Virus record (IMG/VR): IMGVR_UViG_3300044705_000041
Location: 1-48,059 of that record
Source: a virus
DNA: 48,059 nucleotides
Strand: one strand, 5' to 3'
In this document: positions 1 to 48,059 of the stretch, piece by piece
How the letters are laid out: each line of letters starts with the position of its first letter
Position numbering within the stretch: position 1 is the stretch's first letter
Notes under the pieces: model-generated
Told to the model about the DNA's origin: nothing
Databases searched by the model: none
What the model saw: the letters and a program-made list of their open reading frames with translations, nothing else
Translations under genes and position numbers: made by a program

Positions 1-134
1 CTAGATTTGTGCGAGTTAGGGAACAGAATTCTAGCGAGTTACGGTATAGGGCCAGAGAGAGCCAAGACGTTTAACCGGGCCGCGTCTACTCAGACAAACT
101 TCCGCCACCAAAAAGCGAGTGTAGAGCCCCGATC
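1..134. repeat. Left copy of the 134-bp terminal repeat
   Basis: Bases 1-134 match 47926-48059 with only three differences (positions 100, 118 and 134 against 48025, 48043 and 48059). All three lie in the last 35 bases, as expected for low-quality read ends at a contig tip. The repeat shows that the contig closes on itself. The unit genome is about 47,925 bp. Confidence 0.9.
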
Positions 135-354
135 AGGCCAATCGTTAGCCTTGGGAGATGGTGGACACTCAGCGGCCCAAAATTTAGGGGAGCCAGCCAA
201 GGTGCTCCACTTTCCCGATCCGCAGAGAGTGCGCCGTGCGTTCGAGCAAGTGCGCCAGATGTCAGAGGAAGAAATCGCGGAGCGCACAAAGCGAGACTTA
301 GCGAACTTCGACGCCGCGATGATCCGAGACGCAAATACGTTCGTTGTGGAGTAA
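1..354 (+). CDS. 3' part of a gene that spans the contig join; hypothetical protein
   Basis: The frame is open from base 1 and continues, in phase, the gene that starts with ATG at 47869. Joined across the terminal repeat it encodes about 136 residues. The C-terminal third is charged and probably helical (residues rich in Glu, Arg and Gln after a VLHFPDP segment). I do not recognise a family. It lies in an early-type run of overlapping small genes upstream of the recombination genes. The TTG at position 7 is not the real start. Confidence 0.7.
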   Translation, partial: LDLCELGNRILASYGIGPERAKTFNRAASTQTNFRHQKASVEPRSGQSLALGDGGHSAAQNLGEPAKVLHFPDPQRVRRAFEQVRQMSEEEIAERTKRDLANFDAAMIRDANTFVVE

Positions 355-358
355 CTCC

Positions 359-553
359 ATGATCTCAGAGCAGGACATAATCCGCATCAGCGAGAACGTA
401 ATGCTCCGCGTTAAGTTCTTAGAGGCTGAGAGTCTCAGGAAAATGCGGCGGGAAGCTCGTCGGGCCAAGTTTGCGGCGTGGTTCTGGAAGCTGGCCGGAT
501 TGGGAGCGCTGGCTTGTATCTGCGGGGTTATGTGGTTTGAGGTGCTGCGGTGA
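359..553 (+). CDS. Small membrane-anchored hypothetical protein
   Basis: Encodes 64 residues. ATG 359 is chosen because GGAG (347-350) lies 8 bases upstream; an in-frame TTG at 344 lacks such a site. Residues 1-42 are helical and strongly basic (RKMRREARRAK), and one hydrophobic helix follows (about residues 43-60, AGLGALACICGVMWF). This suggests a membrane-anchored protein with a cytoplasmic coiled segment. The stop overlaps the GTG start of the next gene. Function is unknown. Confidence 0.6.
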   Translation: MISEQDIIRISENVMLRVKFLEAESLRKMRREARRAKFAAWFWKLAGLGALACICGVMWFEVLR

Positions 554-774
554 TCCAGTGCGCCGAATGCGGAGCCATCAAGCGGGACGTTAATCACTGG
601 ATTCTGTTGTGGTTAGAGCGCGATGGCCGGAGATTTTGCGCGGTTCCGTTCGAGGAAGACCCTGCGATGCAGCGAGAAGCTGGCGTAAGTGCAGTTTGCG
701 GTCATGGTTGCGCTACCAAGAGTTTAGCTAAGTGGATGTATGCGATGAGATTTCAGGAGGCTGTATGTCGGTAA
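550..774 (+). CDS. Cys-rich small protein, zinc-binding candidate
   Basis: Encodes 74 residues from GTG 550, overlapping the upstream stop as GTGA. Two Cys pairs, CAEC near the N-terminus and CGHGC near residue 50, with an intervening FCAVPFEED segment, suggest a treble-clef or zinc-ribbon fold. The 3' end overlaps the start of the ERF gene by 10 bases, so the two are translationally coupled. No specific function can be assigned. Confidence 0.6.
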   Translation: MIQCAECGAIKRDVNHWILLWLERDGRRFCAVPFEEDPAMQREAGVSAVCGHGCATKSLAKWMYAMRFQEAVCR

Positions 775-1532
775 GCCAGGAATTACCAGTGATTCCAGAG
801 ACGCAGGCGCTAGTACCAACTTCGCCGATTGAATTGATGGGCGAAGCCATAAGGCAGGGTATCTCCGCCGAGCAGTTGCAAATTCTCCAAGAGATGCATT
901 TTCGCCAGTTGGCATGGCAGGCAGAGCTTGATTTCAACGAAGCACTGAATCGGGTTCAGACGAAGATTCCTCTTGTAGTCCCAGACCTGACAAACCCGCA
1001 GACCAATAGCAAGTATGCATCGTTCGCCAGACTCGACAAGGTAGTGCGCCCCATTTACACGGCTGAGGGTTTCTCGCTGTCATTTAACACGGCAGATTGC
1101 CCGAAGGCCGACCACGTTCGCATAGTGGCCTATCTGTCGCGCGGCAAGCACACGCGCACCTATCAGCTCGATATGCCGATTGTGACCACCGGGATCAAGG
1201 GCCAGGTCAATATGACCCTTACCCACGCATCGGCCTCAGCCAACAGCTACGGGAAGCGTTACCTAGAGTGCGACATCTTCAACATCCCGGTCGGAGAGGA
1301 CAACGATGGCAACCTTACGAACGGCGAACTTAGCAAACTGATTGACGAGATCGTGGCCTGCAAGACCAACGGCGATTTGGATGCGGTTTTTCAGAAGCAC
1401 TATCAAGCAGCAAAGGGCAATCAAAAGCTGCAAGGAATACTCATTGAAGCAAAGGATAGACGCCGCAAGGAAATCAACCAGCAAGTGCGCCAGGGTACGG
1501 CCTCACCCTCTTGGTCGGAGATGGGCAAGTGA
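765..1532 (+). CDS. erf: ERF-type single-strand DNA annealing protein
   Basis: Encodes 255 residues from ATG 765, preceded by AGGAGG at about 755; an upstream in-frame start at 732 has no ribosome site. ERF proteins anneal complementary single strands and drive phage recombination and genome circularisation. The hallmark ERF core is visible: a KYASFARLDKVVRPIYTAEG segment in the middle, then aromatic/Gly segments and ASASANSYGKRYLECDIFNI. The adjacent exonuclease gene (start overlapping by GTGA at 1529) completes a classic two-component exonuclease-plus-annealase system like lambda Red. Family assignment is firm. Confidence 0.9.
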   Translation: MSVSQELPVIPETQALVPTSPIELMGEAIRQGISAEQLQILQEMHFRQLAWQAELDFNEALNRVQTKIPLVVPDLTNPQTNSKYASFARLDKVVRPIYTAEGFSLSFNTADCPKADHVRIVAYLSRGKHTRTYQLDMPIVTTGIKGQVNMTLTHASASANSYGKRYLECDIFNIPVGEDNDGNLTNGELSKLIDEIVACKTNGDLDAVFQKHYQAAKGNQKLQGILIEAKDRRRKEINQQVRQGTASPSWSEMGK

Positions 1533-2182
1533 TTATCTATGATGTAGAGCAGAACTCGCCGGAATGGATGACTATGCGCTGTGGATGCCTAACGTCATCC
1601 CGACTCTGTGACGTGCTGGCGAAGCGCAAGGACATGAAAGAGGCAGCGGCTAGGGCGCAATACAAGCGCGAATTGGTAATCGAGCGCCTCACGGGTAACA
1701 CCTACGATCACTACGTCAGCCCATATATGGAATGGGGCCAGCAGCAAGAAAAATTTGCGCGGGAAGAGTTCACGCTGAGGACTGGACTGCCAGTTACTAA
1801 AATCGGCTTGGCCTACCACCCGGACATTAAGTGGTACTCCGCATCGACCGATGGACTCGTTGGCGATGACGCGATACTTGAAATTAAATGCCTAACGCCA
1901 ATGAGTCACTTGGACATCCTGATGTCTGGCGAAATCCCGGCGGATTATCACGAGCAGATGCTTGGCGGCATGGATTGTACGGAGCGGTCTAAGTGCTACT
2001 TCGTAAGCTACGATCCGAGATTCCCTGAGCCACAACAGATGTTCATAAAGCTATTCGAGCGCCAGGATGCGGTTATAAGAGGCATGAGGCTGGAAGTGAC
2101 TCAGTTCCTGTCCGAGGTCGAGGAAATGCTTGTAAAGGTCAAAGAATCGAACCGCGAGGCATTACAGGAGTCGATTGCATGA
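1529..2182 (+). CDS. YqaJ-like (lambda exonuclease-type) recombination nuclease
   Basis: Encodes 217 residues. GTG 1529 overlaps the ERF stop and has GGAG 8 bases upstream; a TTG at 1511 is less likely. The PD-(D/E)XK core is clear: an MEWG..QE..A segment near residues 67-80, then Asp108 in STDGLVGDD and Glu118-x-Lys120 in LEIK. The family digests one strand of duplex DNA 5' to 3' and loads the partner annealing protein. Gene order and coupling with ERF support that role here. Confidence 0.9.
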   Translation: MIIYDVEQNSPEWMTMRCGCLTSSRLCDVLAKRKDMKEAAARAQYKRELVIERLTGNTYDHYVSPYMEWGQQQEKFAREEFTLRTGLPVTKIGLAYHPDIKWYSASTDGLVGDDAILEIKCLTPMSHLDILMSGEIPADYHEQMLGGMDCTERSKCYFVSYDPRFPEPQQMFIKLFERQDAVIRGMRLEVTQFLSEVEEMLVKVKESNREALQESIA

Positions 2183-2358
2183 AAACGTTCGATAAGTGGG
2201 GCATGGCGTATCACCGCATCTTGATTGCGAAAGACAACGCCGCTAAGGGTCAACCCGGCTGCTGCGACTGTGTTGACTGCCAAGAGTATATGGGGCAGTT
2301 AGGAATGGATACTGACGGCAAGGAATTACGCCGGGAAGCAATGCAGGAGAGCCAATGA
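2179..2358 (+). CDS. Small Cys-rich hypothetical protein
   Basis: Encodes 59 residues, with ATGA overlaps at both ends (with the exonuclease stop and with the next start). A tight CCDCVDC motif lies mid-protein, suggesting metal binding, and the rest is helical and charged. Placement inside the recombination operon suggests an accessory early function, but no family is recognised. Confidence 0.65.
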   Translation: MKTFDKWGMAYHRILIAKDNAAKGQPGCCDCVDCQEYMGQLGMDTDGKELRREAMQESQ

Positions 2359-2549
2359 GCGACGACTGGGCATCGCAGAATTTACGAGCAATAGAAGTAA
2401 AGTCGCTCAACTATCACGAACGTAAGGCCATAGAAGATGCGCTTCGCGAATACGTTGATAAACATGGGCAAAATGCATGGGCGCAAAAAGCCGTTCTCGA
2501 TGAAATGCTGCCAGATTTGATGTGGATGGACAAAAAAGTTTCCGCCTAA
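2355..2549 (+). CDS. Small helical hypothetical protein
   Basis: Encodes 64 residues from ATG 2355, overlapping the previous stop. The protein is acidic/amphipathic helical (ERKAIEDALREYVDKHG, then LDEMLPDLMWMDKK). It has no recognised domain. It is the last member of a coupled run starting at 550; about 107 bp without a gene follow (2550-2656). Confidence 0.6.
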   Translation: MSDDWASQNLRAIEVKSLNYHERKAIEDALREYVDKHGQNAWAQKAVLDEMLPDLMWMDKKVSA

Positions 2550-2656
2550 ATCGACTGGGTGATTGGGGCGGTTTAGGCCCGTCAGGCCGGGGTACTTGGA
2601 TCGTAGCTTCGCGGAGTATCTGACGGTGGGGCGGGCCGAAAAAGATTGGAGGGGTA

Positions 2657-2857
2657 GTGAAACAGCAATGCGGTGCGATTGAAGAAAAGCGGTGTAAGGC
2701 AACATCCCGCCTTGAGCAGGTGGTAATAAGAGTACCCTCTGGTGGTTCGTTCGACTTACCGCACTTCGTTGTAGTTTCTCTATGCCCAAAACATTTCAAG
2801 TTGAGGGATGGGGATAGAGTGAAAGCCCAACATATCGAGCGCGGCGTATCCGCGTAA
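2657..2857 (+). CDS. Small hypothetical protein
   Basis: Encodes 66 residues from GTG 2657, with a good site (GGAGGGG at 2648-2654) just upstream. It contains three scattered Cys residues and a beta-rich middle (VVIRVPSGG, FVVVSLCPKHFKL). The gene is isolated by about 100 bp upstream and 55 bp downstream. No family is recognised. It is supported by the ribosome site and composition rather than by homology. Confidence 0.5.
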   Translation: MKQQCGAIEEKRCKATSRLEQVVIRVPSGGSFDLPHFVVVSLCPKHFKLRDGDRVKAQHIERGVSA

Positions 2858-2912
2858 GTGTGGCGGCTCATCCCCTTTGTGATTGGTCGGGGTAACTTCG
2901 CGTAGGACGTAG

Positions 2913-3755
2913 ATGGGCAATTTTTTTTACTCGCACTACATCGACAGGTACAAGTCTGCCACGGCTCACCTGAGCATGGTTCAGGACGGAGCGTATCGGA
3001 GGTTACTTGATTACTACTACGAAACGGGAAAACCAATACCGGAAGATGCCGAGCAAATTATTCGCGTTTGCCGAGCACATTCTGAGGAAGAAATTGAAGC
3101 AGTTTCGTATGTTCTTAAAGGCTTTTTTAGACTCAAGGCTGGTAAGTGGCACAACCGTTTTGCCGATGACGAACTTAGTAAGATGCGTAGGCTTAGTAAG
3201 TTACGCTCCGATTCAGCGAAGCGAAGATGGGATGACAAACGCAATGCAAAAGCAGATGCAAATGCATCAACAAATGCACCTGCTAATGGAATGCTACCTA
3301 ATACCTTATTACCTAATACCACAAAAGAATCAAAACCTAAGGCGCAAAGCGCCTTTCAGTTACCGGATTGGATTCCGCAAAGTAACTGGCAAGACTTCGA
3401 GGAAATGCGACGGAAGGCAAGAAAGCCCATGACCGACCGAGCACGGGCCTTAGTGGTTGCTGAGTTATTCAAGCTTCGCAACTCAGGCCACGATCCGGCG
3501 AAGGTGCTAGACCAATCAACCAGAAACGCATGGCAGGACGTTTACGAACTTCGAGGCGAAAATGGACAGCGAGAACAACGATCACAGCCAAAGCCTAACG
3601 CCGTTGTCGCAAGATACCACAACAATCAGTCTGAGAAACTCAGAGCCTTTGGTGCCGCAGTGGGCGAACATCCTAGAGATGCTGGCGATAGACAAGCGGC
3701 AGGACTGGGCCCCGGGAATCCTCTCGTACTGGAAGGCGAAATTAAAGGGGTATAA
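2913..3755 (+). CDS. DUF1376-type phage replication protein
   Basis: Encodes 280 residues. The first about 95 residues form a recognisable DUF1376 (YdaU-like) domain: FFYSHYIDRYKSATAHLS, then QDGAYRRLLDYYYETGKPIP and a winged-helix-like tail ending at KLRSDSAKRRW. A low-complexity Ala/Asn linker follows, then a conserved-looking WIPQSNWQDFEEMRR block also found in phage replication proteins. The likely role is origin recognition or replisome assembly. Its last 194 bases are shared, in another frame, with the next gene. Confidence 0.75.
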   Translation: MGNFFYSHYIDRYKSATAHLSMVQDGAYRRLLDYYYETGKPIPEDAEQIIRVCRAHSEEEIEAVSYVLKGFFRLKAGKWHNRFADDELSKMRRLSKLRSDSAKRRWDDKRNAKADANASTNAPANGMLPNTLLPNTTKESKPKAQSAFQLPDWIPQSNWQDFEEMRRKARKPMTDRARALVVAELFKLRNSGHDPAKVLDQSTRNAWQDVYELRGENGQREQRSQPKPNAVVARYHNNQSEKLRAFGAAVGEHPRDAGDRQAAGLGPGNPLVLEGEIKGV

Positions 3756-4104
3756 AGACGCCGAAATTTGCGATGCCTTAATGCTCTACCGTGGCGAGTA
3801 TTTCCCTTCGGTGGATGCGATAACTCAGCAGATGGATCGCACGCGCCACGCCCGCGCGGAAGCTAAACAGATGGCGGAAGCGGAGAAAGCAAAGCAGGAC
3901 ATAGCTGCCATTGAGGAGTTCAAAAAAGCCCACTGCGGAAAAACCCCGACGCAGATATTTTTCGAGGAAAACCCAGACATACTCCGCAAGTTGGACATGA
4001 ACTTACAAATCGGCCCGACCGCTAAGTCGCAAGTAAAAGCCGACTCGATAGCACTTTACCAGGCCAAGGCGTTGCGGGGAGGAGCTACAGGGGAAGCGCG
4101 ATGA
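3562..4104 (+). CDS. Possible helicase-loader-like replication protein
   Basis: Encodes 180 residues from ATG 3562, with GAGG 6 bases upstream, inside the 3' end of the preceding replication gene. Residues 30-80 contain WANILEMLAIDKR and a YWKAKLKGYKDAEICDAL helix followed by YFPSVDAITQQMDR. This pattern resembles phage helicase loaders of the G39P type, where a short helical bundle ends in a PS/PP-x-x-x-I motif. A charged coiled-coil and a C-terminal tail follow. The position after a DUF1376 gene fits a loader. The fold match is inference only. Confidence 0.6.
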   Translation: MDSENNDHSQSLTPLSQDTTTISLRNSEPLVPQWANILEMLAIDKRQDWAPGILSYWKAKLKGYKDAEICDALMLYRGEYFPSVDAITQQMDRTRHARAEAKQMAEAEKAKQDIAAIEEFKKAHCGKTPTQIFFEENPDILRKLDMNLQIGPTAKSQVKADSIALYQAKALRGGATGEAR

Positions 4105-4277
4105 CGCTGGAACCTAAAGTCGGTGACAAATATCGCAAGAATGGCGTGAATATCATCGTCCATGCCGTCGATGATTCGCAGGTTTATTGTGGGCGATGGG
4201 ATGACAAGGGCCACGATTTAGTGCGCGTGTCATTGCAGACATGGAAAGAGCAGATTATCGGGGCGGAAAAATTATGA
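4101..4277 (+). CDS. Small beta-rich hypothetical protein
   Basis: Encodes 58 residues, with ATGA overlaps with both neighbours. Short strands (VGDKYRKNGVNIIVHAV, VYCGRWDDKG, LVRVSLQTWKEQI) suggest a small SH3-like or KOW-like barrel. No catalytic motif is seen. It is coupled to the HNH gene downstream. Confidence 0.6.
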   Translation: MTLEPKVGDKYRKNGVNIIVHAVDDSQVYCGRWDDKGHDLVRVSLQTWKEQIIGAEKL

Positions 4278-4597
4278 CGCGAGCGTTTCCCAAGCCGTGT
4301 GAGATGAAGCGCCGGAACTTAGGCGTAAAGATCACCAAAGACGGTCGGGTGATTGAATCTCCGCATCGGTACAACATAACCAAGGAGCAGATGTGGGCAC
4401 GGCAAAACGGATGCTGTTCTAACTGCGGAAGGTACGAAGGCTACGCAAAGAACATGCACCGTCATCACTTAGGCGGTAGGGGAATGGGCGGAAGTAAACG
4501 GGACGATTCAAAAACAGTCTTGTGGTGCGAAAGATGCCACGTGGAGGAGCATGAGGGTCAGAGGCAAGGTAGACCGCAATCAGCCGGCAATCGTTAG
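4274..4597 (+). CDS. HNH-family endonuclease
   Basis: Encodes 107 residues. ATG 4274 overlaps the upstream stop; an earlier in-frame ATG at 4241 lies inside that gene. The zinc-finger HNH (beta-beta-alpha metal) layout is visible: Cys48-x2-Cys51, HRHHLGG at 62-68, Cys85-x2-Cys88 and His89/His93 in CHVEEHE. The compact form resembles phage HNH proteins thought to act in recombination or packaging. Its 3' end overlaps the next nuclease gene by 47 bases. Confidence 0.8.
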   Translation: MTRAFPKPCEMKRRNLGVKITKDGRVIESPHRYNITKEQMWARQNGCCSNCGRYEGYAKNMHRHHLGGRGMGGSKRDDSKTVLWCERCHVEEHEGQRQGRPQSAGNR

Positions 4598-4889
4598 AGC
4601 CCTGCGCAATGCTGGGGCGTCGGTGCAGTCACTCGCAGACATTGGGGAAGGATGCGCCGATCTCTTGGTTGGATTTCGCGGAGTCAATTTTGTTATGGAA
4701 GTGAAAGATGGCGAGGCTCCGCTAAACAAGCAGAGACTTAATGATGCTGAGAAAGTATGGCACGCCAATTGGCGCGGTAGTGTTCAGGTAGTTCATTCGG
4801 TAGAAGAAGCAGTAAGCGCGTTGATCGCAGCGGGGAGGACGTATGCACCGGAAAAAGATGTGCGGAAATTGTCTGGCGAAAAAGTTTGA
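4551..4889 (+). CDS. VRR-NUC / Holliday-junction-resolvase-like nuclease
   Basis: Encodes 112 residues from ATG 4551, with GGAGGAG directly upstream. The PD-(D/E)XK core is short and complete: GCADLLVGFRG (Asp37), FVMEVKDG (Glu50, Lys52) and a downstream Gln61 in NKQRL. Phage proteins of this kind resolve branched DNA or act as structure-specific nucleases. The tandem arrangement with an HNH nuclease and the ERF/exonuclease pair fits a recombination role. Exact specificity cannot be read from the sequence. Confidence 0.75.
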   Translation: MRVRGKVDRNQPAIVRALRNAGASVQSLADIGEGCADLLVGFRGVNFVMEVKDGEAPLNKQRLNDAEKVWHANWRGSVQVVHSVEEAVSALIAAGRTYAPEKDVRKLSGEKV

Positions 4890-5082
4890 GTACGAGTTTA
4901 CGAGAAAGCAGTGGATGCTCCCGTTCGGGAGGAAGCGGTGGTGTAGAGATTGCATTCGCTTAATGAGGCCAATTTACGAGATGAGAGGCCTTTCTAAGTG
5001 GATTAAAGGCGGAGGGCCGGAAAGAGATTGGACACTGGCAGAAATGAAGCTTGCAGTGATCGGGCCTCGCGGGCGGGCGTGA
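4843..5082 (+). CDS. Zinc-ribbon-like small protein
   Basis: Encodes 79 residues and overlaps the nuclease gene by 47 bases. A CGNC pair at residues 7-10 and CRDC at about 34-37 form a Cys4 zinc-ribbon of the type seen in recombination-endonuclease-VII-like proteins, whose signature is CxxC...W..CxxC. The conserved catalytic His/Asn of that family is not clearly visible. It is therefore called a binding protein rather than a nuclease. Confidence 0.6.
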   Translation: MHRKKMCGNCLAKKFEYEFTRKQWMLPFGRKRWCRDCIRLMRPIYEMRGLSKWIKGGGPERDWTLAEMKLAVIGPRGRA

Positions 5083-5099
5083 GAGGGGAGTGAGCGACG

Positions 5100-6212
5100 A
5101 TGAAATTAGCCGACTATCTAGACGTTGACAAGCTAGCCGAGCACTGCAACTCGCGGGTGGTTAATGTGCAGCACCATCACTACGCTCCGCTAACTATCTA
5201 CAACTATGGCCAGAAGGCGCAGTTCGAAAATATTTGGGATGATGTGACGGTTAAGACGCGCGGGTTGATTATTGACGAATCTACGCAGGAGATAGTCGCG
5301 CGGCCATTTCAGAAGTTTTTCAATTTGGGACACGCCGGACGGCCTGAAACCTGGGCCGAAAATCTCCCTGCCGAGCTTCCAGAGATCACCGAAAAGTTAG
5401 ATGGTTCGCTCGGCGTCCTGTATAGGCTTAATGGGTTTTCTGGCATAGCCACTCGCGGTTCTTTCGCTTCCGATCAGGCTACATGGGCATCGCAGTGGTA
5501 CACGAAGAACCTTAGCCACGCTCACTGGCCCGATGGTTGGACGCCACTTTTTGAGATTGTGTATCCCGACAATCGAATTGTCGTGCGGTACGGATGGGAA
5601 GGTCTGTCTCTACTATCGCTAGTCAACAATGAGACGGGAGAAGAGCTGCCATACTCATCGCTCTTCGAGATTGGAAGCGCTAACGGGTGCCGCGTAGTCC
5701 CACTGCACAGGCTCACACTAGATGAATGCCGCTCCGACACCCAAGACAACTTCGAGGGATATGTGGCGACGTGGCATCGCGCCGGACAGACCCCCCTAAA
5801 ACTAAAAATAAAACTCATCGAATATTGCCGCTTGCATCGCCTCCTGACCTCTATCAGCCCAAAGGAAATTTGGCGGATGTTGAAAGACGGCGAGAGTTTA
5901 GAGGAGCTTTTCAAGGACACGCCTAGCCATTATCAAGAGTGGGTCAGTTATTGGCGCAATGGCCTGCAAGCGGAATACGGTCGCATAGAGCAAAAGGCGC
6001 AGGCGATATGGGCCTCCTGCCGACTCCCAAAAAATGGAGCGGATAAAGATGCACGGAAAAAGCTGGCTGAGTTCTTTACTCTCGGAGATCGCAAAGATGT
6101 AAGCGGGGTGCTGTTCAAAATGCTCGATGAGCAACCATATGCCGAGGTGATCTGGAAGATGTGCCGCGACAAAACCCGCGACCAAGAACCATTTCGCAGG
6201 GAAGTCGAGTGA
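5100..6212 (+). CDS. T4 Rnl1-like RNA ligase
   Basis: Encodes 370 residues, close to T4 RnlA (374). Nucleotidyltransferase motifs are in order: motif I KLDGS with the adenylated Lys99, motif III/IIIa LFEIVYP (about 150-156), motif IV FEGYV (218-222) and motif V KLKIK (234-238). The upstream TRGLIIDE and RPFQKFFNLGH segments are also typical of Rnl1. The C-terminal third is helical. Such enzymes seal broken RNA, classically tRNAs cut by host anticodon nucleases. No polynucleotide kinase partner is seen in the window. A GGGGAG site precedes ATG 5100. Confidence 0.92.
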   Translation: MKLADYLDVDKLAEHCNSRVVNVQHHHYAPLTIYNYGQKAQFENIWDDVTVKTRGLIIDESTQEIVARPFQKFFNLGHAGRPETWAENLPAELPEITEKLDGSLGVLYRLNGFSGIATRGSFASDQATWASQWYTKNLSHAHWPDGWTPLFEIVYPDNRIVVRYGWEGLSLLSLVNNETGEELPYSSLFEIGSANGCRVVPLHRLTLDECRSDTQDNFEGYVATWHRAGQTPLKLKIKLIEYCRLHRLLTSISPKEIWRMLKDGESLEELFKDTPSHYQEWVSYWRNGLQAEYGRIEQKAQAIWASCRLPKNGADKDARKKLAEFFTLGDRKDVSGVLFKMLDEQPYAEVIWKMCRDKTRDQEPFRREVE

Positions 6213-6232
6213 ATCGGGGGCTGACGTAACTC

Positions 6233-6263
6233 GGAACCGTGAGCCCCTCATAGGTCTATGAAG
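6233..6263. repeat. Intergenic 12-mers shared with 6921-6970
   Basis: GGAACCGTGAGC (6233-6244) and AGGTCTATGAAG (6252-6263) both recur at 6959-6970 and 6921-6932, in reversed order, upstream of the gene at 6983. They lie in two intergenic gaps that flank the SPFH-like gene pair. Between the second copies is a small hairpin, CTCTC-GAAA-GAGAG (6937-6950). The role is unknown; shared leader or recombination sequences are possible. Confidence 0.5.
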
Positions 6264-6279
6264 TGAGGAGGAATGGAAA

Positions 6280-6723
6280 ATGAAACTTGAACGGTGGCAT
6301 AAGTGGTTGATCGCGTTAGGCGCTCTAATTCTGGCGCTGGTTACGTTTTATTGCGCCTGTCTCAATCACATCGGAATTAATGAGGTCGGAGTTGCATACA
6401 ACTCCATCGGCGGTCACGTCTGGATTCAGGATAGGCCGGGATGGTATCTCACGTCACCGACCGTCGAGGTCGCGGTGATCCCGACGATACCACTGACAGT
6501 GCAGATACCTTCTGAGGCCAAAGTAATCAACGTAAAGATTGTGCGATTTCGGCCAGAAGGAATTGACGAGTTCATTCGGCTCCAAGGCTTCTCATATTTC
6601 AGCGATCAAGGAATAGAAAACATCCTCATGGGGTATGCCTTCTCAGGTAAGGATTATCCGTTCCTTGAAGTGTTGCAGAGTCCGGGAGCGGAAAGCGTTC
6701 AGTTGCCCGCATTGCACCGATGA
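6280..6723 (+). CDS. SPFH/prohibitin-like membrane protein
   Basis: Encodes 147 residues from ATG 6280, with GAGGAGG upstream. One N-terminal membrane helix (about 9-30, WLIALGALILALVTFYCA) is followed by a segment typical of Band-7/SPFH proteins: GINEVGVAYNSIGG, then RPGWYLTSPTVEVAVIPTIP and alternating strands. The usual long C-terminal coiled-coil is missing, so this is a minimal SPFH head. Phage SPFH-like proteins are known but their job is unclear. The next gene overlaps by ATGA and encodes two more membrane helices, suggesting a membrane complex. Confidence 0.65.
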   Translation: MKLERWHKWLIALGALILALVTFYCACLNHIGINEVGVAYNSIGGHVWIQDRPGWYLTSPTVEVAVIPTIPLTVQIPSEAKVINVKIVRFRPEGIDEFIRLQGFSYFSDQGIENILMGYAFSGKDYPFLEVLQSPGAESVQLPALHR

Positions 6724-6917
6724 AGTGCATAGCAATATCGGCGGCCCTAACGGCAATAGCGAGTGTCGCGCTCTACGAGTGCCGATGGTTCACGTTTCTC
6801 ATTTGGACGAACGCGGCCCTGATAGATCACAGTTACCCGTTGTTGACGGTCGGAGCTATTGAAGTCGGTTTAGTTGCTGGAATATTCGCGGGATTCTACG
6901 GTCTTTGTAGAAAATAA
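6720..6917 (+). CDS. Two-helix membrane protein
   Basis: Encodes 65 residues and starts with an ATGA overlap inside the SPFH-like gene. Two hydrophobic helices (about 3-18 and 41-61, LLTVGAIEVGLVAGIFAGFYG) are separated by a short polar loop. It ends in a basic CRK tail. Coupling implies a partner role with the SPFH-like protein. It resembles small phage membrane proteins, but no holin-specific feature is seen. Confidence 0.6.
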   Translation: MKCIAISAALTAIASVALYECRWFTFLIWTNAALIDHSYPLLTVGAIEVGLVAGIFAGFYGLCRK

Positions 6918-6982
6918 GCGAGGTCTATGAAGCAAACTCTCGAAAGAGAGCAAACCGGGGAACCGTGAGCACGGAGGGGGAA

Positions 6983-7153
6983 ATGAAACACAAATTGCAA
7001 ACCAAGACAGTTCAGCGAGTCGATCAATCGCCGATGAATGCTAAGCGCTGGTGCCTAACACTGAGTTGCGGCCATGAGGTCTGGGTGACTGCTAATTCTC
7101 GGCCAAAACGAATGAAGGCTCCGTGCGAACGTTGTCCAGCGGTAACCGACTGA
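6983..7153 (+). CDS. Small zinc-ribbon hypothetical protein
   Basis: Encodes 56 residues from ATG 6983, preceded by GGAGGGGG; the in-frame GTG at 6965 is less likely. WCLTLSCGHEVWV and APCERCPA form a compact CxxxxxCGH...CxxC motif, common in small phage proteins of unknown function with a presumed structural zinc. It follows the intergenic repeat-and-hairpin region 6921-6970. Confidence 0.65.
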   Translation: MKHKLQTKTVQRVDQSPMNAKRWCLTLSCGHEVWVTANSRPKRMKAPCERCPAVTD

Positions 7154-7169
7154 GGGGGCTGGGGCGCTA

Positions 7170-7511
7170 ATGGATAAGAGCCAGCTTACGAAAGATTTTG
7201 TTGAGTTAGTCGCCAAGAAGGTAGCCGATAAATCGGCCATTTCGTACCCACCGCAATATTGGGAGCACGAAGGCGTCATTTCTTTCGGAGCAGCGCTGGT
7301 AGATGCGACGATGGATAAATCAGAGAGTAATGGCTGGAATGCAGCTTTAGAAGAAGCCGCGAAAATCGCGGAGCACTTTGAAAATGACGCTCTGACGCCG
7401 GAAGAGTGGCCTCCCTATGGCCTAGTGGACAAGGAACGGAGATTTGACAGCGGAATATTTGCAAGCATTTGTAAACGTTTGGCCGCGCAGATTCGTTCTA
7501 AGAAGCGCTGA
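7170..7511 (+). CDS. Hypothetical protein with a phage-typical helical motif
   Basis: Encodes 113 residues from ATG 7170. The segment NGWNAALEEAAKIAEHF and the C-terminal IFASICKRLAAQIRS form a motif (ALEEAAKIAE ... IRxL) found in many phage proteins of unknown role. The same motif recurs in the protein at 8512-9585 (DLLEEAAKIAENA ... AFAIRALRE), so the two share a domain. Confidence 0.6.
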   Translation: MDKSQLTKDFVELVAKKVADKSAISYPPQYWEHEGVISFGAALVDATMDKSESNGWNAALEEAAKIAEHFENDALTPEEWPPYGLVDKERRFDSGIFASICKRLAAQIRSKKR

Positions 7512-7530
7512 GTTGTGGAGGGTAACGGAC

Positions 7531-7746
7531 GTGAGCACGGACGAAAAAACACTTTACGCTCGAATTGTTTATTACGTGGAAATTGGGAAAGCTGAACCGG
7601 GCGACGGCAAGAGGGTGCCTTGTTATTGGGATGCCGCCCAAAGGTTGCTTGCCGCCTTAGACTCGCGACTGCCTAAAGGCCATAGGGTCCAAGTATGGAC
7701 TGAGGATATACCGGATCAGGTTGCAGAATTGCCGGAGGTGCGCTGA
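7531..7746 (+). CDS. Hypothetical protein
   Basis: Encodes 71 residues. GTG 7531 is preferred because GGAGGG (7517-7522) lies 8 bases upstream and the first sensible residues (STDEKTLYARIVYYVEIG) start there. The frame is open back to 7444, but that part overlaps the upstream gene. Beta-rich N-terminus and helix DAAQRLLAALDSRLP. No family is recognised. Confidence 0.6.
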   Translation: MSTDEKTLYARIVYYVEIGKAEPGDGKRVPCYWDAAQRLLAALDSRLPKGHRVQVWTEDIPDQVAELPEVR

Positions 7747-7747
7747 A

Positions 7748-8011
7748 ATGGCTGAGTCTAAGCTACGAACAAACGAAGAAATTTTGCGCGAGATCGCAGA
7801 GGGGAAGAAGAAAGTCGAGCGCATGTATCAGAACGCCATGAACCTGCGCGACAGTACGCCGTGTGTGATCGACTCTGAACCAATTGAGAGCGAATATCAA
7901 AAGCAGTACTTTCGGGCCTATCACATCACGCAAGATGTCCGCGAATTCAAACAGCAGACCAGGGAGTATAGAAAACTGCTCAGGGCTTATTCCGGGAGGG
8001 CTGTCGAATGA
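7748..8011 (+). CDS. Coiled-coil hypothetical protein
   Basis: Encodes 87 residues from ATG 7748, with GGAGG (7734-7738) upstream. It is charged and helical throughout (LREIAEGKKKVERMYQNAM, then DVREFKQQTREYRKLLRAY). No catalytic motif is seen. The stop overlaps the next start as ATGA. Confidence 0.6.
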   Translation: MAESKLRTNEEILREIAEGKKKVERMYQNAMNLRDSTPCVIDSEPIESEYQKQYFRAYHITQDVREFKQQTREYRKLLRAYSGRAVE

Positions 8012-8289
8012 ACGCTAGTGAACGCGAGAAGCTGCTTGGAAGGTTCATGGCTGTTCGGGATTGGCTATACGGCAACCCCAAGGGTGATAGCACCGAGGAA
8101 TGTTTGCGCGTGAATGCGGTAGTAACACGGTTTCCGCAAAAATGTTGCAGCGTTTACCACGGAGTCCCCAAAACTTACGCTGCAGGAACGCTGATGATAA
8201 AAGAAAACGCAAAATTCGATGGCAAATTCTCCTCAGCCTATACCTGCGAAGGCTGCATAGCTGAATCAGAAAAGGAGCTGGCGCGATGA
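8008..8289 (+). CDS. Hypothetical protein with conserved Cys
   Basis: Encodes 93 residues. The N-terminal NASEREK segment is identical at DNA level (8011-8032) to a segment of the next gene (8301-8322). Cys pairs CC (about 46-47) and CEGC (about 80-83) may bind a metal. It contains a YHGVPKTYAAGTLMIKE strand region. Function is unknown. It is coupled to both neighbours by ATGA overlaps. Confidence 0.6.
   Translation: MNASEREKLLGRFMAVRDWLYGNPKGDSTEECLRVNAVVTRFPQKCCSVYHGVPKTYAAGTLMIKENAKFDGKFSSAYTCEGCIAESEKELAR
8011..8032 (+). repeat. 22-bp direct repeat, copy 1 (copy 2 at 8301-8322)
   Basis: The 22 bases starting AACGCTAGTG and ending GAGAAGC occur identically here and at 8301-8322. Both copies encode NASEREK near the N-termini of two successive proteins. 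This points to duplication or recombination between the 5' ends of adjacent small genes. Confidence 0.85.
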
Positions 8290-8480
8290 CTCAATCCGCC
8301 AACGCTAGTGAACGCGAGAAGCCGCGAATGGAGAGCATCGACTATCTCTGTAAACCGCCGATATGCCTGTGCATGTGCGGAAAGTGTATGCCGAGTAATC
8401 CGCTTAGGCAGGACAGAGAAAGCCGATGGCCATGTACACATTGCCGAGGGCCACAGTGTTCGCTAGGAAATGGAGAATAA
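8286..8480 (+). CDS. Small Cys-rich protein with a mosaic N-terminus
   Basis: Encodes 64 residues with nine Cys, including CLCMCGKC and CTHCRGPQC, a likely zinc-binding module. Its first codons (MTQSA) match the start of the gene at 8512, and the following NASEREK matches the gene at 8008. The N-terminus therefore looks assembled from its two neighbours. The start overlaps the upstream stop as ATGA. Confidence 0.6.
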   Translation: MTQSANASEREKPRMESIDYLCKPPICLCMCGKCMPSNPLRQDRESRWPCTHCRGPQCSLGNGE

Positions 8481-8511
8481 GGTGAACAACATCAAACCGA
8501 GGGAGGCCGCG

Positions 8512-9585
8512 ATGACTCAATCCGCCGATAGCCAAGAACTTAAGTGGAATGCCGCCGTAGATCGTGCGCGTAAAGCCAACTTTCAGGCACTATTGTCAGA
8601 ACTGCTGGAAGATGGCCCATGCGAAGGCGTGGACTATGACTCATTGTGCGCCGATAGCAAGCCGCTCGTATGGTGCTGTAAAGGCAGCGACGGCCACGAT
8701 GATCATTGCATTTACCGCAGTCCTGTTCTGTTAGAGGCTGGCGCGGTGAGTGAACCCGCACAGGCGAATTACGTTGCCGAAATTCATCCTCGCCCTGATG
8801 ATCCATCGTGCCATGTTTGTGGAGCGCAGATGGTGCCGGATGGATTCAAATGCTTATCGTGCGGAACGACTACGAAGCCGAGCGAGTCGCAGACCACGCC
8901 AAGCGAGTCGCAGACCACGCCACCCGAACGTGACCCGCAAAGCGAATGTCCAGACAACTGCTCATGTAGAAAGCGCGGGGCTGACTCTGTGGCACGAGAG
9001 CCGCTGCCGCTGGAAGATCGCTGTAAGCAGTTTGTAGGCAGATGCATCCTCGATGAAAGGATAATGCACGTGCAATTGATGGAATTCGTTGAGTCAGAAG
9101 TCGCCCGCGCTCTGGCAGCTAGCAGTCCCTCACCGACAAAGGAAGTCATTTATCGTGAGCGGTTGAAAAAGCTGGCATTCCTTATTACCGGAAACGACTA
9201 CGCTTTCCTCTCTGAAAATCCGCAAATCGAAGAATTATTGAAGGTGTACGGCGAGAACGCAGTCGAAGATTGGAAAGAGCGTGGCGGGAGTCCCTCACCA
9301 CAGCCGCAAGCCGACCTACTTGAAGAAGCGGCAAAAATTGCCGAGAACGCTATTATGCCGCCAGAGCTAAAGCGACTGCTGAACGGTCAAGACACAGATT
9401 GCGACGAAGTTTTACGCGGAGTTGCTTTTGCGATTCGGGCGTTGCGGGAACACGGCAACAGTACACCAGAGCCGCCGCATTACACGCGCCATGCCGAAGC
9501 CTCTCTTGATGGCTGCGACCCGAAAACGTGCGACAACAAAGATCACTGGTTTTATGAGTTGGGGACGCGACAGGAGGAGCCGTGA
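8512..9585 (+). CDS. Large early hypothetical protein with zinc finger and repeats
   Basis: Encodes 357 residues from ATG 8512, with GGGAGG just upstream; an in-frame ATG at 8470 has a weaker site. Features in order: several Cys in the first 80 residues, a CHVCGAQ ... CLSCG zinc finger (about 105-125), a perfect 7-residue tandem repeat (SESQTTP), a second CPDNCSC cluster, and a C-terminal EEAAKIAENA ... FAIRALRE motif shared with 7170-7511. The last 40 residues are His/Cys-rich. It looks modular, perhaps a fusion of small phage domains. Function is unknown. Confidence 0.6.
   Translation: MTQSADSQELKWNAAVDRARKANFQALLSELLEDGPCEGVDYDSLCADSKPLVWCCKGSDGHDDHCIYRSPVLLEAGAVSEPAQANYVAEIHPRPDDPSCHVCGAQMVPDGFKCLSCGTTTKPSESQTTPSESQTTPPERDPQSECPDNCSCRKRGADSVAREPLPLEDRCKQFVGRCILDERIMHVQLMEFVESEVARALAASSPSPTKEVIYRERLKKLAFLITGNDYAFLSENPQIEELLKVYGENAVEDWKERGGSPSPQPQADLLEEAAKIAENAIMPPELKRLLNGQDTDCDEVLRGVAFAIRALREHGNSTPEPPHYTRHAEASLDGCDPKTCDNKDHWFYELGTRQEEP
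8881..8922 (+). repeat. Two perfect 21-bp tandem repeats
   Basis: Two identical head-to-tail 21-bp units (AGCGAGTCGCAGACCACGCC plus A) at 8881-8901 and 8902-8922 encode SESQTTP twice. This in-frame repeat could vary in copy number by slippage without breaking the gene. Confidence 0.9.
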
Positions 9586-9716
9586 GCGTTGAATGTATTT
9601 CAATGCAGTTAGTGGCTTTTCTGGCTGGTATTGCTACGGCATTTACATATGTCATCTGGCGAATAAACCGTCGGGGGCGGCGCGACTCCGGCACAGCGCA
9701 AGAGGAGAAACGATAA
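9582..9716 (+). CDS. Single-helix membrane protein
   Basis: Encodes 44 residues from GTG 9582, overlapping the upstream stop, with AGGAGGA just before it. One hydrophobic helix (about 9-26, LVAFLAGIATAFTYVIW) is followed by a highly basic RINRRGRR anchor. This gives an N-out/C-in topology by the positive-inside rule. No homology is recognised. The next gene starts on its stop codon. Confidence 0.6.
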   Translation: MSVECISMQLVAFLAGIATAFTYVIWRINRRGRRDSGTAQEEKR

Positions 9717-10069
9717 TGGGTCACATTTGTAATGATCCGACCTGCTCTAGCTGTAGAAATTTAGTTGCGGGCGAGATTGCCAGGTGCGCGATGAACGACA
9801 CACGTCCAGAGCCGCGCAAGTTTCGCAAAAAGCCGATTGTGATTGAGGCTGTAGAGTTTTCGGAACTTACGACGGCACGGGAAGACTTTCAAAGAGCAGT
9901 ATGCACAAGCGGTTACCGGAGCTGTGATTACGACCAAGATGGGCACATTCATACGCTGGAAGGTGTAATGACAATTTCGCCCGGTGACTGGATCATTCGC
10001 GGCATAAAGGGCGAATTCTACCCGTGCAAACCCGATATTTTCGAGGCAACTTATGAACCAGAAAACTGA
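9716..10069 (+). CDS. Conserved phage hypothetical protein (PGDWIIRG family)
   Basis: Encodes 117 residues from ATG 9716, with GAGGAG upstream. After a Cys-rich leader (CNDPTCSSC) comes the widespread phage module RKFRKKPIVIEAVEF ... TLEGVMTISPGDWIIRGIKG ... CKPDIFEATYE. This module occurs in many phage early regions with no known function. The Cys leader may be a separate zinc module, and an alternative ATG at 9791 would start at the module itself. Confidence 0.7.
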   Translation: MGHICNDPTCSSCRNLVAGEIARCAMNDTRPEPRKFRKKPIVIEAVEFSELTTAREDFQRAVCTSGYRSCDYDQDGHIHTLEGVMTISPGDWIIRGIKGEFYPCKPDIFEATYEPEN

Positions 10070-10733
10070 GGCGGGCGACGGCGGTGTAGTGACACCCACA
10101 GCGCAGGAGTTTAAGCATCACGGCCAATTTTCCGCACTAGATATAGCGACTCGCTGGGCAGGGAAGCTCGGTTATGAACTAGCTGGCGAAATTGAAGCGT
10201 TCGCCGAAGCCTACGCCACTCTACGCGAGTCTCAGAAAGAAGCCCAACTGCGCAAGGCCAAGAACGAAGTTTGTGGTCATCCGGCGATATTTCAGTATGA
10301 CCCTGGCACTTTGGAATTCGGCGAAAACTCTTGCTTGCTTTGTCGTGCGGACTCGCTCCAGAAGGAACTCGCCCAAGCCGAAGTCGAGCGCGACAATTTG
10401 CAAATGCGCGTAAACAACTTCCTCTCAGCGTCAGACAATCGCGGTCCAGGTAAACTGCACGAATATCTCACATCGCTACGTGCCCGCATTCGAGAACTAG
10501 AGGAAGCACAGCGTTGGATTCCGGTCGAAGAGAAGCCGATTCCCGAAGATGACGGATTTCTGGCCGAGATTGAGTACTTAGTACAAGGTCACCTAACGAG
10601 CGAGATCATCGCGTGTCGCGTCGAAAATGAGGATGACTTGATAACTCTCGGAGGCGACGACATTGGCTGGACGACGGAAGTTGTGCGAAGGTGGAAACCT
10701 CTCGGCTCCGCGCCGGGGAAGGAGAGAGAATGA
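10053..10733 (+). CDS. Coiled-coil protein with DUF551-like C-terminus
   Basis: Encodes 226 residues, overlapping the upstream gene by 17 bases. Residues about 45-75 and 95-150 are charged coiled-coil. A Cys pair CLLC (about 94-97) lies between them. The C-terminus (RWIPVEEKPIPEDDG ... WKPLGSAP) fits the DUF551 pattern (W-I-P ... P ... W-x-P-L) seen in many phage proteins. Molecular role is unknown. Confidence 0.65.
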   Translation: MNQKTEAGDGGVVTPTAQEFKHHGQFSALDIATRWAGKLGYELAGEIEAFAEAYATLRESQKEAQLRKAKNEVCGHPAIFQYDPGTLEFGENSCLLCRADSLQKELAQAEVERDNLQMRVNNFLSASDNRGPGKLHEYLTSLRARIRELEEAQRWIPVEEKPIPEDDGFLAEIEYLVQGHLTSEIIACRVENEDDLITLGGDDIGWTTEVVRRWKPLGSAPGKERE

Positions 10734-10870
10734 TCTGGATAATCTGCAAGCTTCGCGGACGCGACTGGGTAGAGGTTAATACGAAGTGGTTCTTAATATC
10801 TGGAATATTCGACGGCTTGGTGTTTTTTAGCATGTTGTTACTGCTGGCCTGGGCACTCGATAGAAAATAG
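10730..10870 (+). CDS. Single-helix membrane protein
   Basis: Encodes 46 residues, overlapping the upstream stop by ATGA. A short polar, basic N-terminus (CKLRGRDWVEV) precedes a hydrophobic helix (about 21-42, FLISGIFDGLVFFSMLLLL). It ends in DRK. No family is recognised. Confidence 0.6.
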   Translation: MIWIICKLRGRDWVEVNTKWFLISGIFDGLVFFSMLLLLAWALDRK

Positions 10871-10884
10871 CGCGGAGGTACTCA

Positions 10885-11370
10885 ATGACACCGATACTTC
10901 GACCAATTAAAGGCGAAGAGTGGATCGAAAAGTTCCGCGCTACGGAATTTTGGATTGCCAAGAAACGATCTTATCCGCAGAAGTTATATGCGCGGATGTG
11001 TAAATCTTACCTCGGCTGGTGGTGCTATTTTAGGCTTCACTCGATTTGGCACAGAGCAACTTTACTGATTGACCCGCTATCATCAGGCGGGTTCTACTCA
11101 CATCTTCGGACATTTCTTTGGAACCTTACTTTTGTGGACATAGTTTGGCCGCTGAAACGCGCGATTTGGAAGCGATTTCACCGGAAAGAATGGGAACAAC
11201 GGCGAAGATTTATGCGGGCAGCGCTGCAAGCAATGAGCGAAGGCTATGATGATCCAATGCCGCCGCCGCCAGGATTTGAAGGCATGAATTTTCAGGGGTC
11301 AATTCTAGGTGAACGTTACTTCAAGCGAATGGCGGAAATCTTAAAACACGAAAATGAGGCCACTGAGTAA
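10885..11370 (+). CDS. Hypothetical aromatic-rich protein
   Basis: Encodes 161 residues from ATG 10885, with GCGGAGG upstream. It is rich in Trp, Phe and Arg, with amphipathic or peripheral-membrane character (WWCYFRLHSIWHRATLLI, then FLWNLTFVDIVWPLKRAIW). A Pro run (MPPPPG) lies near residue 127. No known domain is recognised. It directly abuts the next gene (stop at 11370, start at 11371). Confidence 0.55.
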   Translation: MTPILRPIKGEEWIEKFRATEFWIAKKRSYPQKLYARMCKSYLGWWCYFRLHSIWHRATLLIDPLSSGGFYSHLRTFLWNLTFVDIVWPLKRAIWKRFHRKEWEQRRRFMRAALQAMSEGYDDPMPPPPGFEGMNFQGSILGERYFKRMAEILKHENEATE

Positions 11371-12381
11371 ATGCCAGAAGAATTAGCAATCATCACGAAT
11401 CCAGCTACGGCGTATAGCCGTAGGCGTAAGTACTGGATTGAGGCGAATGGCGAGGTTCCGGCTGGTTATCTGGTCGCGGCTACCTGCGGAGATAAGCTTT
11501 GTGTTGATCGCGCCCATCTAGTGCTGCGCGAAAAAATCGTGCAGAACAAGTGGAAATGGTTGCGCGATGCGGTGAAAAATCTCAGTGATGGCGATTACTT
11601 CGATGTGCGGGATTATCCGAGAGATTCCCGAGCGATTGTAAAACTCAAAACGGTGCTGGCTCTGGCCAGCGATACTTGCCGCATTCATTTCACGTACCGG
11701 CAGTTCCCAAGCGGCGGCGTCCGAATCATCCGCTCCGGAGATTTCTACGACCCGGACACAGAGACACCGAGCATGTTCCGCAACGTCACGAATTCTAGAA
11801 GACCAGCGCATTTCTTTCTGGGATTTATGCGGAATTATGGCGAACAATTTCAACGAGTGGCTCACTGCAAGATTAAGGCCTGTCCAATGCCATTGTTCAG
11901 AGGAGTCGGGGAGTATTGTTTTCAGCACAATCATTTCTTTGATTACAAGATGTCAATGACGGATAGTGCGCTAGACGCCCGAGAAATGTATAACCCAGCA
12001 GAACCACATGCACCGTACACATTGGCGCGCGAGTTTTTAATTAGCACGGATAATCTAGAAAAATCCCTGCGTTTTCGCGACCAGCACGGGAACCTAGTAG
12101 CGGCCCACAGGAACGCTGGAACGTCAAATTACTCTCGTTCCCCAACCAGACTACATATGCGGCTGGGCAATGGATCGCATACGAGTAGCAAAACTTCGCG
12201 TGGACGACGACGGAGAGCTTCCCGAGATCATGGGCATCGTGACCTTGGAAAGAAAAAACGCTGGTCGCGAGAAACAATCGAAGCATTAGAGTTAGAAGCC
12301 GATCATATTCTTGGATTGGATTCGCCGGAAGTAATCGCACGAGCAGAACTTATGCGTCGGGAGCAAATGGCATCGGCATAA
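11371..12381 (+). CDS. HNH_3-like protein; frame probably changes in its last third
   Basis: The open frame is 336 codons. The N-terminus carries an HNH_3-like pattern (GEVPAGYLVAATCGDKLCVD then RAHLVL), and a second Cys/His group lies at about 168-190 (CKIKAC ... CFQHNHFF). After about 12060 the frame turns Ser/Arg-rich and non-protein-like. The minus-one frame instead gives a sensible tail (GPQERWNVKLLSFPNQTTYA) ending at 12188, and a second gene starts at ATG 12170 in the third frame. The real first product therefore probably ends at 12188. One missing A in the AAAAA run at 12058-12063 would explain it. Confidence 0.5.
   Translation: MPEELAIITNPATAYSRRRKYWIEANGEVPAGYLVAATCGDKLCVDRAHLVLREKIVQNKWKWLRDAVKNLSDGDYFDVRDYPRDSRAIVKLKTVLALASDTCRIHFTYRQFPSGGVRIIRSGDFYDPDTETPSMFRNVTNSRRPAHFFLGFMRNYGEQFQRVAHCKIKACPMPLFRGVGEYCFQHNHFFDYKMSMTDSALDAREMYNPAEPHAPYTLAREFLISTDNLEKSLRFRDQHGNLVAAHRNAGTSNYSRSPTRLHMRLGNGSHTSSKTSRGRRRRASRDHGHRDLGKKKRWSRETIEALELEADHILGLDSPEVIARAELMRREQMASA
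12170..12381 (+). CDS. Possible frameshifted small protein, joined at an A AAA AAC site
   Basis: ATG 12170 opens a sensible frame (MDRIRVAKLRVDDDGELPEI) that stops at 12289. At 12253-12259 it contains A AAA AAC in the phase required for minus-one slippage. After the shift, reading resumes at CGC 12259 in the frame that ends at 12381 (RWSRETIEALELEADHILG ...), giving about 70 residues of uniform protein-like character. Either programmed frameshifting or one missing A in the run explains this. No clear ribosome site precedes 12170. Confidence 0.4.
12253..12259 (+). promoter_or_regulatory. Candidate minus-one ribosomal slippery heptamer
   Basis: A AAA AAC lies with codon phase AGA-AAA-AAC in the frame of ATG 12170, the canonical X XXY YYZ arrangement. 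Slippage by one base moves into the frame that stays open to 12381. I see no strong stem-loop just downstream, so a homopolymer sequencing error is an equal alternative. Confidence 0.4.
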
Positions 12382-12418
12382 TCCGAGAAACTGAGGAGAC
12401 GGACAACAAGGAGCAGAA

Positions 12419-12679
12419 ATGAGCGATTTGCGGCAAACTTTGCGTGAGATACTGCGCGAAGGTTATGCGCTGAGAGATATACTTGAAGCCACATACCGCG
12501 AAGCTTTATATCTCTATCCCAATGAGACAGTTGCAGCAGGACATCTCGGCGTAGCAAGGCTCACAGTGCAGAACAAAATGCGTGAATACAAAATAACTCG
12601 CCAATCGCTCAAAGAAGAACGCGACAAGATAGCCGCTCAGTTGCCATTAAAAAACGGAAAAAGTTTTACATCAAAATAG
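12419..12679 (+). CDS. Fis-type helix-turn-helix DNA-binding protein
   Basis: Encodes 86 residues from ATG 12419, with AAGGAG upstream. The segment NETVAAGHLGVARLTVQNKMREYKI at about residues 38-63 matches the Fis/NtrC C-terminal HTH_8 pattern (xAAxxLGVxRxTLxxKLxxYxI). The N-terminal half is an amphipathic helix (LREILREGYALRDILEATYRE) suited to dimerisation. It likely bends DNA or regulates phage transcription. It is the last plus-strand gene before the minus-strand cluster. Confidence 0.7.
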   Translation: MSDLRQTLREILREGYALRDILEATYREALYLYPNETVAAGHLGVARLTVQNKMREYKITRQSLKEERDKIAAQLPLKNGKSFTSK

Positions 12680-12841
12680 CCCAACCTATTGATTCCCTTC
12701 CTCGATTCAGCTTACATTCTCACCTAGAACTGTTCATCAACCTGGATACGAAGCCCTGGGAGTGCTTTAACTTCGCGTTGGGCGCTCCCATTAAACCTAT
12801 CGGATGCCCGCCGAATATCGGGTGCGAAATCCTTCCAATAC
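12680..12841. other. Ambiguous 160-bp stretch with no assigned gene
   Basis: No start codon with a ribosome site is seen here. One plus frame is open from inside the preceding gene to about 12884 and reads sensibly (LFINLDTKPWECFNFALG). A minus frame ending at 12724 also reads sensibly (YWKDFAPDIRRASDRF). I cannot decide between them. A broken gene is likely. Confidence 0.4.
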
Positions 12842-13135
12842 GTGTCTGCCAAAGTAACGATCCGCGAAACAGACGGAACTGAATACCAGCTAAAGAAGCG
12901 CATAGCCGAGACGATCTTGGCCGCTGGATTTTCGCGCAAAGTAAAGCGCGGGCTTCATCAAATGCTGCGCTATACCGTCGCACACGCGCTAAAGATCGTG
13001 ACACGCGATTACGATTCGGGCGAGCTAAAGCCAGAAGGCATGGCATCTTGCAGCCTCGCCACTTACCCGGTTAGGGACATGACTAGCAGCCCGAAAATGT
13101 TCGGAGCGCATCAGGATTGGGCTAGTTTCGCGTGA
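12842..13135 (+). CDS. Hypothetical protein, start uncertain
   Basis: Encodes 97 residues from GTG 12842, with no visible ribosome site. Residues 3-65 look genuinely protein-like (KVTIRETDGTEYQLKKRIAE, then KRGLHQMLRYTVAHALKIV), but the true 5' end may lie upstream in another frame: 12680-12880 reads openly and sensibly in a neighbouring frame. The 3' end overlaps the minus-strand gene at 13122 by 14 bases. The gene may be frameshifted. Confidence 0.4.
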   Translation: MSAKVTIRETDGTEYQLKKRIAETILAAGFSRKVKRGLHQMLRYTVAHALKIVTRDYDSGELKPEGMASCSLATYPVRDMTSSPKMFGAHQDWASFA

Positions 13136-13304
13136 AACCACATGGGCATCTATTATTTACAAATCGGTGCGCTCGGTAACGAGGACATTGCGGGTAAAGA
13201 CGGGGACGGCCCCCATTGCGCGGGACATGGCGAGAGCGTTCTTTCTTAGGAACTTTGTCCCAACGAGCTTTTGACAGGGAACGGGCTGCGTCAGAGGGGT
13301 TCAT
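13122..13304 (-). CDS. Small basic Cys-containing protein
   Basis: Encodes 60 residues and starts with an ATGA overlap on the preceding minus-strand gene. It is Arg/Pro-rich with an HRFVNNRCPCGFTR C-terminus, a motif seen in small phage proteins of unknown function. It also carries CPRYRAHRF just before. Probably a zinc-binding nucleic-acid-binding protein. It is the third gene of the minus-strand operon. Confidence 0.6.
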   Translation of the reverse strand: MNPSDAARSLSKARWDKVPKKERSRHVPRNGGRPRLYPQCPRYRAHRFVNNRCPCGFTRN

Positions 13305-13519
13305 GCGGACTCACAGTCAAGATTGGCGGTCGCTTCAGCCACACTCCAACCAACAGCCGTGTTACCGCACGAGCAAACAGCAGCCGTTAAGCGCCCATGC
13401 TCAGGGTCATCAATCCAGCCGCCTTTCTCGTGGGTGTCGTGGCCTTCGGAATCATGCTTGATTACATCGAGCTTGAGATAGCCCTTGCGAAATTCACGGA
13501 AATGCTCAGTCTTTGGCAT
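13301..13519 (-). CDS. Small hypothetical protein of the minus-strand operon
   Basis: Encodes 72 residues with AAGGAGAG upstream of its ATG. N-terminal strands (FREFRKGYLKLDVIKHDSEG) and a C-terminal AAVCSCGNTAVGWSVAEATANL segment with a CSC pair. It is coupled to the gene at 13304. No known family is recognised. Co-transcription from the strong promoter at 13776-13804 suggests expression in the prophage state. Confidence 0.6.
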   Translation of the reverse strand: MPKTEHFREFRKGYLKLDVIKHDSEGHDTHEKGGWIDDPEHGRLTAAVCSCGNTAVGWSVAEATANLDCESA

Positions 13520-13563
13520 ACGTCTCTCCTTTGTTAGGTTTGGGTTACATCATTGGCTAAAGA

Positions 13564-13755
13564 CTACGCATGGCGCTTAACTTCGCCGATTGGATAGCAG
13601 TCAGGGAATGCATAGGGAACGCAGACGACGCCGCGATCTAAGCGCACTTCAACCATCCCCGATAGCTGACCATCAAGAACTCTAGAAATTACGCCCTCGT
13701 ATCCGTTGCAGATTACTTTCTGTCCGACCATCGGCTTATCAAGCTGCGTTGTCAT
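13564..13755 (-). CDS. Small beta-barrel-like hypothetical protein
   Basis: Encodes 63 residues. ATG 13755 has GGAGG 9 bases upstream; an in-frame start at 13794 would overlap the promoter. It is beta-rich (VGQKVICNGYEGVISRVLDG, then GMVEVRLDRGVVCVPYAFPD), like small KOW/SH3-type barrels. It is the first gene behind the minus-strand promoter. Function is unknown; a control or immunity role is inferred from position only. Confidence 0.65.
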   Translation of the reverse strand: MTTQLDKPMVGQKVICNGYEGVISRVLDGQLSGMVEVRLDRGVVCVPYAFPDCYPIGEVKRHA

Positions 13756-13775
13756 ATCTAGCCTCCAATGATTAG

Positions 13776-13804
13776 ATATTACAATCCTCCGCACGATTTG
13801 TCAA
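13776..13804 (-). promoter_or_regulatory. Near-consensus sigma70 promoter for the minus-strand operon
   Basis: On the minus strand TTGACA (13804-13799), a 17-bp spacer and TAATAT (13781-13776) form a nearly perfect sigma70 promoter. Transcription would start near 13769, leaving a short leader with GGAGG before ATG 13755. It is the best promoter seen in the window and points away from the late operon. Confidence 0.8.
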
Positions 13805-13841
13805 GAGCTAAGTTAAGAAATCTGTGGAAATCTCTAACTCA

Positions 13842-14016
13842 ATGAAAGCTAAACCAATAACTCGCCGCGAATTTAACGAACTGCAGCAAGATCGCCACAG
13901 AAGCCTTGCGGTTAGCTTCAAAGCATGACCCAGAGCATGAGATAAGGCTAACAACGGCGGAACGTAGATTGGATCGCATTGGACCTCCGCAGTGCGGGCT
14001 TGTAAGGCGTGGATGA
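13842..14016 (+). pseudogene. Small frame-interrupted gene before the terminase
   Basis: ATG 13842 reads MKAKPITRREFNELQQ and then stops early (13928). The plus-one frame from about 13886 reads sensibly (KIATEALRLASKHDPEHEIR ...) to a stop at 14014-14016. One extra base near 13885-13893 would join them into a protein of about 57 residues. Either a sequencing indel or a real lesion. The end overlaps the terminase small-subunit start. Confidence 0.5.
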
Positions 14017-14512
14017 ATCTAACCTTGGCGTACAGATGAGCGCAGGCAGACCATCAAGTTATACCCCAGAAATAGCCCGTCGAATCTGCGAAGCCTTGAT
14101 TGAAGGCCGCAGCCTACGCTCTATTTGCCGCGAGGAAGAATGGTGCCCATCTATTACTACTGTTATCAATTGGTTAGCGGCTGACAAAGAATTTCTTGCA
14201 CAATACACGCAAGCACGTGAGCAACAGGCTGAGTTAATGGCCGATGAGCTTATAGATATTGCAGACGATGGCACGAATGATTGGGTCGAGCGCGAGATGC
14301 GGAAAGGCAAAACCGAGATTCTGTGCGATCACGAACACATCAATCGTTCCAGGCTGCGAGTGGACACGCGCAAATGGGTAGCCGCTCGGTTACTTCCCAA
14401 GAAATACGGTGACAAAGTAGCTCTTACCGATCCTGAGGGCAATGCGCCTGTTGTAAAGGTTCTCATTGAAACAATTGGAGCTTCGAGTACGACTCCAGCC
14501 CAAGCAGGTTGA
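14009..14512 (+). CDS. Terminase small subunit (Sf6 gp1-like)
   Basis: Encodes 167 residues from GTG 14009; ATG 14036 is an alternative and gives 158. GRPSSYTPEIARRICEALIE, then SLRSICREEEWCPSITTVINW forms the N-terminal helix-turn-helix DNA-binding part typical of Sf6/P22-like small terminases. The conserved C-terminal box RLRVDTRKWVAARLLPKKYG follows. It recognises phage DNA and feeds the large subunit. The large-subunit gene overlaps its 3' end by 47 bases. Confidence 0.85.
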   Translation: MDESNLGVQMSAGRPSSYTPEIARRICEALIEGRSLRSICREEEWCPSITTVINWLAADKEFLAQYTQAREQQAELMADELIDIADDGTNDWVEREMRKGKTEILCDHEHINRSRLRVDTRKWVAARLLPKKYGDKVALTDPEGNAPVVKVLIETIGASSTTPAQAG

Positions 14513-16031
14513 TTTATGGAACGCCTGGGACGGGCCGACATACACACGCTTAGGCTACGGCGGGGCGCGTGGGGGGGCGAAGTCAGGCGGCGGACGCCGG
14601 GTAATGATACTCAGGCGCTTGAAGTACGCGAAATCCACCGGGCTTATCCTTCGCCGAACCTACAACGAACTGTATAAGTCTCACATCGTCAAGATGTTCG
14701 AAGAGTATCCCGCATTGCGTGATTGGTGGAGAGAGTCGAGTAAAGAGCTGGTATTCCCGAATGGCTCCAGGTTGTTCTTTGGCTCGGCTGATACTGAAGG
14801 CGCAATGAGTAACTTCTACTCGTCTGAGTTTGCCGACATTTGGCCGGACGAAGCGCAGGAGTTCTCCCAAGGCGAACTGGAAAGGCTTTCAGGCTCCAAC
14901 CGCTGTACTTCTAACGGCGAGATCGTGAGCAAGATGGTCTACACGTTCATGCCTGGCTTCTCTGAGTCTGGGCTTCCGCCTAAAGGCTTGAGCTACTTGA
15001 AAAGGGTATTTGTAGACAAAGACTTACGCGGACCCGAGAAGCAAAAGAACTGGCAGTTTATTCAAGCGTTTAGCTGGGACAATATCGAATGGGCACGTAA
15101 GGAGCTTGAACGTGATGGTGTAAGTGAAGAGGATTTCTACTCTTGGACTGAATCAGAGCGTCGAGAGTACTTCTTGACCCGCACGGAATATGGCGCAACT
15201 CTCGCAGCGATCACAGACGATAAACAGCGGGACGCATGGCTATTTGGTAAATGGGACGTATTCCAAGGGCAATACTTTCCACAGTTTGACCACGATAGGC
15301 ACGTAATCACGCTAGAACAAGCCAGGGAACGCATGAAACCGTGGCATAAGCGCTGGCTGTCAGGTGATTGGGGGTATGACCATCCACACGCGGTTTATAA
15401 GCACATCATGGATGAGCATGGGAGAGTCATTACCTATTGGGAGCAATGGGGCCGGGAGATGGCAGAGGACGCGCTAGGACGCCTAATTACCTCAGCCTGT
15501 AACGGGGAAAAGTTCGTCGCATTCCCGTTCTCTTGGGATGCTGGTAAGTTGTCACCACGATCTAAAGTGCCGCGTTCCATGATGCAGTACATGAACGACT
15601 CGCTTGGGCCTGGACTGCCGAAGGCCTTTCCCACCGACGCGCAGCCGGGATCACGGGTCGCAAGAGCGCGTTTGATGGCCCAAATGCTCGATTCCGGTTA
15701 TTGGCAGATTACGGAGAACTGCCAGCACTTAATTGAGTGTCTGCCGTCACTGATCCGTGACCCAAAGAACACGGAAGATGTGCTGAAGGTCGATTACCAA
15801 GAGAATCAAATCGGCGACGATCCTTACGATGGCGCTGGGATGGGCTTACAGTTCATGTGCGGCAACGTAAAGAAGCCGCCTGAGGTAGTAATTCAGGAGC
15901 GGGCGGCCATGATTCCAGATCCTACGCAACGATTCTTCTACACCTACAAGCAGAGAGCGGAACTGGCCAAGTCTCAGCAGCCGCAGAAGCAAATTAACCA
16001 GCCTAGCTGGATGTCGAGGATGCAGGATTGA
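14466..16031 (+). CDS. terL: Terminase large subunit
   Basis: Encodes 521 residues from TTG 14466, with AAAGG 6 bases upstream. Motor domain: a Walker A-like GGARGGAKSGG loop (32-42), then ILRRTY; Walker B FADIWPDEA (122-130) with the catalytic Glu. The C-terminal RNase H-like nuclease carries LSGDWGYDHPHAV (first Asp), AFPFSWDAG (second) and IGDDPYDGAGMG near the end (third). It packages DNA into proheads and cuts the concatemer. Identification is firm. Confidence 0.95.
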   Translation: MKQLELRVRLQPKQVDLWNAWDGPTYTRLGYGGARGGAKSGGGRRVMILRRLKYAKSTGLILRRTYNELYKSHIVKMFEEYPALRDWWRESSKELVFPNGSRLFFGSADTEGAMSNFYSSEFADIWPDEAQEFSQGELERLSGSNRCTSNGEIVSKMVYTFMPGFSESGLPPKGLSYLKRVFVDKDLRGPEKQKNWQFIQAFSWDNIEWARKELERDGVSEEDFYSWTESERREYFLTRTEYGATLAAITDDKQRDAWLFGKWDVFQGQYFPQFDHDRHVITLEQARERMKPWHKRWLSGDWGYDHPHAVYKHIMDEHGRVITYWEQWGREMAEDALGRLITSACNGEKFVAFPFSWDAGKLSPRSKVPRSMMQYMNDSLGPGLPKAFPTDAQPGSRVARARLMAQMLDSGYWQITENCQHLIECLPSLIRDPKNTEDVLKVDYQENQIGDDPYDGAGMGLQFMCGNVKKPPEVVIQERAAMIPDPTQRFFYTYKQRAELAKSQQPQKQINQPSWMSRMQD

Positions 16032-16342
16032 ACGATAAACCTCTGGGCCAACGCATTCGCGCCTTCTTTGAGCAACTCATAACCTCACGCCATGTGCGCT
16101 TCTTGGAAGCTGAGTTAATCCGCGTGAGATGCGAAAAGGACGCGGAGATACGACGATTGCTCGAGGATAAGATAAGCCTCAACGCGAAAGTTGAGAAGTT
16201 GGAACTGGCCTTGATGCCGAGAGCATTCCAGCCGAAAACCACCCAAGTTATGCCCGAGATCGTGTCAGAGCCGAGAAGTTACCAAGAGGCGCTTTTGCAG
16301 CACAATCGGGCGCAAGAACAAGAATCCGCAAAGGAGAACTAA
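16028..16342 (+). CDS. Coiled-coil protein after the terminase
   Basis: Encodes 104 residues from TTG 16028, overlapping the terminase stop. Residues 18-62 form a heptad-like coiled coil (FLEAELIRVRCEKDAEIRRL, then EDKISLNAKVEKLEL). The C-terminus is Gln/Glu-rich. It may be a small structural or packaging accessory, as often found between terminase and portal genes. No specific family is recognised. Confidence 0.6.
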   Translation: MNDKPLGQRIRAFFEQLITSRHVRFLEAELIRVRCEKDAEIRRLLEDKISLNAKVEKLELALMPRAFQPKTTQVMPEIVSEPRSYQEALLQHNRAQEQESAKEN

Positions 16343-16343
16343 A

Positions 16344-16547
16344 GTGGCAGAACAGCATTGGTCGTGTGGATGTTTCGCAGAGGACGGGAAGCTAATTCGT
16401 CAGTGTAAGCCCTGGCCGGAAGGTAAGGATTTGAAGGCGCACGAATCAAACGGCGTGGCGTTGCGTGATCCTTCGACGCCGTGTTTCCGCGAGAAGCAAG
16501 AGGCTGCAAGTCAGCCAGAGGAGGCCGCAGATGTCGTACAAGGCTAA
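16344..16547 (+). CDS. Small hypothetical protein
   Basis: Encodes 67 residues from GTG 16344, with AAAGGAG upstream. An N-terminal HWSCGCF ... IRQCKPWPEG segment holds three Cys that could bind zinc. The C-terminus is acidic. The next gene starts within its last codons. Confidence 0.55.
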   Translation: MAEQHWSCGCFAEDGKLIRQCKPWPEGKDLKAHESNGVALRDPSTPCFREKQEAASQPEEAADVVQG

Positions 16548-16929
16548 GGATGGTAAGCAGTTCGGCAATCGGCAGAAGCAGCGGGCTTACGACGAACGCC
16601 AATCTACGCAGCCCGCGCAAGATGAGCACGAAACGCCAGAAGCCGAAGGCCAAACTCACGGCGAAACCGACACCGAGACGCCAATCCATGAGTTTGTAGC
16701 ACAACACGGTCCTGCCCAGAAGATCGACATTCACCATGACCACGAGGCCGGCAAGCACGAAGTAACGTCTCATCACAGCGGGAAGAAACATCATTCGACT
16801 CATCCCAACGCGGAAGCGGCACACGAGCACGCCGCGCAAGCCGCTGGACTGAATCAGGAAAACGAGCAGGAACAAGAGGGCTACGCAGAGCCGAGCGAGC
16901 AGCAGAGCTACGCGATACCGGGGATGTAG
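16531..16929 (+). CDS. His/Glu-rich hypothetical protein
   Basis: Encodes 132 residues from ATG 16531, with GAGGAGG upstream; an in-frame start at 16465 lies inside the previous gene. It is very hydrophilic, low-complexity and rich in His, Glu and Gln (KIDIHHDHEAGKHEV, then HHSGKKHHS), probably disordered or metal-binding. It lies between terminase and portal, like other phage accessory virion or DNA-binding proteins. Confidence 0.6.
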   Translation: MSYKAKDGKQFGNRQKQRAYDERQSTQPAQDEHETPEAEGQTHGETDTETPIHEFVAQHGPAQKIDIHHDHEAGKHEVTSHHSGKKHHSTHPNAEAAHEHAAQAAGLNQENEQEQEGYAEPSEQQSYAIPGM

Positions 16930-17160
16930 ATGGATTATCAACGATTTTACATATCCCGCTCTGAATTCATGCAAGCTATGGGCTATGAGCCATCACCCGA
17001 TTCTATCGGCGTAGTTATAACCAATGGCGACCGGACTGCCGTTCTAGCTGAATACATCTTCACAGATGAGCCTGAGCCTGAATTCGTTCAGCCAGCGGAG
17101 ATTGCCGAACTAGAGCGCATTTACGCTCTCAGCGACCCTAGGCCATGCAGGAGTCTTTAG
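16930..17160 (+). CDS. Small hypothetical protein
   Basis: Encodes 76 residues and begins immediately after the preceding stop. Strand-rich N-terminus (FYISRSEFMQAMGY), then IGVVITNGDRTAVLAEYIF and an acidic tail. No family is recognised. The 3' end overlaps the next start by 16 bases. Confidence 0.5.
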   Translation: MDYQRFYISRSEFMQAMGYEPSPDSIGVVITNGDRTAVLAEYIFTDEPEPEFVQPAEIAELERIYALSDPRPCRSL

Positions 17161-17360
17161 CCCATACCGCCTATCAGTACGGCGTTCACGCCAGAGTTAC
17201 AGGCAAGCTCCGCGTCTCGCCGTTCTACAACGAGAAAATGATAGGTCAAGACGGCTCAAAGATTGACATCACGAGCGTCCTAGATGCCTTCTGGTATGCC
17301 GGATATGACGGAGAAGTGATCGAGAACGCCGAAATTCAAGTCGATGCCCTTCCACAGTAA
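17145..17360 (+). CDS. Small hypothetical protein
   Basis: Encodes 71 residues from ATG 17145. It has an aromatic pattern (AYQYGVHARVTGKL, then LDAFWYAGYDG) and an acidic end. No known family is recognised. It overlaps both neighbouring genes slightly, a sign of a compact operon. Confidence 0.5.
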   Translation: MQESLAHTAYQYGVHARVTGKLRVSPFYNEKMIGQDGSKIDITSVLDAFWYAGYDGEVIENAEIQVDALPQ

Positions 17361-17508
17361 AGCCCAGCAGCGATTTCTCGAAGCCCATCCCGAGAAAGTA
17401 GGCGGGAAAGCGAAGCTCAAGGAATGGGAGCAAGCTACTAACTTCTCACGGCTGCCAGAGAAGAAAGGTTTAGCAAAACGCCAGTTGGAGCGCAGGCAAA
17501 ATGGCTGA
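17344..17508 (+). CDS. Small basic protein, DUF3008-like
   Basis: Encodes 54 residues from ATG 17344. The N-terminus MPFHSKAQQRFLEAHPEK resembles the small phage family whose members begin M-P-x-x-S-K-A-Q-x-R-F (DUF3008-like). It is strongly basic (KAKLKEW, AKRQLERRQ). Overlaps the genes on either side. The family match is tentative. Confidence 0.55.
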   Translation: MPFHSKAQQRFLEAHPEKVGGKAKLKEWEQATNFSRLPEKKGLAKRQLERRQNG

Positions 17509-17701
17509 ACACTTCATGCAACATGCTACTGCCCGAATGAAGGCCAAAGGAACGAAAGGGCTATTCAAGCGTCAGGCAGAGCGGCACGGAATGACTACGG
17601 CGGAGTGGGCGCACCACGAAGAGAACTCACCCAATCCGAAGCAGCGCCAACGCGCCAATTTCGCCGAAGTAGGAATGCGCCTTAGCAAACATCGTGGCTG
17701 A
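17501..17701 (+). CDS. Small basic hypothetical protein
   Basis: Encodes 66 residues from ATG 17501, overlapping the previous stop. Basic and helical (HATARMKAKGTKGLFKRQAE), ending with NFAEVGMRLSKHRG. Such small basic proteins often sit just before portal genes. The portal GTG start overlaps its end by 8 bases. Confidence 0.55.
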   Translation: MAEHFMQHATARMKAKGTKGLFKRQAERHGMTTAEWAHHEENSPNPKQRQRANFAEVGMRLSKHRG

Positions 17702-20168
17702 CCTCGAAACTCCAGTAGAACAATCAGAGCAAGAAGGCGAAGTCCAAGAGCAGGAATTTCAATTTCCGCCTGACCTTGGCGTCTATGAGCCTTTCGACTT
17801 CACTCCTGAGCCGTTTGTAACTCTGGATCAGAAGTCTCAAGGCGTCTTGCTCGAACTCTGCCGTAATTGCGCGAAGCGCGATATGGCGGCTCGGCGCATG
17901 GAGATCGAGCAGGCGTGGGAAGCGAGACTCTTCAAGCGCGGCTATCAATATTTGTTCCCTCGACGCGGCGGCGGTTGGCAGCTCTGGAGCGCAGCGACAA
18001 ACAAAACATGGTCGCAGATGCAAGGAGCCCAAGTCTATGAAACCAATATTTACGGTGCTCACTGCGAAATCATTACCTCTGCCCTTGTCAGAGATATACC
18101 TAATGGCAGGTTTGAGCCTGTTGATCCTAACTCTGGCCCTGACATTACGGCATCGGAGAAAGCAGAAGAGTTTAAGGACGTTTTCGCTAAGAACAACGAT
18201 CTTAAAGAACTGCACACTCAAGCCGCAGACTACATGTGTACAGACGGGCGCGTTCTCTTCTATACGAGCTACGTACTCGATGGACAACGGTTTGGGTTTG
18301 AGGACGATCTGGCTGAAACTGCCGTAGTTCCAGAGGATGAAGCCGAATCGGGAGAAACGCCGCAATCACGTAAGCCGCGAGGCCGGGAAGTAGTCAAAGT
18401 ATTCGGCAAGTTAGAGCACAAAGTTCCCATGACCGCGAAAGACATTCACGGCATGGATTACATTCAGCTCTTTGAGGACGTAGACGAAGCCCAAGCTAAA
18501 GCAGCCTTTCCGTGGGTTCAAGACAAGATCAAAGCAGGTGGCGGAGTCGGAGAGATCGGCATTGACCGGATCGCACGCATTAACGTTGCGCTGGCATTAG
18601 AAGGCGGATACGTCACAGCCGACACCTTCAACCGCGATACCACAAAAACTTATACGTGGCTCCGTCCAGCGCATTACTACCGCATTGAAGATCAAGAAAT
18701 CCGGCAAGAGTTCTTTGATAAGTTCCCGGACGGCCTGTTGGCTGTTTTTGTTGGTGGGCAGGATGCTCTTGCATTCGTTCGTAACGAGTGCATGGATGAC
18801 CACTTACACGTACTTCAAGCGTTGCCGGGATCAGGCCAAAACCGCGCTGCATTGATGTCAAAAGTCCTGTCTCTCCAGAAGAGATTGAATAACTGGATTG
18901 ACTTACTGAATGACTTTTTCATTCGCACCGTGCCGCGTACTTACCTTGATGCGGAAATCTTCAACGTAGCTGCGTTAGTAAATCAGGCCCGCGTCCCTGG
19001 AGATATAAAGCCGTTTCAGTCGCAACCGGGCAGGCCTATGACCGAACTGATGGGTCAAGACCCGATGCCGACGCATCAACCGAGTCTGCCCGAGTTCATT
19101 CAACTCTTTTTTGGGGAATTCGCAGAGCAACTCTCAGGCGCTTTGCCTGCTCTCTTTGGCGGGGACAACGATCAGGATACTTACCGAGGTTTGGCCTTAC
19201 AGCGGTCCTCGGCGCTTGGCAGACTTGGGACGCCTTACGGACGTATTGAATCAGCAGCGGCTTGTTACAACCGTCAGGCCGTGATGCTGGCTGCGAAGTG
19301 CAGAGAAGCTCGCGGAGAAAGTCAGATTGCATGGTCTACGGATGACGGGCGCAAGCTCATCATGGAAGTAGCCGACCTCAAAGGCAATGTACTGTGCTTC
19401 CCTGAAAAAGATTCCACAATCCCCGAATCAGCCGATGAAGAAGCTACGCGCTGGCAGAACTTTCTAGCCGAAGCTCCAAATAACCCGATTTCTCAGAAGT
19501 TGCTCGCTAATCCCATGAACCTCAGAACGGCTAAGGACAAGGCGAGATACCACGATCTTGAGATTCCAGAGGCCGACTCGGTAGATAAACAGATTGCTGA
19601 GTTTGAAATCCTGTTGAAGCGCAAGCCCGCGCCTTTGCCGAATCCGCAAGTCGTCCAAGCCCAAGAGCAGTTAAAGCAGGCTGAACTGATGGCAACGCAG
19701 GAAGGCCCAGAAGCCTTAGAGAAGTTCCAGGCGATGAAGGCTCAGGCGATGCAAGCGATACAGGCATTGCCGCAGATGATTTCGTCTTACCCTGTCGCGC
19801 AGGATGCCTCAGAAGATCACGGCACAGAAGCCCAAGTCTGTTTCCAGAAGATGAACTCAGCCGAAGGCCGCAAGCTAAAAAACGGGACGCCTGAACAGCA
19901 AAAGGCTTACGCGAATTTACACCTTCATTGGCAAGAGCATACCGAGATGCAGCAAAAGCTGAATCCGCCGAAGCCAAACGAGAAACCTGCGTCCGTATCG
20001 TTCAGCTTCCCGATGGACAAAATGCCGCCTGAGATCGCGGCCCAAGCCCTTGCGGGAGCGGGAATTCAGGCTACTCCAAATCAATTTATGCAACAGGACG
20101 CGACAGAAACAGAACAGAAGATCACGGAGAAAGCGGCGGATTATGGCCGCACCGGATCGGTAATGTAA
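17694..20168 (+). CDS. Portal protein, P22-like
   Basis: Encodes 824 residues from GTG 17694, larger than P22 portal (725). After an acidic N-terminal leader the core begins with LLELCRNCAKRDMAARRMEIEQ, then a Trp-rich segment (GWQLWSAATNKTWSQMQ). The centre (GSGQNRAALMSKVLSLQKRL, then NWIDLLNDFFIRTVPRTYLDAE) is typical of P22-type portals. The C-terminal 180 residues are Gln/Ala-rich helices, likely a barrel extension. It forms the dodecameric DNA channel and terminase dock. Confidence 0.85.
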   Translation: MADLETPVEQSEQEGEVQEQEFQFPPDLGVYEPFDFTPEPFVTLDQKSQGVLLELCRNCAKRDMAARRMEIEQAWEARLFKRGYQYLFPRRGGGWQLWSAATNKTWSQMQGAQVYETNIYGAHCEIITSALVRDIPNGRFEPVDPNSGPDITASEKAEEFKDVFAKNNDLKELHTQAADYMCTDGRVLFYTSYVLDGQRFGFEDDLAETAVVPEDEAESGETPQSRKPRGREVVKVFGKLEHKVPMTAKDIHGMDYIQLFEDVDEAQAKAAFPWVQDKIKAGGGVGEIGIDRIARINVALALEGGYVTADTFNRDTTKTYTWLRPAHYYRIEDQEIRQEFFDKFPDGLLAVFVGGQDALAFVRNECMDDHLHVLQALPGSGQNRAALMSKVLSLQKRLNNWIDLLNDFFIRTVPRTYLDAEIFNVAALVNQARVPGDIKPFQSQPGRPMTELMGQDPMPTHQPSLPEFIQLFFGEFAEQLSGALPALFGGDNDQDTYRGLALQRSSALGRLGTPYGRIESAAACYNRQAVMLAAKCREARGESQIAWSTDDGRKLIMEVADLKGNVLCFPEKDSTIPESADEEATRWQNFLAEAPNNPISQKLLANPMNLRTAKDKARYHDLEIPEADSVDKQIAEFEILLKRKPAPLPNPQVVQAQEQLKQAELMATQEGPEALEKFQAMKAQAMQAIQALPQMISSYPVAQDASEDHGTEAQVCFQKMNSAEGRKLKNGTPEQQKAYANLHLHWQEHTEMQQKLNPPKPNEKPASVSFSFPMDKMPPEIAAQALAGAGIQATPNQFMQQDATETEQKITEKAADYGRTGSVM

Positions 20169-20178
20169 CTCAGGAGAA
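20166..20178 (+). promoter_or_regulatory. TAACTCAGGAGAA leader box, copy 1
   Basis: The 13-base TAACTCAGGAGAA precedes the scaffold start. The same 13 bases precede the genes at 23242 (23225-23237) and 24380 (24363-24375). It holds the AGGAG ribosome site and, in each case, is placed at or just after the upstream stop codon. It looks like a duplicated translation-initiation leader. Confidence 0.7.
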
Positions 20179-20181
20179 TAC

Positions 20182-21423
20182 ATGGAAGGCGAAGCAGCAG
20201 TAATCGAGCAGCCAATAGAATCAGGCGAGGAAACCGTTGAGACGGTAGAAACTCAGGAAACTCCGACTCAGGACGTAACCGAAACTGAAACTCAGGACAC
20301 CGAACAAGTAGAAACGGATGCGGATGGCCGGACACTGCCTAAAGACGTTCAGGCTGCGCTCAAATCACTTCGGGAAACTAACCCAAAAGTCGCAAAAGCG
20401 CTGCGCGAGTCGTATTTCTCTCATCAGCAGTTTCTTGCGAACTTCAAAAACCCAAATGAAGCCAAAGCTGCAAAGGTCGCACTGGATACTATCGGCGGAG
20501 CGGCTGGGATTGCTGAACTCAGAGAGCAAGTACAAGCCGCAGAGTACCTCGACCAAGCCGCAGAATCTGGCGATCCATCACTTATCGAGGATTGGGTTAA
20601 AGACTTTCCCGAAGGCTTCAAGAAAGTCATGCCATTTGCGATTAAGCAGTTTCAGCAAATGGACGCACAGGGTTTTGCGAAGGCCGTTAAACCTCACGTT
20701 TATGCCGCTCTTGAGTCGGTGCAGCTCGCCGAGAGACTTGCAGAAGCCTTTGACGCCGTAGAAGCCGGGAATAAGCAGCAGGCGCAGACGCTTTTGCGGA
20801 ATGTGTACGCTTGGCTCGACAAACAGAAGCAGGAAGCGGCCCAACTTAGTCAGGAATCTGGGAAACAGGGCGACGATAAGCTCTCCGACCGCGAAAAAGC
20901 TCTCAACGACAAGGAGCAAAAGCTCTTTCAGGGTGAAATTGGCCGCGAAACCTTCCGCCATCAGAATGATTCAGTTGAAAAAGCTCTCTCTCCTTACCTG
21001 AAGGGCAAAAATCTCGCTCCGCAAGCGAAAGCGCGTCTACTCAAGACGATCAACGGAGATATTAACGAAACTTTACGCAAAGATCAGAACTACCAGCGCC
21101 AGGTTAAAGCATTTCTGGCGAAAAAGGACTCACAAGGCACGATCAACTTCATCAAGGGTCACTTAGACACGGTTGTAAGTGAGATCGTGCGCGGCGCATG
21201 GAAGGATTTATACGGATCAGCGCCAGTTACACCAAAAGTTCAGCAGCAACAGCAGAAACAGCAAGATCAAAAGCCGCAGACCGTCGGCGCACCAATCAAA
21301 GTAGCTAAAAAGCCAGCCTTGAATGAAATCGTCAAGGATAACGGCTACATGGAGGCTTACATCGCTGGCAAGGCGATTATGGCCGCAGGCCCGCTCAAGG
21401 GAAAGATGGTCACATGGCGATAA
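20182..21423 (+). CDS. Capsid scaffolding-like protein
   Basis: Encodes 413 residues. The first 50 are very acidic and Thr/Glu-rich. Helical segments follow (AALKSLRETNPKVAKALRES, then a long Ala/Glu/Gln coiled-coil region at 90-260), and a basic C-terminal part ends in KGKMVTWR. Acidic helical proteins encoded between portal and major capsid are usually scaffolds that guide prohead assembly. The assignment rests on position and composition. The next gene overlaps its end by 10 bases. Confidence 0.7.
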   Translation: MEGEAAVIEQPIESGEETVETVETQETPTQDVTETETQDTEQVETDADGRTLPKDVQAALKSLRETNPKVAKALRESYFSHQQFLANFKNPNEAKAAKVALDTIGGAAGIAELREQVQAAEYLDQAAESGDPSLIEDWVKDFPEGFKKVMPFAIKQFQQMDAQGFAKAVKPHVYAALESVQLAERLAEAFDAVEAGNKQQAQTLLRNVYAWLDKQKQEAAQLSQESGKQGDDKLSDREKALNDKEQKLFQGEIGRETFRHQNDSVEKALSPYLKGKNLAPQAKARLLKTINGDINETLRKDQNYQRQVKAFLAKKDSQGTINFIKGHLDTVVSEIVRGAWKDLYGSAPVTPKVQQQQQKQQDQKPQTVGAPIKVAKKPALNEIVKDNGYMEAYIAGKAIMAAGPLKGKMVTWR

Positions 21424-21611
21424 ACAGAGACTTGACATGTGCCTATTGCAGTGCCGCGAAAGTAATGATAGAGACGCGGCCAGGTTGGCTATCTCTTGGC
21501 TGTCAAGATTGCGACATTCTTAGTCAGTTCAGCCCGGACAGTGGCGACCTCTCAAGTCGTAAAACTGATGAACACTGTCCTAATCAGGCAGTACCCGCAG
21601 CTAAGGGCTAA
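21414..21611 (+). CDS. Small zinc-finger protein between scaffold and capsid
   Basis: Encodes 65 residues from ATG 21414, overlapping the scaffold stop. CAYCSAAKV and LGCQDCDIL give a CxxC ... CxxC ribbon. Function is unknown; its place inside the head operon is unusual for a zinc-finger protein. Confidence 0.6.
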   Translation: MAINRDLTCAYCSAAKVMIETRPGWLSLGCQDCDILSQFSPDSGDLSSRKTDEHCPNQAVPAAKG

Positions 21612-21674
21612 GTTGCGGTTCCATCGCGTAGTGCTCAGGACACAACGGGGATGAGACTCTAAAAGGAAAAGCAA

Positions 21675-23012
21675 ATGGCCTCACCTCTTCAAGAGGCAGC
21701 GGTAGAGTCCATCGAAATTGATGCGTTTGCGAAAGAAATCCCGGACTTAGTACCGGAATTCGATACGCTCTACTCGTTCGCCAAGAAAAACTTCAAGACA
21801 GTTCCAAGCTCAAACATCACAGAAGGCGGCGGCACAACTCGCCCATCGGCGCGTGTACCGTTCCGCGTGCAGCAAGGCTCACCAATCGTTCAGGGCACAG
21901 GCAACGGCGACGGAATTGGTCGCGGCACTGGCTCGCAGTGGAAATCCTTCGCCCTTAGCCCGGTTGTAATCCTCGCGGCCAACGAAATCACTTGGCTGGC
22001 AAAGAAAGCTACCGAAGGCAAAGAGCGCGGGGCGTTCAACGTCTCGGCGCAGGAACTCAAGAACTCTCTTGCGGCCTGCACTCGCGGCATCGAAGGCTTG
22101 ATGAACGGCGACGGTTCAGGTGCCGTTGACCAAATCCCTTCAACTGCAACTGTTTCCAGTAACTCTGGATCGGGCAATCAGACATCGTTCATCTCAGGAC
22201 TGAACAATGTCGCAGGGTTTACCGATCAGCAGGTGATCTCGGTCTATCCGTCAGTCGGTGGAACGTCACGCGGAACGGCAACTATTTCGGTTGTCGATCC
22301 AGTCACCAATACCCTGTGGTTCTCAACCGCACTTCCTTCAACGGGCGGAGCGACGGCGACAGGTGATTTCCTGATGGTTTCAGGCGGTGCGGCTACAGGC
22401 GCAGCGGGCAGTTCAGTCCTTGGACTGCGTTTCTGGCAGAACAACGGTAACACCGGAACGTTTGCCGGATTCAACCGTGCTAACTTCCCTGGCCGTCAAT
22501 CTACCCCGACGATCAACCTTAGCGGGGCTCCGGTAACTCAGTCTGTTGGGTTGCGGGCAGCTACGTTGATGGGCCGTTCATTGGGGCCGGATGCCGACAG
22601 CGTAAAGAATGCTCGTTGGTACACCGGGCCGGATCAAGGTATGGCGATTTCCAACCTGTACTACAACGTGCAGATTGCGAACGCTCAGGAAGTCAAGGGA
22701 GATACCCCGCTCGATATGGGCAAGAAATTCTTCCCTGCAACTTTCTGCAACCGTGAACTCATGGTTTCGTGGACTGCTAAACCTGGCCGTCTCGACCTAT
22801 TCACGCCGGACACTTGGTACATCTTTGAAACCGCACCGCTGGAGTTGTACGACTTTGGCGGCGGGTCAACGGTCATGCCAGTTCCCGATGTCGCTGGCTC
22901 AGGTTCCTACCTGACCTCGTACATCATGGCGTACATCACCGCTTTCAACGTCTGCAACAGCAACATGCAATCGGGATGCTACATCCAGTCAGCAGGCCAG
23001 CCAGCGATCTAA
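21675..23012 (+). CDS. Major capsid protein (probable HK97 fold)
   Basis: Encodes 445 residues from ATG 21675, with AAAAGG upstream. A helical N-arm (ESIEIDAFAKEIPDLVPEFD) precedes a Gly/Ser-rich insertion region (about 45-80 and 145-260) and a C-terminal core with FCNRELMVSWTAKPGRLDLF, then WYIFETAPLELYDFGGG. Large head proteins following a scaffold gene in podoviruses have the HK97 fold. The Gly/Ser-rich 200-260 region may be an inserted surface domain. Identification is by position, length and composition. Confidence 0.75.
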   Translation: MASPLQEAAVESIEIDAFAKEIPDLVPEFDTLYSFAKKNFKTVPSSNITEGGGTTRPSARVPFRVQQGSPIVQGTGNGDGIGRGTGSQWKSFALSPVVILAANEITWLAKKATEGKERGAFNVSAQELKNSLAACTRGIEGLMNGDGSGAVDQIPSTATVSSNSGSGNQTSFISGLNNVAGFTDQQVISVYPSVGGTSRGTATISVVDPVTNTLWFSTALPSTGGATATGDFLMVSGGAATGAAGSSVLGLRFWQNNGNTGTFAGFNRANFPGRQSTPTINLSGAPVTQSVGLRAATLMGRSLGPDADSVKNARWYTGPDQGMAISNLYYNVQIANAQEVKGDTPLDMGKKFFPATFCNRELMVSWTAKPGRLDLFTPDTWYIFETAPLELYDFGGGSTVMPVPDVAGSGSYLTSYIMAYITAFNVCNSNMQSGCYIQSAGQPAI

Positions 23013-23227
23013 TGAAGTCAACCCTTAAGCGCCTAGGCTATCAACCGAAGATTCCAGCGGAACAAGCGGGATACATGGAGCTTGAGGGCGCAAAGAAAAA
23101 TGCAGGTTGCCACATCGTAAATGTCCAAGGTGGAGTATCGACAGAGCTTGGATGCTGCAACTTATTCAAGCACGCTCGACCGCCAAAGCAATTTCGGTGT
23201 GGCACCTGCAAGTTTTTAGCTAAATAA
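23012..23227 (+). CDS. Cys-rich small protein after the capsid gene
   Basis: Encodes 71 residues from ATG 23012, overlapping the capsid stop. Six Cys occur at Cys35, Cys51, Cys52, Cys63 and Cys66 approximately, with NAGCHIVN, GCCNLFKH and CGTCKFLAK. The spacing suggests a structural metal or disulfide-stapled fold. It might decorate the capsid; this is inference. Confidence 0.55.
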   Translation: MKSTLKRLGYQPKIPAEQAGYMELEGAKKNAGCHIVNVQGGVSTELGCCNLFKHARPPKQFRCGTCKFLAK

Positions 23228-23237
23228 CTCAGGAGAA
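23225..23237 (+). promoter_or_regulatory. TAACTCAGGAGAA leader box, copy 2
   Basis: Identical 13-mer to 20166-20178. It overlaps the stop codon of the preceding gene and supplies the AGGAG ribosome site for the GroES-like gene at 23242. Confidence 0.7.
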
Positions 23238-23241
23238 GCAA

Positions 23242-23703
23242 ATGAAAGGTGACACTTTAGCAAGCGGAGGCACAAGCGCGACGTTCGCAGGCGGAACGCC
23301 TCGCGTCGATGATCCAATTAAGTTCAATTGGACAGTAGCGCAGGAGGAAAAGCCAGAGTCTGACGAGAGCTGGCAAGCTACCGAATCGTTACTCAACACA
23401 GTGCGGCATCAGGGGATTATCGACAGCCTTAGACCGTTGAATGATCGAGTTATGCTTCGCCGGATACCGAACCCTTTTGAAGATGGAAAGAAAGTAACAA
23501 TCGCCGACAGCTACGAAGTAAAGTCACCTTACGGCGAAGTAATCGCCGTAGGTCATGGAATGGTACTCGGCGGAGAGTTTCATCCTATTCCACTAGAAAA
23601 AGGCGACCGGGTACGTTTCGGAGAATACTCCGCCGAAGAAGATACGGTAGACGGCGAAGAGATCGTCAATATTTCAATCTTCGATATTCGATACAAGCTG
23701 TGA
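23242..23703 (+). CDS. Phage-encoded GroES-like co-chaperonin
   Basis: Encodes 153 residues. Residues 1-60 are an unstructured, acidic leader. Residues 63-153 follow the Cpn10 pattern: LRPLNDRVMLRR start, a mobile-loop region (about 76-92, PFEDGKKVTIADSY), GEVIAVGHG, LEKGDRVRFGEYS and a closing IVNISIFDIRYKL. Typical GroES is about 95 residues, so the leader is extra. Phage GroES homologues (T4 gp31) replace host GroES for folding their capsid protein. This gene lies two genes after the capsid gene, which fits. Confidence 0.82.
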   Translation: MKGDTLASGGTSATFAGGTPRVDDPIKFNWTVAQEEKPESDESWQATESLLNTVRHQGIIDSLRPLNDRVMLRRIPNPFEDGKKVTIADSYEVKSPYGEVIAVGHGMVLGGEFHPIPLEKGDRVRFGEYSAEEDTVDGEEIVNISIFDIRYKL

Positions 23704-24365
23704 CCATCGAAAAGCGGGAATGCCCCGCGCATTATCAAGACAGGCTAACCAGAGCAGGCGGACTTAACCGCTACGGTAAGCCTAATTTCCTCATGGTCTG
23801 GGGGCAGACTTGGACGGTAAGGCGTTCCGATCCGGTTCACAACTCCTATCGTGATGAAGTTGAGGACAAGCGGCCTTGCTGGGTACTAAAGCAATGGAAT
23901 GCGCCAGAACTCTATGGCTCTCCCGCTCTATGGTTCTTTCAGAACCGCGAGGAAGCCTCAGGACTCCAGATGCTAGGCGACTTCCCTTGGAAAGGTCAGT
24001 ACGAGACAGTGCAGCCTCTCGTATGGACTGGATTAGTAAATGACCGCTTAGTAGTAGAAGCCATGCCTTTGAACGGCATGATTATCGACATGATTGTCCC
24101 GATAGTCATGCAATGTAAAGGCGTTCAGCTATGGCGGAGGAAGTTAGCTTTAGATGAAATGGAAGCCCGCAAGGACAAAGACAGGCTGCGACAGGTAGAA
24201 GCCGCGAGACACGACGCACAAATGGCTTTTCAGGGGCCAGTAAGTTTCTCTCGGCAGGGTTGCAGAACGTCTCTAGTTGATCGGCGCATGGCGGCGATAA
24301 GTCAGAACTGGAAGCGGGCAATGAATCAGATCAAACAGACCGGATTGGGAATCACGATCCACTAA
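23700..24365 (+). CDS. Hypothetical head-region protein
   Basis: Encodes 221 residues from GTG 23700 (GTGA overlap). Residues 20-110 are rich in Trp and aromatic strands (NFLMVWGQTWTVRRSDP, then PALWFFQNREEASGLQML). A helical MIVPIVMQCKGVQLWRRK segment and a charged coiled coil with basic C-terminus follow. It may be a connector or minor virion protein. No family is recognised. Confidence 0.55.
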   Translation: MTIEKRECPAHYQDRLTRAGGLNRYGKPNFLMVWGQTWTVRRSDPVHNSYRDEVEDKRPCWVLKQWNAPELYGSPALWFFQNREEASGLQMLGDFPWKGQYETVQPLVWTGLVNDRLVVEAMPLNGMIIDMIVPIVMQCKGVQLWRRKLALDEMEARKDKDRLRQVEAARHDAQMAFQGPVSFSRQGCRTSLVDRRMAAISQNWKRAMNQIKQTGLGITIH

Positions 24366-24375
24366 CTCAGGAGAA
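24363..24375 (+). promoter_or_regulatory. TAACTCAGGAGAA leader box, copy 3
   Basis: Third identical 13-mer, again spanning the upstream stop codon (TAA at 24363-24365) and providing the ribosome site for the gene at 24380. A partial inverted copy (TCCTGAGTTA) is at 25246-25255. Confidence 0.7.
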
Positions 24376-24379
24376 GGAT

Positions 24380-25240
24380 ATGCCAGCAGATGCAAGAATT
24401 GACCAAACATCCATAGACGAAGCGGGAGCTTTTAACGCTCGCTCAATGGAAATGACGCGCAACGCTCAATTGAAAGACTACGGGCCGGATTACATTGACC
24501 CATCGCAGATGCGGAAGCCGGAATACTTCGTTTACATCTACAGCGTTGTTGACCCTCGGCCAGCAGGAAAGAAACTCATCCGCGCTCTGCCCCCTCTTGT
24601 TCCAGTGCTCGAAATCGCAGAACTAAAGCCTGGAGAGCAGTACACGCTGGTTACGACAATCGGCCATCCAGTGATGCAGCCGTGCATGAAAGAAAATGGC
24701 GACCGCTATGTTGAGTACCACGATGCCCGCAGGATCGCAATGGACATCGTAAATCCCGACAACTTGAGTTTGAACCAAGACGCGAAAGTTGATCCGGCGC
24801 GGCTCTACTCAGAAGGCAACGATTACGGAAAGCTCGGGGTGTTCTGGAGCCTGCATAATCCTCCGCTGGCAGAGGAAGTAGAGAAAGCCATTGCGCGGAA
24901 AGAGGCGTACTACCGTTCGCGTTTAGATCAAGCCCGCCTGGTTGAATCGAGCGATCCCAAGGCTCTCTACGCCTACATCACGACTACAGATCACATCGCA
25001 GCAGATTACTTCGGCGAACAGCACTCCTGGCATCAGAAGCGAGTCAAGAAAGAAGCCTGCCCGAACTGTGGCGAGGAAATCAATCCCGGCGCAAAGTTCC
25101 ACGTTTCTCAGGCAATGGGCGGAATCATCTGCGTGCTCGATTGGCGAGCCGCCGTTAACGCTGGCGTCAAGAAGTTGCGAGACGTACCTGAGGACAAACG
25201 CTGGGAATCATCTTCGCGGAGCGGAGAAGCGGCTAGTTAA
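24380..25240 (+). CDS. Head-region protein with C-terminal zinc ribbon
   Basis: Encodes 286 residues. Central region carries strands (YFVYIYSVVDPRPAGKK, then VLEIAELKPGEQYTLVTT). The segment ACPNCGEEINPGAKFH ... GIICVLDW at about 226-254 is a clear zinc-ribbon-like CxxC, possibly completed by His and a single Cys. Similar proteins occur in the head modules of related podoviruses. It may be a minor capsid or connector-associated component; function is inferred from place only. Confidence 0.55.
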   Translation: MPADARIDQTSIDEAGAFNARSMEMTRNAQLKDYGPDYIDPSQMRKPEYFVYIYSVVDPRPAGKKLIRALPPLVPVLEIAELKPGEQYTLVTTIGHPVMQPCMKENGDRYVEYHDARRIAMDIVNPDNLSLNQDAKVDPARLYSEGNDYGKLGVFWSLHNPPLAEEVEKAIARKEAYYRSRLDQARLVESSDPKALYAYITTTDHIAADYFGEQHSWHQKRVKKEACPNCGEEINPGAKFHVSQAMGGIICVLDWRAAVNAGVKKLRDVPEDKRWESSSRSGEAAS

Positions 25241-25245
25241 TTCCA

Positions 25246-25255
25246 TCCTGAGTTA
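25246..25255 (-). promoter_or_regulatory. Inverted partial copy of the leader box
   Basis: TCCTGAGTTA is the exact reverse complement of the first ten bases of the leader box. It lies in the short gap before 25296, a gene whose ATG has no evident ribosome site. A small local inversion could explain both facts. Confidence 0.35.
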
Positions 25256-25295
25256 TTGACTGACTGCCGATCCTTCCGCGATGCAATAACTAAAC

Positions 25296-26123
25296 ATGCC
25301 GATAGCCGCACCTGCGACTTACCCGCTGTTGAGCGACATTATGCTCTTGGCTCGGACTCTCGTACTCGATACGAAGGCCGGAGCAACGAATACGCCTGGA
25401 GAGGGGCAGATTCTAACGAATAACGCCCCTTTCACGATTCCGATGATTAACTCATCCATCCGGAAGCTCTATCGGGCGCTAGGTAATAGCGGAGTAGCTA
25501 CGCTGATTCAGGACAACATCATCATAAGTGGACTAACTCCGGTAAATGGGCCTTTGGGCCTAGCTATTCCCGACCCTTCCGTTCAAGTATCAATTACCTA
25601 TGCGGGGTACTTCGATGGGACAAGCACAAACACAAGCCTCAAGTTATCTGCAAACGTATTAAGCGTAGTGCGAATGTGGGAACGGCAGACAGGATCAAAC
25701 AACGACTTTGTGCCTATGTATCCCGCTAAGTTCGGTCTGCCATCCCGAAATCAGACTATGGTGCTGGGGGATTGGGAATACCGCCAAGACGGAATTTATA
25801 TGCTTGGATCGCTGAATACGATGGACGTTCGCTATCGAGCGATTATTCAGCTTCCGGCACAAGTAAGCGGCGACGGAACCGACTTCGCGTCTATCAGCGT
25901 CCCGATTCTCGATTGCACAGATGCAATTGCGTACGACTTAGCTGCGGTTTATCGCGGAGCGAGAGCGCAGGGCGGAGATTTGGAACTGGCGAAGGACTAC
26001 GCCAATACGGCGCAAGTCCAAACCAGAGCGTTGGCCCTGAGGCAGATTCGTTCGCAGCAAGCAATAGATTACCGCTCACCTGCGTATGGGCATGAGTACG
26101 GCGCATACGGAGTTGATTGGTAG
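25296..26123 (+). CDS. Probable head-tail connector / tail accessory protein
   Basis: Encodes 275 residues. The helical N-terminus (LLSDIMLLARTLVLDTKAG) and SIRKLYRALGNSG, a beta-rich middle (VVRMWERQTGSNNDFVPMYP) and a helical C-terminus (DAIAYDLAAVYRGARAQGGD) resemble podoviral gp4-like tail accessory factors that sit below the portal. Strength: position after head genes and before tail genes, and size. No strong ribosome site is seen before ATG 25296. Confidence 0.6.
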   Translation: MPIAAPATYPLLSDIMLLARTLVLDTKAGATNTPGEGQILTNNAPFTIPMINSSIRKLYRALGNSGVATLIQDNIIISGLTPVNGPLGLAIPDPSVQVSITYAGYFDGTSTNTSLKLSANVLSVVRMWERQTGSNNDFVPMYPAKFGLPSRNQTMVLGDWEYRQDGIYMLGSLNTMDVRYRAIIQLPAQVSGDGTDFASISVPILDCTDAIAYDLAAVYRGARAQGGDLELAKDYANTAQVQTRALALRQIRSQQAIDYRSPAYGHEYGAYGVDW

Positions 26124-26126
26124 CAC

Positions 26127-26139
26127 GCCTGAGGAAGGC
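26127..26139 (+). other. Small hairpin between connector genes
   Basis: GCCT-GAGGA-AGGC forms a 4-bp stem just after the stop at 26123. It is too weak for a terminator and lacks a T-run. It may be chance, or an mRNA processing feature. Confidence 0.25.
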
Positions 26140-26170
26140 TTAACCACTAACTAGATTCTGAGGAGGAATC

Positions 26171-26827
26171 ATGGCCGTAGCAACTATTCAAGCAAATATC
26201 AACACGTTTCCTAATGGAAACGACAATACGCAGCGCCGTCAGGTTGTTTACGGAACTTGCTCGATCATTGGAGCATCGCCGAGCTATGTGCAGGGCGGGG
26301 TTCGCGTCAACTTCAACAACCTCGAATTCATCAAGGCACAGACCATGCTGCCGCAGTGGTGCGAATTCGATTCGCTGAATAACACTGGTTGGCAATATGA
26401 GTTTGCTCCGTTGGGCGCTCAGATTACCAATATCGCGCTTACCACGAACGTAGTGACGATCACCTGCAAAAACAATCTTGCGGCTGGTGACATCGTTCTC
26501 TTGAGCGGGATTACGACTGCAACGTTCCTGAATGGGCAGACTTTAACCGTCCTTGCAGGAAGTTTGTCGGCTACTCAGTTCACGGCAAATTTCACACATG
26601 CTAACTACGGTTCGGCTGGAGATACAGGGTATGTTCTGCCGACGCTATACGCCTCTGGGCTGCCGTATCAAGGCAATTTAATGATCTTCGAATCTGCCGC
26701 GACGGTAACGCCGCCTAACCCGCTCGCCGAACTCGCTACCGGAGCCTTGCCGACCTCGATCACTGGCAACTCTACGACAAACGCGGACGTGATCGGGTTC
26801 AAAGCTGAGTTCATTCGCGCACTGTAA
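26171..26827 (+). CDS. Virion protein with Ig-like beta domain
   Basis: Encodes 218 residues from ATG 26171, with GAGGAGG upstream. After an N-terminal part (VATIQANINTFPNGNDN) comes a beta-sandwich-like repeat unit (ITNIALTTNVVTITC, then FLNGQTLTVLAGSLSATQFT and FTHANYG). The same unit is seen in 28111-31518 and 36018-36692. It is probably a structural or adhesion protein of the tail. The next start overlaps its stop. Confidence 0.6.
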   Translation: MAVATIQANINTFPNGNDNTQRRQVVYGTCSIIGASPSYVQGGVRVNFNNLEFIKAQTMLPQWCEFDSLNNTGWQYEFAPLGAQITNIALTTNVVTITCKNNLAAGDIVLLSGITTATFLNGQTLTVLAGSLSATQFTANFTHANYGSAGDTGYVLPTLYASGLPYQGNLMIFESAATVTPPNPLAELATGALPTSITGNSTTNADVIGFKAEFIRAL

Positions 26828-27006
26828 TGCCTGCTGCTGATATTTCACTAACCACGTTTGGCGGACTGTGTACCGAGGTCGCTCCGAGCGATCTTCCTGA
26901 AGGAGCCAGTCCGCTTAATTGGGACGTGGACTATCTCGTCGGCAGCGTAAAGTCGCGGGATGGATTGATACAAGCATTGTTTCTCTGTAGCTCACACTTA
27001 GGATAG
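26827..27006 (+). CDS. N-terminal fragment of a split tail protein
   Basis: Encodes 59 residues from ATG 26827, on the previous stop. DISLTTFGGLCTEVAPSDLP, then GASPLNWDVDYLVGSVKSRDG is the typical beginning of large phage tail proteins (FGGL ... LPEG ... SRDGL). It breaks off in a TCTCTG (26982-26987) that recurs, in the same phase, at 28260-28265. Removing the 1,278 bp between would fuse it in frame to the rest of 28111-31518. It therefore looks like a remnant cut off by an inserted cassette. Confidence 0.7.
   Translation: MPAADISLTTFGGLCTEVAPSDLPEGASPLNWDVDYLVGSVKSRDGLIQALFLCSSHLG
26982..26987. repeat. TCTCTG boundary repeat, left (right copy 28260-28265)
   Basis: TCTCTG stands at the two junctions where the conserved tail gene stops and resumes. 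The copies are 1,278 bp (426 codons) apart and in the same codon phase. It may be a target duplication or the microhomology used in insertion. Confidence 0.55.
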
Positions 27007-27008
27007 AT

Positions 27009-28118
27009 ATGGCAGGAATATTTCAGAATGGTTGGTGGAGTCTTGGATTTGACTTCATCACATCTATTTCGCCGGGTGGTTTAATTACAGCTATCGGTTC
27101 TAGTGGGTCTGGGAGCCTTGAGATCAGTTCGTCATATGCCAGATTTTCTGGCAAAGGCGTTAGATGTGACCCCGCTTCTCCACAGGCAACGTTTATCGGG
27201 CGAACATTAGGCGTCAATCTCCAATCATTCATTATTGGCATAGCGTTCAACACGCAGCAACTCCCGGCTGGCGGCACGATTTACCCGATCATTACTTTTT
27301 GGGATACAGTTGCAAACGTTGTTAATTGCAGCCTTGGATACAATGCCCAAGGTCAGGTGGGTTGGTACAGTGCTGGCGGAATCAACAACGGAAGTCCGGG
27401 CCAAAGCCCAACCACTCAGCTCGGTAATCTTTCAGCTTCGGGAATAATTACCGTAAATTCCTATATCTGTATCGAATGCTTAGTAACCATAGGCGTATCT
27501 GGGCTGCTGCAATGCAATGTAAACGGACAGAACGTATTGACCTATACCGGCAGTACAATTAAAACTAACGCATGGACTAACGAAGTATTTATAGGCTGCT
27601 CAAGTCCGGCTGGAGCCTATCAATATTACGATGATTGGTACATGCTTGACCTCACCGGGGCAGCGCCATTCAACACATTCCTAGGCAAGTGGCGTATTCA
27701 GACCGATGGCCCGAACGCCGATTCTGCCACAGGCGGGTTGAATACTTGGGCCTTTACGACTCCGCAGGGCAGCGACTTCGCCAATTGTGCCAATATCCCG
27801 CTTAATGCCGCGCAATTCAATTCGTCTGCGACGGTCGGCGCACGGATGAGCTTCCGTTTCCCGTCGCTCAATACTTCTCGCGTCTATGGACTTAATACGT
27901 GGATGTCATTGAAGGAAGATTCCGCTGGAAGTAGAGCGGTAGCTCCAATCTTCCGCTCCAATGGCGTAGATCAAACCGGAACGACGATAGTTCTCCCCGG
28001 TTCAGATACTTTCTTTAACCAGAACTCCGTTATTGACCCAAACACAGGGCTTGCGTGGTCAAGTGGGAGCGTAGCAGCCGCTCAGTCGTGTGAAATTGGC
28101 CTTATTGTAAATGCCTAA
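27009..28118 (+). CDS. Lectin-like (LamG/concanavalin-type) virion protein
   Basis: Encodes 369 residues from ATG 27009, only 2 bp after the preceding stop. Beta-rich throughout. Residues about 60-210 show the jelly-roll pattern of LamG/concanavalin-type domains: GIAFNTQQLP, then YIPIITFWDT-like strands, QVGWYSAGG, YICIECLVTIGVSG and VFIGCSSPAGAYQYYDDWYM. This is a common design in phage receptor-binding or decoration proteins. It forms most of the cassette that splits the tail gene. Confidence 0.6.
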   Translation: MAGIFQNGWWSLGFDFITSISPGGLITAIGSSGSGSLEISSSYARFSGKGVRCDPASPQATFIGRTLGVNLQSFIIGIAFNTQQLPAGGTIYPIITFWDTVANVVNCSLGYNAQGQVGWYSAGGINNGSPGQSPTTQLGNLSASGIITVNSYICIECLVTIGVSGLLQCNVNGQNVLTYTGSTIKTNAWTNEVFIGCSSPAGAYQYYDDWYMLDLTGAAPFNTFLGKWRIQTDGPNADSATGGLNTWAFTTPQGSDFANCANIPLNAAQFNSSATVGARMSFRFPSLNTSRVYGLNTWMSLKEDSAGSRAVAPIFRSNGVDQTGTTIVLPGSDTFFNQNSVIDPNTGLAWSSGSVAAAQSCEIGLIVNA

Positions 28119-31100
28119 CGCAGTCGCAGATCAATTAGTCCGTGAGTCACTACAGCAGGACAACGCTAATGCTGTCACGGATCAACTAATCCGCGAGAGC
28201 TTGCAGGCGGACAACGCTAATGCGGTGTGCGATGGCCTATACCGCGAAGCTATCGTAAGTCTCTGCCTGCCGCCTTCGCAGCCTTCGACATTTAACTACG
28301 TCAAGACGTTCGAGCAGGACAATGGCACGGTTAACACGCTGGCCCTGGATGGGGGCGGGACTCTCTGGGAAGAGAGCGTAGGAACTCAGCCACAAGTCTT
28401 AAATCCATTGGCGACCAACATCCTGCCAAATACCTTTGCCGATTCAACTACGCAGAGCAACGAGGAATGGATTTGCTTTAGCGATCTACAGAAAGGTACG
28501 GACATTCCGCGTCACGGCTCTAATCTCGACAGGATTTCTCAGGTTGGGCCGGGAGCTGGGCCAGCAGTAGTAGGCGCAGTTGGCGGAACGAATGTCTATA
28601 ACATCGTTGCCAGTCCAAGCGGACTAACTCAGCCGACAGCAAAATCGAACCCCGCAAACCCGGGCCACTTTGATGACATCAATTGGGCCAACGGGCCTAC
28701 GGGACGTTCTCCAGGAAACGTTCTTACGATCTTCTACACCCAGATTAGCAATGCTCAAGACCCTGATTTACAGGTTGGCAGAGCTGTTTATCTGAATCTC
28801 ACATCTGCGCCGTTCACGGGATTAACCGGCACTTACATCATCACCGCGATTGGGCAGGCGTTTCCGTCTGGCTCTGCTGGAGCGGCAAGGTGGTACTTTT
28901 CGGTTCAGGTCAATACGACAGGTAACACATTGGTGGGTGGCGCGACTCCAACTGGGAGTTATCAAGTCACGCTGGCTACTCTAACTACGACCGCACCAGC
29001 GGCAATCAATGTAAACAACACGGTCACTCTCGCAGGGGTAACAGCACCCGCTTGGGATGGTGCATGGACAATCCTAGCTACGCTCAATAGCGGACAATAT
29101 CAGATCACAGCAACTAGCTTGACGAGCAACGTAGCGACTTATAACTATACCGCGATAGGCGGGAGCCCTGCGATCGCGGCGGGAAATCAGATTACGGTAA
29201 GCGGCTGTACGAACGGCCCAATCGTCAACGGCACGAGCATTTTCAACGTCACGAACTACGATGTCGCTTCGGCCACAGGTACGCAATTTACGCTGTTACT
29301 CAATGGCGCGAACGTCACCAGCGCTGCGGAAAACGCGAATGCTATTAGCAGTGGCACTAAATTCCAGTTTGACCCCGGATTAAGCAACCTCGGTGTCGGG
29401 GTTAATCCGATCTACGGTAACAGCGGCGGCGGCACAGTAACAACGAGCGGCAATTTAGGCTCTGGCACTCGGCAAGCCGTCACGATCTTTGTTACCCGCA
29501 ACGGATACCAGACGGCACCGTCGCCGCCAGTACTATTTGAGACAACCGGAAGCACAAACAATCTGCAAGTCGGACAGATTGCTCTGGGGCCTCCGAATGT
29601 CATTGCGAGGATCGTTGCTTTCACCGGAGCGAACGGGGGAAACTTCTTCTGGATTCCTGAACCTGTAACGATACAAGGTGCTGGCCAACCCGTAACCTAC
29701 AGCGCGACGATCATCACGGACAATGTAACGACTTCTGCGACGTTCCAATTCACAGACGCCGTGCTGTTGGCTGCGACCGCGATAGATATTCAGGGCAACG
29801 ATCTTTTCAATCAGATCGAGTTGGGCGCTTCGACTTGGGATATTGCTTATGCTTCGCGCATGTTCTATGGCGGAGAAAACAACAAGATTCAGAATTTGCT
29901 GAATACAACGTTCGATGGCGGCTACCTGCCAAACCAGAACGGCGTTCAGGCTCCGCTCGGCTGGGCAGTTGATCCTACGAACGGCATAGGCGGGTCGGTA
30001 GTCGCCTCGCCGATCTTTGGGAATTCTTACTATGTACAAAATACGACAGGATCAACGCAGAGTGTCTTGGGCCTCATTACGCAGTCAGCGTTTCAGGATG
30101 TCTACAAAGTACCGATAATCCTGCCGAGCTTTACGTATTCCGTCAGATTGCGGGCAAGCTGCCCTTCTGGGCTGACTACGGGAAGTCTTGTAATTGATCT
30201 GTACTCGCCTTCACTTGCGAGAACGTTTGGAAGCTACACGCTGCCGATTTCTAGCATGACTACTTCGCTGACTTTATTCAGCGGCGAGCTTCTTAGCACA
30301 GCTTTTACGACCTCAGTGCAAAGCGACCTACAGTTGCGGGTGTGGGCTTCCGGCCTAGCGAACAATGCCGATGTCCTTTTAGATCGCTTCGAGGTCTATC
30401 CAGACAATGAGCCTGTCCTGAGGACTGAGTTGCAAGGTTCTTATATCGACAATCTCGAAGCCTTTGATGGAGTCACAGGGCCTTTGGGAGTCGGAGCGCA
30501 GAATAATCAGCCAGCACTGGGTGGATTCATCAACTACGACATCCTCTATATCCTGAAAAGTAACAGCATGGTTTCTACGCAGGACAGTCCAGGAAATGAG
30601 CCTGCCCAGTGGACAGTTCGGGAAGTATCAAACAAAGTCGGCACAGCTGGGATTCATGCTTACGACTATGGTGAGGAATGGGCCGTCACTGCACATCGCA
30701 GCGGATTGTGGATTTACAACGGCTCAGAGCCCGTCAAGATTTCGCAGGAAATCCAGCCAACGTGGGACGCAATCAACTGGACTTACGGTTATACGATTTG
30801 GGTCAGGAATGACACGGTAAACCGCAGGATTCTCGTAGGCGTACCGATGGCTACGCCGAATAAATATCTGCCGAATGCGCCCGTAAACGCTAATCCGACT
30901 ACGCCAAACGTGATTTTGATGCTCAATTACAAAGAGCTGAACACTTCGAGCGAATTAGCGCAGCGCGGGCCGCTAAAGATCGCATACTCAGGCAAGTTGA
31001 TTTCGTGGGACATTTCTCGGAAATGGTCTATCTGGCAAATCCCTGCGACTTACGCGGATTTCATCAAGAGGCCAGATACCAGCGCTCCGCTTTTCTTCTG

Positions 31101-31518
31101 TCAGGCCAATTCCACGATTACGCAACAAGTTGCAGGGTTACTGAACGACAATGGCGCTGCGATTGATGCACTGTACACGACTTACGGATTCGTGAAGTCT
31201 GAACAGGAGCCGCAATTCGGCCCACTGCTCGGCGACCATAGAAAACTGGCAACTTACATGGTGATGAACGCGCAAGGGACTGGCAATATGACCGTGCGGG
31301 TGATTCCCAATCAGTTAGCGTCCACATCCCAATGGACAGTTCCGGGCGGAGTGCCGCTAGTAACCCCAGAGAACAACAACCTGGAGAATCCGCTTGAAAT
31401 CTCAGGGGACCGTCTCTATGTGCAGTTTGAGACTAGCGCATCTACGGCGAGCTTCCAGATTTCGGAACTAAAGATGACCTTACAGAAGGAACCGAACGCT
31501 CCGGTCACAGGACTGTAG
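28111..31518 (+). CDS. Large tail protein, C-terminal part of the split gene
   Basis: Encodes 1135 residues from ATG 28111, overlapping the upstream stop. Residues 1-50 carry a repeated NAVTDQLIRESLQ unit (2.7 copies) that probably belongs to the inserted cassette. From about residue 51 (LCLPPSQPSTFNYVKTF) the old tail protein resumes, and it fits after residue 54 of the fragment at 26827. Two or more Ig-like beta units lie at about 285-415. The C-terminal half has propeller-like strands (ILYILKSNSMVST, then GLWIYNGSEPVKIS), like podoviral tail hub or nozzle proteins. Confidence 0.7.
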   Translation: MPNAVADQLVRESLQQDNANAVTDQLIRESLQADNANAVCDGLYREAIVSLCLPPSQPSTFNYVKTFEQDNGTVNTLALDGGGTLWEESVGTQPQVLNPLATNILPNTFADSTTQSNEEWICFSDLQKGTDIPRHGSNLDRISQVGPGAGPAVVGAVGGTNVYNIVASPSGLTQPTAKSNPANPGHFDDINWANGPTGRSPGNVLTIFYTQISNAQDPDLQVGRAVYLNLTSAPFTGLTGTYIITAIGQAFPSGSAGAARWYFSVQVNTTGNTLVGGATPTGSYQVTLATLTTTAPAAINVNNTVTLAGVTAPAWDGAWTILATLNSGQYQITATSLTSNVATYNYTAIGGSPAIAAGNQITVSGCTNGPIVNGTSIFNVTNYDVASATGTQFTLLLNGANVTSAAENANAISSGTKFQFDPGLSNLGVGVNPIYGNSGGGTVTTSGNLGSGTRQAVTIFVTRNGYQTAPSPPVLFETTGSTNNLQVGQIALGPPNVIARIVAFTGANGGNFFWIPEPVTIQGAGQPVTYSATIITDNVTTSATFQFTDAVLLAATAIDIQGNDLFNQIELGASTWDIAYASRMFYGGENNKIQNLLNTTFDGGYLPNQNGVQAPLGWAVDPTNGIGGSVVASPIFGNSYYVQNTTGSTQSVLGLITQSAFQDVYKVPIILPSFTYSVRLRASCPSGLTTGSLVIDLYSPSLARTFGSYTLPISSMTTSLTLFSGELLSTAFTTSVQSDLQLRVWASGLANNADVLLDRFEVYPDNEPVLRTELQGSYIDNLEAFDGVTGPLGVGAQNNQPALGGFINYDILYILKSNSMVSTQDSPGNEPAQWTVREVSNKVGTAGIHAYDYGEEWAVTAHRSGLWIYNGSEPVKISQEIQPTWDAINWTYGYTIWVRNDTVNRRILVGVPMATPNKYLPNAPVNANPTTPNVILMLNYKELNTSSELAQRGPLKIAYSGKLISWDISRKWSIWQIPATYADFIKRPDTSAPLFFCQANSTITQQVAGLLNDNGAAIDALYTTYGFVKSEQEPQFGPLLGDHRKLATYMVMNAQGTGNMTVRVIPNQLASTSQWTVPGGVPLVTPENNNLENPLEISGDRLYVQFETSASTASFQISELKMTLQKEPNAPVTGL
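28260..28265. repeat. TCTCTG boundary repeat, right copy
   Basis: Second copy of the 6-bp sequence flanking the cassette, with CTC-TGC here and CTC-TGT on the left. Fusion at this point restores an unbroken tail gene. Confidence 0.55.
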
Positions 31519-32100
31519 ATGGCGAAGCTCAATCTAGGCTCGGCAGTTCAGGAGTTGAAAGACCCGGTACTGAGAAGTGCTGTGCTCTCGATTCAGGATG
31601 CAATCAATAATCTTGGGACACATCTTGCCGCCGATCCTGTGGGGGAAACTTCAACCCCACCGCCATTACAAGCTGTGAACGTCAAGACTGCGGGCGAGAT
31701 GGTTCATGTGACTTTCACTCATAACGTGCCGATCAATAAAAACATTCATTATTTTCTGGAATACGACAACGATCCAAGTTTTCCGAATCCTCACGTGACG
31801 CACAACGGTACAAGCCGCAGCATTCCGCCATTTACTTTGCCGACGAAGAATGATAGCTCCGTTACGCAGAACTGGTACTTTCGCGGCTACCCACAGATGC
31901 CAGGAAGTGCCCCGGCCCTGCCTGTCAACTTCGGCGGTGAGGTGCCAACCCCAGTAACCCTTAGCGGAACAACGGCCTTGACATTGCAGCCCTCGACAGG
32001 CTCAGGGACGGCAGCGCCGGATGGTTCGCAGGGCGGTTATGGGTTTGGAAGGATTCAGGCTCGGCCAGTGCTCGGGCCGAAAAGGAACATCGCAATATGA
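31519..32100 (+). CDS. Fibronectin/Ig-like tail accessory protein
   Basis: Encodes 193 residues, starting directly after the large tail gene. A helical N-terminus (LGSAVQELKDPVLRSAVLSI) precedes a domain with fibronectin-like strands (GEMVHVTFTHNVPINKNIHY, then YFLEYDNDPSF, WYFRGYPQMPG). A Gly/Thr-rich tail follows. Probably a tail component. Co-directional and coupled by ATGA to the next gene. Confidence 0.6.
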   Translation: MAKLNLGSAVQELKDPVLRSAVLSIQDAINNLGTHLAADPVGETSTPPPLQAVNVKTAGEMVHVTFTHNVPINKNIHYFLEYDNDPSFPNPHVTHNGTSRSIPPFTLPTKNDSSVTQNWYFRGYPQMPGSAPALPVNFGGEVPTPVTLSGTTALTLQPSTGSGTAAPDGSQGGYGFGRIQARPVLGPKRNIAI

Positions 32101-32489
32101 ACGTTGAGAACCTAGGCGATTCAGGGAGAGTAGTAAAGATTCACGAGGAGTCTAAGTTTGACTACAAACTCCCTGAGTTTCAAGGTAGTCCGCTATTTCC
32201 CATCCAGCGGGCAGTTACGGAAGGTGGGCGGTTAATCTGCGCTGCCGTGGTGAAAGTAGAAGCCGAAGTCTATCTCTGGTTGGATCACAACTACGCCACG
32301 CCTGAGGAAAGATGGGAAGCAGTAAAAGCCATGCACGCTGATTTGAAAGAGCAAGGCGCGAAGATTGGCTTCGACAGCTTTTATTGTGTTCTTCCGCCTG
32401 AGGTAGCCAAAAGTTTTGGCCCGCGCCTAGAGGATTTGGGATGGAAGGCGGATCGCGGATGGAAGCGGTACACGCTCGACGTGAGGTAA
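32097..32489 (+). CDS. GNAT-fold-like tail-region protein
   Basis: Encodes 130 residues, overlapping upstream. The order of strands and helices (RLICAAVVKVEAEVYLWLD, then TPEERWEAVKAMHADLKEQG, GFDSFYCVLPPEVAKSF, LEDLGWKADRGWKRYTLDV) resembles the acetyltransferase-fold proteins found near tail genes in podoviruses. The CoA-binding R/Q-x-x-G-x-A loop is not evident, so catalysis is doubtful. Confidence 0.5.
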   Translation: MNVENLGDSGRVVKIHEESKFDYKLPEFQGSPLFPIQRAVTEGGRLICAAVVKVEAEVYLWLDHNYATPEERWEAVKAMHADLKEQGAKIGFDSFYCVLPPEVAKSFGPRLEDLGWKADRGWKRYTLDVR

Positions 32490-32497
32490 TCCATTAA

Positions 32498-33049
32498 ATG
32501 AGAAGCGCTGTCGGTCAAGCCAAGCAAGCCTACGGAATGGCGTCGAACACGGCGAACCAAGGCGAGCAGAATGCAAGCCAGATTGGTTCGCAGTTAGTTC
32601 CTTTCGAGGAAAGAGAACTTAATAACCCCACAGGCTACACGCCGGAAGAAATGAACAACATGCTCGTGGCTGGCGAACAAGGTGCAGGCGGGGCGAATGC
32701 CGGAATAGCAGGCGAAGCAGCTTCTCGATTGGCGAGAACGCGCAACTCTGCTGGCTATTCCAATCTGTTAGACGAAGCCGCACGAGACAAGACGCGGCAG
32801 CTTTCAGAGAACGCACTGAACGTCCAAAACAAATCCGCCGACTTAGCGCAGAGAAAACAGCAAGAGGCTGCAAGTGAACTTGGCAACTTGTACGGAACCG
32901 ACGTAAACGAAACGCTCAAGGCTCAAGGCTTGATGAACGAGGACATTAACAGCGAAGTAGAGGCAGGCAAGAGCGGGTGGATGCAGAACATGACTAACCT
33001 GATTAGTTCTCTCTCGGGCGCTAGTAAAGGGCCAGGTCGGTATATCTAA
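32498..33049 (+). CDS. Ala/Asn-rich internal virion protein candidate
   Basis: Encodes 183 residues from ATG 32498. Ala-, Asn- and Gln-rich, helical (AGGANAGIAGEAASRLARTR, then NVQNKSADLAQRKQQEAASE). This composition and its position resemble podoviral ejection proteins such as P22 gp7-like or T7 internal core components. The next gene starts on its stop codon. Confidence 0.55.
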   Translation: MRSAVGQAKQAYGMASNTANQGEQNASQIGSQLVPFEERELNNPTGYTPEEMNNMLVAGEQGAGGANAGIAGEAASRLARTRNSAGYSNLLDEAARDKTRQLSENALNVQNKSADLAQRKQQEAASELGNLYGTDVNETLKAQGLMNEDINSEVEAGKSGWMQNMTNLISSLSGASKGPGRYI

Positions 33050-34416
33050 TGGCACTTCAAGATAAAATCCAGCCGCCTGATTATCCGATTCCCGGACTTT
33101 CTGACGAAGATGTTCAGAAAGAGGAATCGGCGTTGATGAAACAGAGCACGCCTGCCCCTTCGTCATCTCTTGGTCAGCAAGTTGGGCCGTGGGAGCAGAT
33201 ACCTGGCAGTGAGTTACACAATGCTGGAAAGATGGCTTACGCACAGCTCATGCCGAAGATCACAGCGCAGCCTGGATCGACGGACTACTTTCGTCAAAGG
33301 CAAGAGCAATTGGAATTTGAAAAGGCCCATCCGTGGGGAGCACCCATTTCTAAACACCCTGGAACTTTCGGGACGATTCTTCACGGCATAGCAAAAGCGG
33401 GGAACATCGCGGGCGAAGTCTTAGCTCCAGGCACGCTAGAGAACATTCCCGGCACCGATCTAAACCGCGAACGTAACGAGCGCGAAGATTTAGCCGGAAT
33501 CCAGAAAGCGGAGCAGGAGCAGAACCAAGAGACTGAGGCGAACGCATCCGAGACGCGGGCGAACGCAGAGAAAGAGAATGCGGATACAGCAGCCAGCGTG
33601 AAAACAGAAAAGCCGGAGGACATTAACCAACAATATGCCGATGCGGTTGGAGATGCGGTAAAGCGTGGGGTAAATCCCCTCGAAGATCCAACGGTTCAAA
33701 AGTATGCCGACGCAATTCAGAATGTCCAAAAACAACCACAGCAGAAACCCACGGCAGCCCACATTACCTACGATCAGGGCATCCCTGTTAGCGTCACGGG
33801 GAAAGACGGCAATACTTATGATGTCAACGATCCTAAGCTACCAGCCGAATTAAAGCCGTTGGTGCAATCCGCGACTCGCGCTCACGGCCAAGCTGTTACC
33901 GAAGCAGAACAAAAGCAGGCGCGAGCCTTCGGTGAACAGGAAAAAATGTTCAACGAGCGGCAGAATGCGCCGACCAACACAACTAAGGCCATGTACGATG
34001 CGGCTCCGCACGTCGAAGAGTTCATTCAGCGAATCAACCCGCTAATCGACAAATTGGAGAAATCCGGCGATCTTGGCCCCGGCGCTGGCCGCTGGAATGA
34101 ATTCTGGGCAGGCAAAGTCGGCTCAGGGAATCCCGATTTCGTGAGGCTCCGCACTGATGTAGGGCTTCTATCGACATTGCTGATGCGGATGCATGTAGGC
34201 GCTCGCGGCGGCGAGTACATCATGCAGCATTTTTCCGACATGATTAACTCTGGCAAGCAAGACCCTGCGAGTATGCGAGCCGCACTTGGGGAGATAGAAG
34301 CCTACGCGAAGCAATTGATGGCTGATAGGCAAGGCGGCGGCAACGCAACCGGAGAGAATAAGTCAGCGGCTCCAGCGACTAACGACAAAGACCCGCTAGG
34401 AATTCTCAGCCGATGA
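33049..34416 (+). CDS. Internal virion / DNA-ejection protein candidate
   Basis: Encodes 455 residues. Long low-hydrophobicity helical stretches rich in Gln, Glu, Asn and Ala (AEQEQNQETEANASETRANA, then AEKENADTAASVKT) alternate with a globular part (about 310-430: APHVEEFIQRINPLIDKLEK ... RGGEYIMQHFSDMINSG). Such proteins of ejection modules typically follow tail genes. No enzymatic motif is seen. Confidence 0.55.
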   Translation: MALQDKIQPPDYPIPGLSDEDVQKEESALMKQSTPAPSSSLGQQVGPWEQIPGSELHNAGKMAYAQLMPKITAQPGSTDYFRQRQEQLEFEKAHPWGAPISKHPGTFGTILHGIAKAGNIAGEVLAPGTLENIPGTDLNRERNEREDLAGIQKAEQEQNQETEANASETRANAEKENADTAASVKTEKPEDINQQYADAVGDAVKRGVNPLEDPTVQKYADAIQNVQKQPQQKPTAAHITYDQGIPVSVTGKDGNTYDVNDPKLPAELKPLVQSATRAHGQAVTEAEQKQARAFGEQEKMFNERQNAPTNTTKAMYDAAPHVEEFIQRINPLIDKLEKSGDLGPGAGRWNEFWAGKVGSGNPDFVRLRTDVGLLSTLLMRMHVGARGGEYIMQHFSDMINSGKQDPASMRAALGEIEAYAKQLMADRQGGGNATGENKSAAPATNDKDPLGILSR

Positions 34417-34593
34417 TTCGTCGTGCGTAAAAATCGCTCGGCATATTCCGCCGATTGCGACTACCGCAAACCAAGCAGCGAATAGACCTAAGCCGATCTC
34501 GAATCCGAAAAGCATAACGGCACACATTATCCAGATTTCCGCAAACCTCTCCAAGTAGCAGATAAGCCAAGAGAATAAATAGCGAAATGGCAA
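34396..34593 (-). CDS. Antisense membrane protein among virion genes
   Basis: Encodes 65 residues from TTG 34593, with a GGAAAG site upstream; ATG 34527 is a shorter alternative (43 residues). It has two hydrophobic segments (about 6-12 and 22-50, with VMLFGFEIGLGLFAAWFAVV) and a polar C-terminus. It fills the only plus-strand gap in the ejection module and overlaps both neighbours at its ends. It may be a membrane protein expressed separately, for example for superinfection control, or merely an open stretch. Confidence 0.4.
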   Translation of the reverse strand: MPFRYLFSWLICYLERFAEIWIMCAVMLFGFEIGLGLFAAWFAVVAIGGICRAIFTHDESSAENS

Positions 34594-36008
34594 CTCAGCC
34601 GCTTTCCATAGATCAATTCGCAGAAGCTATCAAGTCCAAATATCCAGGCACTTATGACCATTTGGACAATCAGGAACTGTCGAATCGCATTCTCGCAAAA
34701 TACCCGCAATACAGAACGCAGGTTGACTTGCGCTCTATCCCGCAGGGGCCAGAAAAGCCTGGATTCTGGAAGTCGATAGGGCAAGACATCAAGGGAATGG
34801 TGCCTTCATTGCAGTCTGATGCAGTCAGTAGTAACGCTAATCTCCCGCCTCCTCGATTGGCAGGCGCTCTCCAGTCGATAAAGGATAAGCAGGAAGCATC
34901 CGCAGAGGATACATACCGCAAGCAGGCTGGATATTCTCCGATTTACAGATCAATTGCTCCTATAGCAGAAGGGATCGGCGTCAACGTCCCTGGCATGGAG
35001 AAGTCAGCCAGCGAAGGCGATGCGGCAGGCGTGATAGGTCATGCCGCAACTGTCCCAGCGATCATGGCCGCAACCGAAGGGTTGCGAACTCCAATGGCGG
35101 CGAAAATAGGCCGCAGCGGAATCGAGCTTGGTAAAGGCATCGGCAATATCGCTGATGTAGCAACGTTTGACCGAATCGGTAAGGCCGCAAAGGCAGTTAC
35201 ATCGACAGGCAAGAATCTTGGGAAGATATGGGCATCAGAGCCAAAGCCTCCAATAGCGCAAGAGCCAACATTCCTAGAACGAGCCATTTCAGATAGTGCG
35301 GCGAACGCCGCAAATGAACCGTTCCCAGATCGCGTAGGAGCACATCTCGAAAACGCGATGAAGCCGAATATCGCTGGAGATGCTTCGCTCGATTTCCCAA
35401 GGTATCCAGGTGCGCCATTACCTGCAAAGCCTGCTCCTGAACTACTGCAATCCAGAGCCATTGCTGAAGGCGGAAAACCAACGCCAGAACCACAGAGCGC
35501 CGGACTTGGGAAACTTCCAGTTCATGCGGAAGAGGCTAGCCCAGCAATAGCGAAAGCGCCAGAGCCGAAAGAGATTGAACGGCAGTTAAACGATGCCTTA
35601 GGCGGAAAGCCGCTTATCGCTAATGTTCCGCTAAAGCAACAAGGGAGCCGGATAACTAGCGCAGCACCTAATCCAGCGGAAGGAATGCGGCCCGTAGATT
35701 CAACGGCCATTAAGTCTTACAGGTACGACCCTGCTCGGCGCGAATTTGAAGTAGTAACTCAGAACGGATCGCACGTTATCCACGGCGATGTAAGCCCAGA
35801 GCAAGCCAAAGCATTTGAGAATGCTTCGTCGAAAGGTAAGGCGTGGTCGGAACTTAAGAAAAACAGCACTTATGTCGGGAAGGTAGTTAACGGCCAACGT
35901 GTCTATGCTCAGCCGCCGAAAAGTATCCGTTCCGCCGACCCGAACGACCTTACAGAGATTCTCCAGAAGTCAGTAGAGCAAGCCAAAAAGAAACCAACGA
36001 TTCAGTAA
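34587..36008 (+). CDS. Ejection-type virion protein with C-terminal KTSC domain
   Basis: Encodes 473 residues. Residues 1-45 (LSIDQFAEAIKSKYPGTYDH, then LSNRILAKYPQY) are typical of large phage virion proteins. A hydrophobic helical segment (about 145-175) and a Pro/Ala-rich linker follow. Residues about 370-425 (VDSTAIKSYRYDPARREFEV, then VIHGDVSPEQAKAFENASSK) match the KTSC domain, often fused to phage enzymes and virion proteins. It probably enters the cell with DNA. Confidence 0.65.
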   Translation: MATQPLSIDQFAEAIKSKYPGTYDHLDNQELSNRILAKYPQYRTQVDLRSIPQGPEKPGFWKSIGQDIKGMVPSLQSDAVSSNANLPPPRLAGALQSIKDKQEASAEDTYRKQAGYSPIYRSIAPIAEGIGVNVPGMEKSASEGDAAGVIGHAATVPAIMAATEGLRTPMAAKIGRSGIELGKGIGNIADVATFDRIGKAAKAVTSTGKNLGKIWASEPKPPIAQEPTFLERAISDSAANAANEPFPDRVGAHLENAMKPNIAGDASLDFPRYPGAPLPAKPAPELLQSRAIAEGGKPTPEPQSAGLGKLPVHAEEASPAIAKAPEPKEIERQLNDALGGKPLIANVPLKQQGSRITSAAPNPAEGMRPVDSTAIKSYRYDPARREFEVVTQNGSHVIHGDVSPEQAKAFENASSKGKAWSELKKNSTYVGKVVNGQRVYAQPPKSIRSADPNDLTEILQKSVEQAKKKPTIQ

Positions 36009-36017
36009 GGAGCACAC

Positions 36018-36692
36018 ATGCCCGCTTATTCTGCCTCACCGCTCGCTCCAACGATCCTCGCACTGCCAGGGAAGCCAGTTTACTTATTCGGGAGCTACGC
36101 CGACAACATCGCGCCGACACGAATGCTTGTCTCAAACGTCGCGCTGACCTCGAACGTAGCGACCCTAACTGTGACGATTGTCGAAGGGAACCTCCCCGCA
36201 GTCGGCTCGAACATCACCGTCAATGGGACGGTCACGGCCTCGGGCGCGTTCAATGTGACGCTTGTTGCGCTGACGGCAGTTTCTATCTCGGCGAGCACAG
36301 GCCAAGGCACCGTAAGTTTCGCGCTGACTCACGCCAATGTGTCCTCGACCGCTGACGCTGGAATAGCGATTGTCGAACAGCCAATTGTTTTTGAAACCGT
36401 CTCAACCAACGAACTGAGCGTAGTTGCGACGCTACCCGATTCTCAGGATGGGAAAGCGCTCTCTGGGTTTTCGGTTGAAGTCTTGTGGGCATCCGGTACT
36501 TCGGCGGGCGCTGTTTCAGTGCTTTGTTCGGATGGCAACAGCAACGGCGGAGACTTCAACACCGTTGACACGATCACGTATCCCGCTACGCGCTCCGATC
36601 CTGCCGGACTGAGCGCAAATTTCGTGCAAGCAAAGATTTCAACTGCTCTGACAGGCGCTTCGACTATCGCCGTGAGGCTATTAACCCGATGA
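36018..36692 (+). CDS. Virion protein with Ig-like beta unit
   Basis: Encodes 224 residues from ATG 36018, with AAGGAG upstream. It contains the same Ig-like unit (MLVSNVALTSNVATLTVTI, then GAFNVTLVALTAVSIS and FALTHANVSSTADAG) found in 26171-26827 and 28111-31518. The C-terminus has Ser/Thr-rich strands. It precedes the adhesins with signal peptides and may be a baseplate or fibre-attachment protein. Confidence 0.6.
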   Translation: MPAYSASPLAPTILALPGKPVYLFGSYADNIAPTRMLVSNVALTSNVATLTVTIVEGNLPAVGSNITVNGTVTASGAFNVTLVALTAVSISASTGQGTVSFALTHANVSSTADAGIAIVEQPIVFETVSTNELSVVATLPDSQDGKALSGFSVEVLWASGTSAGAVSVLCSDGNSNGGDFNTVDTITYPATRSDPAGLSANFVQAKISTALTGASTIAVRLLTR

Positions 36693-37792
36693 AAAAACTA
36701 GCTCTGTTTTTGTTCTTAGCTCCGTTTGCTGCTCATGCACAATTGGGCAATGTGACGTTGAAGCACTTTGCTGGAGCACCGACAGGCCCATGCCAAAGGA
36801 ATCAGTTCGCCATGAATGATTCGACCGGAGCGCAGTATAACTGCCTCAATGGATCATGGAATCTCGTTAGCTCTGGAGGGGGGACAACCACGAATGCCGC
36901 AACCTTTGACAATGGCGGGGCTGGGGCAGCATCGGGCGCGACATTTAACGGCTCCGCGCCAGTAGATATTAGCTACAACACGATTGGAGCGGCCAATCTT
37001 GCGCTAGGCAATCTGTTTTCGGTGGCGGTGAACACGGCTTTGCTGCCATCGGCAGATAACACAATCTCTCTCGATAGCCCAAATTTTCGTTATATCGACG
37101 TCATCGCCGCTGGGGTATTTGGATGGTCAAGCGCTGGCGTGAAGGATACCAGTTTGTCACGCGACTCGGCGAGCACAGTGGATGTGGGTAACGGTACAGC
37201 GGGAGATGCTAGTGGAACAATACGAGCCGCCAATCATGTAGGAACAGCAGCGAACGGCGGATGGTCGGCACCGAATACAAGTACAGGCGCAAACTGTACC
37301 CACACCTCGGGAAACAACTGCATTTACAGCGACGCGAACGGTTTTCATGAGAATGCGGGAGGAACGGACTATGGCTATCTCATAGGCGGCGGCACAAGCG
37401 CTGTTACGTCTGGGAATCTCCCCAAGTACAACGGAACAACCGGAGCGCGAATACAAGATTCAGGCATTGCAGTCCCAACTGCGGCTGGAGCCGCTACATT
37501 AACGCAAACGATTTGCAGTGGAACTATAGCGTTGGGCACAAGCTTAATTGCGTCTGGCGCCAAGTCAACGGTAGCCACGGCGACCTGCACCGGCCTCGCC
37601 ACGACCGACAACATAATGATGGACTTCAACGCTGATCCTTCGACGGTCACAGGGTACGCGCCCAGCGCAAACGGAACGCTCACGATCATCAAATTCCCGA
37701 CTGCGAACACGATCAATGTGTATCAGTACAACGATACTGCAAGTTCGATTACTCCTGGCGCAATGACGGTAAATTACAGGGTGGTCCGATGA
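36689..37792 (+). CDS. Tail fibre-like adhesin with a signal peptide
   Basis: Encodes 367 residues, ATGA-coupled to the previous gene. MKKLALFLFLAPFAAHA is a textbook Sec signal peptide (cut before QLGN). Next comes a fibre-like motif (TGPCQRNQFAMNDSTGAQYN ... GSWNL) followed by low-complexity Gly/Ala/Thr/Asn beta-repeat sequence typical of tail fibres. A phage virion protein with a cleavable leader is unusual. It may be an exported protein rather than a virion part. Confidence 0.6.
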   Translation: MKKLALFLFLAPFAAHAQLGNVTLKHFAGAPTGPCQRNQFAMNDSTGAQYNCLNGSWNLVSSGGGTTTNAATFDNGGAGAASGATFNGSAPVDISYNTIGAANLALGNLFSVAVNTALLPSADNTISLDSPNFRYIDVIAAGVFGWSSAGVKDTSLSRDSASTVDVGNGTAGDASGTIRAANHVGTAANGGWSAPNTSTGANCTHTSGNNCIYSDANGFHENAGGTDYGYLIGGGTSAVTSGNLPKYNGTTGARIQDSGIAVPTAAGAATLTQTICSGTIALGTSLIASGAKSTVATATCTGLATTDNIMMDFNADPSTVTGYAPSANGTLTIIKFPTANTINVYQYNDTASSITPGAMTVNYRVVR

Positions 37793-38526
37793 AGAAGCTG
37801 CTTCTCCTGGTTGCACTCATAGTAGTCTCCGCGTCTATCCCTGCTCACGCTGCAATTGCCTTCCGTAAAGACTGCACGCCTAATAACGTCACTTCGAATG
37901 TGGCCTCATTCAATGTTTCTTGCGGGACAACAACCGCTGGAGACATGTTGGTGATTATAGGGGCCGAATACAACAGCAATGCTGGCGCGACCACGGTTAG
38001 CTGTAGCGATGGTACGAACACTTATACGACGCTCCATGCCGCCAACGCAGTATTTTATTGCTATGCACTAAACATTGCTGGCGGTACGACCACGGTTACG
38101 GTGACGTTCACCGGAGGAACCAGTTTTAGTACCACTCTCGGCGAAGAGTTCTCGGGAGTGAAGACGGCCTCCGCTTTCGATGTGGGGGCATTTAATAACT
38201 CGATTGCAAGTTGTACAGCCTGCACCATGCCAGCAGTCACGACTACGGCATCGGGTGATTTAGTCCTCACTGCTGGCGGAAACGCATCTACCAACAACAC
38301 CTTTACAGCAGGAACCGGATACACGATCTCAGCCAACGGGCAGGTCAGTGGTGGGAACCAGAGCGGAGCCGTGGAGTACCAAGTAGTCGGAGCGGCAAGC
38401 ACTTATACGCCGACTTTGAACATTACGACCGCGATGGCGATCACTGGGTATACGGTCGCCTTCTTTGCCGCTCCAGCAGGTGCGACTAACGTCCCTCAAA
38501 TCGGGGGCTTCCTGGTCGGCCCCTAG
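37789..38526 (+). CDS. Secreted-type beta protein, adhesin-like
   Basis: Encodes 245 residues, ATGA-coupled to the previous gene. Signal peptide MKKLLLLVALIVVSASIPAHA. The mature part is beta-rich with alternating Thr/Gly (SNVASFNVSCGTTTAGDML, then TVSCSDGTNTYTTLHAAN) and has several Cys that could form disulfides after export. The last domain resembles the C-terminal domain of 39067-42333. It ends convergently on the antisense methyltransferase gene (overlap of 4 bases). Confidence 0.6.
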   Translation: MKKLLLLVALIVVSASIPAHAAIAFRKDCTPNNVTSNVASFNVSCGTTTAGDMLVIIGAEYNSNAGATTVSCSDGTNTYTTLHAANAVFYCYALNIAGGTTTVTVTFTGGTSFSTTLGEEFSGVKTASAFDVGAFNNSIASCTACTMPAVTTTASGDLVLTAGGNASTNNTFTAGTGYTISANGQVSGGNQSGAVEYQVVGAASTYTPTLNITTAMAITGYTVAFFAAPAGATNVPQIGGFLVGP

Positions 38527-39074
38527 GTTGCAAATACTCGATACTTGTCTCCAGACCGAATAAGCGGGAAGTTGAAAACATTCTCGTGATAGGGCATTAG
38601 ATAGACCAAATAACGAGGCTTCGACCCTAGGCGAGACAGCACTTTTTTCATTGGCTCGGCACCAAACGGATTATGGAAAAACACGACGCAGGGTTCATCT
38701 GGAAAAGTGAAATTGGTAGCATCGGCGCAATATATCTGCGCCTTGATGCCAAGCTTTGTCAAATTTTCCCGCGCATCACGGCAAAGCCCTGGATCAAGCT
38801 CAACCCCGATCAGATTAGTAAATCCCGCTTCATGAGCGAGGATAAGCGGCTTGCCTCGGCCACATCCCACGTCGATAAATGTCCATCGCGGGATGCCCTC
38901 TACGGCTTGCGCAAACCGCTCCTCATCCACGGCTTGGTATCGCCGTGTATCTGTAGCCCACAGGCGACGTATCATGAGTGATTTTAGGCCAGAGGTATTG
39001 ACTCCACGGGCCACGTCAAAGGCGTCTGGCTTGGGAAAGAACTCGCCACGAAGTCTTTCGAGTAAAGTGCTCAT
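38523..39074 (-). CDS. Class I SAM-dependent methyltransferase
   Basis: Encodes 183 residues. ATG 39074 has TTGGAGG upstream; the frame is open to 39200. Motif I IDVGCGRGKPLILA (67-80) binds SAM; VELDPGL (91-97) holds the acidic ribose ligand; ADATNF (117-122) is motif III; and an HNPFG (134-138) motif sits where N6-adenine or protein methylases have an (N/D)PP(Y/F). The substrate is unclear: DNA, RNA or a protein/adhesin. It is antisense within the adhesin module, so it is probably a separate acquisition. Confidence 0.8.
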   Translation of the reverse strand: MSTLLERLRGEFFPKPDAFDVARGVNTSGLKSLMIRRLWATDTRRYQAVDEERFAQAVEGIPRWTFIDVGCGRGKPLILAHEAGFTNLIGVELDPGLCRDARENLTKLGIKAQIYCADATNFTFPDEPCVVFFHNPFGAEPMKKVLSRLGSKPRYLVYLMPYHENVFNFPLIRSGDKYRVFAT

Positions 39075-42000
39075 AAGCGGCCTCCAAAAGCGTAACCTTT
39101 GTACCTTATCCGTAGTAGTTTGTCTATGGCTCTTTATTCCTACAGCGGCCCATGCCGCAGGCGGGACTTGCCCGACCGGAGCCATCCAAAACGACGGCAA
39201 TACACTCTCTGCAAAGGGAGTTACGAGCTGCTTCTACGTTGCGGCCAACGGAGCGGACACAAACACAGGACTTTCTGAGTCGGTGCCGTGGAAACACGCA
39301 CCTGGAATGACAGGTTGCACATCGAATTGTTCTAGTACGACGCTTGCGCCGGGTGAAGGGATGATCTTTCGAGGCGGCGATACCTACCACTACACGGCCA
39401 ACACCAATACTTCAACCGACACGCCTCTGAGTGGAACTTGGAACTGGACTCACAGCGGTTCAAGCGGATCACCTTACTACATCGGCGTAGATCGCACATG
39501 GACAACTGCTGGAACGGGTCAGCCTGTCGGGAATTTCGTGCGCCCGATCTTCACGATGGACAATACACCCACAACTTCACAACCGGCGTCTTGCCCAACG
39601 GCCGCCGATGATGGGCAAACTCTCGTAAACCTTGGGGCCCATACATTCATCATCGAGGACAATCTTGAGTTCACCGGAGCCTGCACCAATGCTGGTAGCG
39701 GTGGCGGATACCTGCTATGGAGCGGGGCGTCGAACCTCTCCGTATTCAACAACTACTTTCACGGTCTGACTGGAACAACGAATTACACGAGCGACACGTT
39801 TACTTTTGCTGGGGGCAATCGAAACAACACAACGAATGTAACCACCCGAGTCGCATATAACGTATTCGACAACAGCGATGGAAGTTTCGGTAGTCGCTAT
39901 ACGCTGCCCTCTGGCCAATGCACGAGTTTCCCAAATATGGGAATCAACTGTGCTACGACTACAGGCACGCCAAGTTCGGCTAACGTGGGTGCAATCGGCT
40001 GGGCGCTCGATGAAGGCAATACCGTCGATCACAACATCTTCCGCCACGTTTCGAACGGCATGGAAGGTGGAGATTTCCTAAGCGTCCATGACAACCTGTA
40101 TGAGTACATCTTCTCCCCGCTGAATAACTCTCCGCACGGCAACGTTGCTGAGTGGTTAAGCGGCGTCCCAAGTACACCGTGCTACATCTATAACAACATT
40201 GTGCGGAACGTCAGCGACGGCGTTACATTCTGGCCGCAGTGCGACACGGGATACTTTTACAACAATGTGATGGAGAACGACTGGCACAATGGCGGATCGC
40301 CAAATGCCACGTTCTTTTCGCCGACAGGTCTAAGCAACGTTGCGGAAATCGATAGTTGGACGTACTGTAACAACACCGCAGACGGCACGGTTTACTTCGA
40401 AGCCTACCAAGGGAATGGCTCGACGCCCCATTGGGCATCGGGCAGCACAGCAACGTTTTGCAATATGCACATTCTTGGTCGCACCGTGCTCAGTGGGAGT
40501 TTTTTCCAGATCATTACTCCTTCGGTGGCAACTGTCAACGATCTCGGGGTTGAGAAATTCCAAACGACAGCGGCGGCAAACGCGCAAGGGTATCAGCTTT
40601 CGAATGACTTCCAGCCGACCAGTACGGGTGGAATCACTTACCACGCGGGCAATAACGAAACATCACTTTCTGGGCCAACCGCTGATTTGCAATCCGGCAC
40701 GAGCAACGGGTGTACAGAGGCAAGTGGCTCTGGTGGACAAGTAGTATCTTGCCCTGCAATCGCTGTCAACCTACGCGGCTCAACGTGGGACGTTGGGGCT
40801 TATCAGTTCGCACCTGCGACCGCTAGCTTTACTTGCTCACCTGGAACAATCCCGTCTAACCACAGCGGGCATATCTCAGTGGCCTGCACAGGTACGGGAA
40901 CGTCGTGGAATGGGAGCACTAACTTTACTGTTTCTGGCGTAACCGGAACGGCACTCTTTTCGAGCACGAACAATTCAGCCACAAGCCAAACTTTGCTCAT
41001 CACGACAGGGGCAAGCACAGGCACGCTGACCATCAATGACACGACAGACTCTCTGAGCACGACGATCAATGTCTCGGCTGCAAGCCTGTCAATCTCTCCG
41101 ACCACAGGCACGGCGAATTGCTCTCCGACCCTAACTCTGACTGGCACGAATACCCTCTGGACTCACGAGACAGCAGCGGGGCTATTTACCGTGAGCGGCG
41201 GCACTGGATCAAGCATTGCCACTCCGACAGTGACGAGCGACACGAGCGCTACAGCAGTCCTTACTTGTGGCTCAGCGAATGCGACGGAGACGATTACCGA
41301 TACGAGTACCACGGCGACAGCGACGTTCACCGTCTCGACTCCGACAACCCCAACTGTGACTACAGGCACGCTCGGAACTACGCAATCCACAAGCGTTAGC
41401 ATGACCTCCAGCAGTTACACCTGTACCGGATCATGCAGCGCCGTGACCTCAGAAGGCGTCTGTTACTCGACCACCAATCCGCCGACGAGTCCGTGTACAT
41501 CGGACGGAACCGCGAGTCCGTTCAATAGCACCTTGACTGGAATTCTCCCCAACACCACGTACTATGTGCGAGCATTCGCGACGAACTCGGCAGGCACCGC
41601 TTACGGAAGCGTGGTGTCATTTACCACACGCCAGGTCATTTATGCAGGTGGCACGGCGGCATCCGGAAGCACGTCTGCGAACAATTTCACCGTTTCCTAT
41701 ACTCCATCGGCCACAAACAATGCCGTGTGGGTCTACGGGTACTGTCACGGCGCAAGCCTGCCGACTTCGATGACTGTCACTGCTACAGGCTGGACATTTA
41801 CAAGTCGGATAAGTCCAGTCAGCAACGGTACAGCGGTAGCGGCAATGGCCGTAGCGATTGCGCCGAATACAAGCGCGGCCAACTTGACTATCGAATTCGA
41901 TGTTGCAGGGCCGACGCCTGTACCGTGCAATAGTTTCTACTCATACTTCGTTACGGAGGCCACAGGCAACGATCCAACTGGCGGGACAACTACCTTTGAC

Positions 42001-42333
42001 GCCGTAGGTTCTTCGGGTGCCTCTACGGGGGGTTGTAATCAGGCTGGGGCGGCGGTTACTCCAACGTCGAGCAACAATTTAGTCTGGTTTACCTGCGTCG
42101 CTGGAACGGCAAGTAATCCGGTGTCACCTTGGATACAAGGTACGCTAGATAGCTCTGGCAATCCATCGGAATACCAGTCCCTAGCTGGCGGCTCAGGTGT
42201 CGGTCAAGCGCCAAACTATGGGACTACATCCGGCAACTACATTGTTCTCGGAGTCGCGGTACAGCCAACAGCTTCTTCCTCGACTGGCCCAACCATAAAT
42301 GCGGGCACGTTCAACACTGGAACGCTGAATTGA
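39067..42333 (+). CDS. Large beta-helix adhesin / tailspike-like protein with signal peptide
   Basis: Encodes 1088 residues from GTG 39067; the frame is open upstream to 38851, but only antisense to the methyltransferase. A signal peptide ends in LFIPTAAHA. Residues about 40-610 have a right-handed beta-helix pattern of spike and lyase proteins (FYVAANGADTNTGLSESVPW, then repeated NNxF/VxHN strands such as NVFDNSDGSFG). At about 610-850 lie Ig/FN3-like Thr/Ser repeats (TVSGVTGTALF, then GVCYSTTNPPT). The last domain resembles 37789-38526. It may bind or cut surface polysaccharide. No catalytic motif can be fixed. Confidence 0.65.
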   Translation: MLISGLQKRNLCTLSVVVCLWLFIPTAAHAAGGTCPTGAIQNDGNTLSAKGVTSCFYVAANGADTNTGLSESVPWKHAPGMTGCTSNCSSTTLAPGEGMIFRGGDTYHYTANTNTSTDTPLSGTWNWTHSGSSGSPYYIGVDRTWTTAGTGQPVGNFVRPIFTMDNTPTTSQPASCPTAADDGQTLVNLGAHTFIIEDNLEFTGACTNAGSGGGYLLWSGASNLSVFNNYFHGLTGTTNYTSDTFTFAGGNRNNTTNVTTRVAYNVFDNSDGSFGSRYTLPSGQCTSFPNMGINCATTTGTPSSANVGAIGWALDEGNTVDHNIFRHVSNGMEGGDFLSVHDNLYEYIFSPLNNSPHGNVAEWLSGVPSTPCYIYNNIVRNVSDGVTFWPQCDTGYFYNNVMENDWHNGGSPNATFFSPTGLSNVAEIDSWTYCNNTADGTVYFEAYQGNGSTPHWASGSTATFCNMHILGRTVLSGSFFQIITPSVATVNDLGVEKFQTTAAANAQGYQLSNDFQPTSTGGITYHAGNNETSLSGPTADLQSGTSNGCTEASGSGGQVVSCPAIAVNLRGSTWDVGAYQFAPATASFTCSPGTIPSNHSGHISVACTGTGTSWNGSTNFTVSGVTGTALFSSTNNSATSQTLLITTGASTGTLTINDTTDSLSTTINVSAASLSISPTTGTANCSPTLTLTGTNTLWTHETAAGLFTVSGGTGSSIATPTVTSDTSATAVLTCGSANATETITDTSTTATATFTVSTPTTPTVTTGTLGTTQSTSVSMTSSSYTCTGSCSAVTSEGVCYSTTNPPTSPCTSDGTASPFNSTLTGILPNTTYYVRAFATNSAGTAYGSVVSFTTRQVIYAGGTAASGSTSANNFTVSYTPSATNNAVWVYGYCHGASLPTSMTVTATGWTFTSRISPVSNGTAVAAMAVAIAPNTSAANLTIEFDVAGPTPVPCNSFYSYFVTEATGNDPTGGTTTFDAVGSSGASTGGCNQAGAAVTPTSSNNLVWFTCVAGTASNPVSPWIQGTLDSSGNPSEYQSLAGGSGVGQAPNYGTTSGNYIVLGVAVQPTASSSTGPTINAGTFNTGTLN

Positions 42334-42449
42334 ATGAACGGCGGTTTCACGATCAACTAAGGAAGTTTATCTTTCTTCGCGGTCAATGGTTCTGCCGTTG
42401 GTGCGGATACGATGCCAAATTCAGAGAAATCCATGTCTGTAGAGGTTAG
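42330..42449 (+). CDS. Tiny CxxC protein at the start of the lysis region
   Basis: Encodes 39 residues from TTG 42330, overlapping the adhesin stop. It is basic (NERRFHDQLRKFIFLRGQW) with CRWCGYDAKF, a CxxC pair. The C-terminal part (EIHVC) adds another Cys. It could be a truncated HNH or zinc-finger fragment. The next gene overlaps by 17 bases. Confidence 0.45.
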   Translation: MNERRFHDQLRKFIFLRGQWFCRWCGYDAKFREIHVCRG

Positions 42450-42597
42450 GGGAGCGAATTGGATTCATAGACTCGCCGAACGCTTGGCAGACCGTGACCC
42501 AGAAGCAGCCAAAGAGCTAAGCCGTATCGCAGTAGCAATACGTTTGCTTGCCAGTAGTAATTCGCATTGGGGTGAGGAATGTGTTTATCGACGCTGA
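42433..42597 (+). CDS. Small helical hypothetical protein
   Basis: Encodes 54 residues from ATG 42433 (ATG 42412 is an alternative). Helical and amphipathic (WIHRLAERLADRDPEAAKEL, then SRIAVAIRLLASS). The end overlaps the two following open frames, which points to translational coupling with the lysis genes. Function is unknown. Confidence 0.5.
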   Translation: MSVEVRGANWIHRLAERLADRDPEAAKELSRIAVAIRLLASSNSHWGEECVYRR

Positions 42598-42890
42598 CGT
42601 TCATGCTCGCTTGGAAGTTGAGTTATGGGTTGTGGGCGGACTATTTGCCGTTATCGGCTGGTTTGGCCGTGCTCTGTTTCATAGTCTGCGAAATGACGTG
42701 GATGCGAATAAGGCAGGGCTTACGAAGCAGACGCGCCGTACCGACCGCCACGAAACCGAAATCGTTGACAAACTCCGTGACGGAAATCCCTTCCCGCCCC
42801 TTGATTGAACGTGCCAACGGGCATACGACTTGGCCCACAGCCCTAACTATCTGCTTCGTCATTGGGATGATCTTCTATGTTCTCAATTGA
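42579..42890 (+). CDS. Overlapping membrane protein, holin-region candidate B
   Basis: Encodes 103 residues from ATG 42579, two bases before candidate A's start, in another frame. Two hydrophobic regions (about 5-42, including YLPLSAGLAVLCFIVCE, and 84-101, TALTICFVIGMIFYVL). Only its last 27 codons lie outside the overlap. A shorter version starting at GTG 42777 would be a 37-residue single-helix protein. Either could be a holin or antiholin. Confidence 0.4.
   Translation: MCLSTLTFMLAWKLSYGLWADYLPLSAGLAVLCFIVCEMTWMRIRQGLRSRRAVPTATKPKSLTNSVTEIPSRPLIERANGHTTWPTALTICFVIGMIFYVLN
42581..42808 (+). CDS. Small membrane protein, holin-region candidate A
   Basis: Encodes 75 residues from GTG 42581, with GAGG just upstream. 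One hydrophobic segment (about 14-33, LWVVGGLFAVIGWFGRALF) is followed by a charged coiled-coil tail (NDVDANKAGLTKQTRRTDRH, then ETEIVDKLRDGNPF). Codon positions are strongly coding (many GNN codons). Next to the transglycosylase, it is a likely holin-associated protein. It overlaps, in another frame, with 42579-42890. Confidence 0.55.
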   Translation: MFIDADVHARLEVELWVVGGLFAVIGWFGRALFHSLRNDVDANKAGLTKQTRRTDRHETEIVDKLRDGNPFPPLD

Positions 42891-43311
42891 GCAGCGCAAA
42901 TCTCTTAGCGCAACCATCGGCGCAAAGCACGGCGTAGATCCCGTATTGCTCTGCTGTCTCGCACATCAGGAAAGTAGTTGGTGCCCGTGGGCCATACGTT
43001 ACGAGCCCGCATTCTTCGCTAGATACATTCTACCAATGGCCGACAAGCTCTCAGACACGGAGGCGAGAGCGCGGGCCTTCTCATGGGGATTGGCCCAAAT
43101 AATGGGGCAGACAGCGAGAGAGTTAGGCTTTCTCGCGGAGTTCGCATCTCTGTGCGATCCAGAAATAGGGTTGGAGTGGGGAGCCGTGAAGCTCAAGCAA
43201 TGCCTCGATGCGCATAAGGGTGACGAAAAAGCCGCTTTAGAGATGTACAACGGGGGCGGAAATCCTGACTATGCCGATGAAGTGCTTGCTCATTGGGCTA
43301 TTTATATCTAG
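42877..43311 (+). CDS. SLT-type lytic transglycosylase (endolysin)
   Basis: Encodes 144 residues from ATG 42877. The SLT/lysozyme-like core is clear: HQESSW with catalytic Glu32, then SWGLAQIMGQTARELGF (the GLxQI block) and PEIGLEWGAVKLKQCL. It ends with EMYNGGGNPDYADEVL. It cleaves peptidoglycan at the end of the lytic cycle. It lacks a signal peptide, so it probably depends on a holin encoded just upstream or downstream. Confidence 0.9.
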   Translation: MFSIEQRKSLSATIGAKHGVDPVLLCCLAHQESSWCPWAIRYEPAFFARYILPMADKLSDTEARARAFSWGLAQIMGQTARELGFLAEFASLCDPEIGLEWGAVKLKQCLDAHKGDEKAALEMYNGGGNPDYADEVLAHWAIYI

Positions 43312-43477
43312 CGTCTTGCCTTCGGTGTCCGCCGAAAAGCCATTGCTCAATTACGAATTGCCGCCAAGCTGTGTTGAAAAAGTAGTCCTGATTGGTTGTT
43401 CCGGCGAGCCCATGAAGTGTAAGTCAGCCCTTGTTCGGTTTAAGTCTGAGAAGTGCCTGATTCTGGAGGCGCAGTGA
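43277..43477 (+). CDS. Small secreted Cys-containing protein
   Basis: Encodes 66 residues from ATG 43277 (ATG 43271 is also in frame), overlapping the transglycosylase end. A signal peptide (MKCLLIGLFISSVLPSVSA) precedes a 45-residue mature part with four Cys (SCVEKVVLIGCSGEPMKCK ... KCLIL), probably two disulfides. A periplasmic lysis accessory or a spanin-like role is possible. No lipobox is visible. Confidence 0.55.
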   Translation: MKCLLIGLFISSVLPSVSAEKPLLNYELPPSCVEKVVLIGCSGEPMKCKSALVRFKSEKCLILEAQ

Positions 43478-43704
43478 ACTTTATCGAGAGATTAGTAGTC
43501 AAAAAGGAGATTGATTACGCCATGAAAGCACTGAAAACTCATTGGCCAGCAGTGTTCCACATTATCGCTTTGGCCCTAGTTTTTCTCGATCCTTCAATCA
43601 GTAACTACCTTCACCATGCGGGACAGGCAGGAGCTACAGGGCTTGTGCTCTGGGCGGAGGTTATGCGCTGGTTGAAGAGTCCGATTCCGGGCGGGACGCA
43701 GTAG
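43474..43704 (+). CDS. Small membrane protein, holin candidate C
   Basis: Encodes 76 residues from GTG 43474, with GGAGGCG upstream. A charged amphipathic start (FIERLVVKKEIDYAMKAL) precedes two hydrophobic segments (about 31-45, VFHIIALALVFLD, and 54-67, AGQAGATGLVLWAEV). The size and two-helix layout suit a class II holin. It follows the transglycosylase, as holins sometimes do. Confidence 0.55.
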   Translation: MNFIERLVVKKEIDYAMKALKTHWPAVFHIIALALVFLDPSISNYLHHAGQAGATGLVLWAEVMRWLKSPIPGGTQ

Positions 43705-43877
43705 CTCATTTCACACGCAAATCTAACACACCGGAATTTGGAGCCGATACCGAACGCTTTGAATGGGTCTAGACCAAAAGGCGATTGCGCCTTTCCATTC
43801 TCGCTATCTGAAAAGACTGTCGGTCGGCAATTTCAGTTTTACCACTTCGCACTTCAACTCACAAAGGAAAAACACAC

Positions 43878-44072
43878 ATGGAACATGTTTGTCCGAATTG
43901 TGGCTATTGCCCAAATTGCGGTAGACGCAACCTACAACCCGTAAACCCAGTTCAGCCGTACATCCCGGCGCCGTACTATCCGCAGCCGATTTGGTATTGG
44001 AACCCATATTCCACGCCGACCGTGACATGCGGCGGTTATTACTCAAACTCCGCAGGAGGAACGATTCAATGA
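43878..44072 (+). CDS. Zinc-ribbon plus Pro/Tyr-rich small protein
   Basis: Encodes 64 residues from ATG 43878, with AAAGGA upstream. It begins CPNCGYCPNCGRR, a compact Cys4 ribbon, followed by a Pro/Tyr/Trp-rich tail (YIPAPYYPQPIWYWNPY). The stop overlaps the next start. A longer open frame beginning at 43738 overlaps it and is less credible. Confidence 0.6.
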   Translation: MEHVCPNCGYCPNCGRRNLQPVNPVQPYIPAPYYPQPIWYWNPYSTPTVTCGGYYSNSAGGTIQ

Positions 44073-44596
44073 AACTCTCTTTCGCGTTCGTATTCGTGCT
44101 GCTCGGGGCTCTAGCCTTTGGGCAGACACCCAACCCTAACCCAGCGGCCAACGTCGCAACGAATCAGGGTCAGTTCACTCTGTCTGCGAAAGTCGTGCCT
44201 TTATTCGCTAAGACTGGCACAATCCCAGCGGCAGACGTAGGTGGAACCTTCGCCGTGACGAAAAATGTCTCTCTACGCTCAGACAATATCGTGGCAGCGG
44301 ATCGGCAAGGCTATTTCGGGAGCGTTCAGTACTTCCTGTCCAGTCCGAAGATTCTCTCTAAGACGAACTTCGACCCGTCAACTTTTCAGTTCTATCTCTC
44401 AGCGGGCGGCGGATTCGTAAACAACGGAGTGGATCAGCGGCCCGGGCTTTTAGCTCGCGGCGGGGTCAATTACGATCCTACTCACACCGGACACTTCACG
44501 GTTAATCTCGTAGAGGCCGGAGTCATTTCGGGAAACATCGTGAATCAGGGTGGTGTAAAACCCATGATTTCCGGCGGCCTTTCGCTAGGGTGGTAG
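44069..44596 (+). CDS. Secreted outer-membrane-like beta-barrel protein
   Basis: Encodes 175 residues from ATG 44069, with AGGAGGA upstream. A signal peptide (MKLSFAFVFVLLGALAFG) is followed by alternating amphipathic strands (FTLSAKVVPLF, GYFGSVQYFLSS, FQFYLSAGGGFV, RPGLLARGGVNYD) and a last strand ending GGLSLGW. A C-terminal aromatic residue is typical of outer-membrane barrels. The design recalls phage OM proteins such as Lom that alter the lysogen surface. This is a structural inference. Confidence 0.55.
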   Translation: MKLSFAFVFVLLGALAFGQTPNPNPAANVATNQGQFTLSAKVVPLFAKTGTIPAADVGGTFAVTKNVSLRSDNIVAADRQGYFGSVQYFLSSPKILSKTNFDPSTFQFYLSAGGGFVNNGVDQRPGLLARGGVNYDPTHTGHFTVNLVEAGVISGNIVNQGGVKPMISGGLSLGW

Positions 44597-44599
44597 CCA

Positions 44600-44803
44600 G
44601 TGCCAGTCATCCTGCCGAAACTCCCGCTGAATGACCGTGATCGTGCTTGGGTAGACGCGATAAAGCGTTACCTAGGTGACGGTCATGGGCCAGTTCCGGT
44701 CTACCGCAATCAGGACGGCACGGTGAACGCCGTCGCTACTATCGACTCACTGATGCGAATGTACGACATCAAGTCAAAGTTGACGCCCGTGGTAAAGTCT
44801 TAG
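44600..44803 (+). CDS. Small hypothetical protein closing the late operon
   Basis: Encodes 67 residues from GTG 44600. Composition is ordinary (NDRDRAWVDAIKRYLGDGHG, then NAVATIDSLMRMYDIKSK). It lies 3 bases after the beta-barrel gene stop and 35 bases before the terminator, so it is the last gene of the operon. No family is recognised. Confidence 0.55.
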   Translation: MPVILPKLPLNDRDRAWVDAIKRYLGDGHGPVPVYRNQDGTVNAVATIDSLMRMYDIKSKLTPVVKS

Positions 44804-44837
44804 CACTAGGCGCTTAACCAACATGCAATCGAGGGGA

Positions 44838-44866
44838 GCCCGTCAGCGATGGCGGGCTTTTCGTTT
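44838..44866 (+). terminator. Rho-independent terminator with GNRA loop
   Basis: GCCCGTCA-GCGA-TGGCGGGC (44838-44857) folds into an 8-bp stem (one G-T wobble) with a GCGA tetraloop and is followed by TTTTCGTTT. It ends the late operon after 44803. Confidence 0.85.
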
Positions 44867-45217
44867 GCGCCGAAGTTTCCCACAGTCAGAGTGTAAAAAT
44901 TCCTCTTGCGCTAATGCCCTACCGATAGTGCATCCTGAGTTCTGTTTCGGGAATTTGAACAGGTTTTCATTCAGTCAATAGCGCAAAGGTGCTAAGTGCA
45001 TGGCACGAAAGTACCAGATTGAGCTGTGGCGCATTTTGGCGCTTGCGAATGCCGTAAGTCTATGTCCGCAAGGCAGTTTTCTGTCGTTTTAACCGTCCGT
45101 TAACCCAATTGTAAAGATTCGTCAAATTTATTGAAAACTATCGTGCTCCGATACATCATCTTGCTCAACCTATGTACGAGGGGAATAGGCGCAAGCAAAT
45201 GAAAACAAGGGGCCACC
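44867..45217. other. Gene-free 350-bp region before the integrase
   Basis: No open frame with a good start is seen. It is AT-richer, especially 45090-45160 (AACCCAATTGTAAAGATTCG and TTGAAAAC stretches). Weak promoter-like pieces (TTGTAA at about 45110, TTGAAA at about 45133) are present but no full consensus. Arm-type integrase sites or control elements may lie here; nothing can be assigned. Confidence 0.4.
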
Positions 45218-46264
45218 GTGGGTGCTCTGCTCGTGCCAACTGCCGCACTAACGCAGCTCTGTATCTTGGAGTGCCTGAAAGCGTGGCTAGAGACGCAACG
45301 TTATCATCTCTCTCCGCGAACCTTCCAAGATTACGGGTATTACATAACCGAGATTGACCGAACTCTTCGCATCATTTACGAAGAGCGTGCGCTACCCTTT
45401 TACGACGAGGCAACGATATTAGACATCGACGGCGACCTCATCCGGGCCTACCAGCACAAACGCCGGGAAAAGGCCCAATTCGGGCTAATCAACAAAGAGA
45501 CTGGAATTATCAAGATGGTGCGGGAGCGCGTTGGCCGACCGTTTGCCGAACATGAATACACGCGGCTACCAAAACCAAAGAATTACGAATTTCCAGGACG
45601 CAAGCTGGAACCTTCCGAAGAAGCCGTTTGGGAAAGAACATGCATAGCCGCTGCGGACCGTCAGGGCTGGGACGTAGCAGCGCTGTGCTCGCTAATAACC
45701 GTCAAAGCTGGGCCTCGCAGGTGCGAGCTGTTGAATGCAAAGCTCAAGGATGTGTCGATTGGACAGCCGACCACGCTTTTCGTACAACGGCGCGGAGCCA
45801 AGCGTGTTACGAGTGAGCGCATTGTGGTTCTAATCGGTCGCGCGGAGTGGGCCATGATCCGACTTTTGAAGCGTGCGCGCGAAGTATGCGGTTGCGCCGA
45901 TCCTGAGCACTTTCTGATTCCATTCACAAACCGCGATCACAGTTTTGACCCCACCCGTCCGGCCAAGGGATTCCGTTCTGGCATGGATCACTTGCACGGC
46001 ATTTCCAACACGAAGTTTCGTTACCACGATCAAAGACATCACGCAGCCAGCAAAGCTCTCAGCCACCCGTCCGTCCCTCTCGCTGCTGCCAGAAAACAAT
46101 TTGGCAATCTCGGCGTGCTCGAAAAAATCTACTACCACGCCGATCTCGCAACTCTCGCAGTCGTAGCTGCTGCCGCCGCTGGAGAACCTGTGCAAAACCA
46201 AGCAGCGACTCCGCGTAAACCTCCAAAGAATCAACGTGGTAACAATTACGAAAAAAGTGCTTGA
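45218..46264 (+). CDS. int: Tyrosine recombinase (phage integrase)
   Basis: Encodes 348 residues from GTG 45218, with AGGGG upstream. The N-terminal about 120 residues form the helical core-binding part (LSPRTFQDYGYYITEIDRTL). The catalytic domain shows the first Arg in AGPRRCEL (167/168), HDQRH (His270-x-x-Arg273) and the nucleophile in LEKIYYHAD (Tyr305/306). The usual third-box His is replaced by Asn in KQFGNLG. It catalyses site-specific integration. The tRNA fragment 310 bases downstream is the probable attachment core. Confidence 0.88.
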   Translation: MGALLVPTAALTQLCILECLKAWLETQRYHLSPRTFQDYGYYITEIDRTLRIIYEERALPFYDEATILDIDGDLIRAYQHKRREKAQFGLINKETGIIKMVRERVGRPFAEHEYTRLPKPKNYEFPGRKLEPSEEAVWERTCIAAADRQGWDVAALCSLITVKAGPRRCELLNAKLKDVSIGQPTTLFVQRRGAKRVTSERIVVLIGRAEWAMIRLLKRAREVCGCADPEHFLIPFTNRDHSFDPTRPAKGFRSGMDHLHGISNTKFRYHDQRHHAASKALSHPSVPLAAARKQFGNLGVLEKIYYHADLATLAVVAAAAAGEPVQNQAATPRKPPKNQRGNNYEKSA

Positions 46265-46290
46265 CAGGTATACCATGTGTGTTCTAGCTT
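46261..46290 (+). promoter_or_regulatory. Promoter with an overlapping palindromic operator
   Basis: TTGACA (46261-46266, across the integrase stop codon) is a perfect -35 box. A weak -10 (TAGCTT) follows after 18 bases. In the spacer sits the perfect palindrome GGTATACC (46267-46274) inside ACAGGTATACCATGT. Transcription would begin within a few bases of ATG 46299, giving a nearly leaderless mRNA. An autoregulating repressor is plausible. Confidence 0.5.
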
Positions 46291-46298
46291 GTTCCTGT

Positions 46299-46508
46299 AT
46301 GGCAGCAAAGTCTAAAGAGTTTGCGAGTCTGAGGTTGCCAATCAGTCTACGCCGGAAAGTAACAGCAATCGCAAAGGCCCAGCGTTGGACGCTCTCGCAA
46401 ACCCTTCGCGTTCTAGTCGAAGAATCAGTAGATCGCCGAGAGGTTAACCCAAATGTGGCACACTTCGCGATGCCACATACCTTGGAAGCGGTTGAGGGCG
46501 ATTTTTAA
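46299..46508 (+). CDS. Ribbon-helix-helix DNA-binding protein
   Basis: Encodes 69 residues from ATG 46299; in-frame alternatives at 46275 and 46236 lie upstream of or within the promoter. FASLRLPISLRRKVTAIAKA, then WTLSQTLRVLVEESVDRRE is the Arc/MetJ/CopG pattern: a short strand (SLRLP) and two helices. It forms a dimer that binds DNA through the strand. The adjacent palindrome may be its operator. A repressor or excisionase-like role for the integrase region is possible. Confidence 0.65.
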   Translation: MAAKSKEFASLRLPISLRRKVTAIAKAQRWTLSQTLRVLVEESVDRREVNPNVAHFAMPHTLEAVEGDF

Positions 46509-46575
46509 CAATTACAGTGGTGATTGAGATGCCGTTAGCGCGTGTCGAACAAGCATCGGATTTGATGCAGCAAAC

Positions 46576-46626
46576 TTCGGATTTCTAATCCGAACGTTGC
46601 AAGTTCAAGTCTTGCCGCGCCCACCA
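46576..46626 (+). tRNA. 3' half of tRNA-Arg(UCU); probable attP core
   Basis: From the anticodon stem on, the tRNA is perfect: stem TCGGA/TCCGA (46577-46581 and 46589-46593), loop TTTCTAA with anticodon TCT (46584-46586), 5-base variable loop, T stem GCAAG/CTTGC with loop TTCAAGT, acceptor strand CGCGCCC, discriminator A and CCA. No matching 5' acceptor strand GGGCGCG is found at the right distance. A tRNA 3' half next to an integrase is the classic attP core that restores the host tRNA on integration. Confidence 0.6.
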
Positions 46627-46656
46627 TTCTCTTTCACCACCGCGTAAAGGCTAGCG

Positions 46657-47313
46657 GTGGAAGAAGATACAAAAGTCGCAGATAGCCAATCAGTTGCAAG
46701 CATCGGATTGCAGTCCTCCCCTACGCAATCCCTTCCGCCCACAAAGCCCCCACGCAACCACTACCTCGACGCTCAGATCATGTGCATGGTCGAGCGCTTT
46801 CAGGTTTCCAAGTGCCGGAAAGAGAAGCAGCAGATCATTGAGCGGCTTTGGGACTTCTTGAAGGAGAGCAGGTTTGGCAGACAGGCTGGAAAGTCTCGTT
46901 GGCCTTTGGCCTTTGCGGCCCTGTCCGCTTGCTTCATGGTCTGGCTAGCCCATCCTTTTGCCCAGACCAGAATTTTGTGTTCGCTTCCTCAGTGCGCTTC
47001 CCCGCGCGAGGAGTTGGATGTCGTAGAGGTTTACAACCCGAAATCAATCCTGTTTCAAGAAGTCATAGACGGGGTTCCGCAGGTGCCAGTAGTTAGGCAC
47101 TTCGATGTGAAAACCCCATTTGTGCCGGGGTTCAGGATTTCGTGGTTGAAGTATCAGGATCGCGGAGATGTTTGGGCGGTTGCTGGTTTCGACCCGTATT
47201 TCAAGCTTGTTAGGGATAAAGACGGAATCCCAGTAACTGCAAAGAATTGTCCTGAGTTACAGGACAGTGATGGGAAGTGGTATGTGAAGTGTGATGGTGA
47301 ACCGCAGTTCTAA
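46657..47313 (+). CDS. Single-pass membrane hypothetical protein
   Basis: Encodes 218 residues from GTG 46657, with AAAGG upstream. A cytoplasmic N-terminal part (about 1-88, with SKCRKEKQQIIERLWDFLKE) precedes one hydrophobic helix (about 89-106, WPLAFAALSACFMVWLAH). An outside domain follows with four Cys (CSLPQCAS, CPEL, VKCDG), probably disulfide-bonded in the periplasm. No family is recognised. Possibly a lysogenic conversion gene beside attP. Confidence 0.6.
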   Translation: MEEDTKVADSQSVASIGLQSSPTQSLPPTKPPRNHYLDAQIMCMVERFQVSKCRKEKQQIIERLWDFLKESRFGRQAGKSRWPLAFAALSACFMVWLAHPFAQTRILCSLPQCASPREELDVVEVYNPKSILFQEVIDGVPQVPVVRHFDVKTPFVPGFRISWLKYQDRGDVWAVAGFDPYFKLVRDKDGIPVTAKNCPELQDSDGKWYVKCDGEPQF

Positions 47314-47331
47314 ATCGAAAGGAAAGACACA

Positions 47332-47511
47332 ATGCCAAGTGGTAACGGTGGTTCAGGCAATCCCCCAGATAAGTACGCGCTCGTTCAGTTAACCGGAAAC
47401 CAAGCCAATGACCTTGCGGCGATCAATGCAGCGGCAGACGAAGGTTACAGATTTGAAGCCAATCTTCCGTTCAATTACGTGCTGATGAGCGGATACACGA
47501 AACAGGATTGA
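47332..47511 (+). CDS. Small hypothetical protein
   Basis: Encodes 59 residues from ATG 47332, with AAAGGAAAG upstream. A Gly/Asn-rich start (GNGGSGNPPDK) is followed by a beta-alpha-beta-like unit (YALVQLTGNQANDLAAINAA, then FNYVLMSGYTKQD), a layout seen in small phage proteins with a ferredoxin-like half-fold. Function is unknown. Confidence 0.6.
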   Translation: MPSGNGGSGNPPDKYALVQLTGNQANDLAAINAAADEGYRFEANLPFNYVLMSGYTKQD

Positions 47512-47557
47512 TGGAGCCGAGGGGCGCGACTCGCCAACGCGCACACGAGGACGAACA

Positions 47558-47872
47558 ATGAAATCACATGAATACGCACAGAGATTGCGAGAACTCGGCG
47601 AGTTCCTGCTCACAAAGCCAGAGTTTGAAACTGAGTCCGACCTGATGATCTTTGAATACTTCTACACCAAAGATAAGTTCCTAGCAGCGGCTAGAGCAAT
47701 CGGCAGCGGAAGTAAGGAATACACGGAATCAGATTTCCGCTTCAAGCCAGCCGGATTTAACGAATTAACGCTTTACATCAGCCGCGACAAGGTATGCCGT
47801 AAGGTTCAAGAAGAAAAGTGGGAGTGTGAACCTATCCTATCGCCAGAAGAAGAAGCAACGGTGGGCGCATGA
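47558..47872 (+). CDS. Hypothetical protein
   Basis: Encodes 104 residues from ATG 47558, with GAGGA upstream. Helical N-terminus (HEYAQRLRELGEFLLTKPEF), then a short alpha/beta part (FYTKDKFLAAARAIGSGSKE and LYISRDKVCRKV). The pattern resembles small phage early proteins. It overlaps the junction gene by ATGA. Confidence 0.6.
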   Translation: MKSHEYAQRLRELGEFLLTKPEFETESDLMIFEYFYTKDKFLAAARAIGSGSKEYTESDFRFKPAGFNELTLYISRDKVCRKVQEEKWECEPILSPEEEATVGA

Positions 47873-48059
47873 GAACAGCAACCCGCACACCAGACGAGCA
47901 ACGCGAATTTAACGGTCGCACGATTCTAGATTTGTGCGAGTTAGGGAACAGAATTCTAGCGAGTTACGGTATAGGGCCAGAGAGAGCCAAGACGTTTAAC
48001 CGGGCCGCGTCTACTCAGACAAACGTCCGCCACCAAAAAGCGCGTGTAGAGCCCCGATA
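47869..48059 (+). CDS. 5' part of the gene that spans the contig join
   Basis: ATG 47869 (ATGA overlap) opens the frame that continues at position 1 after removing the repeat: 19 codons (47869-47925) join to 1-354. The joined product has about 136 residues. Two of its codons differ between repeat copies (Phe/Val and Ser/Arg), reflecting uncertain bases near the contig tip. See the feature at 1-354. Confidence 0.7.
   Translation, partial: MRTATRTPDEQREFNGRTILDLCELGNRILASYGIGPERAKTFNRAASTQTNVRHQKARVEPR
47926..48059. repeat. Right copy of the 134-bp terminal repeat
   Basis: Matches 1-134 with three mismatches concentrated in the final 35 bases. It is an assembly overlap of a circular or permuted molecule rather than a biological long terminal repeat, although a short real redundancy cannot be fully excluded. 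Confidence 0.9.

Follow-up and report, generated by a model that had tools for sequence, protein, structure and literature searches.

By homology to intact relatives and by the predicted fold of one of them, two open reading frames (ORFs) separated by an unrelated gene each encode part of a single podophage nozzle protein. We consider it likely that they form a split nozzle assembled in trans, with a nested, exchangeable gene of receptor-binding type at the joint between platform and propeller. In short-tailed phages the nozzle shuts the DNA channel and ranks among the most conserved parts of the tail. The window, the whole stretch of DNA that was analysed, is 48,059 nucleotides long (virus record IMGVR_UViG_3300044705_000041 in IMG/VR, positions 1 to 48,059). 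It contains the following features.

25296 to 26123, plus strand: probable adaptor gene, 275 aa, named from its position
26171 to 26827, plus strand: 'dec', a conserved tail gene immediately upstream, 218 aa, with homologs in relatives
26827 to 27006, plus strand: N fragment, 59 aa, the putative N-terminal platform segment of the nozzle as its own ORF
26977 to 27006, plus strand: split site at the end of the N fragment, a strand matching residues 51–57 of the model of the intact relative L020, followed by the stop
27009 to 28118, plus strand: nested middle gene, 369 aa, a probable tail-tip or receptor-binding protein with a homolog at the equivalent place in L002
28111 to 28265, plus strand: new start of the C part, an ATG plus 2.7 copies of a 17-aa repeat unit, read from the sequence
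28111 to 31518, plus strand: C part, 1135 aa, predicted beta-propeller and remainder of the nozzle protein, from related loci and the L020 model

All three ORFs of the nozzle region were confirmed. The N fragment start overlaps the stop of the preceding gene (TAATG), a ribosome-binding-like AGGA lies upstream of the middle-gene ATG, and the C-part ATG overlaps the middle-gene stop (ATGCCTAA). A promoter scan of 25.2–31.7 kb returned zero sigma-70-like matches, with 5.2 expected. Homologs of 'dec' precede the nozzle in all three split phages and in most insert-type relatives, and homologs of the adaptor gene do so in nearly every locus whose sequence extends far enough; the adaptor gene has no match in PHROG. 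An earlier sequence-only reading had taken the 59-residue frame for the start of a large tail protein, and the N fragment motif GGLCTEVAPSDLPEGASPLNWDVDYLVGSVKSRDGL is indeed the N-terminus that opens the intact nozzle ORFs of relatives. Its expectation that the continuation begins near residue 51 of the C part agrees with alignments to relatives, which start from about N62. The first and third ORFs share one frame in the window, as it had proposed, and the 2.7 repeat copies that it counted were confirmed and recur every 17 aa (units NAVADQLVRESLQQDNA, NAVTDQLIRESLQADNA and NAVCDGLYREAIV). A tandem-repeat finder detected no DNA array over them.

Viral contigs yielded 41 loci related to the C part, and genome contigs another 23. 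Intact nozzle ORFs hold the N motif and the C part within one frame, and the relatives have a common insertion point at about residue 55 of the nozzle protein. There, 35 tree rows have no insert (many on Acidobacteriota contigs), 19 have an in-frame insert of roughly 150–1270 aa, and only three phages, the window, L002 and L031, have a split nozzle. These three form one clade (100/100) whose sister is the pair of in-frame-insert phages L012 and L053 (100/98). The C parts of the window and L002 are about 66% identical. Searches with the split-clade C part, middle gene or N motif found no further phages of this clade. In-frame-insert nozzles (L012, L053, L013, L017, L041 and others) resemble the split nozzles in the site, the flanking motifs and a large variable insert, but are encoded by one ORF of 1304–2374 aa and are accompanied by a separate upstream fiber-like gene. 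Such a tail-fiber-like gene occurs upstream of the nozzle in every insert-type locus with upstream sequence; none was found anywhere on the contigs of the window, L002 or L031. In two relatives, L106 and L107, the insert itself is interrupted by an in-frame stop, elsewhere than the split site.

The N fragment, middle gene and C part, each searched alone, have no Pfam or PHROG match, and neither the C part nor the intact L020 protein matches any of 50,697 phage records. Members of the wider nozzle alignment match 'virion structural protein' PHROGs, including phrog_3287 in 23 members. In the PDB, the nozzle profile matched an animal-virus fiber protein only weakly (E 0.018), and these hits were disregarded. 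The fold was modeled for L020, which is 44% identical to the window C part, and not for the window chains. Its AlphaFold model (pLDDT 87.3) has a platform and a seven-bladed propeller, and yields VIA Z values of 15–27 against nozzle chains of Pa223, SU10, VP1, T7, P22 and crAss001 (Pa223 9nwi, 27.0; SU10 7z4b, 26.4; T7 gp12 7boy, 22.1; P22 gp10 8eap, 18.3). These alignments begin at model residues 7–9 and at residues 2–3 of the nozzle chains. DSSP assigns strands to residues 45–48, 51–57 and 68–75 of the model, and the strands at 9–48 would fit a platform segment. The gap between strands 51–57 and 68–75 is where both the split and the in-frame inserts lie.

The middle genes differ within the clade. 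Those of the window and L002 stand at equivalent places and are 51–52% identical, and that of L031 is unrelated to them (best BLASTP E value 0.84). The L031 gene is the only one of the three with a Gp53-like tail fiber C-terminal domain (Gp53-like_C, PF21882; E 5e-7, 30.6 bits, cut-off 24.9); the profile is absent from the window and L002 middle genes. Distant homologs of the window gene, at about 25% identity, occur in Tetraselmis virus S20, Brevundimonas phage Delta and Sphingomonas phage Kimi, where they adjoin tape-measure, hub or minor-tail genes. Sequence comparison thus puts the middle protein in a phage family located beside the tail genes of other phages. In S20 and Kimi, the gene that follows the homolog bears short strand-like repeats. 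The sequence-only reading had called the middle protein LamG-like, a label that the searches do not bear out, with no Pfam family at E ≤ 1 and no PDB match by sequence. Neither Pfam nor the solved structures offer a relative of the window middle protein, and its AlphaFold model, built from two sequences, has a pLDDT of 28.7, so a receptor-binding role is argued from its position and from L031. On these grounds it is probably a protein of receptor-binding type.

The same reading had proposed that a receptor-binding cassette, of domain size and flanked by short target repeats, entered the gene and split it. Part of this stands: most relatives have one uninterrupted gene, and an unrelated gene lies between the halves in the window. 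Both halves do stay translatable, and the C part takes its new start from the cassette side, with the 17-aa repeats in the window and L002 and as a bare ATG at the joint in L031. Recent entry of a mobile lectin cassette that left a 6-bp target duplication is nevertheless very unlikely. TCTCTG is present at both junctions (26982–26987 and 28260–28265) in equal codon phase, exactly where it had been reported, but shuffling yields a 6-mer common to both flanks in 33% of cases and the longest match shared by the L002 flanks is 5 bp; it is attributed to chance and is not supported as an insertion signature. In L031, a 10-bp match (TCTTCGAACT, at 6381 and 6998) flanks the middle gene, and a match this long is reached in 0.55% of simple shuffles, which favors a cassette; an above-chance flanking repeat common to the carriers was not found. 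Between the junctions there is no recombinase gene, just the middle gene and the repeats, and the GC content of each middle gene agrees with its own genome. L002 has the same layout and a homologous middle gene although the C parts have diverged to about 66% identity, so the arrangement is old, and a broad range of relatives carry in-frame inserts at this site. Close relatives that all share the three-gene layout, with no uninterrupted homolog, had been named as evidence against insertion; the two closest do share it, yet uninterrupted homologs are many. Excising the interior restores one frame in the window, and the N fragment and C part of L031 also agree in frame, but those of L002 do not, so this is not a general property.

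The remaining alternatives concern how the pieces are used. The N fragment could be a dead remnant and the C part, with its own start, a complete working nozzle in which the repeats of the window and L002 stand in for the missing strands. We regard this as unlikely, if less so than a recent cassette. N fragments are 54–66% identical in amino acid sequence overall (64–66% for the window against L031 and L002, at saturated dS), with synonymous sites saturated or nearly so, a degree of conservation about equal to that of the C part (66%). With the N-fragment core, tblastn gives 80% to L002 and 71% to L031, and all three split phages retain a start and stop around the equivalent segment. The L031 C part lacks the 17-aa repeats and opens at the joint with MSSNFNYVKSF, so the lost strands are not replaced. 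Because the N fragment is conserved to much the same degree as the C part, it is likely to function as a chain of its own. Frameshift or stop readthrough could instead fuse all three ORFs into a single large protein, which would match the single long ORF of in-frame relatives, and the L031 ORFs do lie in one frame with single stops between them. Frame relations nevertheless vary, with ORFs 1 and 3 agreeing in the window, all three differing in L002 (N fragment start 2338, C part start 3609) and all three agreeing in L031 (6161 and 6995). This variation is the reason to reject a programmed frameshift, and with an ATG right at every joint and AGGA or AGGAG upstream of the middle gene in the window and L002, recoding of any kind is highly improbable. 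A sequencing or assembly artifact is less credible still. The viral contigs are metagenome-derived, and L025/L111 has one isolated frame break of that kind on a single contig, but the split layout is common to three contigs from different samples at 63–66% identity with two unrelated middle-gene types.

In the split, trans-assembled nozzle that we favor, the first ~45 residues would supply strands to the platform, the adaptor-contacting domain, before the chain crosses to propeller blade 1. This crossing appears to tolerate insertions in the virus group, and the split form may have descended from one with an in-frame insert. An unrelated fiber- or lectin-like gene with its own start and stop would have occupied the crossing point in the ancestor that the window shares with L002 and L031, and the upstream fiber-like gene that other relatives retain would have been lost. 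The 59-aa piece is presumably still made and should pack in trans into the C-part platform, with the three ORFs probably translated in turn from one message through stop/start coupling.

Known nozzles are consistent with this placement. The 45-residue N-terminus of T7 gp12 contributes three platform-barrel strands (PMC6702177). The SU10 chain passes from an N-terminal platform part into blade 1, at the edge of which a loop docks the short fiber (PMC9509320). T7 gp12, SU10 gp17, P22 gp10 and the crAss001 muzzle gp44 resemble the nozzles of this virus group in fold (from the L020 model), propeller, inserted domains and, presumably, N-terminal platform strands, but each is a single chain. The window, L002 and L031 each encode the nozzle in two ORFs, and are therefore classed as a split variant, not as ordinary members. 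In the window, another gene also occupies the cut, which lies between platform and propeller; insertions have been described at other openings, between blades 2 and 3 in both SU10 and crAss001, and in crAss001 within blade 3 as well. The tail-tip genes of S20, Delta and Kimi are homologous to the middle gene over most of its length but sit between whole tail genes, whereas the middle gene sits inside one. The shuffling of domains among receptor-binding and tail proteins of phages is known (PMC10684548) and likewise exchanges host-contact parts at a fixed structural site, but in the split phages the unit of exchange would be an entire gene, with the scaffold protein remaining in two chains. No published split nozzle turned up in the literature searched, which consisted mostly of non-subscription papers.

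A natural two-chain nozzle would show where this protein can be cut yet still assemble, and a second route to changing host-contact parts, by a separate gene placed at the fiber-side joint. More tentatively, at somewhat under even chances, the joint may be an exchange site for whole receptor-binding genes in an obligately two-chain nozzle, the 59-residue platform piece acting in trans, such that the fiber gene could be replaced with neither half's reading frame touched. The virus group also offers a ready natural experiment, as its members include nozzles that are intact, that carry inserts and that are split, the no-insert form being found on many contigs of Acidobacteriota.

In the tail region of the 48,059-bp virus record, three closely packed ORFs lie 3′ of a conserved small tail gene. 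Re-checking them confirmed the coordinates of the sequence-only reading. Features of the window are as follows:

5100–6212, T4-type RNA ligase (Pfam)
11371–12381, HNH endonuclease (Pfam)
14466–16031, terminase large subunit (Pfam)
25296–26123, probable adaptor gene
26171–26827, conserved small tail gene
26827–27006, N fragment ORF (59 aa), starting on the stop of the preceding gene (TAATG)
27009–28118, middle gene ORF (369 aa), 2 bases past the N fragment stop, with AGGA 5′ of its ATG
28111–31518, C part ORF (1135 aa), overlapping the middle gene stop (ATGCCTAA)
34587–36008, KTSC-domain protein (Pfam)

The likely portal and capsid genes had no PHROG match. No sigma-70-like promoter was matched between 25200 and 31700, against an expectation of 5.2 in shuffled sequence, which fits a single long message for the tail genes.

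Relatives of the C part were found at 41 viral loci and 23 genome-assembly loci, and all 23 of the latter are titled Acidobacteriota (Acidobacteria, Terriglobia, Acidiferrales). Most relatives are single ORFs that open with the N-fragment motif (GGL.TE..PSDLPEGASP...D.DY..G.V.TR.GL) and continue into the C part. An AlphaFold model of one intact protein without an insert (L020, a related locus; 1158 aa, alignment of 48 sequences) had a pLDDT of 87.3. Its best matches by structure comparison, and also by Foldseek, were nozzle proteins of short-tailed phages, including those of Pa223 (Z 27.0), SU10 (26.4), VP1 (24.3), and T7 (gp12, 7boy, 22.1), the crAss001 muzzle (20.6), and P22 gp10 (18.3). The N fragment and C part of the window are one nozzle protein in two pieces. 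Within the L020 nozzle protein (6848–10324), a domain at model residues 597–784 resembles family 16 carbohydrate-binding modules (2zew, Z 13.7), so the nozzle may itself bind glycans.

Strands in the L020 model occupy residues 35–37, 39–42, 45–48, 51–57, and 68–75. The N fragment ends just past the equivalent of strand 51–57, and the C part restarts at the equivalent of strand 68–75. In T7 gp12, a 45-residue N-terminus gives three strands of the platform barrel (PMC6702177). The SU10 chain runs on from its N-terminal platform part to propeller blade 1, at whose edge a loop docks the short tail fibre (PMC9509320). Judged by the alignment and these two papers, the most likely place of the cut is where platform and propeller join.

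Three states occur at this joint: 35 tree rows have no insert, 19 carry roughly 150–1270 aa inserted in frame within one ORF, and three are split (the window, L002, and L031). The split rows form one clade (support 100/100). Their sister is a pair with in-frame inserts, L012 and L053 (100/98). Descent of the split form from an in-frame insert form is plausible but not proven, because two no-insert rows (L030 and L042) adjoin this group (91/88). At L041 (3305–10429; also L008), a single 2374-aa nozzle ORF carries an insert of ~1200 aa at this joint, with no Pfam domain in the insert. Two contigs of a larger phage (L106 and L107; 79.7 and 101 kb, identical across 14,129 bp) have a nozzle insert too (6992–8035 and 8039–12313). 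It has a long poly-glycine run, then a segment that looks Hint/intein-like by eye (GGGGCFSAAVSVRTPEG ... HN), after which a TAG stop precedes another ATG. The Hint/intein-like assignment was not confirmed by Pfam, and PDB matches were to glycine linkers only.

Pairwise identities among the split phages are 66%, 64%, and 54% for the N fragment, with dS saturated or high (1.8), and 66%, 66%, and 63% for the C part. The conserved core of the window's N fragment is 80% identical to that of L002 and 71% to that of L031. A useless remnant would not be conserved to this degree. How the three ORFs are framed relative to one another varies from phage to phage, and this speaks against a common mechanism of frameshifting or readthrough.

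The middle genes of the window and L002 are homologous (51%–52% identity). That of L031 (185 aa) is unrelated to the window's (best BLASTP E 0.84) and has at its end a tail-fibre tip domain of the Gp53-like kind (E 5e-7, over the curated cut-off). The window's middle gene has no relative in Pfam, so its description as LamG-like lacks sequence support. Homologues at ~25% identity occur in Tetraselmis virus S20, Brevundimonas phage Delta, Sphingomonas phage Kimi, and a huge phage; in the three named viruses they lie among tape-measure, hub, or minor-tail genes, and the S20 neighbor has a hub domain by Pfam. In S20 and Kimi, the gene 3′ of the homologue has short strand-like repeats that recall the 17-aa units opening the window's C part. 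Together with the L031 tip domain, these neighborhoods suggest a likely role of the middle protein at the tail tip or in receptor binding. In L031, the N fragment is extended by a tail with LLLES repeats (6344–6424, ALLLESGPALQNFFELESGTGILLLES), so short strand-like repeats are possible on both sides of the split.

A fibre-like gene (alignment A8), named by position and repeat-rich build and with no Pfam match, lies upstream of the nozzle gene in L020 and in every insert-type relative having upstream sequence. It is present in L012 and L053 and was found neither at the split loci nor elsewhere in those contigs (48.1, 47.5, and 43.1 kb, possibly incomplete). The split clade thus appears to have lost its usual fibre-like gene and acquired a different one where the nozzle is cut. 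Because the three split phages are one clade, this counts as a single historical event rather than three.

Recent movement of a cassette, proposed from flanking TCTCTG copies, was not supported. This is the only 6-mer common to both window joints, and 33% of shuffles give an equal length; the longest match at the L002 joints is 5 bp; and middle gene GC is close to that of the genome (0.49 vs 0.52 in the window, 0.65 vs 0.63 in L031). A 10-bp direct match near the middle gene edges in L031 (TCTTCGAACT, 6381–6390 and 6998–7007), reached in 0.55% of simple shuffles with three loci tested, is only suggestive, being either a recombination footprint or chance.

The unusual structure recognized in the sequence-only reading is therefore real, and its proposed origin was wrong. 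The N fragment and C part are predicted to assemble in trans, and receptor binding by the middle protein is putative. The split nozzle of the window is old and conserved, has a fibre- or lectin-type gene nested in it, and is a variant of already known podophage nozzle proteins.
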